In this document: in pieces, positions 1 through 64,000 of the stretch
Position numbering within the stretch: the first letter of the stretch is position 1
How the letters are laid out: the number at the start of each line of letters is the position of its first letter
DNA from: Marchantia polymorpha subsp. ruderalis
Taxonomy: Eukaryota; Streptophyta; Marchantiopsida; Marchantiales; Marchantiaceae
Assembly (NCBI GenBank): GCA_037833965.1
Contig: AP031355.1
Span: 9,511,501-9,575,500, forward strand
Direction: 5' to 3'
Length of the DNA stretch: 64,000 nt
Program-made: the position numbers and the translations under genes
The notes under the pieces: model-generated
Database searches by the model: none
Told to the model about the DNA's origin: nothing
The model's input: only the letters and a program-made list of their open reading frames with translations

Positions 1-1377
1 GCGGTGGGTCCTTTTGCGTGCGGATCGCTTCCTTCAACAGGTTGGCTACCTCGTTGCGGGTATCCGGAGCATAGTCCCGTTTCAGTAGGCGCACTGGCTC
101 GTCCTCGACTGCTGTCTGGGGGCGCACTGCTGGTGCCTCCCGCGTAGCCGAAGACTTCCGAGCAGGTCGCGAGTCGGACTTGCTGGATGTCTTCTCCTTT
201 CCTTTTCCCGTCCGGTCGTCGGGTCTCCGTTCGTGCTTGCGAGTGTCACGCTCTTGCTCCTTCGATTTCTTGGAACTACGAGTTTCGACCCGTGCGCACA
301 TGACCTCTTCAGCCGGCCATTCTTCGTCTTCGCCATCCCCGTCTGAACCTACTTCGACCTGGTTAACTTGCACGTCCTCCTTGGCAGGAGTGTTCACAAA
401 TCGTACCACTGGCCGAGGGACTGGTGGCTGATCACACTCTGGCGCAGTGTGCCCGACCTTCTTGCAATTACTACATGTCGGAGCATAATCGTTTCGCCTT
501 TTTGGATGGGGACACTGCGGTGAGAAGTGCCCAACTTCCCCGCAATTATAACAAGCTCGCGGTGGCGGTGGGTCAAACGTCCCTGGAGGTGCTCTCCGCC
601 TCACAGGTACCGTAGTGGCCCGATCCACCGGAATATATCGTGGGACTTGCATTGCTGAAACTGCAGGAGGGGTAGGAACCGACTGGACGGCGTAGGCTAT
701 CTCTTCGCTAGCCTCTCCATAGTACTGAGGGTGCTCTCCATAGTACGGTTGCGCCCACTCTACTGCGTTGACTGGATATGACGGCCGGGTGGTAAGGCAC
801 TCGGTGTTTGCATGTCCCACCGCCCCGCACGTAGTACACCATAAGTTCGCTCGCACTCTCCCGGGTGATTTTCTGCGATCATGCCCGCCTACCACTTGAA
901 CCTTGAGATCGGCGAAGTCCTTCACAAGGGTCTCCATCTTCGAAGCTATATCTCCCGGCGCTCTGTCCGTAGTCACTCGTCGGATGCCCTTTTTCTTTGC
1001 TGACCCATGCTTCTTCCTCTTCTTCTCCTCCTCCGACGATGAGGTTTCCTCTTCTTCGGATGAAGAACGGTTCTCGTCCGAAGACGATTCCTCCGATGAC
1101 GGAGTTGTACCTCTATGTCGTCTTCGCCCTCCCTTCGGTTTTCGTTCCTTCGACTCCCGTCTCTCTCTCCCTCTTCGGTTGAGAGTGGAAGTTTCGAAGG
1201 CTTCTGCCGATGCAATCACATCCTCTATAGTGTCGCACTTGCTGCGTCGGCAAAAAGTCTCCATCTCCCGAGTTAAACCGGTCACGTACCAATCCACAGC
1301 TTGTTGTACCGAGAAAGGGGACCCTGGTCCTGTTTTCGGTATTCTGTCGAGGAGGTCCAGAAATCTCTCAGTGTAGT
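1..1377 (-). pseudogene. gag: gag-protease of element A, central part, disrupted by solo LTR C
   Basis: Reverse complement matches codons from about residue 210 to 665 of the intact Gag-Pro at 51486-54317. It contains the Ser/Glu/Arg-rich stretch and all three CCHC zinc knuckles (CX2CX4HX4C); the two adjacent C-terminal knuckles lie near 435-560 and the first near 810-850. The protease part is off the left edge. The reading frame looks the same as the intact copy, but translation from the gag ATG (6864) would run into solo LTR C at the GTAGT target site (1373-1377), so this copy cannot make full Gag. I compared it by eye and may have missed a small indel. Confidence 0.85.
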
Positions 1378-2732
1378 TGTGGTAACACACTTTTTGTTTT
1401 TTTTGCAGAATTTAAACAATTTTAGAAAACTAGTACCAAAGCAGTGTTTGTAGCTAGAGAAGGGTACGCTAAATAGAGTGGATTGATGAGATCGTCACGA
1501 GGGCACCAAGAATCACGTAGTCGGATGTACCAACGCCAACATCTTCGGCGCCTTCGGCAAAAGCTCCTTTTTGAGGTGTCTCTACTCACGCGCCTCTAGC
1601 GTATAAGGAAGCTACGCTTCCGGCGCAGACACCTCAGGAGGGGGTTTTGCTAAAGACGTCAGGAGAAGGGCCCGGACCTCTAAAGGCATCCGACCATGAG
1701 TGCGCCTTCGGCGAAGCGCCGCTAGCGCGGAAAGGGAAAACCTTCATAACAATCGGGATACACGGTAGATCCAGTTGGTTGAAGTTGCATTAGAAAGAGC
1801 TCGGGACGCTCGTTCTAACGAGTCCAAGAGCGCCGGAGATGGATCAGGAATGGAGAAGTTATGAGCGTCGGAAAACTCGTAGTCGGACATGCGCCGTTCG
1901 CGCTAGGGTTCACAGCCGGAAAGGATTCCCGTACGCCCTCGGCGATGCGCCTTCGGCGGAATCACGCGCTCACAGGAGGAAACCAACTCAGAGTCGGAAG
2001 CGCCCTTGGCGGCTGTTCATGGAAGGAAAGCGCCGGTCGGATGTACGCCTCCGACGTGGCGCTGACGGCCGGATGCGCTGGCATGAGTTGCGCTGACGGA
2101 TATGCGCTGGCAGCAACGGACGAGGCATAAAGGACAAAATAGGCGGTACGACTGCGCGCCGGCGTAATTCGCTCCGGCTGGATGTGCGCCTCCAGCAAGG
2201 CGCCGACGGATAATGAACGCACCAGCGGCGACACGCCTCCGGAGAAGGGCGGATTAGGAAAAGACAACAGGGCCGACGTATACCCTGCAGCGGACTCGAG
2301 TCCGGAAGGTGGCGGCGGCGGGAGAATTCAGCGTTTAAGCATGCGAATGCGCGCAATGCGGGGACGTGAATTCGCGCATGCAAAGGGCGAACCGTTAAGC
2401 CGTATAGCCGGCTGCGTACGTTGCAACCAGTAAGAACGTTGGACGTTCTTGAAATCGGAGAAGAAAAGACTGCGCTCCAGTTTCATTCTCTCATTCTTGA
2501 CTTTGCAATTTCCAGTTCCAAGATTACGCGCAAGGGCGGAGCGACCTGCAGTGAGAGTAGAGAGTGCGGAGACGAGTTGCACAAGGATCTTGGCGGACCT
2601 TGAAAGAATTGGGAGTAGCGATCTTGAACGAGCGCAGAGAGAGTGAGCAGTCAGTGCTTGAGTGGCCGACGCGCAGTGGCGATTGTGAGAGAGTGAGCGA
2701 AAGGGAGAACGTTTGTGTGTGCAGGCAACGCA

Positions 2733-4262
2733 ATGTCGAAGGTTCCCCAACTGCGAGTGTCTCCACTCAGGGTGCCGCAGATCGGTCTACGCGCATTTCA
2801 AGATGTGCTGACGAGGCTGAAGCTCGATTTTCTCCTCTGGGGGTGGAATTGGACGTGTCCGGAGATGGTGCGCGAGTATCTGCAAGAGAGACACAAGCCT
2901 TCTCGCGGATTTCGCCCACACCCAGAGAGATGGGAAATTTGCAATTGGGCGCAGGTGTTGGGCAGGTGTGCCGGCGAGGAAGGGGATCTCCTCTTCGAGG
3001 CCGACAGCGTGAAAGTGTCCCAGGAGGAAGAAGTCTCTTACAATGAGCTCTTCAAGGTGGCTAGACATCCCAAGAACGGTTTCCGGACTCGGGATTACAA
3101 GGATCGATTGCGGAGAAATGTCGCGACAGCATTGCTGCAGATATTGCAGCCGACCAAGACCGTTTACATGCATGGTTGGCAGGTAGAGTTCGTGGAGCTA
3201 GTGTTGTCAGGAGCTCCGGTGCATTGGGCACGGCTCCTGTGGAAGGTGACGCGCCAACATGCGCAAGAAGAGAGGGGAGGAACGCTCAATCATCTATCGC
3301 CTTACTTAATCGTGTTTTACCGGGCGATGGGATGTTTGACGAATGCTGAGAAAACTCGGTTTCCGCAGCTGAGCCGGTCTTATCGAGGTAGATATTCGAG
3401 GGAGGCCGAAGTAGACACGGATCCGGACGAGGAACCTGCCAGTACGCCTCCGGCTCCGGCTCCAGCAAGAGCAGCAGAAGAACGTCGAAGTGAGCGCATT
3501 CCGCGAAAGCGGAAGTGGGATGAGAGACCTGAGGACAGGCAGCCGGAAGTGCCAGCTGCGCCGACTCGTGGTCGGCCCACCCCCGAACCTCACAGTCGAC
3601 CAAAACAGAGGGCACGCAAAATGCCAACTGTTACTGAGGAGACCAGGCGAACTCCGACCCGGCGGAATCTCACACAGGAAGAGATAATCGCTCAGATTCT
3701 AGGGAAGACGGCAGATACCTCTGCACAGAAGGCACCACGGCCTTCGGGAGGAGATGGACGGACTGACAGCCGGCCGACTGCGAGTCGGATTACTGAAGGT
3801 CGACAAGCGGAAGGAAGGCCAACTGAACGGCGCGTTGAACCGGACAGCAGGCCGGAAGCAGAAGAGAGTTTGGCTGACGAGCCAACAATCCTCAAAGGGT
3901 CGTCTTCGGCGGAAGGCACTTCTGGAAGAACGCCCCCAACAAGCAGGCCAAGTGGAGTCAAGACGCGCAGGGTGTATCCGACTCCCAGTCGGACAACTGC
4001 TGGTCGGCCGACTGCGAGTCGGACAACAGAGAGTCAGCCGGATTCGCCGACTGCGAGACGGATGGGGCCAACGACCAATGTGCGGACGCCTTCGGCGGAC
4101 GCACCTTCAGCAAGGACACCTTCCGCGCAGATTGCGCCAGAAGGACAGGCAGCAGAAGCGGGCGGTGCAAGAGTGACAAAAGTCGCTGCCCTTCACAAAC
4201 CGAAGATCGAGCCGGAACAGGGGCTCAAGCAGTGGGATCTCCCACTGCCCTGGATATTTTAG
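2733..4262 (+). CDS. LTR-U3 ORF, divergent subfamily, N-terminal part
   Basis: Start chosen at the ATG at 2733 (MSKVPQLRV). The context AACGCAATG is the same as at the internal Met85 (MTRPSRLRM) of the long ORFs in the other LTRs, and homology begins just there. Residues 1 to about 220 align with the globular region of the 1034-1045 aa proteins: shared landmarks are FLLWGWN, the WAQ.LGRCAG block, RTRDYKDR, HWA and GGTLNHLSP. A low-complexity Pro/Arg/Thr part follows. The frame ends at 4262, while the homologous C-terminal half is open in another frame from 4232, so a single frameshift separates them. Function unknown. Confidence 0.7.
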   Translation: MSKVPQLRVSPLRVPQIGLRAFQDVLTRLKLDFLLWGWNWTCPEMVREYLQERHKPSRGFRPHPERWEICNWAQVLGRCAGEEGDLLFEADSVKVSQEEEVSYNELFKVARHPKNGFRTRDYKDRLRRNVATALLQILQPTKTVYMHGWQVEFVELVLSGAPVHWARLLWKVTRQHAQEERGGTLNHLSPYLIVFYRAMGCLTNAEKTRFPQLSRSYRGRYSREAEVDTDPDEEPASTPPAPAPARAAEERRSERIPRKRKWDERPEDRQPEVPAAPTRGRPTPEPHSRPKQRARKMPTVTEETRRTPTRRNLTQEEIIAQILGKTADTSAQKAPRPSGGDGRTDSRPTASRITEGRQAEGRPTERRVEPDSRPEAEESLADEPTILKGSSSAEGTSGRTPPTSRPSGVKTRRVYPTPSRTTAGRPTASRTTESQPDSPTARRMGPTTNVRTPSADAPSARTPSAQIAPEGQAAEAGGARVTKVAALHKPKIEPEQGLKQWDLPLPWIF

Positions 4263-5278
4263 CAGGCAGTGGAGCAGCAGTCGCAGCAGAAGCTGCTGCG
4301 CGCCACAGTTCCAGGGAGTCGCCAAGGGATTCGGTGGCGACTGAAATCCTCGAGACTGAGGATGATACGAGCTCGGAAGAGCAGGAAGCGGATTCGGTGC
4401 AGAAAACGCCAACAGGGGTGCTGTGCGAACAGATAGTTCCACTCCTGCGATATCTGGATCGCAAGACATCCAAATACGGAAGTGCCTTAAAACCGCAGTC
4501 TTATGTGGAGACTATCAGGCGAAGGACGAGGATCAAGGTGGCAAAGTGGGCCTCTAGTTGCCAAGTATATGTGGAAAGGAACACCGCCCTCCAACAACAC
4601 CTGGCGGTCACCCAGAAGCTATACCAAGCCTTGCAGCAGCAGAAGGAGGATGCGGCGACGAAAAGTCAGGCGGATGCCGAACTAATACGGGCAAAGATCG
4701 AGTTGGAACTGCAGCAGGAGCGGAGACAGAACAAAGTCCTAGCAGCCGAGCTTGCGCGCCAGACGCGCGCCTTAGAAGAAAGTCAAAGAGCCCGCAAGGA
4801 GGATGAGGAGTTGTTGTGCAACTTGCAATCCGAGTGCTCGGATTTGAGGGCACAACGTGCGGGATTAGAAATGCAGCTGGCCGAGGTGGAGAGCAGCTGC
4901 AGGGCGCGAGGAGAGTTGGCGGCACAGGTGACTCGTTGTCTAAAAGGATACACCCATTGGGAGGTGGCAGCCCAAGAGAGGATCACACTCAGGGAGTTCG
5001 AGCTTCGGGCGGCGGCATTGACGGAAGGTGACAGTCGGAGTCGGCGGCGAGTGGCGAGAAAATTAGAAACCTTCTTGTCGGGTGCGCGCGACACTATGGC
5101 GCACTTGCAGTCGGAAGTCACCACAGCGCTCCGACGCCTGGGGTTACGCAGCCGGTCGGAAGACTGGCAAGGTAGAGATAGTACGCGGAGCAGTCCGGCG
5201 CGCAGGAGGCGCAGCACCGGATCTGCTGAGTGCAGTAGAGTAGTTTGGTTTCGCGCAGATACTGCGAGTGGTAGATAG
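4232..5278 (+). CDS. LTR-U3 ORF, divergent subfamily, C-terminal coiled-coil part (frame-shifted)
   Basis: Open frame of 348 codons that aligns with the C-terminal half of the long LTR protein: SALDIL/TALDIL, the acidic stretch, then LLRYLDRK, a long Leu/Glu/Gln/Arg heptad-rich coiled coil, HCLKGYAHWEV/RCLKGYTHWEV, LTLREFELRAA, the SRSRR block and the WQGR...RRRRSTGSAECS tail. It overlaps the upstream ORF by 31 nt in a different frame. This may be one mutated gene (most likely) or a programmed frameshift. The stop at 5276-5278 is 33 bp before the TATA box, as in the other copies. Confidence 0.65.
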   Translation: MGSPTALDILAGSGAAVAAEAAARHSSRESPRDSVATEILETEDDTSSEEQEADSVQKTPTGVLCEQIVPLLRYLDRKTSKYGSALKPQSYVETIRRRTRIKVAKWASSCQVYVERNTALQQHLAVTQKLYQALQQQKEDAATKSQADAELIRAKIELELQQERRQNKVLAAELARQTRALEESQRARKEDEELLCNLQSECSDLRAQRAGLEMQLAEVESSCRARGELAAQVTRCLKGYTHWEVAAQERITLREFELRAAALTEGDSRSRRRVARKLETFLSGARDTMAHLQSEVTTALRRLGLRSRSEDWQGRDSTRSSPARRRRSTGSAECSRVVWFRADTASGR

Positions 5279-5311
5279 GATAGCGTAGTGCTAGTTAGAA
5301 TCTTTTGAGGG

Positions 5312-5340
5312 TATAAAGTAGATCAAGGCGTTTTGCCTTG
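5312..5340 (+). promoter_or_regulatory. LTR C core promoter: TATAAAG box plus hairpin
   Basis: TATAAAG at 5312-5318, preceded by repeated GTAGTG motifs, and followed by the perfect hairpin CAAGGC-GTTTT-GCCTTG at 5324-5340. The same arrangement occurs in every LTR here. It places the ORF in U3 and roughly the last 0.9 kb in R plus U5. Confidence 0.7.
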
Positions 5341-6234
5341 GGACTCTTCCAGTTTCGGAAGTGCAGATCAGGAACTCACTTTCTTGGCGTGTTTGTGCAT
5401 TTTGGTCCTGGCACCACGTAGAGAAGCTGCAGCATAGCGAAGTTACCGTATGTTGTAGTTGAAGGCCTTCGGCTGAATGTTCAGAGCTAGTACCCGGTTA
5501 GAGACTTGAGTAGTGCGGATCTGCACCTGCGGGTGATTTCTGATGCTCAGAGCCGGCTGCGAGTTAGATACTTGAACAGTTCCCCCTTACTCCTTCGAGT
5601 GACATATCCTGATTGTACTCCTACGGGAAGTTTCCCCTGAATGCCAATGTGAAGTTTCATTACTTCGTGTAAACCTTGGTTTGTAATTCAGGTTGTGTGT
5701 GTGTTACTGGATCGTGTTTTCAGTAAGTTCTCAGTCGGGTCTGCACTCCCTGCGTTTTGTGTGATAGTCGAGGGTGACGTCCACGGCGTACGTAGAGGCT
5801 TCGTTCCGAAGTGAGAAGTCCAGTCCGGGTACCCCCGCTAGTTCCTGGCGGAAGGGCAGTAAAAGCCGGAGTGGGAGGCACTTCCTGCAGAACCTCTGAG
5901 TGAACTTGCGAGACACTTTCCTCCTGAAATCCGAAGCGGAGGTCCTGACCGACCTCCGAGTTGTGCTTTTTGCCAGTTTCAGGTGTGTGTGTGTGTGTTG
6001 AGAGACCAAGCTGTACCGTGCATCCTCCGAGCATCCTCCGAGTTGAGATCCTCCTCCGAGTCGAGCCTCCGAGTCGAGCACTGCAGTATTTCTGGGAGTG
6101 ACAGTCGCCTAGAATTCAAACTCTACCAAAAGTCTGTTAAATGTGACACTTTTACTCTGTGTGTTGCCTCTGTCCCTGTGGGTTCGATCTTTTTACCACC
6201 ATACTGCAGTTTTAGCCTTTGGTGGGTTATTACA

Positions 6235-6864
6235 GTAGTCACGCAAACTCTCCTTCTTCTCTCGCTGCAAATTACGTAACTTCGTCAAAACCCGGCTGTC
6301 GTAGCCGAGCTCGCGAAAGCGGCGAAGGAACTTCTCCTTCAGCTGGGCCCATGTTGTCAACCCAGTCGGATCGATGCTCTCGTGATTATACCAACTCCTC
6401 GCTTTCTTCCGCAGAAGGCTTGGAAAGATCCTTAGTCGGTCGTCGTCTGCGATCTCGCGATTGGCAATAGACACCGACTCGAATAACTTGATGTATGAAT
6501 CTGCATCGTCGTCATCCCCACTCCCTTTATACTTTGGGTAGGAATGTTTAGTAATCGGCTGAGGTAGCCGCACATTGGCTTGTCCGTCCGCCATCGGTGT
6601 GTCTGTCGACGGTTCTCGGGCGGTCGGTTCTACTTCACTAGGCGGGTCCGTGCAAGGAATATCTAGTAGAACTGTAAGCAACAAGTTTGGTTCCGAGTCG
6701 TCGGGGGTAGGTTCCCCAAGGATGTCGGCCGAACTAGGCTTAGGTACTCTTTTTGGTGTTTTCTTGTTTTGACGCCGTGTCTCTTCCACGGCCTTCTCTG
6801 AATCTCGTCGGAACTTGCGGACAGCTCTAGCACTTAGGTTGCTCCCGCCAGCCCCAGTCGACAT
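6235..6864 (-). pseudogene. gag: gag of element A, 5' part, disrupted by solo LTR C
   Basis: Starts at ATG 6864 (MSTGAGGSN...), 47 nt downstream of the PBS, the same start as the intact copy at 51486. It covers residues 1 to about 210: a basic/disordered N-terminus, then the retrotransposon Gag core with SWYNHESIDP, TWAQLKEKFLRRFRELGYDS and the REKKESLRDY helix. The frame is open to the insertion point of solo LTR C, where it reads into the LTR end. Before the insertion it joined 1-1377 at the GTAGT site. Confidence 0.88.
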
Positions 6865-6910
6865 TCACCGAGCATGGCTGCTCGTAAAAACCCCGGTGTT
6901 GACGCAACTG

Positions 6911-6928
6911 TCCCCGGCAGCGGCGCCA
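6911..6928 (-). other. Primer-binding site of element A (tRNA-Asp type)
   Basis: The minus strand reads TGGCGCCGCTGCCGGGGA, complementary to a tRNA-Asp-like 3' end with CCA. It lies 22 nt inside the LTR end (6951) instead of the usual 0-5 nt. The spacer can form a small AAGAAG/CTTCTT hairpin. Confidence 0.8.
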
Positions 6929-7898
6929 AAAAGAAGTTGTCGGCTTCTTATGTAATAACCCACTAAAGGCTAAAACTGCAATATAGTGGTAGAAAGGTCG
7001 AACCCACAGGGACAGAGGAACACACGGGGTACAAAGTGTCACGTTTTAACAGACTATTGAGGAGTTTGAATTCTCAGGCGACTGTCACTCCCAGCAAATA
7101 CTGCAAGTGTCCACTCGGAGCGCACTCGGAGGTCGCACAGTGCAGCGTAACACACACACACACACACACACCTGAAACTACAGAAACACAACCCAGAGAT
7201 CCGTTAGGACCTCTACTTCAAGATTTCAGGGGGAAAGTCTCTCACGAGCACACTCGGCAAAGCTGCGGGCAGTGACTTCCAACTCCGGCTTTTACAACGC
7301 TTCCACTAGCTTGCTGCTAGTGTAGGAAACCCGGTTTGGACTACATACTTCGGATCGAAGTCACTCCTACGCGGTGAACAACACTCTCAACTCACAAAAC
7401 GCGCAGAGAACACAGGTCCGCACTGAAGGACTCACTGTGAAACATTCCAGTAACACAACAACAGTCTATTGAAGAGTTTGAATTCTCAGGCACTTGTCAT
7501 TCCCAGAAATACTACAGGGGTTACCCTCAAGGCACCTGCTGCAGCGTAACCTGAATTTACAACCAAGGCTTACACGAAGTAGCAAAACTTCACTTTGGCA
7601 TTCAGGGGAAAAATCCCAAAGGAGTACAATCAGAAAGAAACACTCGAAGGTGTAGGGGCGAAACTGTTCAAGTATCTAACTAGTCACTGGCTCTGAGCAT
7701 CGGCAGTCACCCGCAGGTGCAGTTCCGAACTACTCAAGTCTCTAACCAATGTACTAGCTCTGAACATTCGGCCGAAGGCCTTCAGCTACAAAATGCGGAA
7801 CGCTAAGTTGTAACTCCTCGTGCGTGGTGACAGAACTCAAGGACACAAACACGCAAAGGAAATGGGTTCCTGATCTGCACTTCTGATGGGAAAGAACC

Positions 7899-7927
7899 CC
7901 AGGCAAAACGCCTGGAACTATTTTATA
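7899..7927 (-). promoter_or_regulatory. LTR A core promoter: TATAAAAT box plus hairpin
   Basis: TATAAAAT on the minus strand at 7920-7927, 36 bp after the ORF stop, followed by the hairpin CCAGGC-GTTTT-GCCTGG (7899-7915). Confidence 0.72.
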
Positions 7928-7963
7928 CCTTCTAGGTCCTACCTAGCACTACACTGCACTACG

Positions 7964-10900
7964 CTACACGCCTGCACGGAACCACGCTACACTACACTCC
8001 GCGGAACCTGTACTACGTCTCCTACGCGGCCGACTGCCGCGCACTAACTCCCTACCCTGCCACTCTTCCGCTCGACTACGCAGTCCCAACCGCTGCAACG
8101 CCGCGGACACCTCCCCCTCGAGGGCGGACATGGTATCCTGTGCCTTCGACAGAAAGGCCTCGAGCTTCTTCGCTACCTTCCGCCGACTCCTACTGTCGCC
8201 TGACAACAACCCGGCTGCGCGCAATTCAAACTCACGCAGTGTGAGTTTCTCCTGCGCCTTCACTTCCCAGTGGGCGTAGCCCTTGAGACAGTGGGCGACT
8301 CGCCTCGCCGTCTCCACCTTCGTGCGATCCGCCTCCTTTCTGCGATCCTCTTCAATCGTCACTAATTGCGATTCGGCTTCAGCACGTTGCGCTCTCAATT
8401 CGCCACACTCTGACTGCAAACTGCGGATTAATTCTTCATCCGCCTGCCGTGCGAGCTGACATTGTTCCAACAACCGCGTCTGTCGCACGAGCTCCTCTGA
8501 AAAAATCCGATTCTGGGCCTGCTCAGAATCGAGTGCTTCCTTGACCTTCACCTGCTCCTTGGTGAGCTCGCCCAGTTTCTCATCCTTCATCTTCTCGGAG
8601 TGCTTGTAGAATTTCTGATTAAGCTTGTACTGTCCCCACAAGCACTCATGCTTCTCCTTCAAGTCCCTCAACTCCTGGTCCACTCTAGCTAATAGCTTGC
8701 TAGTGTGGACTTTAGTGCGAGTCCGCCTGCGCACTAACTCGATGTAAGATCCCGGCTGGAGTGGGTCGGCGTATTTATCGACCTTGCGATCCAAGTACCG
8801 CAGCAACGGAATCACCTGCTCAGAGAGTGCCGCCGCCGGCGCTCCAACAATTTCCTCCTCCTCCTCCTCGGTGTCTTCTGCTCCTGACATTTCTTCCGTG
8901 GAGCCTCCGTCGTCATCATCCGAGTGGAGAATTTCAGTCGCCATTGATTGTGTCGGCGACTGCCCCGAGTGGGGCTGCACGTCCTCGACGTGTACTGCCT
9001 GCGAAGGCACGGCTGCAGCCTCGCTGCTCGTCGCCAAAATGTCTAAGGCGGAAGGCGAATGTATCCGAGCGGCATCCCCGTCGCTCGCTGGTTGATTGCC
9101 TACCGCATTCTCTCTGTCGCCGTCGTCCGTCGCCGAAGGCGATTGAGCGGAGGGTGGCTGCGCGGGGTTGGATTGCGCATCGCGTATCGAGATTTCATCC
9201 CGCGGACAGTCACTCCGCTCCTCCGTCTGCTGCTCCCTCGATCGGTCCGTGGGGGCTGTGCCCGGCCCGTGCGCAGGCGCATTTGCCGGCGCCTTGTCCG
9301 TCGCAGGCGTAGCGCCGCGGACATCTATCGCCGAAGGCGACATGGCCGGGGGCCGCACGCCCGATGTTCCTTGGCCTATAGGCCCTACCGCCGAAGGCGC
9401 ATCTATCGGCGGACTTCCCGCCGATGGTGCGGCCTCCGCACGCTCTCTGCTCGTATCTCCTCGGCTCGAAGGCCCTGGCGCCGAAGGCGCAAATTGCGGC
9501 GCGTGGTGCGCCGGAGGGTCTGGCCCCGAGGGCCGGTGTCTCGTAGGCGGTTCTTCCGCCGGCTCCTTCCCCTTCCTGCGTTGGAACGGGGGTGATTCTT
9601 GCCTGTGCACAGGTGGCACGTGTGGAGGTGTCCTGTGCACAGGCGACCTGCGCACAGGTGAGCGCCTGTGCATAGGCGGACTGCTCCTTCCCACGCGTAA
9701 GCGTAGATCCACGTCCACTTGTGTTCGCCGGTCCGCGGAGGCTCGTCCGTCCGCGGATGTTCGCCTGTGCGCAAACGGAACATCTGTCCGCATCGCACGT
9801 GGTAACTCCGGAGGCCCTTGGCCCGTAGGCGGCCTCTCTCCCGACGAGGTTGCAGCGTGGCCCGTTGTTCCTTGGGTCGTCCGCGCTTCCTCTCGCCTTT
9901 CTGGCGACGCACTTCCTATCTCCGTCGCAATCGTCGCCGTGTCTGCACTGTCAGCTGGTAACACCAGTCTGCGTGCCTTCTGCTTCGGCCGGCTGTATGG
10001 CTCGCACAGCGGCCGCGGTCGAATGGGAGCAGAGGGTTCTTGATGCTGCTCCTCTTCGGACTCTTCCCTCCATCGCCGCTTCCGCGGCACTCGCGCTGCA
10101 GGAGTGTGTCTCCCTTCATCCCTCCGTCTTGATGGGGTAGAAGTCGGTGACTCCTCCGCATCAGTGTCGACCTCGTTCTCCCGCACATACTTCCCGGGAT
10201 GGTCGATGGACAATGGCGGAAAATGTTCAAGCTCCGCCGCTGTCAAGCAATTCCGCTGCCGATAAAAATTGATGAGGAAAGGAGAAAGATGGTTTAGAGT
10301 TCCCCCCTTCTCCTCAAACGCGTGCTGTCGCATCACCCTGTGCAGGATGCTCGCCCAGTGAATTGGAGTTCCCTCGATGACGCACTCCACAAAAGAGACC
10401 TGCCACAATGTGATGTAGCAGGCGCGGTGCGGCTGCAGTAATTGCATCAGCGCCGCGGACAGAGTCCGGCGAAATCGATCCTTGTAATCACGGGTCCTGT
10501 ACCCATTCTTGGTAGACCTCCCGGTCTTGAACAGCTCCACAAATTGCGCCTCTTCTTGCTTGGTCACCTTGATGCTCTCACTGTCGAAAAGGAGATGCCC
10601 TGGCATGCCAGCACATCTTCCCAACGCCTGCGCCCAATCTTGGACTGTCCACCGATCAACATGCGGACGCAATCCGCGCGAGGGTGGTCCCTGTGGCTCT
10701 AGCCACTCGCGCACCATATTCGCGCAGATGTAATTCCATCCCCATAGCAAGAAATCGAGCTTTCTTGCTATTAAGCGCTCTTCGAAAGCGCGCAGCCCGT
10801 TCTGCGGCAGGCGAAGTGGCACCATCCGCAATCTGCTCGGTCTCGTCATTGCGTTCCTGGGGTTCGCTCGCCCGCTCATTCTACTTCCGCACTGTCCGCG

Positions 10901-11101
10901 TTTCTTTCTTTCTCGGCAAACTCTAATCGCTCTCAATTCCAAATCACGCGCACTCACTTCTCCCTCAATCAACAAGAAATCTCCTGTGTGACGACGTCGA
11001 GAATGGTCCGCAGCCAGCAGATGGATGCGCGCAGCGCGCACAAGAGATTGGAATCGCGAATTCAAGAATGGGACGTTCTCCGCCGCCCGGTCGAAGGTCA
11101 T
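7964..11101 (-). CDS. Intact LTR-U3-encoded protein, 1045 aa, unknown function
   Basis: Complete ORF inside the LTR. Start ATG at 11101 gives the longest frame; Met85 (ATG at 10849, AACGCAATG context) is the alternative and is the start conserved in the divergent copy C. Layout: residues 85-310 look globular, with FLLWGWN, DWAQALGRCAG, RTRDYKDRFRR, IHWASILHRVM and GGTLNHLSPFLINFYR. About 315-690 is Pro/Arg/His/Ser-rich and disordered, with PVHRR-like repeats made by in-frame palindromes. It is followed by an acidic stretch (DDDD, EEEEEE) and a coiled coil from about 735 to 1000, ending in an Arg-rich tail. I see no signal peptide, transmembrane segment or catalytic motif, so it is not an env. 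Weak resemblance in layout to plant-mobile-domain-like accessory proteins is only a guess. Confidence 0.85.
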   Translation of the reverse strand: MTFDRAAENVPFLNSRFQSLVRAARIHLLAADHSRRRHTGDFLLIEGEVSARDLELRAIRVCRERKKRGQCGSRMSGRANPRNAMTRPSRLRMVPLRLPQNGLRAFEERLIARKLDFLLWGWNYICANMVREWLEPQGPPSRGLRPHVDRWTVQDWAQALGRCAGMPGHLLFDSESIKVTKQEEAQFVELFKTGRSTKNGYRTRDYKDRFRRTLSAALMQLLQPHRACYITLWQVSFVECVIEGTPIHWASILHRVMRQHAFEEKGGTLNHLSPFLINFYRQRNCLTAAELEHFPPLSIDHPGKYVRENEVDTDAEESPTSTPSRRRDEGRHTPAARVPRKRRWREESEEEQHQEPSAPIRPRPLCEPYSRPKQKARRLVLPADSADTATIATEIGSASPERREEARTTQGTTGHAATSSGERPPTGQGPPELPRAMRTDVPFAHRRTSADGRASADRRTQVDVDLRLRVGRSSPPMHRRSPVRRSPVHRTPPHVPPVHRQESPPFQRRKGKEPAEEPPTRHRPSGPDPPAHHAPQFAPSAPGPSSRGDTSRERAEAAPSAGSPPIDAPSAVGPIGQGTSGVRPPAMSPSAIDVRGATPATDKAPANAPAHGPGTAPTDRSREQQTEERSDCPRDEISIRDAQSNPAQPPSAQSPSATDDGDRENAVGNQPASDGDAARIHSPSALDILATSSEAAAVPSQAVHVEDVQPHSGQSPTQSMATEILHSDDDDGGSTEEMSGAEDTEEEEEEIVGAPAAALSEQVIPLLRYLDRKVDKYADPLQPGSYIELVRRRTRTKVHTSKLLARVDQELRDLKEKHECLWGQYKLNQKFYKHSEKMKDEKLGELTKEQVKVKEALDSEQAQNRIFSEELVRQTRLLEQCQLARQADEELIRSLQSECGELRAQRAEAESQLVTIEEDRRKEADRTKVETARRVAHCLKGYAHWEVKAQEKLTLREFELRAAGLLSGDSRSRRKVAKKLEAFLSKAQDTMSALEGEVSAALQRLGLRSRAEEWQGRELVRGSRPRRRRSTGSAECSVAWFRAGV

Positions 11102-12347
11102 GGTCGGCTCTTGGTCGTGAAGAACGTCTCACTTGATGGCCGCGCCGGCTGTACGCTGGAACGGTCTTCGCTCTCACGCGCGGCTTCACGCTCCGCCGTC
11201 GTCGATTAAACTCTCACGCTCGAATTGGCGGATTTGAACTCCGCGAGCGTGTCACCCTGTGGACATGGGGGCGTAGCGCCGAAGGCGAGTTTTCCGCCTT
11301 GCGCGGTACACTTGTTCGTACCGCCCCTCGGCCAATCTCCTTCTGCCTTGACGCGTGTGTCCGCATGTCGGACAAAAATTCAACTCCTGCCTGTGCGCAG
11401 GCAGGGGCCTTGGCGGATTCTCCGCCGGCGCGGAACTTGAACATCCTCCTGTGCACAGGCGTTCGCCTGTGCGCAGGCGAATTCCGTCCGCGGCGCTGCG
11501 CTGGCGCGGAAGGCGTTGACCGTGGTCAGCCGTCTCCGTCCAGTCTGTCCGTTCCTTGTCTCTCCGTCGGCGCTTCCGCCGCCGCAACTCCGTCCGTCCA
11601 AGAGCGCATCCACCCGTGCCGTCCGCACGGTCCGTACCTGTTGGCTTACTCTGGCGGCTCTTCCGACGTACGCGGCGCTGCGCTGGCGCGGAAGGCGCCG
11701 TACACTTTCTACCTCACAAGGCGCATTTCTAGGGCCCAAGGCGGATTTTCCGCCGACGCCGAAGTGCCTGTGCACAGGCGTACGCCTGTGCGTAGGCGGA
11801 CTTCGCGCCTTCCCTAACCCTACTTCGCCTGTGCACAGGCGAACGCCTTCGTCCGTGCATAGGACAAAACTTGAATCCCCCTTCCGCGTAGGCGGAATTC
11901 GCGCCGGTGGCGAACTCCTTCCGCCGTAGGCGACCGCCTCCGTTTCTTCCAGTAGCGATAACTCCCTAAGTCCTCGTCCGTTCCAAGCGTTCTTGGGCTC
12001 GTTAGAATCAGCGCGTCGAGCTCTTTCCAACGGGACCCTAACTTGGTCAAGGCGCCCCAGGGTTGACCTAATTACGGGGGCTTCCCTACAGCCGCGGACG
12101 CAACCTCCGAAGGCGGGTTTTGCGCCTTGCGCCGTAGAGATCCTAACTGCGGAGCTCGCAGGGAGGGTGGTGCCTGTCCTTACTGCGGCACCCCAAATCC
12201 CAGATTCTACAAGATCCCTCGAGAATCCCCGCGATCTTCCGGATTCACTCTGTTTTGATGTACCGAAGGCTATTTACAATGCTGCCAGGGTACAGTTTTT
12301 CAAAAATGTTTTAATTTCCTCAAAATTGCCTAAAGTGGGGTACCACA

Positions 12348-13665
12348 AACCGACTGGACGGCGTAGGCTGTCTCTTCGCTAGCCTCTCCATAGTACTGGG
12401 GGTGCTCTCCATAGTACGGTTGTGCCCACTCCACTGCGTTGACTGGATATGACGGACGGGTGGTAAGGCACTCGGTGTTTGCATGTCCCACCGCCCCGCA
12501 CGTAGTACACCATAAGTTCGCTCGCACTCTCCCGGGTGATTTTCGGCGATCATCCCCGCCTACCACTTGAACCTTGAGATCGGCGAAGTCCTTCACAAGG
12601 GTCTCCATCTTCGAGGCTATGTCTCCCGGCGCTCTGTCCGTAGTCACTCGTCGGGTGCCCTTCTTCTTCGCTGCCCCATGCTTCTTCCTCTTCTTCTCCT
12701 CCTCCGATGATGAGGTTTCCTCTTCTTCGGATGAGGAACGGTTCTCGTCCGAAGACGATTCCTCCGATGACGGAGTTGTACCTCTACGTCGTCTTCGCCC
12801 TCCCTTCGGTTTGCGCTCCTTTGACTCCCGTCTCTCTCTCCCTCTTCGGTTGAGAGTGGAAGTTTCGAAGGCTTCTGCCGATGCAATCACATCCTCAATA
12901 GTGTCGCACTTGCTGCGTCGGCAAAAAGTCTCCATCTCCCGAGTTAAACCGGTCACGTACCAATCCACAGCTTGTTGTACCGAGAAAGGGGACCCTGGTC
13001 CTGTTTTCGGTATTCTGTCAAGGAGGTCCAGAAATCTCTCAGTGTAGTCACGCAGACTTCTCTCGCTGCAAATTACGTAACTTTGTCAATACCCGACTGT
13101 CGTAGCCGAGCTCACGGAAGCGGCGAAGGAACTTCTCCTTCAGCTGGGCCCATGTTGTCAACCCAGTCGGATCGATGCTCCCGTGATTGTACCAACTCCT
13201 CGCTTTCTTCCGCAGAAGGCTTGGAAAGATCCTTAGTCGGTCGTCGTCTGCGATCTCGCGATTGGCAATAGACACTGATTCGAACAACTTGATGTATGAA
13301 TCTGCATCGTCGTCATCCCCACTCCCTTTATACTTTGGGTAGGAATGTTTAGTAATCGGCTGAGGTAGCCGCACATTGGCTTGTCCGTCCGCCATCGGTG
13401 TGTCTGTCGACGGTTCTCGGACGGTCGTTTCTAAATCACGAGGCGGGTCCGTGCAAGGAATATCTAGTAGAACTTTAAGCACCAAGTTTGGTTCCGAGTC
13501 GCCGGGGGTAGGTTCCCCAAGGATGTCGGCCGAACTAGGCTTAGGTACTCTTTTTGGTGTTTTCTTGTTTTGACGCCGTGTCTCTTCCACGGCCTTCTCT
13601 GAATCTCGTCGGAACCTGCGGACAGCTCTTGCACTTAGGTTGCTCCCGCTAGCTCCAGTCGACAT
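12348..13665 (-). pseudogene. gag: gag of element B, truncated by element A and frame-shifted
   Basis: Starts at ATG 13665 (MSTGASGSN...). Codons 1 to about 205 match the intact Gag; then an 8-bp deletion near 13060 (AAGGAGAG missing relative to 52083-52111) breaks the frame. The matching frame is open again from about 12968 (DWYVTGLTREMETF...) through the Ser/Glu-rich stretch and the first CCHC knuckle to the A insertion at 12347/12348. The rest of B is not in the window to the right; it would lie beyond A on the left. Confidence 0.88.
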
Positions 13666-13711
13666 TCACCGAGCATGGCTGCTCGTAAAAACCCCGGTGT
13701 TGACGCAACTG

Positions 13712-13729
13712 TCCCCGGCAGCGGCGCCA
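13712..13729 (-). other. Primer-binding site of element B (tRNA-Asp type)
   Basis: Same 18-nt PBS as in A and E on the minus strand, again 22 nt from the LTR end at 13752. Confidence 0.8.
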
Positions 13730-13751
13730 AAAAGAAGTTGTCGGCTTCTTA

Positions 13752-16700
13752 TGTAATAACCCACTAAAGGCTAAAACTGCAATATAGTGGTAGAAAGGTC
13801 GAACCCACAGGGACAGAGGAACACACAGGGTACAAAGTGTCACGTTTAACAGACTATTGATGAGTTTGAATTCTCAGGCGACTGTCACTCCCAGAAATAC
13901 TGCAAGTGTCCACTCGGAGCGCACTCGGAGGTCGCACAGTGCAGCGTAACACACACACACACACACACACCTGAAACTACAGAAATACAACCCAGAGATC
14001 CGTTAGGACCTCTACTTCAAGATTTCAGGGACAAAGTCTCTCGCGAGCACACTCGGCAAAGCTGCGGGCAGTGACTTCCAACTCCGGCTTTTACAACACT
14101 TCCACTAGCTTGCTGCTAGTGTAGGAAACCCGGTTTGGACTGCCTACTTCGGATCGAAGTCACTCCTACGCGGTGAACAACACTCTCAACTCACAAAACG
14201 CGCAGAGAACACAGGTCCGCACTGAAGGACTCACTGTGAAACATTCCAGTAACACAACAACAGTCTATTGAAGAGTTTGAATTCTCAGGCACTTGTCATT
14301 CCCAGAAATACTACAGGGGTTACCCTCAAGGCACCTGCTGCAGCGTAACCTGAATTTACAACCAAGGCTTACACGAAGTAGCAAAACTTCACTTTGGCAT
14401 TCAGGGGAAAAATCCCAAGGGAGTACAATCAGAAAGGAACACTCGAAGGTGTAGGGGCGAAACTGTTCAAGTATCTAACTAGTCACTGGCTCTGAGCATC
14501 GGCAGTCACCCGCGGGTGCAGATCCGAACTACTCAAGTCTCTAACCAATGGACTAGCTCTGAACATTCGGCCGAAGGCCTTCAGCTACAAAATGCGGAAC
14601 GCTAAGTTGTAACTCCTCGTGCGTGGTGACAGAACTCAAGGACACAAACACGCAAAGGAAATGGGTTCCTGATCTGCACTTCTGATGGGAAAGAACCCCA
14701 GGCAAAACGCCTGGAACTATTTTATACCTTCTAAGTCCTACCTAGCACTATACTGTACTACGCTACACGCCTGCACGGAACCACGCTACACTACACTCCG
14801 CGGAACCTGTACTACGTCTCCTGCGCGGCGGGTTGCCGCGCACTAACTCCCTACCCTGCCAATCTTCCGCTCGACTGCGCAGTCCCAAACGCTGCAACGC
14901 CGCGGACACCTCCACTTCGAGGGCAGACATGGTATCCTGCGCCTTCGACAGAAAAGCATCGAGCTTCTTTGCTACCTTCCGCCGACTCCTACTGTCGCCT
15001 GACAACAACCCGGCTGCGCGCAGTTCAAACTCACGCAGTGTGAGTCTCTCCTGCGCCTTCACTTCCCAGTGGGCGTAGCCCTTGAGACAGTGGGCGACAC
15101 GCCTCGCCGTCTCCACCTTCGTGCGATCCGCCTCCTTCCTGCGATCCTCTTCAATTATCACTAATTGCGATTCGGCCTCAGCACGTTGCGCTCTCAATTC
15201 GTCACACTCTGACTGTAACCTGCGGATTAACTCCTCATCCGCCTGCCGTGCGAGCTGACATTGTTCCAACAACCGCGTCTGTCGCACGAGCTCCTCTGAC
15301 AAAATCCGATTCTGGGCCTGCTCAGAAATGAGTGCTTCCTTGATCTTCACCTGCTCCTTGGTGAGCTCGTCCAGTTTCTCATCCTTCACCTTCTCGGAGT
15401 ACTTGTAGAATTTCTGATTAAGTTTATACTGACCCCACAAGCATGCATGCTTCTCCTTCAATTCCCTCAACTCCTGGTCCACTCTAGCTAACAGCTTGCT
15501 GGTGTGGACTTTAGTGCGAGTCCGCCTGCGCACTAACTCGATGTAAGATCCCGGCTGAAGTGGGTCGGCGTATTTATCGACCTTGCGATCCAAGTACCTC
15601 AGCAACGGAATCACCTGCTCAGAGAGCGCCGCAGCCGGCGCTCCGACAATTTCCTCCTCCTCCTCCTCGGTGTCCTCCGCTCCTGACATTTCTTCAGTGG
15701 AGCCTCCGTCGTCATCATCCGAGTGGAGAATTTCAGTCGCCATTGATTGCGTCGGCGATTGCCCCGAGTGGGGCTGCACGTCGTCGACGTGTGCTGCCTG
15801 CGAAGGCACGGCTGCAGCCTCGCTGCTCTTCGCCAAAATGTCTAAGGCGGTAGGCGAATGTGCCCGTGCGGCATCCCCGCCGCTCGCTTGTTGGTCGTCT
15901 ACCGTGTCCTCTCTGCCGCCGACGCCCGCCGCCGAAGGCGATCAAGCGGAGGGTGGCTGCGCGGGGTTTGATTGCGCATCGCGCATCGAAATTTCATCCC
16001 GCGGACAGTCACTCCGCTCCTCCGTCTGTTGCTGCTCCCTTGATCGGTCCGTGGGGGCTGTGCTCGGCCTGTGCGCAGGCGCAAATGCCGGCGCCTTGTC
16101 CGCCGCAGGCGTAGCGCCGCGGACATCCATCGCCAAAGGCGACATGGCCGGGGGCCGCTCGCCCGATGTCCCTTGGCCTATAGGCCCTACCGCCGAAGGC
16201 GCATCTATCGGCGGACTACCCGCCGATGGTGCGGCCTCCGCACGCTCCCTGCTCGTATCTCCTCGGCTCGAAGGCCCTGGCGCCGAAGGCGCAAATTGCG
16301 GCGCGTGGTGCGCCGGAGGGTCTGGCCCCGAGGGCCGGTGTCTCGTAGGCGGTTCTTCCGCCGGCTCTTTCCCCTTCCTACGTTGGAACGGGGGTGATTC
16401 TTGCCTGTGCACAGACGGCACGTGTGGAGGTGTCCTGTGCACAGGCGACCTGTGCACAGGCGAGCGCCTGTGCACAGGCGGACTGCTCCTTCCCACGCGT
16501 AAGCGTAGATCCACGTCCACTTGTGATCGCCTGTCCGCGGAGGCTCGTCCGTCCGCGGAGTCTCGTCTGTGCGCAAACGGAACATCTGTCCGCGACGCAC
16601 GTGGTAACTCCGGAGGCCCTTGGCCCGTAGGCGGCCTCTCTCTTGTCGAGGTTGCAGCGTGGCCCGTTGCTCCTGCGGTCGTCCGCGCTTCCTCATGCTT

Positions 16701-19148
16701 CTCTGGCGACGCACTTCCTTTCTCCGTCGCAATCGTCGCCGTGTCCGCACTGTCGGCTGGTAACACCAGTCTGCGTGCCTTCTGCTCGGCCGGCTGTATG
16801 ACTCGTACAGCGGCCGCGGTCGAATGGGAGCAGAGGGTTCTTGATGCTGCTCCTCTTCGGACTCTTCTCTCCATCGCCGCTTCCGCGGCACTCGTGCTGC
16901 AGGAGTGTTTCTCCCTTCGTCCCTCCGCCTTGATGGGGTAGAAGTCGGTGACTCCTCTGCATCAGTGTCGACCTCATTCTCCCGCACATACTTCCCGGGA
17001 TGGTCGACGGACAATGGCGGAAAATGCTCAAGCTCCGCCGCTGTCAAACAATTCCGCTGTCGATAAAAATTGATGAGGAAAGGAGAAAGATGGTTTAGAG
17101 TTCCCCCCTTCTCCTCAAAAGCGTGCTGTCGCATCACCCTGTGCAAGATGCTCGCCCAGTGAATTGGAGTTCCCTCGATGACGCACTCCACAAAAGAGAC
17201 CTGCCACAATGTGATGTAGCAGGCGCGGTGTGGCTGCAGTAATTGCATCAGCGCCGCGGACAAAGTCCGGCGAAATCGATCCTTGTAATCACGGGTCCTG
17301 TACCCATTCTTGGTAGACCTCCCGGTCTTGAACAGCTCCACAAATTGCGCCTCTTCCTGCTTGGTCACCTTGATGCTCTCACTGTCGAAAAGGAGATGCC
17401 CTGGCATGCCAGCACATCTTTCCAACGCCTGCGCCCAATCTTGGACTGTCCACCGATCAACATGCGGACGCAATCCGCGCGAGGGTGGTCCCTGTGGCTC
17501 TAGCCACTCGCGCACCATATTCGCACAGATGTAGTTCCATCCCCATAGCAAGAAATCGAGCTTTCTTGCTATTAAGCGCTCCTAGAAAGCGCGCAGCCCG
17601 TTCTGTGGTAGGCGAAGTGGCACCATCCGCAATCTGCCCGGTCTCGTCATTGCGTTCCTGGGGTTCGCTCGCCCGCTCATTCTACTTCCGCACCGCCCGA
17701 GCGCCTTTCTCTCTCGGCAAACTCTAATCGCCCTCAATTCCAAATCACGCGCATTCACTTCTCCCTCAATCAACAAGAAATCTCCTATGCGGCGACGTCG
17801 AGAATGTTTAGCAGCCAGCAGATGGATGCGCGCAGCGCGCACAAGAGATTGGAATCGCGAATTCAAGAATGGGACGCTCTCCGCCGCCCGGTCGAAGGTC
17901 ATGTCGGCTCTTGCTCGTGGAGAACGTCTCACTTGATGGCCGCGCCGGCTCTACGCTGGAACGGTCTCCGCTCTCACGCGCGGCTTCACGCTCCGCCGTC
18001 GTCGATTAAACTCTCACGCTCGAATTGGCGGATTTGAACTCCGCGAGCGTATTACCCCGCGGACATGGGGGCGTAGCGCCGAAGGCGAGTTTTCCGCCTT
18101 GCGCGGTACACTTGTTCGTACCGCCCCTCGGCCAATCCCCCTCTGCCTTGACGCGTGTGTCCGCATGTCGGACAAAAGTTCAACTCCTGCCTGTGCGCAG
18201 GCAGACTCCTCGGCGGATTCTCCGCCGGCGCGGAACTTGAACATCCTCCTGTGCACAGGCGTTCGCCTGTGCGCAGGCGAATTCCGTGCGTGGCGTCGCG
18301 CTGGCGCGGAAGGCGTTGACCGTGGTCAGCCGTCTCCGTCCAGTCCGTCCGTTTCTTGTCTCTTCGTCGGCGCTTCCGCCGCCGCAACTCCGTCCGTCCA
18401 AGAGCGCATCCACCCGACCCGTCCGCATGGTCCGTACAGATTTGATTACTCCAGCGGCTCTTCCGCCGTACGCGGCGCTGCGCTGGCGCGGAAGGCGCCG
18501 TACACTTTCTACCTCACAAGGCGCATTTCTAGGGCCCAAGGCGGATTTTCCGCCGACGCCGAAGCGCCTGTGCACAGGCGAACGCCTGTGCGTAGGCGGA
18601 CTTCGCGCCTCCTCAAACCCTACTTCGCCTGTGCACAGGCGAACGCCTTCGTCCGCGCATAGGACAAAACTTGATTCCCTCTTCCGCGTAGGCGGAATTC
18701 CCGCCGGTGGCGAACTCCTTCCGCCGAAGGCGACCGTCTCCGTATCTTCCAATAGTGATAGCTCCCTAAGTCCTCATCCGTTCCGAGCGTTCTTGGACTC
18801 GTTGGAATCAGTGCGTCGAGCTCTTTCCAACGAGACCCTAGCTTGGTCAAGGCGCCCGAGGGTTGACCTAATTATGGAGGACTTTCCTACCACCGCGGAC
18901 GCAACCTCCGACGGCGGGTTTTGCGCCTTGCGTCGTAGGGGTCCTAACTGCAGAGCTCGCAGGGAGGGTGGTGCCTGTCCTTACTGCTGCACCCCAAATC
19001 CTAGATTCTACAAGATCCCTCGAGAATCCCCGCGATCTTCCGGATTCACTCCGTTTTGATGTACCGAAGGCTATTTACAATGCTGCCAGGGTACAGTTTT
19101 CCAAAAATGTTTTAATTTCCTCAGAATTGCCAAAAATGGGGTACCACA
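13752..19148 (-). repeat. 5' LTR of element B, 5397 bp
   Basis: TG...CA ends (TGTAATAACCC at 13752, GGGGTACCACA ending at 19148). Same layout as LTR A: R-U5 with CA microsatellite near 13950, hairpin 14698-14714, TATA 14719-14726, disrupted ORF 14763-17932, palindrome-rich U3 leader about 17935-19148. At 19149 the sequence changes abruptly to AT-rich DNA unrelated to the LTR family, so this is the outer end of the nested stack. Confidence 0.93.
14763..17932 (-). pseudogene. LTR-U3 ORF of element B, broken
   Basis: Homologous along its length to the 1045-aa protein at 7964-11101, but with at least three lesions visible: GAG to TAG nonsense at 17582-17584 (within the GLRAFEE block), a 1-bp deletion near 16785 (one T lost in CTGCTTCGGCC), and CGA to TGA nonsense near 15942. 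The C-terminal coiled-coil part (15836-14763) remains open. An older or relaxed copy. Confidence 0.85.
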
Positions 19149-20150
19149 CTTATGTAGTATTATTACTTTTGAATTTCTTACAAAGAAGCAGTATATGTTG
19201 ATGTTTACCTATGATTTTTACATCTACATTTGGATATATAATATAGTATCAAAGATCAGACGTTGGATCAATTTAAAAATTTCAAAATAATGATAAAGAA
19301 TAAATTACAATTTGATTGTGGCACTACGGATGGACAAATGAGGTGAAAGTCTCTGCAAGATTTTTCATGCTTTCTGCGTATAATCAAGTTTTCATCTTGC
19401 TGTAATTTGTGCGTACACTTCACATCAAACTAGATTTTTTGAGCAAAAGAATATGATTGTTTGATATGGCCAGAAGCTTATTTCTTTATGCTTGATTACC
19501 AAAGGTACTCTTGGAATAGGCAGCAAGAACAATTTTTTGAATCTTAAATCGCCTGTAACAAAGGAAATGCAAATGTAAACGCACTTTCAGCGATTGATAG
19601 GTCTCATTTTGAATCTCAAGCATCTAAGAGTCTTTAAATTATGCAAATTCTTTGCTACTGACAATCAAGTTTGACAAACCTTTCATTAGATCCATGCAGA
19701 TTACATTTATGGGCTATGTGTGACACTAAAAAATAAATCATTTTTGAGTGTCACACAAAGAGTAGTTCAATTTAAGATGAAACATAACTATGAAGATAAA
19801 AGATTACTAGAATAATTTTATTCTTCTTTATATAAATAAAAAATATTATTAATAAGTACAAGAAGATAAGATCTCAACGTCATCATATATTTCACCCTTA
19901 GTAAATTGATGACTTGGTGGATAACCATATCAAACAAACGGATTACTTATGTATGATTTTCAACTTACACATTTATTTTTTATGTATCGAGCACACATTG
20001 TTGACGAGGCAACTGTTAATAGTGCATATAAAGTAACTAAAAGAATAGTGCATTATATGATAACTATAACTTCATCTTGAATAATCTCTACTTTAGTTCG
20101 AATTAACTAAAGATGGTTACAATGCTCCTTACTTTTTAAACACAATTTAC
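19149..20150. other. AT-rich intergenic stretch, no gene seen
   Basis: No coding frame and no recognisable family. One near-perfect inverted repeat, GTGTGACACTAAAAA / TTTTTGAGTGTCACAC, lies at about 19717-19755. It probably includes the 3' end of the decayed chromovirus that follows, but I cannot place an LTR. Confidence 0.5.
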
Positions 20151-20615
20151 TTGTTGCACATTTATTCAAATTTTTAAACTATCAAAGCTTCATAAGTTAG
20201 ATTTCTAGTTTATTCGTGAATTGATTCGCATGATAAATATACTTTATATTGAATCAAATAATCTATTTAGGGATATTTATGGTCTCAGATTTGTTTTTTG
20301 AGTATCATTTTTATCTCAAATTTTTCATGATCAACTATCAAGGTTGGTAGAAAAGATAACACAATTGGTTTGTGGATTGTTTTGGTCATGATATATGATT
20401 TTTTAATTATGTTACATGAAATACAATATGTATTTTCTTATATGACAAAAATTGTAATTTGTAGTAAACTTCATCAACATCTTTCAATATCACAAAAGAA
20501 ACAATAAATCTAGAATTAAACTTTGGTGTTCTTCCAAGAATCAAAGTTATTGTAAATAACCAAACATGATACTCAATCTAAAAAATTAACTCTCTATGAT
20601 GTGATGTTGTTTTGT

Positions 20616-20680
20616 TTTATTTTGAGTAATCAACAAGTTCTACTTCATTTATTTTGAGTAATCAACAAGTTCTACTTCAT
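20616..20680. repeat. 32-bp tandem duplication
   Basis: TATTTTGAGTAATCAACAAG and the following 12 bases occur twice in direct succession inside the decayed chromovirus. Confidence 0.7.
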
Positions 20681-21627
20681 TTAATGTATACCAAGGTGAA
20701 TATGATCCAAATTTTTTTTGACATAACTACTTTCGTTGAAAATTTCTCTCTTTTGAAAGTATCATCAAAATTGATGGAATTATGATATAAATACCGTAGA
20801 TGAGTATCAATGAAAGAACTTTGTAGATGCATTTACAAAATTGTTATATGTAGTGTTTACAAGAGTTAAAAAAATATCTCACTCTCGTGGATATTCTAAT
20901 AAGAATGCACGTAGCATATCATTTATGGTTTTATTAGCACATTTTGCTTTTCAAGTTTGGAAAACAAACTATTTGAATAACTACCTCTATCAATGATTAC
21001 TTTGCATAATCCATGATCCACCAAAAATGCATCTAAGTACAATTGAGCAAGTTACGGATCGGAATTATTTTTTAATCAGCTAGATGTGAATCATTTTGAT
21101 CAACTTATACATCAAAACTATAACTTAATCATTTCCTAGCAAAGTTTTTTAGAATTCACATACCAAATTCATGATAATATGCTTCCATGATGTTTTGAAA
21201 TTGGAAGATGTCGTGATAAATCGGTTGGTTTTTTATGATTTATGTTGTTTTGTTGACAAACTAGACAACTTCAAATATAAGTCTTCATATCCTATCTTAT
21301 TTTGAATCAATTCTACATTCGTAAGATGACCTCCAAGTTTTTATTCACTTCCATATGATTACAATGATTGTATCATGAATTTCTAACAATATCATTGTGC
21401 ATAATTCTTGATCTTGCGGTGTTCATATAAATTGTTTGTAAATTGTCAAACCTCTCTTATTCTTTACTCTTCCAAATTCTAATGCTTTCATGATCTTTTC
21501 ATACTACTTTGTGTCATGTCTCATCTTGCTTCATTACATACTTCATAAATCTTCACTTCTTCAACATGATATGCATGTGAAATACTTTGCAAGTTGTTTT
21601 TTATCTCCACGTACACAATTTTCATGT

Positions 21628-21955
21628 TAAAGTTTTATTATTATTCCATCTATCGATACTATCATTTTGATAGATCTTTTAAATTTTGTAAATATATCAA
21701 TGATTTATGATCGGTTTTAACCACAAATTTCTAATCATTCAATTAATGCTCTTAGTGATTTGTTACTAACACAATTTCATGTTGAAATGTTATTATTATT
21801 CCATCTATAGATACTATCATTTTGATAAATCTTTTAAATTTTGTAGATAAATCAAACCGATCATAAATCAATGATTTATGATCGGTTTTAACCACAAATT
21901 TCTAATCATTCAATTCATGCTTTTAGTGATGTGTTATTAATACATTTACTAATTC
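21628..21955. repeat. Tandem duplication (about 150-165 bp) spanning the RNase H motif
   Basis: About 21628-21772 and 21781-21950 are diverged copies (shared TTATTATTATTCCATCTAT, CATTTTGAT, GATTTATGATCGGTTTTAAC). Both carry the minus-strand VVKTDHKSL RNase H motif. The second copy has about 20 extra bases, and its AACCGATCATAAATC / GATTTATGATCGGTT forms a perfect inverted repeat. Confidence 0.75.
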
Positions 21956-22486
21956 CTCTAGTTAAATTGTGAAGTAATTATGTTCCGTTGCCAACAACTT
22001 GTAAGAAAAAAAAACAAATAGATGCCATGCATCCTCCCATTCTTGTTGAAGTATGACATACCTTGTTATACATGTTCAATCAGTAGTCAATTTGATAAAT
22101 CTATTAGTATCCTACCACTTGAGTATAGTTGAATATAACAAAACATCTTTCAAGGTATTCAAAAATAATTTTTGAGCTATTTTTTATCTTCATGATTTAC
22201 CTTTGTCTAATACAGATATCAAAGCTTGAACTAAACAAAAAAAACCTTTCACAAATCTAATTAAAAAACCTATGATTACTAGAAAGTTCTTAGCTTAAGT
22301 TTGATACTAAAGTGTTGTTTAATTTTAATAAATCTATTTTTTCACTCATCACTTGTGTTATAATTCTATGATCCAAATAATATATCTCTTGTTTGTCAAA
22401 CTTACATTTTGAAGTTTTGAACTATAATTCATTGTCTCTAAAAATTTGGATAAACTCTTGTAAATGATGCTTATAATCATTCAAAA

Positions 22487-23121
22487 ACATGCTGATAAGA
22501 TTTTGATCGAGCATTGCTTCTCATCTAGTATTAGAAAATAGTCAAACACCGTGCTTATGAGCAATCTACCAACAATGAGGATTTACCAGTCTCAAAAAGA
22601 CTGAACAAAGTATCAAGTATTAATGTAAACAGTGAATCTTACTTCAGTAATAAAGTAGTGCGATTATTGAGTATGTTTCAAACACTTCCATAGGGTTTAG
22701 CTGGATTCTTCCACCCGTCTTGATTAGCTCAGAAAGATCTGCAACCGTGTAAAGTTGCAAAATTACTGGTATCCCTGATATTACAAACTCATCTTAAATC
22801 TCGGACGAATGTTCAGAGCACATTCACTCTTCTGGAATCTCAATGAACTTGTATCAAAGAACATGGCTACTAAGATTTTGATCGAGCACTGCTTCTCCTC
22901 TAGTATTATAAAATCTTCAAACACCATGCACATGAGCAATCTACCAACAATCAGGATTTATCAGTCTCAGAAAGACTGAACAAAATATCAAGTATTAATG
23001 TAAATAGTGAATCTTACTTCAGTAGTAACGTACTGCGACTGTGGAGTATGTTTCAAACACTTCCATAGGGTTTAGCTGGATTCTTCGACCCGTCTTGATT
23101 AGCTCAGAAAGATATGTAACC
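22487..23121. repeat. Two direct copies of a 255-260 bp repeat
   Basis: Copy 1 at about 22487-22741 and copy 2 at 22861-23121 share TTTTGATCGAGCA(C/T)TGCTTCTC, the CAGTCTCA(G/A)AAAGACTGAACAAA stretch and the CCATAGGGTTTAGCTGGATT end. A third copy is at 31066-31320, in the duplicated block. No coding potential seen. Confidence 0.85.
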
Positions 23122-23249
23122 ATCTGCAAAATGTGTTTATTTTTTGCCGGTATTGAGACCGTATACATTTATGGTAAAACAGTGGAGATAGAGAATACAA
23201 GATTCCAGTCACCGAACAGTATGTGAAGTTTGGAAATCCGCGGCCATAG

Positions 23250-23720
23250 GACGGGATGCAGCTCCAATCAGTATGGGCCTGTGAAAATAGGTGGAGACGA
23301 CCTGACTACCACTGGTGGGGGAGGAGGAGAAAAGCTTCTCTTGTGAAGTGGAATTGGATGTGTGGGGAGCACAACAGGAGGTGGATATGGTGACTCTGCA
23401 GCATCAGATTTCATGACAGCAACGGGAGATGGAGAAGGAGGAGGAGGACGGGTTTAGCTGGTGTCTGATGCTTCACGTCCGCTGCAGGCTTGTCAGAATT
23501 GCGTCCTTTGTTCCACTTCGAGGCGCAGTCGCTTCCTTCCTCTTGCTTCGTCTTTCCATCTCTGTTACGTGCATGTCGGCCGTCTTTGTCATGATCCCCG
23601 ACTTGTCTATCAGCATCACTTCTGTATTTGTGGTAGTCTTCATGGTCATGCTTCTCGTCCTTGCCGTGGACCTCTGTGCTGTTCTTCTTATAGTGCTCAT
23701 CGTTGTGCTATAACTTGCGG
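23250..23720 (-). pseudogene. Lys/His/Asp-rich exon beta, possibly the C-terminal exon of the LBD gene
   Basis: The minus-strand frame reads a hydrophilic stretch beginning HNDEHYKKNSTEVHGKDEKH, then DRQVGDHDKDGRHARNRDGK, KWNKGRNSDKP and a Pro/Ser-rich tail with SPVAVMKSDAAESP. It aligns with the open 199-codon frame at 31363-31962 and with 25050-25311 and 35210-35420. In this copy the codon before HNDEHY is TAG, so either an acceptor site (TTATAG|C) begins the exon here or it is broken. It lies about 350 bp downstream of the LBD exon on the same strand, a plausible second exon. I do not recognise the domain. Confidence 0.45.
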
Positions 23721-24040
23721 TTGCGCTTACAGTCGCGTTTTCTCCAGCTGAGCAGCTCACCCTCCCAGTGATAACAAGTAGAGTCAGATCTCGTCGATGT
23801 AGACCTACTGATATGTAAATTCTAGAAGCTCCCCATGATTTGAATTGCTGTTCCCTCGTGAGTGACCTCAGGGTTGCGCTTGCCAAGAAGGCAGCAGGAG
23901 GCCACACTGGTGACTGCGATGCAAAGATGACTTTAATAAAACGGCTACTATATTCCTGAGATCAACTGTAGTGTGCAACGTGCTATTACGGTTTGACTAA
24001 TTACACACAAAACATGTCACGAAACGAAACCCTTGGCATC

Positions 24041-24085
24041 CCGTCGTTAATAATCTTCGTTGCTAACGAAGATTATTAACGACGG
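24041..24085. repeat. 21-bp perfect inverted repeat with 3-nt loop at the LBD stop codon
   Basis: Arms CCGTCGTTAATAATCTTCGT(T) at 24041-24061 and its exact reverse complement at 24065-24085, loop GCT. It contains the LBD stop codon (TAG, 24063-24065) and codons for TVVNNLR. Perfect arms this close together are uncommon: a hairpin element, a terminator/processing structure in the transcript, or an assembly fold-back. Confidence 0.9.
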
Positions 24086-24485
24086 TATTGGGGGTACCAC
24101 TTGACCCCTGAGTCAATCTCATGCGCTTCTTATCCTCCAAATAGTTTACTTGGTCCGTCAGTTCCTGAACTTCTTCTTGCAACTCCTTGATTCTTCTCTG
24201 CGTCAACGAGATGGCGCCCGAGCATCCGTAAACCGGATCCTTCATTCTCGCCTCGGCCTCGAAAGCCAACGAAGTCACCGCATCTGCTCGGCTCGATTCT
24301 GGCAAGTCCTGCAATATCTTGGTGACATTGCTGGCCCCGAAGATTCTATGCACATTCGCAAACTTCAAAGGCTGATCCGCAGGAAAGTAAGGTGAGAATA
24401 CGCACTCGGCCGTGCACTTCCGTCGTAGAAATTTACATGCCGCGCAAGGCGAGCTCGAAGAGCTCGCTCCGCTAGTGTGGGACAT
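24063..24485 (-). CDS. LBD: LOB-domain (LBD, class I) transcription factor, 140 aa as a single exon
   Basis: The N-terminal LOB domain is complete. C-block zinc-finger-like CX2CX6CX3C is at residues 14-28 (CAACKFLRRKCTAEC). The GAS block follows with FANVHRIFGASNV, then DPVYGCSGAIS. A leucine-zipper-like helix carries the I/L/V spacing of class I proteins (ISLTQRRIKELQEEVQEL). These are plant-specific nuclear DNA-binding regulators of organ and stem-cell boundaries. The start is the first ATG before the C-block. The protein is short for the family (usually 150-250 aa), and its last eight codons and stop come from a 21-bp inverted repeat, so the natural end may be elsewhere: a GT donor in AGTGGTACC (about 24094-24100) could splice to the Lys-rich exon downstream. 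No frame damage seen. Confidence 0.85.
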   Translation of the reverse strand: MSHTSGASSSSSPCAACKFLRRKCTAECVFSPYFPADQPLKFANVHRIFGASNVTKILQDLPESSRADAVTSLAFEAEARMKDPVYGCSGAISLTQRRIKELQEEVQELTDQVNYLEDKKRMRLTQGSSGTPNTVVNNLR

Positions 24486-24774
24486 CGTGCGAACTGGCGA
24501 TACCTCGCGTGCGGGTCGACAATCTGAGGTATATTGTGACCATTGTAAACTATCTGTGAAATCAAAATGCGGTCTAACTCCCCAAATTTGGGTACCAGAA
24601 CAGTCCCAACTTTGTTTCCGAGCCGCGTTAGAGTCATCAAGGGAGCAGTAGTGAGCATCTTCACATATGCTCGTTGCACCGACATGTTTTCTAGGATGTT
24701 ACGGATTTTAGAAAATAACCGATGAATGTGAAGAGAACTAATCTGGGTCCAACGACACTGCACTTCCAACGCAT

Positions 24775-24960
24775 CTTGCGCTACGTGGCTCAAGTCGGCG
24801 GCTGTGTATACCAAAAACAAACGGGAAAATCTCCAAGCTGCGCGACGTGGCTCCCGTCGAAGGCTAACACTACAAGAACTTTCGAAGCCAGCATTAGCAG
24901 CCCATCTTCTGGTTACACGGAGCTTCGACCGACACTCCTGCGACTCCCTCGCCCCGTTAC
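24775..24960. repeat. Shared 185-bp segment, copy 1
   Basis: Closely matches 35020-35205 (for example TGGCTCCCGTCGAAGGCTAA, CTTCTGGTTACACGGAGCTT, CTGCGACTCCCTCGCCCCGT). It is followed in both places by the Lys-rich exon. Coding status unknown; it could be a 3' UTR or promoter fragment carried in the block. Confidence 0.8.
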
Positions 24961-25049
24961 TTGGAAATTGATTACGGAAGGGCACGGCTCACTTTTCTAT
25001 TCTATTGATACCTCAGTACGATGTTATGTCATTACAAAAGCTTAGTTCC

Positions 25050-25311
25050 TAAGCTTATTAAGCTTAGGTTTGCGTCCTTTGTGCCACTTCCGCGGACAGT
25101 AACGACCTTCGTTTTCCTTCCTCTTTCCATCTTTGTCACGGTCGCTAGCATCTCTATCGGCATGCCATCTTTCCCTGCGGTCGTCGTCTTGATCATGTTC
25201 CTCGTCCTTGTCATGGACTTCTGGATTGTTCTTCTTGGAGTGCGCATCGTAGTATTGTAGCTTGCAGTTGCGCTTACAGGCGCCCGCCGGTTCATCGTAT
25301 GCGGAGGAGGC
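25050..25311 (-). pseudogene. Lys/Asp-rich exon alpha, paralogue of exon beta
   Basis: Minus-strand frame with SVEASSAYDEPAGACKRNCK, QYYDAHSKKNNPEVHDKDEE, DDRRERWHADRD and RKWHKGRKPKLNK, then a stop. Upstream in frame there are stops (TGA, TAG) just before ACCTGTGCAG|C, a plausible splice acceptor, so it may be an internal or last exon. No LBD exon is left immediately upstream of it. Confidence 0.4.
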
Positions 25312-25534
25312 TTCAACGGAGCTGCACAGGTGTGATGTCTACAATCGCTATCAGAAGCCATGTGGTGGACTTCCAGGTGCCCATCTTGCCCTACAACAGA
25401 TCTGAAGACTGTGAGCTCAGCTGCACGAATTAGATGATACACTAGCGTGAGATCGAATTTCATGTAAGCTGCAGTCCCTTATGTATGATCCTAAGCCAGG
25501 ACTAGTTGGAGAAGAAGCAATGTTAAATATATTT

Positions 25535-25730
25535 CACACGGTGACGATCAATACAGATCCATATTTGTGGCCACTTCTCCGGCCCAATTTCCTGTGAAAG
25601 ATGAATTACAGAGAAATTGAACGACATATCATCACACGGTGACGATCAATACAGATCCATATCTGTGGCCACTCTCCGGCCCAAATTCCTGTGAAAGATG
25701 AATTACAGAGAAATTGAACGACATATCATC
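25535..25730. repeat. 98-bp tandem duplication (2 copies)
   Basis: 25535-25632 and 25633-25730, starting CACACGGTGACGATCAATAC, with only a few differences (ATTTGTGG/ATCTGTGG, one T lost). Recent tandem duplication; no gene. Confidence 0.92.
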
Positions 25731-26610
25731 AGAGCTACCGTAGAATAGGGAGAGATTTGAGCGTTTGGATATAACCTACAGTTTTCAATCCCACAAATGC
25801 GTCAACGTCAAGACTGTAGATGGGAGCACATGCCTGTAACGAAGAAAGTGGTGAAGAAAATCTTCACATCTCCGCTACGTGAAGAAAATCTTCACGTGTA
25901 CATGCACGTGAAGATTTTAAGAAAAGTAACCTGAAGTAAAAATAGAGCTAAAAGTAATTTGAATGCAGAAAAAACATCCATCTCAACATTCGGATTGAAT
26001 CCATCTTGCATTTCATAAGTAAATAGTCCGTCTGAGTGCTGTGTCCAAACTTCAGGCCAGACAGAAAGCACCCATTTCGAGCGCTTGCAGTTGTGAACTT
26101 GAAGATGTAGAGACCCTTCGCAGGCTTCATACCTACCTAGACCGAGTTTTGAGATCTCCTTAAGCTTTTCTTGAGAACGTCAAATTATTGCCTTCAGAAG
26201 GTTCGAACCCTCACACTGTCAAGCGCAAGGACTTCATACTTTTCATGGAGGCTGGGATCCGTGTTTTCAGATTCCCATGCAACGTTCACTTCAGAAACAG
26301 ATTCAGCTCAGACTGGCGTATTTTGTCCACTTTCCCAATGTCACTTTGTACTTACTATCAATCGTCACAGCTGCAATCGCTCTACTTCTTCCTGCACGAG
26401 TGGTCGACGGCATCGTTTTGACATAATAGGTGCTGGATTTGACGAAGGCTTCAAGCCCAACCTACGTCCATGGAAGGCCAGGTCAATGCAGTGGTTCCAG
26501 TGCAGATAGGGCAATCATGATGCAGGTTTGCCCTCAGTTTCAAGACAGATCAGTATACCACTCTGCAGCCTTCCTTGTTGTGGTGTTTGGTTTCCTCGTG
26601 AGAGGAAAGA
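25731..26610. other. No clear gene; small hairpins near 25862-25918
   Basis: Only short, unsupported frames. Around 25862-25918 overlapping palindromes occur: GTGAAGAAAATCTTCAC (twice) and CTTCACGTGTACATGCACGT followed by GAAG. Confidence 0.5.
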
Positions 26611-26805
26611 GGGCTACGCCTGCCAAGGACATAGTGCAATACCAAGGTGACGCTGGCGAGTCCAAAGCAGCAAGCTGCACCGTTGGACTCGCACCCGTGA
26701 GAGAAATTAGAAATTATCGTGAGGGTCGATGACCCTCGTATCAGATATTAAACTGATCAGAACAGATACTACACTTGATCTTAGCCAAAAGGCCGAGAAA
26801 GGTAT
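26611..26805 (-). ncRNA. U2: U2 spliceosomal snRNA, about 195 nt
   Basis: Minus strand begins ATACCTTTCTCGGCCTTTTG, the hallmark U2 5' end, followed by GCTAAGATCAAGTGTAGTAT. The GUAGUA branch-point-pairing element is at 26767-26772. Stem IIa region (CAGTTTAATATCTGATACGA), GGGTCATCGACCC hairpin, an AU-rich Sm-type stretch (TAATTTCTAATTTC) and 3' stem-loops ending GGCGTAGCCC follow; the end at 26611 is set by that stem and the usual length of about 195 nt. It base-pairs with the intron branch site and U6 in the spliceosome. The conserved 5' half appears undamaged, so it may be functional. Confidence 0.92.
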
Positions 26806-26828
26806 ATTTAACTTGCGGAGCTCGCGAG

Positions 26829-26838
26829 TTTATGTATC
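26829..26838 (-). promoter_or_regulatory. Candidate TATA element of the U2 gene
   Basis: Minus strand reads GATACATAAA about 24-33 bp before the U2 5' end, the position of the TATA box in plant Pol II snRNA genes. I could not find a convincing plant USE (RTCCCACATCG) around -70, so this is tentative. Confidence 0.45.
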
Positions 26839-26839
26839 T

Positions 26840-27360
26840 CACGAGAAGCGCCTAGGTTCCGCCCCTGTTATGGGTTTAACTAAACGATATACTGTTCCTT
26901 ATCCATGACTTTGACTAGAATCCCTGTCAATGTTTCTTGATTCTACATACTTCCTTATTCAACACATTTCACATCCTACTAGACACATGCTTGCACCTGG
27001 TCTGTGCTAATCGTCGGAAATGTTCTTTTTTCCAAGACATTGAGGTGTCTTGGAACACGGAGTCCACTGCGACTCCCTTACTTCTAAACTTGACGATCAT
27101 TATCGTTTCTAAACCACGGACTAGTGTGGAAGACTAACAGTCTTGGTGCCCAAGAGAAAGGGATTCCAGCTCAGTTTGTTTTTACACGTATCTTTCTCTA
27201 TTCCCGCACATCGTTGGTCCAACTCGAAGTATTCCATTTTTTCTCCACATTCATCACAATAACTGATCCTGTCAGCCGCATGCTGTCACTCGTCTATTGT
27301 TGCAGAATTTGTATTTCCTCTTAGCGCACAGCTGGACAGTACGTCACATTCCAGAGTATC
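26840..27360. other. No gene seen between U2 and solo LTR D
   Basis: Only short unsupported frames and no repeat family recognised. Confidence 0.5.
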
Positions 27361-27582
27361 TGTGGTAACCCACTTTTTGTTTTTTGTCGGAACTAAAACA
27401 TTTTTGAAAAGTAATTACCGCGGCAGCAGCTGTAAGTAATAATCGGTACGCGAAACCAGAGTAAAAAGAGGATCGAGGACAGTCAACCGGTTTTGGGCTT
27501 AGGCCACAGTGGGACGCTTGGGACGGAACGGGCGGTTCATGCTGCAGTATCCGCTTCGAGCACCTTCGGCGGTAGATCACTC

Positions 27583-28895
27583 ATAACTTTCTCAATTCGT
27601 AACGCTTTGAGTTGTTTCGGGTCTTGTTCGAAAGAGCTTGACGCGCTGGTTCCAACGAGCCCAAGAACTTGTGAAACCGATGAGCGGTCACTGAGTTATG
27701 AGTGTCGGAAGTTACTGATGTGGGGCCTTCGGCGGTGGAGCGACTTTGGCGGTACGCCTTCGGCGGAAGAACCGCCGGAAGATGCGCCTTCAGGTCAACG
27801 CCTTCGGCGATGCGGGAGAGTGCATTCGGCGGAAGAGTGAATCCCTCATAACTTTCTCAATTCGCAACGCCTCGACTTGGTTAGGATCTCGTTGGAAAGA
27901 CCTCGACGCGTTGATTCTAACGAGCCCAAGAACGCCACGAACGGAGTAGAACTCCCGGAGTTATGAAGGTCGCAAGATACTCAGCTTTCCGCCTATGCAA
28001 AGGCGAAGAAAATTTTGTCTTATGCGCGGACGAAGTAAGTTCGCCTACGCACAGGCGAAATAGGGTTTTGACGTAAGCGCGAAGTTCGCCTACGCACAGG
28101 CGTTCGCCTGTGCACAGGCGCTAAGGCGTAGGCAGGAAATCCGCCTTCGGCCCTTGAAATGCGCCTTCGGCGTTGGAACTTGTACGGACGTGGACGGACG
28201 CGGACGCCTGCGAGTAGGCGGCTTGCGACGCGGACGCGGACGCGTGCGAGTGCATAGGCAAACGCCTTCGGCGGAAGAGTAAAACCGTCATAACTTTGTC
28301 AATTCTTAACGGTTTGACTTAGTTAGGGTCTTGTTGGAAAGATCTTGCGACGCTCGTTCCAACAAGACCAAGAACTCTTGAAACGGATAAGGCAGCACCG
28401 AGTTAGTAGCTGCGGAAGTTTCTGATATGGAAGTCCTTCGGCGGCTTACGCGTAGGCGGCCTGTGCACAGGCAAACGCCTTCGGCGGAAGTGAAAAAACA
28501 TGATAACGTTTTCAATTTTTTACGGTTTGCGTTAGTTAGGGTCTCGTTGGAAAAAGCTCGACACACTCGTTCCAACGAGCCCAAGAACGCTTGGAACGGA
28601 TGAGTATTTAGGGAGTTATGACTATCGGAAGATACATAGACATTCGCCTTCGGCGGAAGGAGTTCGCCTCCGGCGGGAATTCCGCCTACGCGGAAGGGAG
28701 ATCAACTTTTGTCCGATGCGCGGACGGATGCCTTCAGCGGTTGCAGGCCTTCGGCGAAGCAGTAAAACCGGCATATCTTTTTCAATTCTTAGCGGTTTGA
28801 CTTGATTCGGGTCTCGTTGGAAAGAAATCGACGAGTTGGTTCCAACGAGACCAAGATCTCTTGAAACGGATGAGTCATCAATGAGTTATGAGCGT
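27583..28895 (+). repeat. Five copies of the about 130-bp U3 hairpin module in LTR D
   Basis: Copies near 27583-27712, 27845-27972, 28287-28415, 28499-28625 and 28768-28895. Consensus features: CATAACTTTnTCAATTCn, TAGGGTCTCGTTGGAAAGA, an arm-matching TTCCAACGAG about 17 bp later, CCAAGAACnCTTGnAACGGA and GAGTTATGAnnnTCGGAAG. In copy 4 the arms CTCGTTGGAA (28543-28552) and TTCCAACGAG (28570-28579) pair perfectly. Single copies occur at the same relative place in the 5.4-kb LTRs (for example 37555-37690) and in LTR C. Confidence 0.85.
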
Positions 28896-29338
28896 CGAAA
28901 GCGGCTATCATGGTTAGGCGTGAGGCCTTCGGCGTTAACAATTAGAGGGGCCTTCGGCCCAAGGCGGCCTGCGAGTAGGCGGCTTGCGTGTAGGACGCAT
29001 GGGACCCACAGTCCTCGGATTTTGGAGAAGGAATTTTTGCCTAGGTTTAGAGATTTTGCGGGGCCCATATCTTTGCGATGGACGGTCAGATGGATCTGAA
29101 ATTTAGTGCAGCCGTTGATCTCGGCCGGGCACGCTTGCCTACAAATTTTCAGCCTCAGATCTTGGATGGAAAGGCGCTGGCGGCTCTGTACAGTAGGCTT
29201 AGGATTAAGATTTAGGGTTAGGATTAGATTTAGGTTGTAAGTTAGAGGGGAAGGCAGCCGCCGACTACTCAGGTGTAGGATCTGTTGCGGCTCGCACCAT
29301 GGCGTAGTGCAGTGTAGTGCTAGTTAGGACTTAGAAGG

Positions 29339-29367
29339 TATAAAGTAGTTCAAGGCGTTTTGCCTTG
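29339..29367 (+). promoter_or_regulatory. LTR D core promoter: TATAAAG box plus hairpin
   Basis: TATAAAG at 29339-29345 and hairpin CAAGGC-GTTTT-GCCTTG at 29351-29367, preceded by the GTAGTGCAGTGTAGTGCTAG block conserved in the other LTRs. Confidence 0.7.
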
Positions 29368-30314
29368 GGTTCTTTCCCAATTTCAGAAGTGCAGATTAGG
29401 AACTCATTTTCTCTGCGTGTTTGTGTCCTTAGTTCTGTCACCACGCAAGAGGAGCTACAACTTGGCGTTCCGCATTTTGTAGCTGGAGGCCTCCGGCCGA
29501 ACGTTCAGAGTTAGTACATTGGTTAGAGACTTGAGTAGTTCGGATCTACACCTGCGGGTGACTGCCGATACTCAGAGCGAGTGACTAGTTAGATACTTGA
29601 ATAGTTCCGCCCCTACACCTTCGAGTGTTTGTTTCTGATTGTACTCCTTTGGGATCTTTCCCCTGAATGCCAAAGTGAAGTTTTGCTACTTCGTGTAAGG
29701 CTTGGTTGTAAATTCAGGTTACGCTGCAGCAGGTGCCTTTGGGGTAACCCCTGTAATATTTCTGGGAATGACAAGTGCCTGAGAATTCAAACTCTTCAAT
29801 AGATTGTTATTGTGTTACTGGAATGTTTCTCAGTGAGTACTTCAGTGCGGACCTGTGTTCTCTACGCTTTTTGTGAGTTGAGAATGTTGTTCACCGCGTC
29901 TGAGTGACTTCGATCCGAAGTAGGCAGTCCAAACCGGGTTTCCTATGCTAGCAGCAAGCTAGCGGAAGTGTTGTAAAAGCCGGAGTTGGGAGTCACTACC
30001 CGCAGCTTCGCTGAGTGTACTCTCGAGAGACTTTTCCCCCCTGAAATCTTGAGTAGAGGTCCTAACGGATCTCTGGGTTGTGATTCTGTAGTTTCAGGTG
30101 TGTGTGTGTGTGTGTGTTACGCTGCACTGTGCGACTTCCGAGTGCGCTCCGAGTGGACACTTGCAGTATTTCTGGGAGTGACAGTCGCCTGAGAATTCAA
30201 ACTCATCAATAGTCTGTTAAACGTGACACTTTGTACCCTGTGTGTTCCTCTGTCCCTGTGGGTTCGACCTTTTTACCACTATATTGCAGTTTTAGCCTTT
30301 AGTGGGTTATTACA

Positions 30315-30948
30315 GTATACTCTGCAATAAGGTAACAATGGCTGAATGTGTCCATGGTTCAAATGTTGATGCATCCACAGCTTTTCTTCCCCATTTTTGA
30401 GTTATTCTTTCTTCAACACCGGAATCATCGTGAAATTGATTCAACTACATGTGATGGTTTTGGCATCTCATACTTACAGATAACCAATACTTAATCATTC
30501 GTTCCCATCAAGCAGAAGATATATCTCAACACAGTATATACAAGCTAGATCCACAGCGAAGACCAAGATTGCATCAAATTTCCTCTTCGAATATGAATGA
30601 GGATTGTGCTCATCACGGAATAGCTAAAATTCTCTTCACTATTTCAGGGTGCATGCTCTTAATTTGACCGTCAATCGCCTTTAAACCTGAGGATCTTTCA
30701 GTGGGTGTAAATCAGTTTCATGCAGTCATCCATTTCAGTATCCTCAAATGATGGGCAAGTGAATATAGACTTCCATCACAATAGCTGCGAAGCAAGAGAC
30801 CCAAACAGCCGACTCAATGCTTGGGAACAAAATGGGTGAATAAAAGTTTCACGGCATTTATTGTACTGGTAAAGGATAGGTCGTAATGTTGGTTAATTTA
30901 AACCTTGTACCCATATATACACGACACCTGAAACCCTTGGTTTCGATT
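30315..30948. other. No gene seen
   Basis: AT-rich sequence without an open frame of note or recognised repeat, between LTR D and the second LBD block. Confidence 0.5.
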
Positions 30949-31362
30949 ACCGTGTAAAGTTGCAAAATTACTGGTATTCCTGATATTACAAACTCATCTT
31001 AAATCTCGGACGAATTTTCAGAGCACATTCACACTTCTGGAATCTCAATGAACTTGTATCAAAGAACATGGCTGTTAAGATTTTGATCGAGCACTGCTTC
31101 TCCTCTAGTATTTAAGAAAGTCAAACACCATGCACATGAGCAATCTTCCAACAATCAGGATTCATCAGTCTCAGAAAGACTGAACAAAATATCAAGTATC
31201 AAGAAAACAGTGAGTCTTACTTCAGTAGTAACGTACTGCAGTTATTGAGTATGTTTCAAACACTTCCATAGTTTAGCGGGATTCTTGGACCCGTCTTCAT
31301 TAGCCGTCTGCAACCATCTGCAAAATGTATTCATTTTTTGCCGGTATTGAGACCGTATACAT

Positions 31363-31962
31363 TTATGGTAAAACAGTGGAGATAGAGAATACAAGATTCC
31401 AGTCACAGAACAGTATGTGAAGTTTGGAAATCCACGGCCCTAGGAGGAGGCGAGATGCAGCTCCGATTAGTATGGGCCTGTGAAAATAGGTGGAGACGAC
31501 CTGACCACCATTGGTGGGGGAGGAGGACGAGAAGAGCTTCGCTTGTGAAGTGGAATTGGATGTATGGGGGAACACAACAGGAGGTGGATGTGGTGACTCT
31601 GCAGCATCAGATTTCATGACAGCAACGGGAGATGGAGGAGGAGGACCGGGAGTAGCTGGTGTCTGATACTTCACGTCCGCTGCAGGCTTGTAAGGATTGC
31701 GTCCTTTGTTCCACTTCGAGACACAGTCGCTTCCTTCCTCTTGCTTCCTCTTTCCATCTCTGTTATGTGCATGTCGGCCGTCTTTGTCATGGACCCCGAC
31801 ATGTCTATCAGCATCACTTCTGTATTTGTGGTCTTCTTCGTGGTCATGCTTCTCGTCGTTTCCGTGAACCTCTGTGCTGTTCTTCTTGTAGTGCCCATCT
31901 TGCAGTTGTGCGGTTCTTCTTGTCGGTGTTCGGGTTCGATAATCCTGGGCTTGTGGGTGCAC
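31363..31962 (-). CDS. Lys/His/Asp-rich hypothetical exon gamma, 199 codons open
   Basis: The longest open version of the Lys-rich exon family: HYKKNSTEVHGNDEKHDHEE, DRHVGVHDKDGRHAHNRDGK, KWNKGRNPYKP, then a Pro-rich part TPATPGPPPPSPVAVMKSD and a Ser/Pro tail. Very hydrophilic, no membrane segment, probably disordered. As in copy 1 it lies downstream (same strand) of an LBD exon, here a dead one. The N-terminal residues before GHYKKN are not shared with the paralogues, so the annotated ATG is unlikely to be the true start. Could be a relic exon; function unknown. Confidence 0.4.
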   Translation of the reverse strand: MHPQAQDYRTRTPTRRTAQLQDGHYKKNSTEVHGNDEKHDHEEDHKYRSDADRHVGVHDKDGRHAHNRDGKRKQEEGSDCVSKWNKGRNPYKPAADVKYQTPATPGPPPPSPVAVMKSDAAESPHPPPVVFPHTSNSTSQAKLFSSSSPTNGGQVVSTYFHRPILIGAASRLLLGPWISKLHILFCDWNLVFSISTVLP

Positions 31963-32489
31963 GCTCCCCCAAGCCCAAGAATGGTTGCTTATGTTACTCG
32001 CTCAATGTTTTATCCATTTAAATACCAAAAAGTTTGACCATTTCGCCTCCGGAACTATCTGAGTTTCTACCTGAGACCAAATAATCCTTAGTTTGGAATA
32101 TAGTGAGAAGTACTTGGGTGTTTAAAATTTGATTAAGGTGAAATATCCGAGAGACAAGGTGTTATTTCACTTAGAGGGAAGTGAATGCAGAGTGAGTGAC
32201 AACATTTCTAACCTAGACGACGAAATCAAATCCATAGACAGTAAATTACAGTATTTTATAGTGTTATAGCATGGATGAACCGTTCACTCTTCTCGTTGAA
32301 GTGGATACATGAAGAGTTAATAAACACCAAGTAGAGCGTAATTTGGTGTTAGCCTTTAAGACAAGTTCCTGACATAGAGTGGTGTTGTTTTTTGGCGCAT
32401 AGTGTTGTCTTGTGTTTTGGCACCGGTGTTGGACAACAATCTTATCAAAGATACGCAAGTTAAATCTATGGTCTGATGGAAGTTTCTGC

Positions 32490-32985
32490 TGCGCTTCTTA
32501 TTGATTTGGTACATCAGTTCCGAAACCTATTCTTGCATCGCCACAAGTCTTCTCTGCATCCGCACAATTTTTTGCTTTGTCAACGACGGAGTATGACCAA
32601 ATATTTCCGAGGAGCATGCGTAAATCGGACCTTCATTTCTCGCATCAGCCTCGAAAACCACCTGGATCTCGAAGGCCGCCGAGGCCTCGTTAGCCTGGAA
32701 AGGCAATTTGGCCTTCAAGGCAAACCAGCTCAGCGTATACGCTCGGCTCGATTCTGGCAGGTCCTGCAACATTTTGATGGCAAAGCTGTTCCCACAAATT
32801 CTGTCCATCACTTCATACTTCAAATGTTCATGAATTTCTATACTTGAAAACCTTGTCTCCAGTTTACTTCAAGTGCTCGTCTATTAGACACTCCAACTGC
32901 CGATCTCCAGGAAAGTATAGTGCATATTCGACCTCGAATCTGCACTTCCACTCTCAAAATTTGCATGCCGCGCAAAACGAAGTCA
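32490..32985 (-). pseudogene. LBD pseudogene (second copy)
   Basis: The minus strand retains SFCAACKF then a TGA where the active copy has CKFLRRKC, followed by EWKC and YFPGDRQLE (compare YFPADQPLK). Further on it reads GNSFAIKMLQDLPESSRAYT (compare GASNVTKILQDLPESSRADA), then about 25 extra residues, then EADARNEGPIYACSSEI and TKQKIVRMQ, matching the GAS-block end and zipper. Premature stop, frameshifts and an insertion show it is dead. Confidence 0.85.
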
Positions 32986-33020
32986 AAGAGCTATCTCCGA
33001 ACATATTGTGTAACTTGCTA

Positions 33021-33110
33021 GCTCGCTTCTGCGTCTAGCTGGGCAGCGCTGTGCTACCTGTGAAAACTTGCTCGCTTCTGCGTCTATCAGGGCCGCGCTG
33101 TGCTACCTAT
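33021..33110. repeat. 48-bp tandem duplication
   Basis: GCTCGCTTCTGCGTCTA followed by a GCGCTGTGCTACCT stretch occurs at about 33021 and again at about 33069. Confidence 0.75.
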
Positions 33111-33351
33111 GTTACTCGTCCTGCCTCAAAAACTTCTCGTATGACTTCCTCCTCGTGAAGAAAATACTAGTAGCTCCAATTCTGAGACGATTGAAAAGCT
33201 CGCCAGTGCTCCACGAGTACACAAGATTTCACCACTAGAGTCTGACAGTGATGCGTGAGATCCATCCACCAGGGTATCTAATCGGTCGTGTGGCTTGGCC
33301 CTTCCTTGCAAACTCGGATGTTTTGGGTGATAGTGGAGTAAACCTAGGCAA

Positions 33352-34030
33352 GGTAACGTAACCTTTTAGGGTTACCCGGTAAAAGAGTTAAAGGTTTGGT
33401 TATAGTGTAGGATAAAGGTAGAGCCAAATGGGTTATCCGGTAATTACCGAGTAACTTTCATATCCGGGGAAAAAGATAAAATTGTATATTCTCAGAATTA
33501 TTTAGATCGCAATTTTGCACATTTTACTAAAGTGAGATGATCCAGTTAAACTATACTAAATATCCGGGGAAAAAGATAAAATTGTATATTCTCAGAATTA
33601 TTTAGATCGCAATTTTGCACATTTTACTAAAGTGAGATGATCCAGTTAAACTATACTAAATATCCGGGGAAAGAGATAAAATTGTATATTCTCAGAATTA
33701 TTTAGATCGCAATTTTGCACATTTTACTAAAGTGAGATGATCCAGTTAAACTATACTAAATATCCGGGGAAAAAGATAAAATTGTATATTCTCAGAATTA
33801 TTTAGATCGCAATTTTGCACATTTTACTAAAGTGAAATGATCCTGTTAAACTATACTAAACAGGGAAATTATCTATACCTTTTACCTTTCAGGGTAAAAA
33901 TAACTTTTAAACCTCTATGGTATCCGGTAATTACTTTGAGGCAGGGGTAAAGGTAAACAATAATGACACCAGTAAAGAAAAAAAGTAAGTTAAAGGTAAA
34001 GACCCATGGTTTACCCGGTTACGTTACTTG
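33352..34030. mobile_element. Putative non-autonomous TIR element carrying a minisatellite
   Basis: Left end AAGGTAACGTAACC (33352-33365) and right end GGTTACGTTACTTG (34017-34030) are nearly exact inverted repeats, followed inward by GGTTACCCGGTAAA-like and TTTACCCGG motifs. The interior holds four 100-bp minisatellite units and GGTAAAGGTAAA-type repeats; no transposase. No clear target duplication seen, so the class is unknown. Confidence 0.45.
33461..33860. repeat. Minisatellite, 4 x 100 bp
   Basis: Four units of exactly 100 bp (starting 33461, 33561, 33661, 33761) beginning TATCCGGGGAAAAAGATAAA. Units differ at only a few positions (AAAGAG in unit 3; GTGAAATGATCCTG in unit 4). AT-rich and non-coding. 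Confidence 0.97.
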
Positions 34031-34377
34031 GGTCGAAGTCTAGTGCGGAGGTTCAGTAACTCGCGAGAGGCAACGTGTAATCACCTGTCAGAGGTGCCGA
34101 TACGGTCGACCTGGACGCCACGTAGGGACAGGAGACACATAAGATCTGCCCTTTTCTGGTGCCGTGATGATGAATGAGTGCCGAGCGAACGTCAATTTCC
34201 CTGCGCTTCTGCCTGCGCTCGAAGCTTCTGGACGCTTCAGATTTCATCCCAGCGTCCTCGGCTCGGATAGAGCGACTGCGTCTCATCCGAAGCGCCACTT
34301 CACGTCGGGAGCCGGCGCCTCTGCAGGCCACTTCGCCGGCAGCTTTACCGGCAGCAAAAGCTCTTCACAGATCGGCC

Positions 34378-34815
34378 GCCTCTGCTGTCGCTATCCCCTG
34401 ACGGTCCCGTCTTCTCGTTCTCTCGACTTTCCCGGCAACTCTTTCTGCGGCGGTCGTTATTTTCGGAAGAAGACTGTGCGAGCTCTTGCTCAATCGCCCA
34501 GTAAATCACTTTCGAGGAGCGACTGTCATTGTAGATTGCCACAGGAACGCTTTGGCTGTTTCGTACAGTGCAAATTCTGTCCACCTGGACGCCACGTCAG
34601 GACAGGAGACACGGAAGATCTGCCCTTTTCTGGTGTCGCTATCGGCTGACGGTCCCATCTTCTCGTCACTCGACTGTCCCCGCTCCTCTTTCTGTGGCGG
34701 TCGTTAATTTTGGAAGAAAACAGCGCGAAAATCGCGAACTTTTGCTCCATAGCCCAGTCAAGCACTTTCGAGGAGCGATTGTCCCAGAAACGAGTGGGCC
34801 GTTTCGTACAGTGCG
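34378..34815. repeat. Tandem duplication, about 200-250 bp unit
   Basis: 34378-34590 and 34628-34815 share GTCGCTATC..CTGACGGTCCC, CTCTTTCTG(C/T)GGCGGTCGTTA, CACTTTCGAGGAGCGA and GTTTCGTACAGTGC. The CACCTGGACGCCACGT...AAGATCTGCCCTTTTCTGGTG piece (34568-34650) also occurs at 34103-34165. Confidence 0.8.
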
Positions 34816-35019
34816 GGCCAAAGACAAGAGGAGCCGCGGAATCGAGGCTGGCAGAGAAGCTCTCGCTCCCGCATTTGCGATTCAGGCGAAGCAATTGTGC
34901 TCGAGGTTTGAACACATTTGTGACTCTTTTTCTCGCGCTCTCTCTCTCTACCTTCACCTCACACTCTCTCCTTGTGGGCGATTTAAACTGCGATACCTCG
35001 AGTTTACAATATATGGAAT

Positions 35020-35420
35020 ATTGTGACTTCAGTCGGCGGCGGTGTATAAAAAACAAAATGGAAATTCTCCGAGCTGCAGGTCGTGGCTCCCGTCGAAGGC
35101 TAACATTACGAGAACTTTCGTGGCCAGCATTAGCAACGCATCTTCTGGTTACACGGAGCTTCGACCGACACTCCTGCGACTCCCTCGCCCCGTTACTTGA
35201 GCTTCTTAAGGTCAGGTTTGCGTCCTTTGTACCACTTCCGCGGAGAGTACCGACTTTCGTTTTCCTTCCTCTTCCAATCTTTGTCATCAACATGTTGGCT
35301 ATCTTTGTCACTGTAGCTAGCATCTCTATCTCATGTGGTATTTCTTTGAGTTCCTCATCCTTGTCATAGGTTTCTGCATTGTTCTTATGCTTGGACTGCG
35401 CATCGTTGTATTCGTCGGTT
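35020..35420 (-). pseudogene. Shared segment and Lys-rich exon delta, second copy
   Basis: 35020-35205 is the partner of 24775-24960. 35210-35420 is a degraded Lys-rich exon (KWYKGRKP-like start, ATTACAAACGATGCGCAGTC-type end). Frames are interrupted. Confidence 0.55.
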
Positions 35421-35429
35421 GCATGAGCT

Positions 35430-36593
35430 TCTCATGCTTTCTTGTCTCAATGTCATGTACATGCTGTGAGCCAAAACTCCCCACCCTTCAACGTTTGTAG
35501 TCCAGGTGGGCGTTCGAGCTCCCATAATCTAACTTCTCTGATCTCAAGCCATATGCTCTAAGTGTATTCAGCACGACGAGATCATAAACATTCGCTCTTC
35601 CACAGACAAATAGTCCAAAATTGAAACTAATAACTTGCTGTCTGCAATTTTCACAAGAGCGGCAGACAAGCTCTTCGTAACATAAAAATCTAACCTAACT
35701 CTGGGTGACTTTCTCAATACTACAGCCGTTGTGGGCTTTTCCTAGAATGAGTGCCACATCTCGGACACACTGCCTCGGACCAAGTCAGTTGACACATCGG
35801 CAGCACAAGGTGACACCCTTCCTAACAGCAATCTTCACAACCAGGGAACACGATTCTACTCTCAACACTTCTTCCTCTTAGTGATCAACTCACTCTCAGC
35901 CGAGCTCTCCCCTCGGCCCTCTCCCACACTCTCACAGCAAGTACACACACTGCCCACCTTCCCTCGACAGCCCCAGATCCAACCAGATTTCTCTCTCAGA
36001 TTTAACTCTCACATTTCAGTTTTAAATTCAGATCCCGACTGTCAGATTTCAATTTCAGCTCCCACTCTCAAATCCTTCACTTTGATTTCAGCTCCCACTC
36101 TTAGATCTTTCACTTTGATTTCAGCTCCCACTCTCAGATACTTCACTTTAATTTCAGTTCCCACTCTCATAATTTTCACTTTCATTTCAGCTCCCACTCA
36201 CAGATTCGACACTTCGCTCTCAGACCCCGATTGAATTTCACTCTCAGATATGACTCTCCACCCTCGAGAATTTGCTCCCTCCTCCTTCGAATTCTCAACA
36301 CTCCCTCCTAATTCTCACCATTTTCTTGCGAATATCACTCACATTCACACTCCATCCCTGCAACCGATCCCACCTTTTTTCCACACACAATGGCACCCCT
36401 CAAGATCTTTGTTCCCATGCCAAAAATCCTTCTCCAAAGTCCAAGGGCCAAGGTGCCCACATGCTGCTTGAATACCGTTCCCGCAATGATGGGTAACGGC
36501 CTGCCTCCCATGCTTGACGCCGCCGCCGCCGCCGCCACACTTGTACATTCTACATTCATAACCACGCCGACTTTCGCCGTCAGAAATCTTCTT
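35430..36593. other. Mostly no recognised gene; pyrimidine-rich tract
   Basis: A C/T-rich stretch from about 35880. Two plus-strand frames exist: 35881-36234 (117 codons, contains the 33-bp repeats) and 36390-36710 (MAPLKIFVPMPK... with an Ala run), neither with a recognised domain. Could be a gene's first exon or simple sequence; I cannot tell. Confidence 0.4.
36052..36216. repeat. Minisatellite, 5 x 33 bp (frame-keeping)
   Basis: Units start at 36052, 36085, 36118, 36151 and 36184, each ATTTCAGCTCCCACTCTCA followed by a TTCACTTT-type end. The 33-bp period keeps the 117-codon frame, giving ISAPTLxSFTL repeats. Confidence 0.9.
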
Positions 36594-37035
36594 CCGCATA
36601 CCGCCGAAGTCATCCTACCGCTGAAGGCCTCTGCGCCGAAGGCACCCTACCGCCGAAGACACTCTTCCGCACCTTTGCCTATCTATAACAATCACTTCCG
36701 ACACTCATAACTCAGTGATACCTTATCGGTTTCAAGATTTCTTGGGTTCGTTAGAACGAGCGTGTTGAGTTCTTTGCAACAAGACCCTAAATGAGTTAAG
36801 GCGTTAAAAATTGAAAAAGTCATGAGGGTTTTACTCTTCCCTTGAAGGCCCTTCCGCCGAAGGCCTTGCCCCGAAGGTACTACTCCAAACTATATCAGCC
36901 TTTTTCGACACTCCTAACTCAAGGATCCCTTATCCGTTTCAAGAGTTCTTTGGCTCGTTAGAACAAACATGTCAAACTCTTTCCAAGAAGACCTTAACTA
37001 AGTCAAGGCATTACGAATTGAAAAAGTTATGAGGG
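36594..37035 (-). repeat. Degraded LTR U3 remnant (two hairpin modules)
   Basis: Minus-strand CCTTCGGCGG-type palindromes (36595-36665) and two copies of the U3 module (about 36700-36830 and 36905-37035: AACAAGACCCTAAnTnAGTTAAGGC, AATTGAAAAAGT(C/T)ATGAGGG). It most resembles the U3 of solo LTR D. No LTR ends are left. Confidence 0.7.
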
Positions 37036-37291
37036 ATTTACTCTATCAAATTTCTTAAACTTCCCATTTCGAGAAAGAAAAGAAAAACTAGGCTACCACA
37101 CCTCCTAGCCATTACACCAACGCCTAATCCTGCCAAAACTTTCAAAAAACTCCAAGCATAATTTTGCAAGAGCTTAAATCCAAAATTTTAACTCTCATAA
37201 GGTTAAAAAGACATGTGAACGCATTTTTGTGCTCACACATGCAATTTCATGTACATGCATGTGTATGTGTAATGTACTTCACGATCCTGGA
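37036..37291. other. Short unique stretch, no gene
   Basis: Ends in CATG/TGTA-rich simple sequence (about 37235-37275) just before LTR F. Confidence 0.5.
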
Positions 37292-40200
37292 TGTGGTACC
37301 CCACTTTTGGCAATTTTGAGGAAATTAAAACATTTTTGGAAAACTGTACCCTGGCAGCATTGTAAATAGCCTTCGGTACATCAAAACGGAGTGAATCCGG
37401 AAGATCGCGGGAATTCTCGAGGGATCTTGTAGAATCTGGGATTTGGGGTGCAGCAGTAAGGACAGGCACCACCCTCCCTGCGAGCTCTGCAGTTAGGACC
37501 CCTACGACGCAAGGCGCAAAAACCGCCTTCGGAGGTTGCGTCCGCGGCTGTAGGGAAACCCTCCATAATTAGGTCAACCCTCGGGCGCCTTGACCAAGTT
37601 AGGGTCCCGTTGGAAAGAGCTCGACGCACTGATTCCAACGAGTCCAAGAACGCTTGGAACGGATGAGGACTTAGGGAGTTATCACTATTGGAAGAAACGG
37701 AGGCGGTCGCCTACGGCGGAAAGAGTTCGCCACCGGCGCGAAATCCGCCTACGCGGAAGGGGGAATCAAGTTTTGTTCTATGCGCGGACGAAGGCGTTTG
37801 CCTGTGCACAGGCGAAGTAGGGTTAGGGGAGGCGCGAAGTCCGCCTACGCACAGGCGCTCGCCTGTGCACAGGCGCTTCGGCGTCGGCGGAAAATCCGCC
37901 TTGGGCCCTAAAAATGCGCCTTGTGAGGTAGAAAGTGTACGGCGCCTTCCGCGCCAGCGCAGCGCCGCGTACGGCGGAAGAGCCGCCAGAGTAATCAAAT
38001 CGGTACGGACCATGCGGACGGGACGGGTGGATGCGCTCTTGGACGGACGGAGTTGCGGCGGCGGAAGCGCCGACGAAGAGACAAGGAACGGACAGACTAG
38101 ACGGAGACGGCTAACCACGGTCAACGCCTTCCGCGCCAGCGCGACGCCGCGCACGGAATTCGCCTGCGCACAGGCGACCGCCTGTGCACAGGCGAATGAA
38201 GTTCCGTGCCGGCGGAGCATCCGCCGAGGCTCCTGCCTGCGCACAGGCAGGAGTTGAACTTTTGTCCGACATGCGGACACACGCGTCAAGGCAGAGGGGG
38301 ATTGGCCGAGGGGCGGTACGAACAAGTGTACCGCGCAAGGCGGAAAACTTGCCTTCGGCGCTACGCCCCCATGTCCGCGGGGTAATACGCTCGCGGAGTT
38401 CAAATCCGCCAATTCGAGCGTGAGAGTTTAATCGACGACGGCGGAGCGTGAAGCCGCGCGTGAGAGCGAAGACCGTTCCAGCGTACAGCCGGCGCGGCCA
38501 TCAAGTGAGACGTTCTTCACGAGCAAGAGCCGACCATGACCTTCGACCGGGCGGCGGAGAACGTCCCATTCTTGAATTCGCGATTCCAATCTCTTGTGCG
38601 CGCTGCGCGCATCCATCTGCTGGCTGCTAAACATTCTCGACGTCGTCGCACAGGAGATTTCTTGTTGATTGAGGGAGAAGTGAATGCGCGTGATTTGGAA
38701 TTGAGGGCGATTAGAGTTTGCCGAGAGAGAAAGAAGCTCGGGCGGTGCGGAAGTAGAATGAGCGGGCGAGCGAACCCCAGGAACGCAATGACGAGACCGA
38801 GCAGATTGCGGATGGTGCCACTTCGCCTACCACAGAACGGGCTGCGCGCTTTCGAGGAGCGCTTAATAGCAAGAAAGCTCGATTTCTTGCTATGGGGATG
38901 GAACTACATCTGTGCGAATATGGTGCGCGAGTGGCTAGAGCCACAGGGACCACCCTCGCGCGGATTGCGTCCGCATGTTGATCGGTGGACAGTCCAAGAT
39001 TGGGCGCAGGCGTTGGGAAGATGTGCTGGCATGCCAGGGCATCTCCTTTTCGACAGTGAGAGCATCAAGGTGACCAAGCAGGAAGAGGCGCAATTTGTGG
39101 AGCTGTTCAAGACCGGGAGGTCTACCAAGAATGGGTACAGGACCCGTGATTACAAGGATCGATTTCGCCGGACTTTGTCCGCGGCGCTGATGCAATTACT
39201 GCAGCCGCACCGCGCCTGCTACATCACATTGTGGCAGGTCTCTTTTGTGGAGTGCGTCATCGAGGGAACTCCAATTCACTGGGCGAGCATCCTGCACAGG
39301 GTGATGCGACAGCACGCGTTTGAGGAGAAGGGGGGAACTCTAAACCATCTTTCTCCTTTCCTCATCAATTTTTATCGACAGCGGAATTGTTTGACAGCGG
39401 CGGAGCTTGAACATTTTCCGCCATTGTCCATCGACCATCCCGGGAAGTATGTGCGGGAGAATGAGGTCGACACTGATGCAGAGGAGTCACCGACTTCTAC
39501 CCCATCAAGGCGGAGGGACGAAGGGAGACACACTCCTGCAGCACGAGTGCCGCGGAAGCGGCGATGGAGGGAAGAGTCTGAAGAGGAGCAGCATCAAGAA
39601 CCCTCTGCTCCCATTCGACCGCGGCCGCTGTGCGAGTCATACAGCCGGCCGAAGCAGAAGGCACGCAGACTGGTGTTACCAGCCGGCAGTGCGGACACGG
39701 CGACGATTGCGACGGAGAAAGGAAGTGCGTCGCCAGAGAAGCATGAGGAAGCGCGGACGACCGCAGGAGCAACGGGCCACGCTGCAACCTCGACGGGAGA
39801 GAGGCCGCCTACGGGCCAAGGGCCTCCGGAGTTACCACGTGCGATGCGGACAGACGTTCCGTTTGCGCACAGACGAGCCTCCGCGGACGGACGAGCCTCC
39901 GCGGACAGGCGATCACAAGTGGACGTGGATCTACGCTTACGCGTGGGAAGGAGCAGTCCGCCTGTGCACAGGCGCTCACCTGTGCACAGGACACCTCCAC
40001 ACGTGCCGCTTGTGCACAGGCAAGAATCACCCCCGTTCCAACGTAGGAAGGGGAAGGAGCCGGCGGAAGAACCGCCTACGAGACACCGGCCCTCGGGGCC
40101 AGACCCTCCGGCGCACCACGCGCCGCAATTTGTGCCTTCGGCGCCAGGGCCTTCGAGCCGAGGAGATACGAGCAGGGAGCGTGCGGAGGCCGCACCATCG

Positions 40201-40737
40201 GCGGGAAGTCCGCCGATAGATGCGCCTTCGGCGGTAGGGCCTATAGGCCAAGGGACATCGGGCGAGCGGCCCCCGGCCATGTCGCCTTCGGCGATGGATG
40301 TCCGCGGCGCTACGCCTGCGGCGGACAAGGCGCCGGCAAGTGCGCCTGCGCACGGGCCGGGCACAGCCCCCACGGACCGATCAAGGGAGCAGCAACTGAC
40401 GGAGGAGCGGAGTGACTGTCCGCGGGATGAAATTTCGATGCGCGATGCGCAATCAAACCCCGCGCAGCCACCCTCCGCTCGATCGCCTTCGGCGGCGGGC
40501 GACGGCGGTAGAGAGGACGCGGTAGACAACCAACAAGCGAGCGACGGGGATGCCTCACGGGTACATTCGCCTTCCGCCTTAGACATTTTGGCGACGAGCA
40601 GCAAGGCTGCAGCCGTGCCTTCGCAGGCAGCACACGTCGATGACGTGCAGCCCCACTCGGGGCAGTCGCCGACGCAATCAATGGCGACTGAAATTCTCCA
40701 CTCGGATGATGACGACGGAGGCTCCACGGAAGAAATG
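37292..40737 (+). repeat. LTR F, 5' 3446 bp, cut by element E
   Basis: Starts TGTGGTACCCCAC at 37292. Contains the U3 leader with one hairpin module and the ORF from 38536, and stops at ...GAAGAAATG (40737), where the 5' LTR of element E begins. The remaining 2 kb of F is not found to the right of E. Confidence 0.9.
38536..40737 (+). pseudogene. LTR-U3 ORF of F, N-terminal 734 codons, truncated by E
   Basis: Same start (ATG 38536; conserved internal Met at 38788) and same globular and Pro-rich regions as the intact copies, with no stop up to the junction inside the STEEM acidic block. After 40737 the frame reads into LTR E and ends at 40815. Truncation, not decay, is what inactivates it. Confidence 0.85.
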
Positions 40738-43326
40738 TGTGGTACCCCACTTTTGGCAATTTTGAGAAAATTAAAACATTTTTGGAAAACTGTACCCTGG
40801 CAGCATTGTAAATAGCCTTCGGTACATCAAAACAGAGTGAATCCGGAAGATCGCGGGGATTCTCGAGGGATCTTGTAGGATCGGGGATTTGGGGTGCAGC
40901 AGTAAGGACAGGCACCACCCTCCCTGCGAGCTCTGCAGTTAGGATCTCTACGGCGCAAGGCGCAAAACCCGCCTTCGGAGGTTGCGTCCGCGGCTGTAGG
41001 GAAACCCTCCATAATTAGGTCAACCCTCGGGCGCCTTGACCAAGTTAGGATTCCGTTGGAAAGAGCTCGACGCACTGATTCCAACGAGCCCAAGAACGCT
41101 TGGAACGGATGAGGACTTAGGGAGTTATCGCTATTGGAAGAAACGGAGGCGGTCGCCTACGGCGGAAAGAGTTCGCCACCGGCGCGAATCCCGCCTACGC
41201 GGAAGGGGGAATCAAGTTTTGTCCTATGCGCGGACGAAGGCGTTCGCCTGTGCACAGGCGAAGTAGGGTTAGGGGAGGCGCGAAGTCCGCCTACGCACAG
41301 GCGCTCGCCTGTGCACAGGCGCTTCGGCGTCGGCGGAAAATCCGCCTTGGGCCCTAGAAATGCGCCTTGTGAGGTAGAAAGTGTACGGCGCCTTCCGCGC
41401 CAGCGCGGCGCCGCGTACGTCGGAAGAGCCGCCAGAGTAATCCAATCGGTACGGACCATGCTGACGGCCCGGGTGGATGCGCTCTTGGACGGACGGAGTT
41501 GCGGCGGCGGAAGCGCCGACGAAGAGACAAGGAACGGACAGACTGGACGGAGACGGCTGACCACGGTCAACGCCTTCCGCGCCAGCGCGACGTAGCGCAC
41601 GGAATTTGCCTGCGCACAGGCGAACGCCTGTGCACAGGAGGATGAAGTTCCGTGCCGGCGGAGAATCCGCCGAGGCCTCTGCCTGCGCACAGGCAGGAGT
41701 TGAACTTTTGTCCGACATGCGGACACACGCGTCAAGGCAGAGGGGGATTGGCCGAGGGGCGGTACGAACAAGTGTACCGCGCAAGGCGGAAAACTTGCCT
41801 TCGGCGCTACGCCCCCATGTCCGCGGGGTAATACGCTCGCGGAGTTCAAATCCGCCAATTCGAGCGTGAGAGTTTAATCGACGACGGCGGAGCGTGAAGC
41901 CGCGCGTGAGAGCGAAGACCGTTCCAGCGTACAGCCGGCGCGGCCATCAAGTGAGACGTTCTTCACGAGCAAGAGCCGACCATGACCTTCGACCGGGCGG
42001 CGGAGAACGTCCCATTCTTGAATTCGCGATTCCAATCTCTTGTGCGCGCTGCGCGCATCCATCTGCTGGCTGCGGAACATTCTCGACGTCGTCGCGCAGG
42101 AGATTTCTTGTTGATTGAGGGAGAAGTGAGTGCGCGTGATTTGGAATTGAGGGCGATTAGAGTTTGCCGAGAGAGAAAGAAACCCGGGCGGTGCGGAAGT
42201 AGAATGAGCGGGCGAGCGAACCCCAGGAACGCAATGACGAGACCGAGCAGATTGCGGATGGTGCCACTTCGCCTACCGCAGAACAGGCTGCGCGATTTTG
42301 AGGAGCGCTTAATAGCAAGAAAGCTCGATTTCTTGCTATGGGGATGGAATTACATCTGTGCGAATATGGTGCGCGAGTGGCTAGAGCCACAGGGACCACC
42401 CTCGCGCGGATTGCGTCCGCATGTTGACCGGTGGACAGTCCAAGATTGGGCGCAGGCGTTGGGAAGATGTGCTGGCATGCCAGGGCATCTCCTTTTCGAC
42501 AGTGAGAGCATCAAGGTGACCAAGCAAGAAGAGGCGCAATTTGTGGAGCTGTTCAAGACCGGGAGGTCTACCAAGAATGGGTACAGGACCCGTGATTACA
42601 AGGATCGATTTCGCCGGACTTTGTCCGCGGCGCTGATGCAATTACTGCAGCCGCACCGCGCCTGCTACATCACATTGTGGCAGGTCTCTTTTGTGGAGTG
42701 CGTCATCGAGGGAACTCCAATTCACTGGGCGAGCATCCTGCACAGGGTGATGCGACAGCACGCGTTTGAGGAGAAGGGGGGAACTCTAAACCATCTTTCT
42801 CCTTTCCTCATCAATTTTTATCGACAGCAGAATTGTTTGACAGCGGCGGAGCTTGAACATTTTCCGCCATTGTCCATCGACCATCCCGGGAAGTATGTGC
42901 GGGAGAACGAGGTCGATACTGATGCAGAGGAGTCACCGACTTCTACCCCATCAAGACGGAGGGACGAAGGGAGACACACTCCTGCAGCACGAGTGCCGCG
43001 GAAGCGGCGATGGAGGGAAGAGTCTGAAGAGGAGCAGCATCAAGAACCCTCTGCTCCCATTCGACCGCGGTCGCTGTGCGAGCCATACAGCCGGCCGAAG
43101 CAGAAGGCACGCAGACTGGTGTTACCAGCCGACAGTGCGGACACGGCGACAATTGCGACGGAGATAGGAAGTGCGTCGCCAGAGAGGCAGGAGGAAGCGC
43201 GGACGACCGCAGGAGCAACGGGCCACGCTGCAACCTCGACGGGAGAAAGGCCGCCTACGGGCCAAGGGCCTCCGGAGTTACCACGTGCGATGCGGACAGA
43301 TGTTCCGTTTGCGCACATACGAGCCT
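40738..43326 (+). repeat. 5' LTR of E, first part
   Basis: Starts TGTGGTACCCCAC. The U3 leader (40738-41980) has one hairpin module and several CGCCTGTGCACAGGCG palindromes, and the ORF N-terminal half follows. Interrupted at the AGCCT target (43322-43326) by solo LTR H. Confidence 0.92.
41982..43326 (+). pseudogene. LTR-U3 ORF of E 5' LTR, N-terminal half, split by solo LTR H
   Basis: Open from ATG 41982 (conserved internal Met at 42234) to the insertion point. The C-terminal half resumes at 48591 in the matching frame after removal of H and one AGCCT copy, so it was an intact frame of about 1046 codons when H inserted. As it stands the frame closes at 43331, inside H. Confidence 0.85.
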
Positions 43327-44267
43327 TGTAATAACCCACTAAAGGCTAAAACTGCAATATAGTGGTAGAAAGGTCGAACCCACAGGGACAGAGGAACACA
43401 CAGGGTACAAAGTGTCACGTTTAACAGACTATTGATGAGTTTGAATTCTCAGGCGACTGTCACTCCCAGAAATACTGCAAGTGTCCACTCGGAGCGCACT
43501 CGGAGGTCGCACAGTGCAGCGTAACACACACACACACACACCTGAAACTACAGAAATACAACCCAGAGATCCGTTAGGACCTCTACTCAAGATTTCAGGG
43601 GGGAAGTCTCTCAAGAGTACACTCAGCGAAGCTGCGGGTAGTGACTTCCAACTCCGGCTTTTACAACGCTTCCACTAGCTTGCTGCTAGTGTAGGAAACC
43701 CGGTTTGGACTGCCTACTTTGGATCGAAGTCACTCATACGCGGTGAACAACACTCTCAACTCACAAAACGCGCAGAGAACACAGGTCCGCACTGAAGGAC
43801 TCACTGAGAAACATTCCAGTAACACAACAACAGTCTATTGAAGAGTTTGAATTCTCAGGCACTTGTCATTCCCAGAAATACTACAGGGGTTACCCTCAAG
43901 GCACCTGCTGCAGCGTAACCTGAATTTACTACCAAGGCTTACACGAAGTAGCAAAACTTCACTTTGGCATTCAGGGGAAAAATCCCAAGGGAGTACAATC
44001 AGAAAGGAACACTCAAAGGTGTAGGGGCGAAACTGTTCAAGTATCTAACTAGTCACTGGCTCTGAGCATCAGCAGTCACCCGCAGGTGCAGATCCGAACT
44101 ACTCAAGTCTCTAACCAATGTACTAGCTCTGAACATTCGGCCGAAGGCCTTCAGCTACAAAATGCGGAACGCTAAGTTGTAACTCCTCGTGCGTGGTGAC
44201 AGAACTCAAGGACACAAACACGCAAAGGAAATGGGTTCCTGATCTGCACTTCTGATGGGAAAGAACC

Positions 44268-44296
44268 CCAGGCAAAACGCCTGGAACTATTTTATA
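44268..44296 (-). promoter_or_regulatory. LTR H core promoter: TATAAAAT box plus hairpin
   Basis: TATAAAAT (minus) at 44289-44296 and CCAGGC-GTTTT-GCCTGG at 44268-44284. Confidence 0.72.
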
Positions 44297-44332
44297 CCTT
44301 AAAAGTCCTACCTAGCACTACACTGCACTACG

Positions 44333-47300
44333 CTACACGCCTGCACGGAACCACGCTACACTACACTCCGCGGAACCTGTACTACGTCTCCTGCGCGGCC
44401 GACTGCCGCGCACTAACTCCCTACCCTGCCAATCTTCCGCTCGACTGCGCAGTCCCAACCGCTGCAACGCCGCGGACACCTCCCCTTCGAGGGCGGACAT
44501 GGTATCCTGTGCCTTCGACAGAAAGGCATCGAGCTTCTTTGCTACCTTCCGCCGACTCCTACTGTCGCCTGACAACAACCCGGCTACGCGCAATTCAAAC
44601 TCACGCAGTGTGAGTTTCTCCTGCGCCTTCACTTCCCAGTGGGCATAGCCCTTGAGACAGTGGGCGACTCGCCTCGCCGTCTCCATCTTCGTGCGATCCG
44701 CCTCCTTCCTGCGATCCTCTTCAATTATCACTAATTGCGATTCGGCTTCAGCACGTTGCGCTCTCAATTCGCCACACTCTGACTGCAACCTGCGGATTAA
44801 CTCTTCATCCGCCTGCCGTGCGAGCTGACATTGTTCCAACAACCGTGTCTGTCGCACGAGCTCCTCTGACAAAATCCGATTCTGGGCCTGCTTAGAGTTG
44901 AGTGCTTCCTTGACCTTCACCTGCTCCTTGGTGAGCTCGCCCAGTTTCTCATCCTTCATCTTCTCGGAGTGCTTGTAGAATTTCTGATTAAGCTTGTACT
45001 GACCCCACAAGCACGCATGCTTCTCCTTCAATTCCTTCAACTCCTGGTCCACTCTAGCTAATAGCTTGCTGGTGTGGACTTTAGTGCGAGTCCGCCTGCG
45101 CACTAACTCGATGTAAGATCCCGGCTGGAGTGGGTCGGCGTATTTATCGACCTTGCGATCCAAGTACCGCAGCAACGGAATCACCTGCTTAGAGAGCGCC
45201 GCCGCCGGCGCTCCAACAATTTCCTCCTCCTCCTCCTCGGTGTCTTCTGCTCCTGACATTTCTTCCGTGGAGCCTCCGTCGTCATCATCCGAGTGGAGAA
45301 TTTCAGTCGCCATTGATTGCGTCGGCGACTGCCCCGAGTGGGGCTGCACGTCATCGACGTGTGCTGCCTGCGAAGGCACGGCTGCAGCCTCGCTGCTCGT
45401 TGCCAAAATGTCTAAGGCGGAAGGCGAACGTACCCGTGCGGCATCCCCGTCTCTCGCTTGTTGATTGTCTACCGCGTCCTCTCTGTCTCCGTCGTCCGCC
45501 GCCGAAGGCGATCGAGCGGAAGGTGGCTGCGCGGGGTTGGATTGCGCATCGCGCATCAAGATTTCATCCCGCGGACAGTCACTCCGCTCCATCGTCTGCT
45601 GCTCCCTTGATCGGTCCGTGGGGGCTGTGCCCGGCCCGTGCGCAGGCGCATTTGTCGGCGCCTTGTCCGCCGCAGGCGTAGCGCCGCGGACATCTATCGC
45701 CGAAGGCGACATGGCCGGGGGCCGCACGCCCGATGTTCCTTGGCCTATAGGCCCTACCGCCGAAGGCGCATCTATCGGCGGACTTCCCGCCGATGGTGCG
45801 GCCTCCGCACGCTCTCTGCTCGTATCTCCTCGGCTCGAAGGCCCTGGCGCCGAAGGCGCAAATTGCGGCGCGTGGTGCGCCGGAGGGTCTGGCCCCAAGG
45901 GCCGGTGTCTCGTAGGCGGTTCTTCCGCCGGCTCCTTCCCCTTCCTACGTTGGAACGGGGGTGATTCTTGCCTGTGCACATGCGGCACGTGTGGAGGTGT
46001 CCTGTGCACAGGCGGACTGCTCCTTCCCACGCGTAAGCGTAGATCCACGTCCACTTGTGTTCGCCGGTCTGCGGAGGCTCGTCCGTCCGCGGAGGCTCGT
46101 CTGTGCGCAAACGGAACATCTGTCCGCATCGCACGTGGTAACTCCGGAGGCCCTTGGCCCGTAGGCGGCCTTTCTCCCGTCGAGGTTGCAGCGTGGCCCG
46201 TTGCTCCTGCGGTCGTCCGCGCTTCCTCCTGTCTCTCTGGCGACGCACTTCCTATCTCCGTCGCAATTGTCGCCGTGTCCGCACTGTCGGCTGGTAACAC
46301 CAGTCTGCGTGCCTTCTGCTTCGGCCGGCTGTATGGCTCGCACAGCGGCCGCGGTCGAATGGGAGCAGAGGGTTCTTGATGCTGCTCCTCTTCAGACTCT
46401 TCCCTCCATCGCCGCTTCCGCGGCACTCGCGCTGCAGGAGTGTGTCTCCCTTCGTCCCTCCGTCTTGATGGGGTAGAAGTCGGTGACTCCTCTGCATCAG
46501 TGTCGACCTCGTTCTCCCGCACATACTTCCCGGGATGGTCGATGGACAATGGCGGAAAATGTTCAAGCTCCGCCGCTGTCAAACAATTCCGCTGTCGATA
46601 AAAATTGATGAGGAAAGGAGAAAGATGGTTTAAAGTTCCCCCCTTCTCCTCAAACGCGTGTTGTCGCATCACCCTGTGCAGGATGCTCGCCCAGTGAATT
46701 GGAGTTCCCTCGATGACGCACTCCACAAAAGAGACCTGCCACAATGTGATGTAGCAGGCGCGGTGCGGCTGCAGTAATTGCATCAGCGCCGCGGACAAAG
46801 TCCGGCGAAATCGATCCTTGTAATCACGGGTCCTGTACCCATTCTTGGTAGACCTCCCGGTCTTGAACAGCTCCACGAATTGCGCCTCTTCTTGCTTGGT
46901 CACCTTGATGCTCTCACTGTCGAAAAGGAGATGCCCTGGCATGCCAGCACATCTTCCCAACGCCTGCGCCCAATCTTGGACTGTCCACCGGTCAACATGC
47001 GGACGCAATCCGCGCGAGGGTGGTCCCTGTGGCTCTAGCCACTCGCGCACCATATTCGCACAGATGTAATTCCATCCCCATAGCAAGAAATCGAGCTTTC
47101 TTGCTATTAAGCGCTCCTCAAAAGCGCGCAGCCCGTTCTGCGGTAGGCGAAGTGGCACCATCCGCAATCTGCTCGGTCTCGTCATTGCGTTCCTGGGGTT
47201 CGCTCGCCCGCTCATTCTACTTCCGCACTGCCCGCGCTTCTTTCTCTCTCGGCAAACTCTAATCGCCCTCAATTCCAAATCACGCGCACTCACTTCTCCC

Positions 47301-47437
47301 TCAATCAACAAGAAATCTCCTGTGCGACGACGTCGAGAATGTTCCGCAGCCAGCAGATGGATGCGCGCAGCGCGCACAAGAGATTGGAATCGCGAATTCA
47401 AGAATGGGACGTTCTCCGCCGCCCGGTCGAAGGTCAT
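44333..47437 (-). CDS. Intact LTR-U3-encoded protein in solo LTR H, 1034 aa
   Basis: Complete frame from ATG 47437 (conserved alternative ATG 47185) to the stop at 44333-44335. Same layout as the copy at 7964-11101: globular 85-310, Pro/Arg/His-rich middle, acidic block, coiled coil, RRRRSTGSAECS tail. It is 11 residues shorter because one run of the CTGTGCACAGG palindrome repeat is missing from the PVHRR region. A solo LTR normally has no genes; this one would retain both the ORF and the sequences upstream of it. Confidence 0.85.
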   Translation of the reverse strand: MTFDRAAENVPFLNSRFQSLVRAARIHLLAAEHSRRRRTGDFLLIEGEVSARDLELRAIRVCRERKKRGQCGSRMSGRANPRNAMTRPSRLRMVPLRLPQNGLRAFEERLIARKLDFLLWGWNYICANMVREWLEPQGPPSRGLRPHVDRWTVQDWAQALGRCAGMPGHLLFDSESIKVTKQEEAQFVELFKTGRSTKNGYRTRDYKDRFRRTLSAALMQLLQPHRACYITLWQVSFVECVIEGTPIHWASILHRVMRQHAFEEKGGTLNHLSPFLINFYRQRNCLTAAELEHFPPLSIDHPGKYVRENEVDTDAEESPTSTPSRRRDEGRHTPAARVPRKRRWREESEEEQHQEPSAPIRPRPLCEPYSRPKQKARRLVLPADSADTATIATEIGSASPERQEEARTTAGATGHAATSTGERPPTGQGPPELPRAMRTDVPFAHRRASADGRASADRRTQVDVDLRLRVGRSSPPVHRTPPHVPHVHRQESPPFQRRKGKEPAEEPPTRHRPLGPDPPAHHAPQFAPSAPGPSSRGDTSRERAEAAPSAGSPPIDAPSAVGPIGQGTSGVRPPAMSPSAIDVRGATPAADKAPTNAPAHGPGTAPTDRSREQQTMERSDCPRDEILMRDAQSNPAQPPSARSPSAADDGDREDAVDNQQARDGDAARVRSPSALDILATSSEAAAVPSQAAHVDDVQPHSGQSPTQSMATEILHSDDDDGGSTEEMSGAEDTEEEEEEIVGAPAAALSKQVIPLLRYLDRKVDKYADPLQPGSYIELVRRRTRTKVHTSKLLARVDQELKELKEKHACLWGQYKLNQKFYKHSEKMKDEKLGELTKEQVKVKEALNSKQAQNRILSEELVRQTRLLEQCQLARQADEELIRRLQSECGELRAQRAEAESQLVIIEEDRRKEADRTKMETARRVAHCLKGYAHWEVKAQEKLTLREFELRVAGLLSGDSRSRRKVAKKLDAFLSKAQDTMSALEGEVSAALQRLGLRSRAEDWQGRELVRGSRPRRRRSTGSAECSVAWFRAGV

Positions 47438-48590
47438 GGTCGGCTCTTGCTCGTGAAGAACGTCTCACTTGATGGTCGCGCCGGCTGTACGCTGAAACGG
47501 TCTTCGCTCTCACGCGCGGCTTCACGCTCCGCCGTCGTCGATTAAACTCTCACGCTCGAATTGGCGGATTTGAACTTCGCGAGCGTGTCACCCTGCGGAC
47601 ATGGGGGCGTAGCGCCAAAGGCGAGTTTTCCGCCTTGCGCGGTACACTTGTTCGTACCGCCCCTCGGCCAATCCCCCTCTGCCTTGACGCGTGTGTCCGC
47701 ATGTCGGACAAAAGTTCAACTCCTGCCTGTGCGCACGCAGGAGCCTCGGCGGATTCTCCGCCGGTGCGGAACTTCATCCTCCTGTGCACAGGCGTTCGCC
47801 TGTGCGCAAGCGAATTCCGTGCGCTACGTCGCGCTGGCGCGGAAGGCGTTGACCGTGGTCAGCCGTCTCCGTCCAGTCTGTCCGTTCCTTGTCTCTTCGT
47901 CGGCGCTTCCGCCGCCGCAACTCCGTCCGTCCAAGAGCGCATCCACCCGTGCCGTCCGCATGGTCCGTACCGATTGGATTACTCTCGCGGCTCTTCCGAC
48001 GTACGGGGCGCTGCGCTGGCGCGGAAGGCGCCGTACACTTTCTACCGCACAAGGCGCATTTCTAGGGCCCAAGGCGGATTTTCCGCCGACGCCGAAGCGC
48101 CTGTGCACAGGCGAGCGCCTGTGCGTAGGCGGACTTCGCGCCGGTGGCGAACTCCTTCCGCCGTAGGCGACCGCCTCCGTTTCTTCCAATAGCGATAACT
48201 CCCTAAGTCCTCGTCCGTTCCAGGCGTTCTTGGGCTCGTTGGAATCAGTGCGTCGAGCTCTTTCCAACGGGATCCTAACTTGGTCAAGGCGCCCGAGGGT
48301 TGACCTAATTATGGAGGGTTTCCCTACAGCCGCGGACGCAACCTCCGAAGGCGGGTTTTGCGCCTTGCGCCGTAGAGATCCTAACTGCAGAGCTCGCAGG
48401 GAGGGTGGTGCCTGTCCTTACTGCGGCACCCCAAATCCCAGATTCTACAAGATCCCTCGAGAATCCCCGCGATCTTCCGGATTCACTCTGTTTTGATGTA
48501 CCGAAGGCTATTTACAATGCTGCCAGGGTACAGTTTTCCAAAAATGTTTTAATTTCCTCAAAATTGCCAAAAGTGGGGTACCACAAGCCT

Positions 48591-50386
48591 CCGCGGACGG
48601 ACGAGCCTCCGCGGACCGGCGAACACAAGTGGACGTGGATCTACGCTTACGCGTGGGAAGGAGCAGTCCGCCTGTGCACAGGCGCTCACCTGTGCACAGG
48701 TCGCCTGTGCACAGGACGCCTCCACACGTGCCGCCTGTGCACAGGCAAGAATCACCCCCGTTCCAACGTAGGAAGGGGAAGGAGCCGGCGGAAGAACCGC
48801 CTACGAGACACCGGCCCTCGGGGCCAGACCCTCCGGTGCACCACGCGCCGCAATTTGCGCCTTCGGCGCCAGGGCCTTCGAGCCGAGGAGATACGAGCAG
48901 AGAGCGTGCGGAGGCCGCACCATCGGCGGGAAGTCCGCCGATAGATGCGCCTTCGGCGGTAGGGCCTATAGGCCAAGGAACATCGGGCGTGCGGCCCCCG
49001 GCCATGTCGCCTTCGGCGATAGATGTCCGCGGCGCTACGCCTGCGGCGTACAAGGCGCCGGCAAATGCGCCTGCGCACGGGCCGGGCACAGCCCCCACGG
49101 ACCGATCAAGGGAGCAGCAACAGACGGAGGAGCGGAGTGACTGTCCGCGGGATGAAATCTCGACGCGCGATGCGCAATCAAACCCCGCGCAGTCACCCTC
49201 CGCTCGATCGCCTTCGGCGGCGGACGACGGCGGCAGAGAGGATGCGGTAGACAATCAACAAGCGAGCGACGGGGATGCCGCACGGGTACATTCGCCTTCC
49301 GCCTTAGACATTTTGGGGACGAGCAGCGAGGCTGCAGCCGTGCCTTCGCAGGCAGCACACGTCGATGACGTGCAGCCCCACTCGGGGCAGTCGCCGACGC
49401 AATCAATGGCGACTGAAATTCTCCACTCGGATGATGACGACGGAGGCTCCACGGAAGAAATGTCAGGAGCAGAAGACACCGAGGAGGAGGAGGAGGAAAT
49501 TGTTGGAGCGCCGGCGGCGGCGCTCTCTGAGCAGGTGATTCCGTTGCTGCGGTACTTGGATCGCAAGGTCGATAAATACGCCGACCCACTCCAGCCGGGA
49601 TCTTACATCGAGTTAGTGCGCAGGCGGACTCGCACTAAAGTCCACACCAGCAAGCTATTAGCTAGAGTGGACCAGGAGTTGAAGGAATTGAAGGAGAAGC
49701 ATGCGTGCTTGTGGGGTCAATACAAGCTTAATCAGAAATTCTACAAGCACTCCGAGAAGATGAAGGATGAGAAACTGGACGAGCTCACCAAGGAGCAGGT
49801 GAAGGTCAAGGAAGCACTCATTTCTGAGCAGGCCCAGAATCGGATTTTGTCAGAGGAGCTCGTGCGACAGACGCGGTTGTTGGAACAATGTCAGCTCGCA
49901 CGGCAGGCGGATGAAGAGTTAATCCGCAGGTTACAGTCAGAGTGTGGCGAATTGAGAGCGCAACGTGCTGAAGCCGAATCGCAATTAGTGATAATTGAAG
50001 AGGATCGCAGGAAGGAGGCGGATCGCACGAAGGTGGAGACGGCGAGGCGAGTCGCCCACTGTCTCAAGGGCTACGCCCACTGGGAAGTGAAGGCGCAGGA
50101 GAAACTCACACTGCGTGAGTTTGAATTGCGCGCAGCCGGGTTGTTGTCAGGCGACAGTAGGAGTCGGCGGAAGGTAGCAAAGAAGCTCGATGCCTTTCTG
50201 TCGAAGGCACAGGATACCATGTCCGCCCTCGAAGGGGAGGTGTCCGCGGCGTTGCAGCGGTTGGGACTGCGCAGTCGAGCGGAAGATTGGCAGGGTAGGG
50301 AGTTAGTGCGCGGCAGTCGGCCGCGCAGGAGACGTAGTACAGGTTCCGCGGAGTGTAGTGTAGCGTGGTTCCGTGCAGGCGTGTAG
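48591..50386 (+). pseudogene. LTR-U3 ORF of E 5' LTR, C-terminal half
   Basis: Open in frame to the stop at 50384-50386. Contains four closely spaced CTGTGCACAGG palindromes encoding PVHRR-like repeats (48668-48745), the acidic block and the complete coiled coil. No ATG of its own near the junction; it could only start internally (a GTG-initiated frame at 48629 is not a credible start). Confidence 0.82.
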
Positions 50387-50422
50387 CGTAGTGCAGTGTA
50401 GTGCTAGGTAGGACTTAGAAGG

Positions 50423-50450
50423 TATAAAATAGTTCGAGGCGTTTTGCCTG
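50423..50450 (+). promoter_or_regulatory. E 5' LTR core promoter: TATAAAAT box and degenerate hairpin
   Basis: TATAAAAT at 50423-50430, 36 bp after the ORF stop, with GTAGTGCAGTGTAGTGCTAG just upstream. The hairpin is TCGAGGC-GTTTT-GCCTGG here: the outer pair positions are mutated on one side, so the stem is shorter. This is where the genomic RNA of E should start. Confidence 0.7.
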
Positions 50451-51421
50451 GGGTTCTTTCCCATCAGAAGTGCAGATCAGGAACCCATTTCCTTTGCGTG
50501 TTTGTGTCCTTGAGTTCTGTCACCACGCACGAGGAGTTACAACTTAGCGTTCCGCATTTTGTAGCTGAAGGCCTTCGGCCGAATGTTCAGAGCTAGTACA
50601 TTGGTTAGAGACTTGAGTAGTTCGGATCTGCACCTGCGGGTGACTGCCGATGCTCAGAGCCAGTGACTAGTTAGATACTTGAACAGTTTCGCCCCTACAC
50701 CTTCGAGTGTTCCTTTCTGATTGTACTCCTTTGGGATTTTTCCCCTGAATGCCAAAGTGAAGTTTTGCTACTTCGTGTAAGCCTTGGTTGTAAATTCAGG
50801 TTACGCTGCAGCAGGTGCCTTGAGGGTAACCCCTGTAGTATTTCTGGGAATGACAAGTGCCTGAGAATTTAAACTCTTCAATAGACTGTTGTTGTGTTAC
50901 TGGAATGTTTCACAGTGAGTCCTTCAGTGCGGACCTGTGTTCTCTGAGCGTTTTGTGAGTTGAGAGTGTTGTTCACCGCGTATGAGTGACTTCGATCCGA
51001 AGTAGGTAGTCCAAACCGGGTTTCCTACACTAGCAGCAAGCTAGTGGAAGCGTTGTAAAAGCCGGAGTTGGAAGTCACTGCCCGCAGCTTTGCCGAGTGT
51101 ACTCTTGAGAGACTTTCCCCCTGAAATCTTGAAGTAGAGGTCCTAACGGATCTCTGGGTTGTGTTTCTGTAGTTTCAGGTGTGTGTGTGTGTGTGTGTGT
51201 GTTACGCTGCACTGTGCGACCTCCGAGTGCGCTCCGAGTGGACACTTGCAGTATTTCTGGGAGTGACAGTCGCCTGAGAATTCAAACTCATCAATAGTCT
51301 GTTAAACGTGACACTTTGTACCCTGTGTGTTCCTCTGTCCCTGTGGGTTCGACCTTTCTACCACTATATTGCAGTTTTAGCCTTTAGTGGGTTATTACAT
51401 AAGAAGCCGACAACTTCTTTT

Positions 51422-51439
51422 TGGCGCCGCTGCCGGGGA
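51422..51439 (+). other. Primer-binding site of E (tRNA-Asp type)
   Basis: TGGCGCCGCTGCCGGGGA, complementary to a tRNA-Asp-like 3' end including CCA. The distance to the LTR end (51399) is 22 nt; the spacer has AAGAAG (51401-51406) and CTTCTT (51414-51419), which can pair. Confidence 0.82.
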
Positions 51440-51485
51440 CAGTTGCGTCAACACCGGGGTTTTTACGAGCAGCCATGCTCGGTGA

Positions 51486-54317
51486 ATGTCGACTGGGGCT
51501 AGCGGGAGCAACCTAAGTGCTAGAGCTGTCCGCAAGTTCCGACGAGATTCAGAGAAGGCCGTGGACGAGACACGGCGTCAAAACAAGAAAACACCAAAAA
51601 GAGTATCTAAGCCTAGTTCGGCCGACACCCTTGGGGAACCTACCCCCGGCGACTCGGAACCAAACTTGGTGCTTACAGTTCTACTAGATATTCCTTGCAC
51701 GGACCCGCCTAGTGAAGTAGAACCGACCGCCCGAGAACCGTCGACAGACACACCGATGGCGGACGGACAAGCCAATGTGCGGCTACCTCAGCCGATCACT
51801 AAACATTCCTACCCGAAGTACAAAGGGAGTGGGGATGACGACGATGCAGACTCATACATCAAGTTGTTCGAGTCGGTGTCTATTGCCAATCGCGAGATCG
51901 CAGACGACGACCGACTAAGGATCTTTCCAAGCCTTCTGCGGAAGAAAGCGAGGAGTTGGTACAATCACGAGAGCATCGATCCGACTGGGTTGACAACATG
52001 GGCCCAGCTGAAGGAGAAGTTCCTTCGCCGCTATCGCGAGCTCGGCTACGACAGCCGGGTTTTAACAAAGTTACGTAATTTGCAGCGAGAGAAGAAGGAG
52101 AGTCTGCGTGACTACACTGAGAGATTTCTGGACCTCCTCGACAGAATACCGAAAACAGGACCAGGGTCCCCTTTCTCGGTACAACAAGCTGTGGATTGGT
52201 ACGTGACCGGTTTAACTCGGGAGATGGAGACTTTTTGCCGACGCAGCAAGTGCGACACTATTGAGGATGTGATTGCATCGGCAGAAGCCTTCGAAACTTC
52301 CACTCTCAACCGAAGAGGGAGAGAGAGACGGGAGTCGAAGGAGCGAAAACCGAAGGGAGGGCGAAGACGACGTAGAGGTACAACTCCGTCATCGGAGGAA
52401 TCGTCTTCGGACGAGAACCGTTCCTCATCCGAAGAAGAGGAAACCTCATCGTCGGAGGAGGAGAGGAAGAGGAGGAAGCATGGGTCAGCGAAGAAAAAGG
52501 GCACCCGACGAGTGACTACGGACAGAGCGCCGGGAGATATAGCTTCGAAGATGGAGACCCTTGTGAAGGACTTCGCCGATCTCAAGGTTCAAGTGGTAGG
52601 CGGGCATGATCGCCGAAAATCACCCGGGAGAGTGCGAGCGAACTTATGGTGTACTACGTGCGGGGCGGTGGGACATGCAAACACCGAGTGCCTTACCACC
52701 CGTCCGTCATATCCAGTCAACGCAGTAGAGTGGGCACAACCGTACTATGGAGAGCACCCTCAGTACTATGGAGAGGCTAGCGAAGAAACAGCCTACGCCG
52801 TCCAGTCGGTTCCTACCCCTCCTGCAGTTTCAGCAATGCAAGTCCCACGATATATTCCGGTGGATCGGGCCACTACAGTACCCGTGAGGCGGAGAGCACC
52901 TCCAGGGACGTTTGACCCACCGCCACCGCGAGCTTGTTATAATTGCGGGGAAGTTGGGCACTTCTCACCGCAGTGTCCCCATCCAAAAAGGCGAAACGAT
53001 TATGCTCCGACATGTAGTAATTGCAAGAAGGTCGGGCACACTGCGCCAGAGTGTGATCAGCCACCAGTCCCTCGGCCAGCGGTACGATTTGTGAACACTC
53101 CTGCCAAGGAGGACGTGCAAGTTAACCAGGTCGAAGTAGGTTCAGACGGGGATGGCGAAGACGAAGAATGGCCGGCTGAAGAGGTTATGTGCGCACGGGT
53201 CGAAACTCGTAGCTCCAAGAAATCCAAGGAGCAAGAGCGTGACACTCGCAAGCACGAACGGAGAACCGCCGACCGGACGGGAAAAGGAAAGGAGAAGACA
53301 TCCAGCAAGTCCGACTTGCGATCTGCTCGGAAGTCTTCGGCTACGCGAGAAACACCAGCAGTGCGCCCCCAGACGGCAGTCGAGGACGAGCCAGTGCGCC
53401 TACTGAAACGGGACTATGCTCCGGATATCCGCAACGAGGTAACCAACCTGTTGAAGGAAGCGATCCGCACGCAAAAGGACCCACCGCGGCCAGACTTGAC
53501 ATCCTCCCTTGGGGCGAAGTTGGCAGCCACCGTGGAACCTCGCAGAGCGTCGCCGACCACGGCGACCCAACGCGCCCACTATGACTTGGTTGAAGATCTC
53601 GGGAGTCGAAAAGTGAACATCACGTTCAAGCAGCTCTTGGAGGACAATAAGACGTATCGGAGAATGTTGATGCTTTCGCTACGGCATCCGCGGAAGCCGC
53701 GCGCATCCACATACTCTCAAGTATATCAAGTGGAGAGCGAAGACCAAGGGCCACCCGAGATCGATGTGGAAATAGCAGGGTGTTGTGTACGCAGAGTGCC
53801 AATCGACTCTGGATCAGGAGTCAACATAATGACGGAGGATACAGCGAGAGCCTTGGGGTTCAGTCAATACGAACCCTCGAAGCGTGTGTTGAGATTAGCG
53901 GATCAGACGCGGAGAATGCCTGCAGGTATGCTGCGCAATGTCAAGACAACCATCGGGGGTGCGGACTTTCGGTTGACGTATATCATCCTTCAACCGATGA
54001 TGAAGCAGGGCTATGACGTTCTGCTCGGGCGACCATGGCTATATGGTGCACAAGTCAGATGTGATTGGCGAAGACATCACCTTAAGTTTCCTCATCCTTC
54101 GGAACCGACCAAAACCATTACGGTGCCCTGGAATAGGGTCAGGCACGAAGGAGAGACCCCATCGACAAGTGCAGGTTACACATCGGGCGAGGACAGTGAG
54201 TCGACCGCGCGATCGGATTCCAGTGGTACCGAATCTGATTACTTCGTGGGATTCGTTGCCTGCTGTTCGGTGGAAGAAGAAGAAGAGCAGGAAGCTATTC
54301 AGCCGGAAGACGAATAG
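51486..54317 (+). CDS. gag-pro: Gag-protease polyprotein, 943 aa, intact
   Basis: Start ATG 51486, 46 nt after the PBS. Residues 110-270 form the retrotransposon Gag core (SWYNHESIDP, TWAQLKEKFLRRYRELGYDS). 275-345 is a Ser/Glu/Arg-rich linker. Three CCHC zinc knuckles follow: C389/C392/H397/C402, C484/C487/H492/C497 and C510/C513/H518/C523, for RNA packaging. The aspartic protease is at about 755-855 with D774-S-G and the LLGRPWL flap/end motif (846-852). A Glu-rich tail ends at UAG (54315-54317). The pol frame continues in phase, so a fraction of ribosomes would make Gag-Pro-Pol by readthrough. Confidence 0.95.
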   Translation: MSTGASGSNLSARAVRKFRRDSEKAVDETRRQNKKTPKRVSKPSSADTLGEPTPGDSEPNLVLTVLLDIPCTDPPSEVEPTAREPSTDTPMADGQANVRLPQPITKHSYPKYKGSGDDDDADSYIKLFESVSIANREIADDDRLRIFPSLLRKKARSWYNHESIDPTGLTTWAQLKEKFLRRYRELGYDSRVLTKLRNLQREKKESLRDYTERFLDLLDRIPKTGPGSPFSVQQAVDWYVTGLTREMETFCRRSKCDTIEDVIASAEAFETSTLNRRGRERRESKERKPKGGRRRRRGTTPSSEESSSDENRSSSEEEETSSSEEERKRRKHGSAKKKGTRRVTTDRAPGDIASKMETLVKDFADLKVQVVGGHDRRKSPGRVRANLWCTTCGAVGHANTECLTTRPSYPVNAVEWAQPYYGEHPQYYGEASEETAYAVQSVPTPPAVSAMQVPRYIPVDRATTVPVRRRAPPGTFDPPPPRACYNCGEVGHFSPQCPHPKRRNDYAPTCSNCKKVGHTAPECDQPPVPRPAVRFVNTPAKEDVQVNQVEVGSDGDGEDEEWPAEEVMCARVETRSSKKSKEQERDTRKHERRTADRTGKGKEKTSSKSDLRSARKSSATRETPAVRPQTAVEDEPVRLLKRDYAPDIRNEVTNLLKEAIRTQKDPPRPDLTSSLGAKLAATVEPRRASPTTATQRAHYDLVEDLGSRKVNITFKQLLEDNKTYRRMLMLSLRHPRKPRASTYSQVYQVESEDQGPPEIDVEIAGCCVRRVPIDSGSGVNIMTEDTARALGFSQYEPSKRVLRLADQTRRMPAGMLRNVKTTIGGADFRLTYIILQPMMKQGYDVLLGRPWLYGAQVRCDWRRHHLKFPHPSEPTKTITVPWNRVRHEGETPSTSAGYTSGEDSESTARSDSSGTESDYFVGFVACCSVEEEEEQEAIQPEDE

Positions 54318-54323
54318 CAATTA
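54315..54323 (+). promoter_or_regulatory. Candidate stop-codon readthrough signal UAG CAA UUA
   Basis: The gag-pro stop is followed by CAA TTA, which fits the UAG-CAR-YYA leaky-stop consensus first described for tobamoviruses. The downstream frame is open for 946 codons in the same phase and lacks an early ATG, so this is probably how Pol is made. Confidence 0.75.
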
Positions 54324-57158
54324 ACTGTGGGACTGGGAAGGAGTGAGACGAGTCACACCGAGGGCATTGTCGACCCTAGTGACTGTCACGAAGTACAACT
54401 CAGTCCCGGCAAGTGCTTGAAGGTATCAAGCGCAGTGAGAGGAGACGAACTAAGGAAAGTACAGGCATTCCTTAGCCATTATGTCGACGTCTTCGCCTGG
54501 AAGATCGAAGACATGAAGGGGATACCTGCACGGTATGGGGAACACCGTATCGATTTACTGGACGACTTAGTACCCATACGACAGCGCCAGTATCGCCTCA
54601 ACCCAAAATACTCCTTGCTAGTGAAAGAGGAGATAGATAAGTACTTGAGCGCTGGTATTATTTACCCTGTGCTCAGCAGCGAGTGGGTGTCGCCGATTGT
54701 TATCGTACCCAAGAAGTTGACGGGTAAGATACGAGTGTGTCAGGATTTCCGGAAGTTGAATGCAGCAACACGCAAGGACCATCACCCGTTACCATTCACG
54801 GATGCCATTCTAGACCATGTCGCAGGACATGAATGTTATAGCTTCCTGGATGGGTTCTCAGGTTACAATCAGGTGTCTATCCGTGAACAGGACAAGGATA
54901 AAACTACGTTCACAACCGACTGGGGAACTTACGCATACCACAAGATGCCCTTCGGTCTGTGCAACGCGCCTGCCACCTTTCAACGGATGATGACCAATAT
55001 CTTTCAGGAACAACTGAGGAAGTTCCTGGAAATATTCATAGATGACTTCTGTGTCTTTGGGAAGCGGTCTGAACACTTAAGTCACTTGAAGCAGACCTTC
55101 GATAAATGTAGAGAGAGCAGTTTATCACTGCATCCCGAGAAGTGCTTTTTCTTCATGACTAGTGGGATCTTGTTGGGTCATCGGGTCTCGGCAGACGGCA
55201 TTGCGGTGGACATCGAGAAGGTCAAGGTTATACTCGAGCTTGAGCCACCCACGAATCTAAGAGAGCTGCGAGCATTCCTGGGTCATGTGGGCTACTACCG
55301 AAGATTCATACACATGTATGCAATACTGGCGGCGGACCTGACCAAGTTGTTGAAGAAGGACGAGCCTTATGCTTGGGGTGCGAAACAGCAGTCAGCCTTT
55401 GAGACTCTTAAAGCGAAACTCACGACTGCTCCCGTACTAAGGAGTCCAGACTGGAATCGACCATTCCATGTTTACGTTGACACCTCGGCATTCGCCATCG
55501 GTGTAGTACTGAGTCAAAAGGATGACAACAAAAAGGACTACCCGATCTACTTCGCGAGCCGACAGCTGTCCCTAGCAGAGCAGAAGTACACCACGACGGA
55601 GAGAGAAGCGTTGGGGATGGTGTACTCCTGTAAAAAGTTCCGTCACTACCTAATCTGCTACGAGTTTGTGTTCCATGTGGACCACTACGCATTGCAACAC
55701 CTAGTCAAGAAAGCCGACCTATCCGGTCGAATCGCCAGGTGGGTGTTGTTACTACAAGAGTTCACCTACACAGTCCAGACCAGGAAAGGGGTGCACCACG
55801 AAAATGCGGATTACTTGTCCCGATTATGGACACAGCCGACAGAGGAGGAATTGGTGGACGATTTTCCAGATGAAGAGTTATTTCAGTTGTCTGCAGGACA
55901 TGAGTCCCGCTATGCCGACCTGTATCGATATCTGCTAACCCTCCAGTGTCCCGAAGGCATGGATTTGGAACAGCGAACTGTCTTTATTCATAAGGCAGGC
56001 CCGTACCAACTCCAGCAGGGGGTTTTGTTCAAGAAGATGGCAGATGAGCGCTTATGCAGATGCCTGGAGGAATCAGAGGTACCAAGAATAGTTAGTGCGA
56101 TGCATACTGAGGAGGCGGGTGGACACTATGCCACCAGGAACACGGTCACAAAAATCCTAAATGCGGGGTATTGGTGGCCGACCATGTTTAAGGATGTTCT
56201 CGATTACATCCGCAAGTGCGACAGTTGCCAGAGGACGGGGAGACCGACGCCTACAACACGCTGGCCCCTGACTCCCATCATGCCTCTAGCACCATTCGAA
56301 AAGTGGGGTATTGACTTCGTAGGGCCGATACAACCAGTGACTAGAAGTACACGAAGGCGCTACATTCTGGTAGCAACGGACTACGCCACCAAAATGGTAG
56401 AGGCCAGGGCCACCAGAAGGGATGATGCTGCCACAGTGGCAGCATTCTTGTTTGAGTCGATCATCACACGCTACGGATGTCCCTTAGAGCTAGTCAGCGA
56501 CCGGGGCACGCATTTTCTGAATCAGATCATCGAAGATCTGACACGGTATTTCCACATCAAGCACCGGAAGACTACTCCATACAATCCCAAGGCAAATGGA
56601 CTGACGGAGAAGTCCAATGGTCTGCTGTGTAAAATACTACTCAAGGTCACGGTGAATCACGCTCACGACTGGGATACGAAGCTAGTAGCCGCTCTATGGG
56701 CGTACCGCACAGCTGAGAAGATCACGACCAAACAGACACCATACTTTCTGGTGTATGGGCAACACCCGATCCTCCCGATCGAATTTGAAGTACCCACCCA
56801 ACGAACGTTGGATTTGCAGAGGATGGGCGCAGAGGAGAGTCAGCTCTACAGGTTACAGGAGGTCACGCTGCTGGATGAGAGGAGAAGAGACGCCGAAGAT
56901 CGCACCAGGAAAATCCAGCTCCGCCGAAAGGAGAGATACGATAAAAAGATCAAACCGGTACTCCTGCAGGCGGGTGATTTGGCATTGCTCTACGACAGCA
57001 GGCATGCCAGATTCCCAGGCAAACTGCACCTAAGGTGGATGGGTCCTTACAGGGTTGTCGAAGTTTTCCCGAATGGATCCATCCAACTTGCGGACCTGGC
57101 CGGCGATTTGTTAGGCACCCGAGTGAACGGGTGGCGGTTGAAGAAATACCACATGTGA
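54318..57158 (+). CDS. pol: Pol: reverse transcriptase, RNase H, integrase (readthrough frame), intact
   Basis: Open in the gag frame from the codon after UAG; there is no ATG until about codon 66, so readthrough is the likely start. Numbering from the GTG at 54327: RT about 85-290, with catalytic D175 in LDGFSGY, the MPFGLCNAPATFQ motif (207-219) and FIDD (237-240). RNase H about 375-500 with D385, E427, D452 and D495. Integrase zinc finger H593/H600/C631/C634. Integrase core D663, D725 and E761, a D,D(35)E triad. The C-terminal region (GPYRVVEVFPNGSIQLADL) has no chromodomain. Stop TGA at 57156-57158, 37 nt before the 3' LTR. All catalytic residues are present, so the enzyme set appears functional. 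Confidence 0.95.
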   Translation, partial: QLTVGLGRSETSHTEGIVDPSDCHEVQLSPGKCLKVSSAVRGDELRKVQAFLSHYVDVFAWKIEDMKGIPARYGEHRIDLLDDLVPIRQRQYRLNPKYSLLVKEEIDKYLSAGIIYPVLSSEWVSPIVIVPKKLTGKIRVCQDFRKLNAATRKDHHPLPFTDAILDHVAGHECYSFLDGFSGYNQVSIREQDKDKTTFTTDWGTYAYHKMPFGLCNAPATFQRMMTNIFQEQLRKFLEIFIDDFCVFGKRSEHLSHLKQTFDKCRESSLSLHPEKCFFFMTSGILLGHRVSADGIAVDIEKVKVILELEPPTNLRELRAFLGHVGYYRRFIHMYAILAADLTKLLKKDEPYAWGAKQQSAFETLKAKLTTAPVLRSPDWNRPFHVYVDTSAFAIGVVLSQKDDNKKDYPIYFASRQLSLAEQKYTTTEREALGMVYSCKKFRHYLICYEFVFHVDHYALQHLVKKADLSGRIARWVLLLQEFTYTVQTRKGVHHENADYLSRLWTQPTEEELVDDFPDEELFQLSAGHESRYADLYRYLLTLQCPEGMDLEQRTVFIHKAGPYQLQQGVLFKKMADERLCRCLEESEVPRIVSAMHTEEAGGHYATRNTVTKILNAGYWWPTMFKDVLDYIRKCDSCQRTGRPTPTTRWPLTPIMPLAPFEKWGIDFVGPIQPVTRSTRRRYILVATDYATKMVEARATRRDDAATVAAFLFESIITRYGCPLELVSDRGTHFLNQIIEDLTRYFHIKHRKTTPYNPKANGLTEKSNGLLCKILLKVTVNHAHDWDTKLVAALWAYRTAEKITTKQTPYFLVYGQHPILPIEFEVPTQRTLDLQRMGAEESQLYRLQEVTLLDERRRDAEDRTRKIQLRRKERYDKKIKPVLLQAGDLALLYDSRHARFPGKLHLRWMGPYRVVEVFPNGSIQLADLAGDLLGTRVNGWRLKKYHM

Positions 57159-57181
57159 GTGTTCGCATGGGCGCTCACAAT

Positions 57182-57195
57182 TGAGGAGGGGGGCA
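57182..57195 (+). other. Polypurine tract of E
   Basis: TGAGGAGGGGGGCA directly before the 3' LTR start TGTGGTACC at 57196; primer for plus-strand DNA synthesis. Confidence 0.85.
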
Positions 57196-58441
57196 TGTGG
57201 TACCCCACTTTTGGCAATTTTGAGGAAATTAAAACATTTTTGGAAAACTGTACCCTGGCAGCATTGTAAATAGCCTTCGGTACATCAAAACAGAGTGAAT
57301 CCGGAAGATCGCGGGGATTCTCGAGGGATCTTGTAGAATCTGGGATTTGGGGTGCCGCAGTAAGGAAAGGCACCACCCTCCCTGCGAGCTCCGCAGTTAG
57401 GATCTCTACGGCGCAAGGCGCAAAACCCGCCTTCGGAGGTTGCGTCCGCGGCTGTAGGGAAACCCCCGTAATTAGGTAAACCCTCGGGCGCCTTGACCAA
57501 GTTAGGGTCCCGTTGGAAAGAGCTCGACGCGCTGATTCTAACGAGCCCAAGAACGCTTGGAACGGACGAGGACTTAGGGAGTTATCGCTACTGGAAGAAA
57601 CGGAGGCGGTCGCCTACGGCGGAAGGAGTTCGCCACCGGCGCGAATTCCGCCTACGCAGAAGGGGGAATCAAGTTTTGTCCTATGCACGGACGAAGGCGT
57701 TCGCCTGTGCACAGGCGAAGTAGGGTTAGGGAAGGCGCGAAGTCCGCCTACGCACAGGCGAACGCCTGTGCACAGGCACTATGGCGTCGGCGGAAAATCC
57801 GCCTTGGGCCCTAGAAATGCGCCTTGTGAGGTAGAAAGTGTACGGCGCCTTCCGCGCCAGCGCAGCGCCGCGTACGTCGGAAGAGCCGCCAGAGTAATCC
57901 AATCGGTACGGACCATGCTGACGGCCCGGGTGGATGCGCTCTTGGACGGACGGAGTTGTGGCGGCGGAAGCGCCGACGGAGAGACAAGGAACGGACAGAC
58001 TGGACGGAGACGGCTGACCACGGTCAACGCCTTCCGCGCCAGCGCAGCGCCGCGGACGGAATTCGCCTGCGCACAGGCGAACGCCTGTGCACAGGAGGAT
58101 GTTCAAGTTCCGCGCCGGCGGAGAATCCACCGAGGCCCCTGCCTGCGCACAGGCAGGAGTTGAATTTTTGTCCGACATGCGGACACACGCGTCAAGGCAG
58201 CGGGAGATTGGCCGAGGGGCGGTACGAACAAGTGTACCGCGCAAGGCGGAAAACTCGCCTTCGGCGCTACGCCCCCATGTCCGGAGGGTGACACGCTCGC
58301 GGAGTTCAAATCCGCCAATTCGAGCGTGAGAGTTTAATCGACGACGGCGGAGCGTGAAGCCGCGCGTGAGAGCGAAGACCGTTCCAGCGTACAGCCGGCG
58401 CGGCCATCAAGTGAGACGTTCTTCACGACCAAGAGCCGACC

Positions 58442-61400
58442 ATGACCTTCGACCGGGCGGCGGAGAACGTCCCATTCTTGAATTCGCGATTCCAATCTCT
58501 TGTGCGCGCTGCGCGCATCCATCTGCTGGCTGCGGAACATTCTCGACGTCGTCGCACAAGAGATTTCTTGTTGATTGAGGGAGAAGTGAGTGCGCGTGAT
58601 TTGGAATTGAGAGCGATTAGAGTTTGCCGAGAGAGAAAGAAACGCGGGCAGTGCGGAAGTAGAATGAGCGGGCGAGCGAACCCCAGGAACGCAATGACGA
58701 GACCGAGCAGATTGCGGATGGTGCCACTTCGCTTGCCGCAGAACGGGCTGCGCGCTTTTGAGGAGCGCTTAATAGCAAGAAAGCTCGATTTCTTGCTATG
58801 GGGATGGAATTACATCTGTGCGAATATGGTGCACGAGTGGCTAGAGCCACAGGGACCACCCTCGCGCGGATTGCGTCCGCATGTTGATCGGTGGACAGTC
58901 CAAGATTGGGCGCAGGCGTTGGGAAGATGTGCTGGCATGCTAGGGCATCTCCTTTTCGACAGTGAGAGCATCAAGGTGACCAAGCAAGAAGAGGCGCAAT
59001 TTGTGGAGCTGTTCAAGACCGGGAGGTCTACCAAGAATGGGTACAGGACCCGTGATTACAAGGATCGATTTCGCCGGACTTTGTCCGCGGCGCTGATGCA
59101 ATTACTGCAGCCGCACCGCGCCTGCTACATCACATTGTGGCAGGTCTCTTTTGTGGAGTGCGTCATCGAGGGAACTCCAATTCACTGGGCGAGCATCCTG
59201 CACAGGGTGATGCGACAGCACGCGTTTGAGGAGAAGGGGGGAACTCTAAACCATCTTTCTCCTTTCCTCATCAATTTTTATCGACAGCGGAATTGTTTGA
59301 CAGCGGCGGAGCTTGAACATTTTCCGCCATTGTCCATCGACCATCCCGGGAAGTATGTGCGGGAGAACGAGGTCGATACTGATGCAGAGGAGTCCCCGAC
59401 TTCTACCCCATCAAGACGGAGAGACGAAGGGAGACACACCCCTGCAGCGCGAGTGCCGCGGAAGCGGCGATGGAGGGAAGAGTCTGAAGAGGAGCAGCAT
59501 CAAGAACCCTCTGCTCCCATTCGACCGCGGCCGCTGTGCGAGCCATACAGCCGGCCGAAGCAGAAGGCACGCAGACTGGTGTTACCAGCTGACAGTGCAG
59601 ACACGGCGACGATTGCGACGGAGATAGGAAGTGCGTCGCCAGAGAGGCGAGAAGAAGCGCGGACGACCGCAAGAGCAACGGGCCACGCTGCAACCTCGTC
59701 GGGAGAGAGGCCGCCTACGGGCCAAGGGCCTCCTGAGTTACCACGGGCGATGCGGACAGATGTTCCGTTTGCGCACAGGCGAACCTCCGCGGACGGACGA
59801 GCCTCCGCGGACCGGCGAACACAAGTGGACGTGGATCTACGCTTACGCGTGGGAAGGAGCAGTCCGCCTGTGCACAGGCGCTCACCTGTGCACAGGTCGC
59901 CTGTGCACAGGACACCTCCACACGTGCCGCCTGTGCACAGGCAAGAATCACCCCCGTTCCAACGTAGGAAGGGGAAGGAGCCGGCGGAAGAACCGCCTAC
60001 GAGACACCGGCCCTCGGGGCCAGACCCTCCGGCGCACCACGCGCCGCAATTTGCGCCTTCGGCGCCAGGGCCTTCGAGCCGAGGAGATACGAGCAGAGAG
60101 CGTGCGGAGGCCGCACCATCGGCGGGAAGTCCGCCGATAGATGCGCCTTCGGCGGTAGGGCCTATAGGCCAAGGAACATCGGGCGTGCGGCCCCCGGCCA
60201 TGTCGCCTTCAGCGATAGATGTCCGCGGCGCTACGCCTGCGGCGGACAAGGCGCCGGCAAATGCGCCTGCGCACGGGCCGGGCACGGCCCCCACGGACCG
60301 ATCAAGGGAGCAGCGGACGATGGAGCGGAGCGACTGTCCGCGGGATGAAATCTCGATGCGCGATGCGCAATCTAACCCCGCGCAGCCACCCTCCGCTCAA
60401 TCGCCTTCGGCGACGGACGACGGCGACAGAGAGAATGCGGTAGGCAATCAACCAGCGAGCGACGGGGATGCCGCTCGGGTACATTCGCCTTCCGCCTTAG
60501 ACATTTTGGCGACGAGCAGCGAGGCTGCAGCCGTGCCTTCGCAGGCAGCACACGTCGAGGACGTGCAGCCCCACTCGGGGCAGTCGCCGACGCAATCAAT
60601 GGCGACTGAAATTCTCCACTCGGATGATGACGACGGAGGCTCCACGGAAGAAATGTTAGGAGCAGAAGACACCGAGGAGGAGGAGGAGGAAATTGTTGGA
60701 GCGCCGGCGGCGGCGCTCTCTGAGCAGGTGATTCCGTTGCTGCGGTACTTGGATCGCAAGGTCGATAAATACGCCGACCCACTCCAGCCGGGATCTTACA
60801 TCAAGTTAGTGCGCAGGCGGACTCGCACTAAAGTCCACACCAGCAAGCTATTAGCTAGAGTGGACCAGGAGTTGAGGGACTTGAAGGAGAAGCATGAGTG
60901 CTTGTGGGGACAGTACAAGCTTAATTAGAAATTCTACAAGCACTCCGAGAAGATGAAGGATGAGAAACTGGGCGAGCTCACCAAGGAGCAGGTGAAGGTC
61001 AAGGAAGCGCTCGATTCTGAGCAGGCCCAGAATCGGATTTTGTCAGAGGAGCTCGTGCGACAGACGCGGTTGTTGGAACAATGTCAGCTCGCACGGCAGG
61101 CGGATGAAGAGTTAATCCGCAGGTTGCAGTAAGAGTGTGGCGAATTGAGAGCGCAACGTGCTGAAGCCGAATCGCAATTAGTGATGATTGAAGAGGATCG
61201 CAGGAAGGAGGCGGATCGCACGAAGGTGGAGACGGCGAGGCGAGTCGCCCACTGTCTCAAGGGCTACGCCCACTGGGAAGTGAAGGCGCAGGAGAAACTC
61301 ACACTGCGTGAGTTTGAATTGCGCGCAGCCGGGTTGTTGTCAGGCGACAGTAGGAGTCGGCGGAAGGTAGCGAAGAAGCTTGAAGCCTTTCTGTCGAAGG

Positions 61401-61579
61401 CACAGGATACCATGTCCGCCCTCGAGGGGGGGGTGTCCGCGGCGTTGCAGCGGTTGGGACTGCGCAGTCGAGCGGAAGAGTGGCAGGGTAGGGAGTTAGT
61501 GCGCGGCAGTCGGCCGCGCAGGAGACGTAGTACAGGTTCCGCGGAGTGTAGTGTAGCGTGGTTCCGTGCAGGCGTGTAG
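58442..61579 (+). pseudogene. LTR-U3 ORF of E 3' LTR, two nonsense codons
   Basis: Full-length, 1046 codons in one frame, but broken by CAG to TAG at 60926-60928 (start of the coiled coil, LN-stop) and TCA to TAA at 61130-61132. Otherwise no indels. The 5' LTR copy has neither stop, so they arose after integration or the two LTRs have different histories. A truncated 828-aa protein (globular, Pro-rich and acidic regions, start of the coiled coil) could still be made. Confidence 0.88.
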
Positions 61580-61615
61580 CGTAGTACAGTGTAGTGCTAG
61601 GTAGGACTTAGAAGG

Positions 61616-61644
61616 TATAAAATAGTTCCAGGCGTTTTGCCTGG
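61616..61644 (+). promoter_or_regulatory. E 3' LTR core promoter: TATAAAAT box plus hairpin
   Basis: TATAAAAT 61616-61623 and perfect hairpin CCAGGC-GTTTT-GCCTGG at 61628-61644. In the 3' LTR it could drive transcription outward into LTR G. Confidence 0.72.
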
Positions 61645-62591
61645 GGTTCTTTCCCATCAGAAGTGCAGATCAGGAACCCATTTCCTTTGCGTGTTTGTGT
61701 CCTTGAGTTCTGTCACCACGCACGAGGAGTTACAACTTAGCGTTCCGCATTTTGTAGCTGAAGGCCTTCGGCCGAATGTTCAGAGCTAGTACATTGGTTA
61801 GAGACTTGAGTAGTTCGGATCTGCACCTGCGGGTGACTGCCGATGCTCAGAGCCAGTGACTAGTTAGATACTTGAACAGTTTCGCCCCTACACCTTCGAG
61901 TGTTTCTTTCTGATTGTACTCCTTGGGATTTTTCCCCTGAATGCCAAAGTGAAGTTTTGCTACTTCGTGTAAGCCTTGGTTGTAAATTCAGGTTACGCTG
62001 CAGCAGGTGCCTTGAGGGTAACCCCTGTAGTATTTCTGGGAATGACAAGTGCCTGAGAATTTAAACTCTTCAATAGACTGTTGTTGTGTTACTGGAATGT
62101 TTCACAGTGAGTCCTTCAGTGCGGACCTGTGTTCTCTGCGCGTTTTGTGAGTTGAGAGTGTTGTTCACCGCGTATGAGTGACTTCGATCCGAAGTAGGTA
62201 GTCCAAACCGGGTTTCCTACACTAGCAGCAAGCTAGTGGAAGCGTTGTAAAAGCCGGAGTTGGAAGTCACTGCCCGCAGCTTTGCCGAGTGTACTCTTGA
62301 GAGACTTTCCCCCTGAAATCTTGAAGTAGAGGTCCTAACGGATCTCTGGGTTGTGTTTCTGTAGTTTCAGGTGTGTGTGTGTGTGTGTGTGTGTTACGCT
62401 GCACTGTGCGACCTCCGAGTGCGCTCCGAGTGGACACTTGCAGTATTTATGGGAGTGACAGTCGCCTGAGAATTCAAACTCATCAATAGTCTGTTAAACG
62501 TGACACTTTGTACCCTGTGTGTTCCTCTGTCCCTGTGGGTTCGACCTTTCTACCACTATATTGCAGTTTTAGCCTTTAGTGGGTTATTACA

Positions 62592-63530
62592 AGTGTCGAC
62601 CTCGTTCTCCCGCACATACTTCCCGGGATGGTCGATGGACAATGGCGGAAAATGTTCAAGCTCCGCCGCTGTTAAACAATTCCGCTGTCGATAAAAGTTG
62701 ATGAGGAAAGGAGAAAGATGGTTTAGAGTTCCCCCCTTCTCCTCAAACGCGTGCTGTCGCATCACCCTGTGCAGGATGCTCGCCCAGTGAATTGGAGTTC
62801 CCTCGATGACGCACTCCACAAAAGAGACCTGCCACAATGTGATGTAGCAGGCGCGGTGCGGCTGCAGTAATTGCATCAGCGCCGCGGACAAAGTCCGGCG
62901 AAATCGATCCTTGTAATCACGGGTCCTGTACCCATTCTTGGTAGACCTTCCGGTCTTGAACAGCTCCACAAATTGCGCCTCTTCTTGCTTGGTCACCTTG
63001 ATGCTCTCACTGTCGAAAAGGAGATGCCCTGGCATGCCAGCACATCTTCCCAACGCCTGCGCCCAATCTTGGACTGTCCACCGATCAACATGCGGACGCA
63101 ATCCGCGCGAGGGTGGTCCCTGTGGCTCTAGCCACTCGCGCACCATATTCGCACAGATGTAATTCCATCCCCATAGCAAGAAATCGAGCTTTCTTGCTAT
63201 TAAGCGCTCCTCGAAAGCGCGCAGCCCGTTCTGCGGCAGGCGAAGTGGCACCATCCGCAATCTGCTCGGTCTCGTCATTGCGTTCCTGGGGTTCGCTCGC
63301 CCGCTCATTCTACTTCCGCACTGCCCGCGCTTCTTTCTCTCTCGGCAAACTCTAATCGCCCTCAATTCCAAATCACGCGCACTCACTTCTCCCTCAATCA
63401 ACAAGAAATCTCCTGTGCGACGACGTCGAGAATGTTCCGCAGCCAGCAGATGGATGCGCGGAGCGCGCACAAGAGATTGGAATCGCGAATTCAAGAATGG
63501 GACGTTCTCCGCCGCCCGATCGAAGGTCAT
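62592..63530 (-). pseudogene. LTR-U3 ORF of G, N-terminal 313 codons, truncated by E
   Basis: ATG at 63530 (conserved alternative ATG at 63278) and the complete globular region to NEVDT, all open. The frame then runs into the E LTR end and stops at 62556. Confidence 0.85.
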
Positions 63531-64000
63531 GGTTGGCTCTTGGTCGTGAAGAACGTCTCACTTGATGGCCGCGACGGCTGTACGCTGGAACGGTCTTCGC
63601 TCTCACGCGCGGCTTCACGCTCCGCCGTCGTCGATTAAACTCTCACGCTCGAATTGGCGGATTTGAACTCCGCGAGCGTGTTACCCTGCGGACATGGGGG
63701 CGTAGCGCCGAAGGCGAGTTTTCCGCCTTGCGCGGTACACTTGTTCGTACCGCCCCTCGGCCAATCTCCCTCTGCCTTGATGCGTGTGTCCGCATGTCGG
63801 ACAAAAATTCAACTCCTGCCTGTGCGCAGGCAGGAGCCTCGGCGGATTCTCCGCCGGCGCGGAACTTGAACATCCTCCTGTGCACAGGCGTTCGCCTGTG
63901 CGCAGGCGAATTCCGTCCGCGGCGCTGCGCTGGCGCGGAAGGCGTTGACCGTGGTCAGCCGTCTCCGTCCAGTCTGTCCGTTCCTTGTCTCTCCGTCGGC
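62592..64000 (-). repeat. LTR G fragment (minus), cut by E, runs off right edge
   Basis: Begins at AGTGTCGACCTCG, in the middle of the LTR ORF, directly against the E LTR end, and continues through the ORF start and U3 leader past 64000. The LTR part left of this point (C-terminal ORF, promoter, R-U5) is missing here. Confidence 0.9.

What the first reader, a model, noticed from the sequence alone, without database searches (positions are those of the whole stretch)
57196..62591. A retrotransposon whose giant LTR carries a ~1045-codon gene in U3
In every 5.4-kb LTR here, a long ORF lies between the LTR start and the TATA box, so it is in U3. It follows that a full element has it twice, the genomic RNA carries it as a 3'-terminal gene after pol and the PPT, and every solo LTR keeps it. 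The only arrangement I know like this is the U3-encoded accessory gene of MMTV; I know no plant parallel. The protein (globular, Pro-rich, acidic, coiled-coil) is unrecognised.
Basis: partly seen in the sequence, partly recalled or inferred. Interest (0 to 1): 0.92.

Follow-up and report, generated by a model that had tools for sequence, protein, structure and literature searches.

The report
Retrotransposon LTR carrying its own gene
In a liverwort, a very common jumping element carries a large, still-conserved protein gene inside its long terminal repeats, so that a repeat copy left alone in the genome can still be a copy of that gene; what the protein does is unknown.

Summary
The host is Marchantia polymorpha. 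The 5.4-kb repeats are true LTRs: TG...CA ends, PBS, PPT, and 12 solo LTRs with perfect 5-bp duplications that span the whole ORF region. A 1045-codon ORF (LTR 1247-4384) ends 36 bp before the only TATAAA of the LTR. The copy at 57196-62591 is itself broken (two stops); intact copies lie at 7964-11101(-) and 44333-47437(-).

The ORF is coding and under purifying selection: differences shared between copies fall on codon positions 1/2/3 as 23/25/72, and dN/dS between the two intact copies is 0.25, with no amino-acid change in 235 N-terminal-domain residues. Diverged LTR families B and D have the same layout; 19 of 20 D-type ORFs tested are followed within 133 bp by the core promoter. Exact 33-mers from the ORF occur 1299 and 1738 times. 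A related LTR family (C) lacks the ORF.

All named relatives are from Marchantia; no Pfam match reaches its cut-off; structure prediction failed. Likeliest: a U3-encoded accessory protein, like MMTV sag in position only. Start site, splicing and function are untested. New variant of a known kind.

The parts
57196..62591 (+). 3' LTR of a complete family-A element, 5396 bp
   Evidence: PPT directly upstream, TG...CA ends
58442..61579 (+). LTR ORF, 1045 codons plus stop; this copy broken at codons 829 and 897
61614..61646 (+). core promoter: TATAAA (61616-61621) and palindrome CCAGGC-GTTTT-GCCTGG (61628-61644)
   Evidence: start site inferred, not mapped
61647..62591 (+). R-U5 (limits inferred), conserved in families A, B and C
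57183..57195 (+). polypurine tract
40738..51399 (+). 5' LTR of the same element, interrupted by a nested solo LTR (43327-48585, - strand, flanks AGGCT); both ORF pieces open
51422..51439 (+). primer binding site TGGCGCCGCTGCCGGGGA (tRNA-Asp type, recalled)
51486..54317 (+). Gag-protease frame (Retrotrans_gag, zinc knuckles, aspartyl protease), ending in UAG CAA UUA
54318..57158 (+). RT-RNase H-integrase frame, in frame with the Gag frame
7964..11101 (-). intact LTR ORF (1045 aa) inside the family-A LTR 6951-12347
44333..47437 (-). intact LTR ORF (1034 aa) inside the nested solo LTR 43327-48585
13752..19148 (-). family-A LTR with the ORF broken (first stop at codon 107)
37292..40737 (+). truncated family-A LTR; ORF open for 734 codons to the truncation
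1378..6234 (+). family-B solo LTR (flanks GTAGT); same ORF present, in two frames, then TATA (5312) and R-U5
27361..30314 (+). family-C solo LTR (flanks GTATC/GTATA), no ORF; R-U5 94% identical to family A from 29302

Best explanation
It is a Ty3/gypsy LTR retrotransposon of Marchantia polymorpha whose LTR holds a large accessory gene upstream of the core promoter, so that U3 = 5' segment + gene + TATA. SHOWN: true LTR ends; a coding ORF under purifying selection; the same order in diverged families B and D; absence in a fourth (C). INFERRED: genomic RNA starts at the conserved TATA just after the gene, so the gene is the last cistron of that RNA; it must then be expressed from a spliced RNA (5' LTR start, acceptor before the ORF in the 3' LTR) or from a promoter in the first 1.2 kb of the LTR, in which case solo LTRs would be complete genes. 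SPECULATIVE: the protein (N-terminal domain, basic clusters, proline-rich middle, acidic stretch, basic C-terminal part, no membrane-like segment) is a nuclear accessory factor acting on the element's own promoter or on the nuclear phase of its cycle. Likelihoods: coding accessory gene in the LTR 0.97; strictly U3 0.85; nuclear or regulatory role 0.35.
For: TSD-flanked solo LTRs. Shared differences by codon position 23/25/72 in a set not picked by the ORF and 25/15/91 in a larger, partly ORF-picked set. dN/dS 0.245 between intact copies, dN 0 in residues 88-322. Families A and B: 0.20-0.24 in the N-terminal part. Core promoter within 57-133 bp of the ORF in 19 of 20 D-type copies tested, and ORF sequence before the core in 4 of 4 PBS-adjacent LTRs on contig C1. 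TATA and R-U5 conserved in A, B and C. Basic clusters and no membrane-like segment.
Against: No transcript, start site or protein was seen. Six upstream ATGs precede the ORF in the LTR. Family C, mobile (TSD GGTTA), does without the ORF in cis. Many copies are broken: in the window and in most D-type places listed. The protein has no recognisable domain, so any function is a guess.
Confidence: 0.8

Rival explanations
1. The genomic RNA starts upstream of the ORF: the ORF lies in a very long R and is the first cistron, like an extra ORF before gag; the TATA after it is weak or serves another transcript.
For: Long R regions have been proposed: for rice Retrosat2 U3 1-244, R 245-2266, U5 2267-3292 (PMC3485330, passages). 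It would make translation simple. In family D a TATAAATAG lies about 70 bp into the LTR.
Against: The only TATAAA of the family-A LTR follows the ORF; its 33-bp surroundings are the most constant stretch seen between families, also in ORF-less family C; the D-family upstream TATA reads TGTAAATAG in family A.
Confidence: 0.12
2. The sense ORF downstream of pol is an env-like protein that came to lie in the LTR.
For: Same sense as gag-pol and 3' of pol, as in plant env-like extra ORFs (PMC7264820, parts 1-2 of 3 read).
Against: No membrane-like segment (highest 19-residue Kyte-Doolittle mean 1.14 in P0005, 1.35 in the most hydrophobic relative tested), 17% Pro in residues 421-700, several basic clusters.
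Confidence: 0.04
3. A different mobile element or a host gene inserted at a fixed place in the LTR is carried as a passenger without function for the element.
For: Family C shows an LTR without the ORF; A-C homology resumes at the ORF stop.
Against: Purifying selection across copies and families; the ORF was found next to the LTR core in 19 of 20 plus 4 of 4 places tested; relatives were found only as Marchantia proteins and unnamed sequences.
Confidence: 0.03
4. A chance open frame in GC-rich, repeat-rich LTR sequence.
For: The LTR is GC-rich (up to 0.69 per 250 bp) and opposite-strand open frames of about 300 codons exist in the same region.
Against: Third-position excess of shared differences and dN/dS well below 1.
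Confidence: 0.01

Closest known systems
MMTV sag (accessory gene in the LTR of a betaretrovirus)
   Same: Protein gene inside the LTR, downstream of the other genes; LTR exceptionally long because of it (PMC3026287, passages).
   Different: Sag is expressed from mapped spliced RNAs with an acceptor just upstream of the ORF, which is unknown here; no Sag family among the Pfam hits; MMTV LTR about 1.3 kb, here 5.4 kb; a plant retrotransposon without a found env gene, not an animal retrovirus.
Antisense extra ORFs (aORF-3R) of Tat-type plant elements: Grande gene23, RIRE2, Retand (Transposase_28)
   Same: Extra protein after pol in plant Ty3/gypsy elements; Grande's product is nuclear (PMC7264820); Retand aORFs encode Transposase_28 (PMC11963269, passages).
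   Different: Those lie in the internal region in antisense; this one is sense and inside the LTR; no Transposase_28 match.
Sense extra ORFs (env-like) of Athila and Bagy2
   Same: Sense orientation, downstream of pol.
   Different: Those lie between pol and the 3' LTR and some have transmembrane domains; here the gene lies inside the LTR with no membrane-like segment.
Retrosat2/RIRE3/RIRE8 ORF0
   Same: Large LTRs and an extra ORF of unknown function (PMC3485330, passages).
[not shown]
   Same: Tat/Athila-branch elements found in Marchantia, where no additional RNase H was detected (PMC10508981, passages); this element also shows none by Pfam.
   Different: Membership not tested by an RT tree; the passages read do not mention a gene in the LTR.

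Membership tests
Ty3/gypsy LTR retrotransposon | gag, protease, RT, RNase H, integrase in that order; PBS, PPT, TG...CA LTRs, short TSD | tested here: met
Chromovirus | chromodomain at the integrase end | tested here: not met
   no chromodomain in the Pfam scan of the pol frame
Tat clade | additional RNase H (aRH) | tested here: not met
   only RT_RNaseH-type hits; aRH was reported undetected in Marchantia elements too, while Tat Z members occur there (PMC10508981)
Tat/Athila branch | RT/integrase phylogeny | not tested
   no reference set was used
Retand/Grande-type aORF | antisense ORF between pol and 3' LTR | tested here: not met
   the ORF is sense and inside the LTR
Retand/Grande-type aORF | Transposase_28 domain | tested here: not met
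   no hit; genome search also empty but its controls were silent
Plant env-like gene | transmembrane segment | tested here: not met
   (hydropathy only)
MMTV sag-type LTR gene | protein gene inside the LTR, upstream of the promoter | tested here: inconclusive
   inside the LTR: met; upstream of the start site: TATA position only
MMTV sag-type LTR gene | spliced mRNA with an acceptor before the ORF | not testable with these tools
   no RNA data
MMTV sag-type LTR gene | sequence homology to Sag | tested here: not met
   no Sag family among Pfam hits (that Pfam holds a Sag model is recalled)

The most novel reading that the evidence does not exclude
The LTR is a self-contained selfish gene cassette: the U3-encoded protein is a trans-acting regulator that binds LTRs, possibly at the conserved palindrome between TATA and start site. 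ORF-bearing LTRs, solo ones included, would then be both target and potential source of the factor, and ORF-less LTRs (family C) would exploit it in trans.
Probability: 0.15. Interest if true: 0.9.

Novelty: new variant of a known kind. Interest (0 to 1): 0.75.

Why it matters
In the plant literature I read, LTRs are regulatory, not protein-coding. Here a 1045-codon gene under selection sits inside the LTR of an abundant, recently active element of a model plant, and reduction of an element to a solo LTR leaves the gene behind. It gives a tractable plant system in which to ask how a gene upstream of a retroelement's own promoter is expressed, why it is kept there, and whether solo LTRs go on making protein.

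Tried and rejected
Wrong LTR boundaries, or a foreign element nested at a fixed place: rejected by TSD-flanked solo LTRs and by the same layout in families A, B and D.

Start at the conserved 'NAM' methionine 85 with the first 84 codons as leader: considered because in the family-B copy and in L039 a stop lies 39 and 30 nt upstream of it. Rejected for A and D: the upstream ATG is present in six of six further D-type copies, the frame from it is open in five of them (L085 has a stop soon after the ATG), and the extension aligns to A with dN/dS 0.28-0.54.

Fold: AlphaFold with 8 rows gave mean pLDDT 43.7 and with 26 rows 45.0, so no fold search was run. Sequence profile against the PDB: one hit at E 0.28. 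Profile comparison with the Gag frame: nothing. Pfam: only weak hits below the curated cut-offs (Extensin_1 E 0.00019 in P0001, CENP-K 0.0018 in P0002, Inj_translocase 0.02 in P0005 and others weaker). PF20167 and PF04195 in the genome: no match, but the controls were silent too. NCBIfam: nothing. Rfam, 51300-64000: nothing. Viral contigs: nothing.

RNA hairpin from the palindrome: pairs in families A-D with one compensated double change, but folding energy is unexceptional (z -0.93 and -1.02). One search was the same count with a faulty pattern and gave nothing.

ORF-less complete elements: of 20 C-type LTR ends fetched, 17 were located; none is followed by the normal leader plus PBS, though two begin with the first 13 or so leader bases.

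Papers searched for a precedent; for MMTV; for Marchantia elements. The library holds open-licence papers only.
Full report
Setting. The window is G000:C6:9511501-9575500 of a 241,466,482-base, nine-contig genome. Named protein relatives are from Marchantia polymorpha subsp. ruderalis, and one, P0001, matches this genome at 98% over residues 81-710. MpTak2_v7.1 is reported as 241,484,302 bp in nine sequences (PMC13078153, passages). The host is therefore M. polymorpha.

The element. The LTR at 57196-62591 runs TGTGGTACCCCA to TGGGTTATTACA. The internal region 51400-57195 has a PBS (tRNA-Asp type, recalled), a Gag-protease frame and an RT-RNase H-integrase frame, and a PPT directly before the 3' LTR. 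Pfam shows no chromodomain and no second RNase H. The 5' LTR is 40738-51399, split by a nested solo LTR of the same family (43327-48585, flanks AGGCT). Of 36 full-length LTR rows read (33 distinct), 12 are solo with identical 5-bp flanks, and three LTR pairs have matching outer flanks. One solo (L034) shares its flank with two LTRs followed by internal sequence (L018, L025), so it belongs to a locally duplicated insertion. The LTR pairs differ at 14 of 5369, 23 of 5406 and 6 of 5410 sites, so the insertions are young; the last pair lies about 27 kb apart, perhaps with a nested insertion.

The gene. In LTR coordinates the ORF is 1247-4384, 1045 codons and a stop. TATAAA at 4421 is the only one in the LTR. 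In the finding's own copy the ORF is 58442-61579 with stops at codons 829 and 897; the copy at 13752 is also broken. Intact window copies: 7964-11101(-) and 44333-47437(-). Of 44 scored genome copies, 40 have no internal stop, a sample picked by ORF score. Of eight LTRs picked by whole-LTR DNA, six have the ORF fully open, three of those in one tandem array. Of the 12 TSD-flanked solo LTRs, nine have it fully open.

Selection. In a set not picked by the ORF (eight LTRs picked by DNA plus seven window copies or pieces, 15 rows), sites varying in two or more rows number 23, 25 and 72 at codon positions 1, 2 and 3 of 1046 each; private ones 47, 41 and 72. In 34 LTRs, many picked by ORF score, with thinly covered columns dropped, shared sites are 25/15/91 and private ones 75/64/129. 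Between the two intact window copies dN/dS is 0.245; in residues 88-322 dN is 0 and dS 0.079. Between A and B the N-terminal part gives 0.20-0.24 with dS 1.9-2.9; the C-terminal part gives pN/pS 0.40 with dS saturated. The first 84 residues align to six of six further D-type copies with dN/dS 0.28-0.54; the frame from the upstream ATG is open in five, and L085 has a stop soon after it.

Conserved arrangement. Family B, one solo LTR at 1378-6234 (flanks GTAGT), has the same ORF in two frames, then TATA and R-U5. Family D, read in L039, has LTR start, ORF (with a stop in its N-terminal part), TATA and R-U5 matching A to position 5075, where another LTR is inserted, so its end is not seen. From the 63 scored D-type places, most of them with stops, I tested 20 whose match reached the protein's end: 19 have at least 31 of 33 bases of the core promoter 57-133 bp downstream; one has 23 of 33 against a shuffle maximum of 22. 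Four PBS-adjacent LTRs with the C/D-type core on contig C1 all carry ORF sequence before the core, one with an internal deletion. Family C keeps the LTR start and an R-U5 that is 94% identical to A from the ORF stop onward, but has no ORF: four distinct LTRs were read in full (the window's and L041-L043); L041 has perfect flanks GGTTA. Forty places similar to its U3 were scored genome-wide; the rest were not read for an ORF.

Abundance. Exact matches: family-A core 33-mer 2116, N-terminal-domain 33-mer 1299, C-terminal 33-mer 1738, leader/PBS 30-mer 693, C/D core 1010; reversed controls 0 in each. These count k-mers, not intact genes, and miss older copies.

The protein. Residues 85-322 are conserved; the models call them helical but with pLDDT 44-45. 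Residues 421-700 are 17% Pro, 701-760 strongly acidic, 761-1045 basic overall, with a heptad signal in 961-1025 (5 of 2000 shuffles reach it), weaker in 801-870 (65 of 2000) and absent in three other stretches tested. The most invariant block of the six-sequence alignment is about 762-798. Basic clusters at 65, 340 and elsewhere could serve nuclear import; no membrane-like segment. A profile search found 39 relatives: 33 named M. polymorpha proteins and six unnamed sequences from one source; one search added P0007, also M. polymorpha. The tool needs shared exact words and scored only the best 7993 candidates, so distant relatives may be missed.

How it may work. The genomic RNA most likely starts about 30 bp after the TATA, so it carries the gene at its 3' end, after the PPT. 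Translation from it would need splicing or re-initiation; alternatively a promoter in the first 1.2 kb makes an LTR-only mRNA. Six upstream ATGs argue against a long unspliced leader. A palindrome 12-28 bp after the TATA start is kept in all four families, with a double change in family A that preserves it: 29 of 33 A-type rows have the fully paired form, two have 5 of 6 pairs and two did not match the pattern. It could be a site for a dimeric protein or a cap-proximal hairpin; I cannot tell which. A nuclear or regulatory role fits the basic clusters and the precedent of Grande's nuclear extra protein (PMC7264820) but is inference.

Novelty. A gene inside an LTR is known for MMTV (PMC3026287, passages). 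The accounts of plant extra ORFs that I read place them in the internal region (PMC7264820, parts 1-2 of 3; PMC11963269 and PMC6317226, passages). My searches listed no plant LTR with a gene inside; I saw mostly listings, and the library is limited to open-licence papers. Hence: new variant of a known kind.

Noticed in passing
54315-54323: The Gag-protease and RT frames are in the same frame, split by UAG CAA UUA, which resembles the tobamovirus-type leaky stop (recalled); suggests readthrough.
   Followed up: no
G000:C6:28276249-28366397; also C2:31340886-31385622: Head-to-tail arrays of LTR-internal units: nine internal regions at exact 11156-bp spacing and five cores at 11184-bp spacing; a triple LTR at C6:8281765-8309532.
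   Followed up: no
61628-61644 and relatives: Palindrome just downstream of TATA, kept in families A-D with a compensated double change in A.
   Followed up: partly
27361-30314; L041-L043: ORF-less LTR family C with R-U5 94% identical to family A but a repeat-rich, different U3.
   Followed up: partly
L050, L055: Two C-type LTRs are followed by about the first 13 leader bases and then unrelated sequence, stopping short of the PBS.
   Followed up: no
G000:C1 about 2.33-3.27 Mb: Core-promoter places recur at near-constant offsets of about 0.4 and 0.35 Mb (listing), suggesting a large repeated segment on the 5.6-Mb contig C1.
   Followed up: no
33360-33959: Tandem repeat of a 100-bp unit (family D7).
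   Followed up: no
P0031: A gene model joins the N-terminal domain (71% identical to family A) to a different, charged C-terminal part.
   Followed up: no
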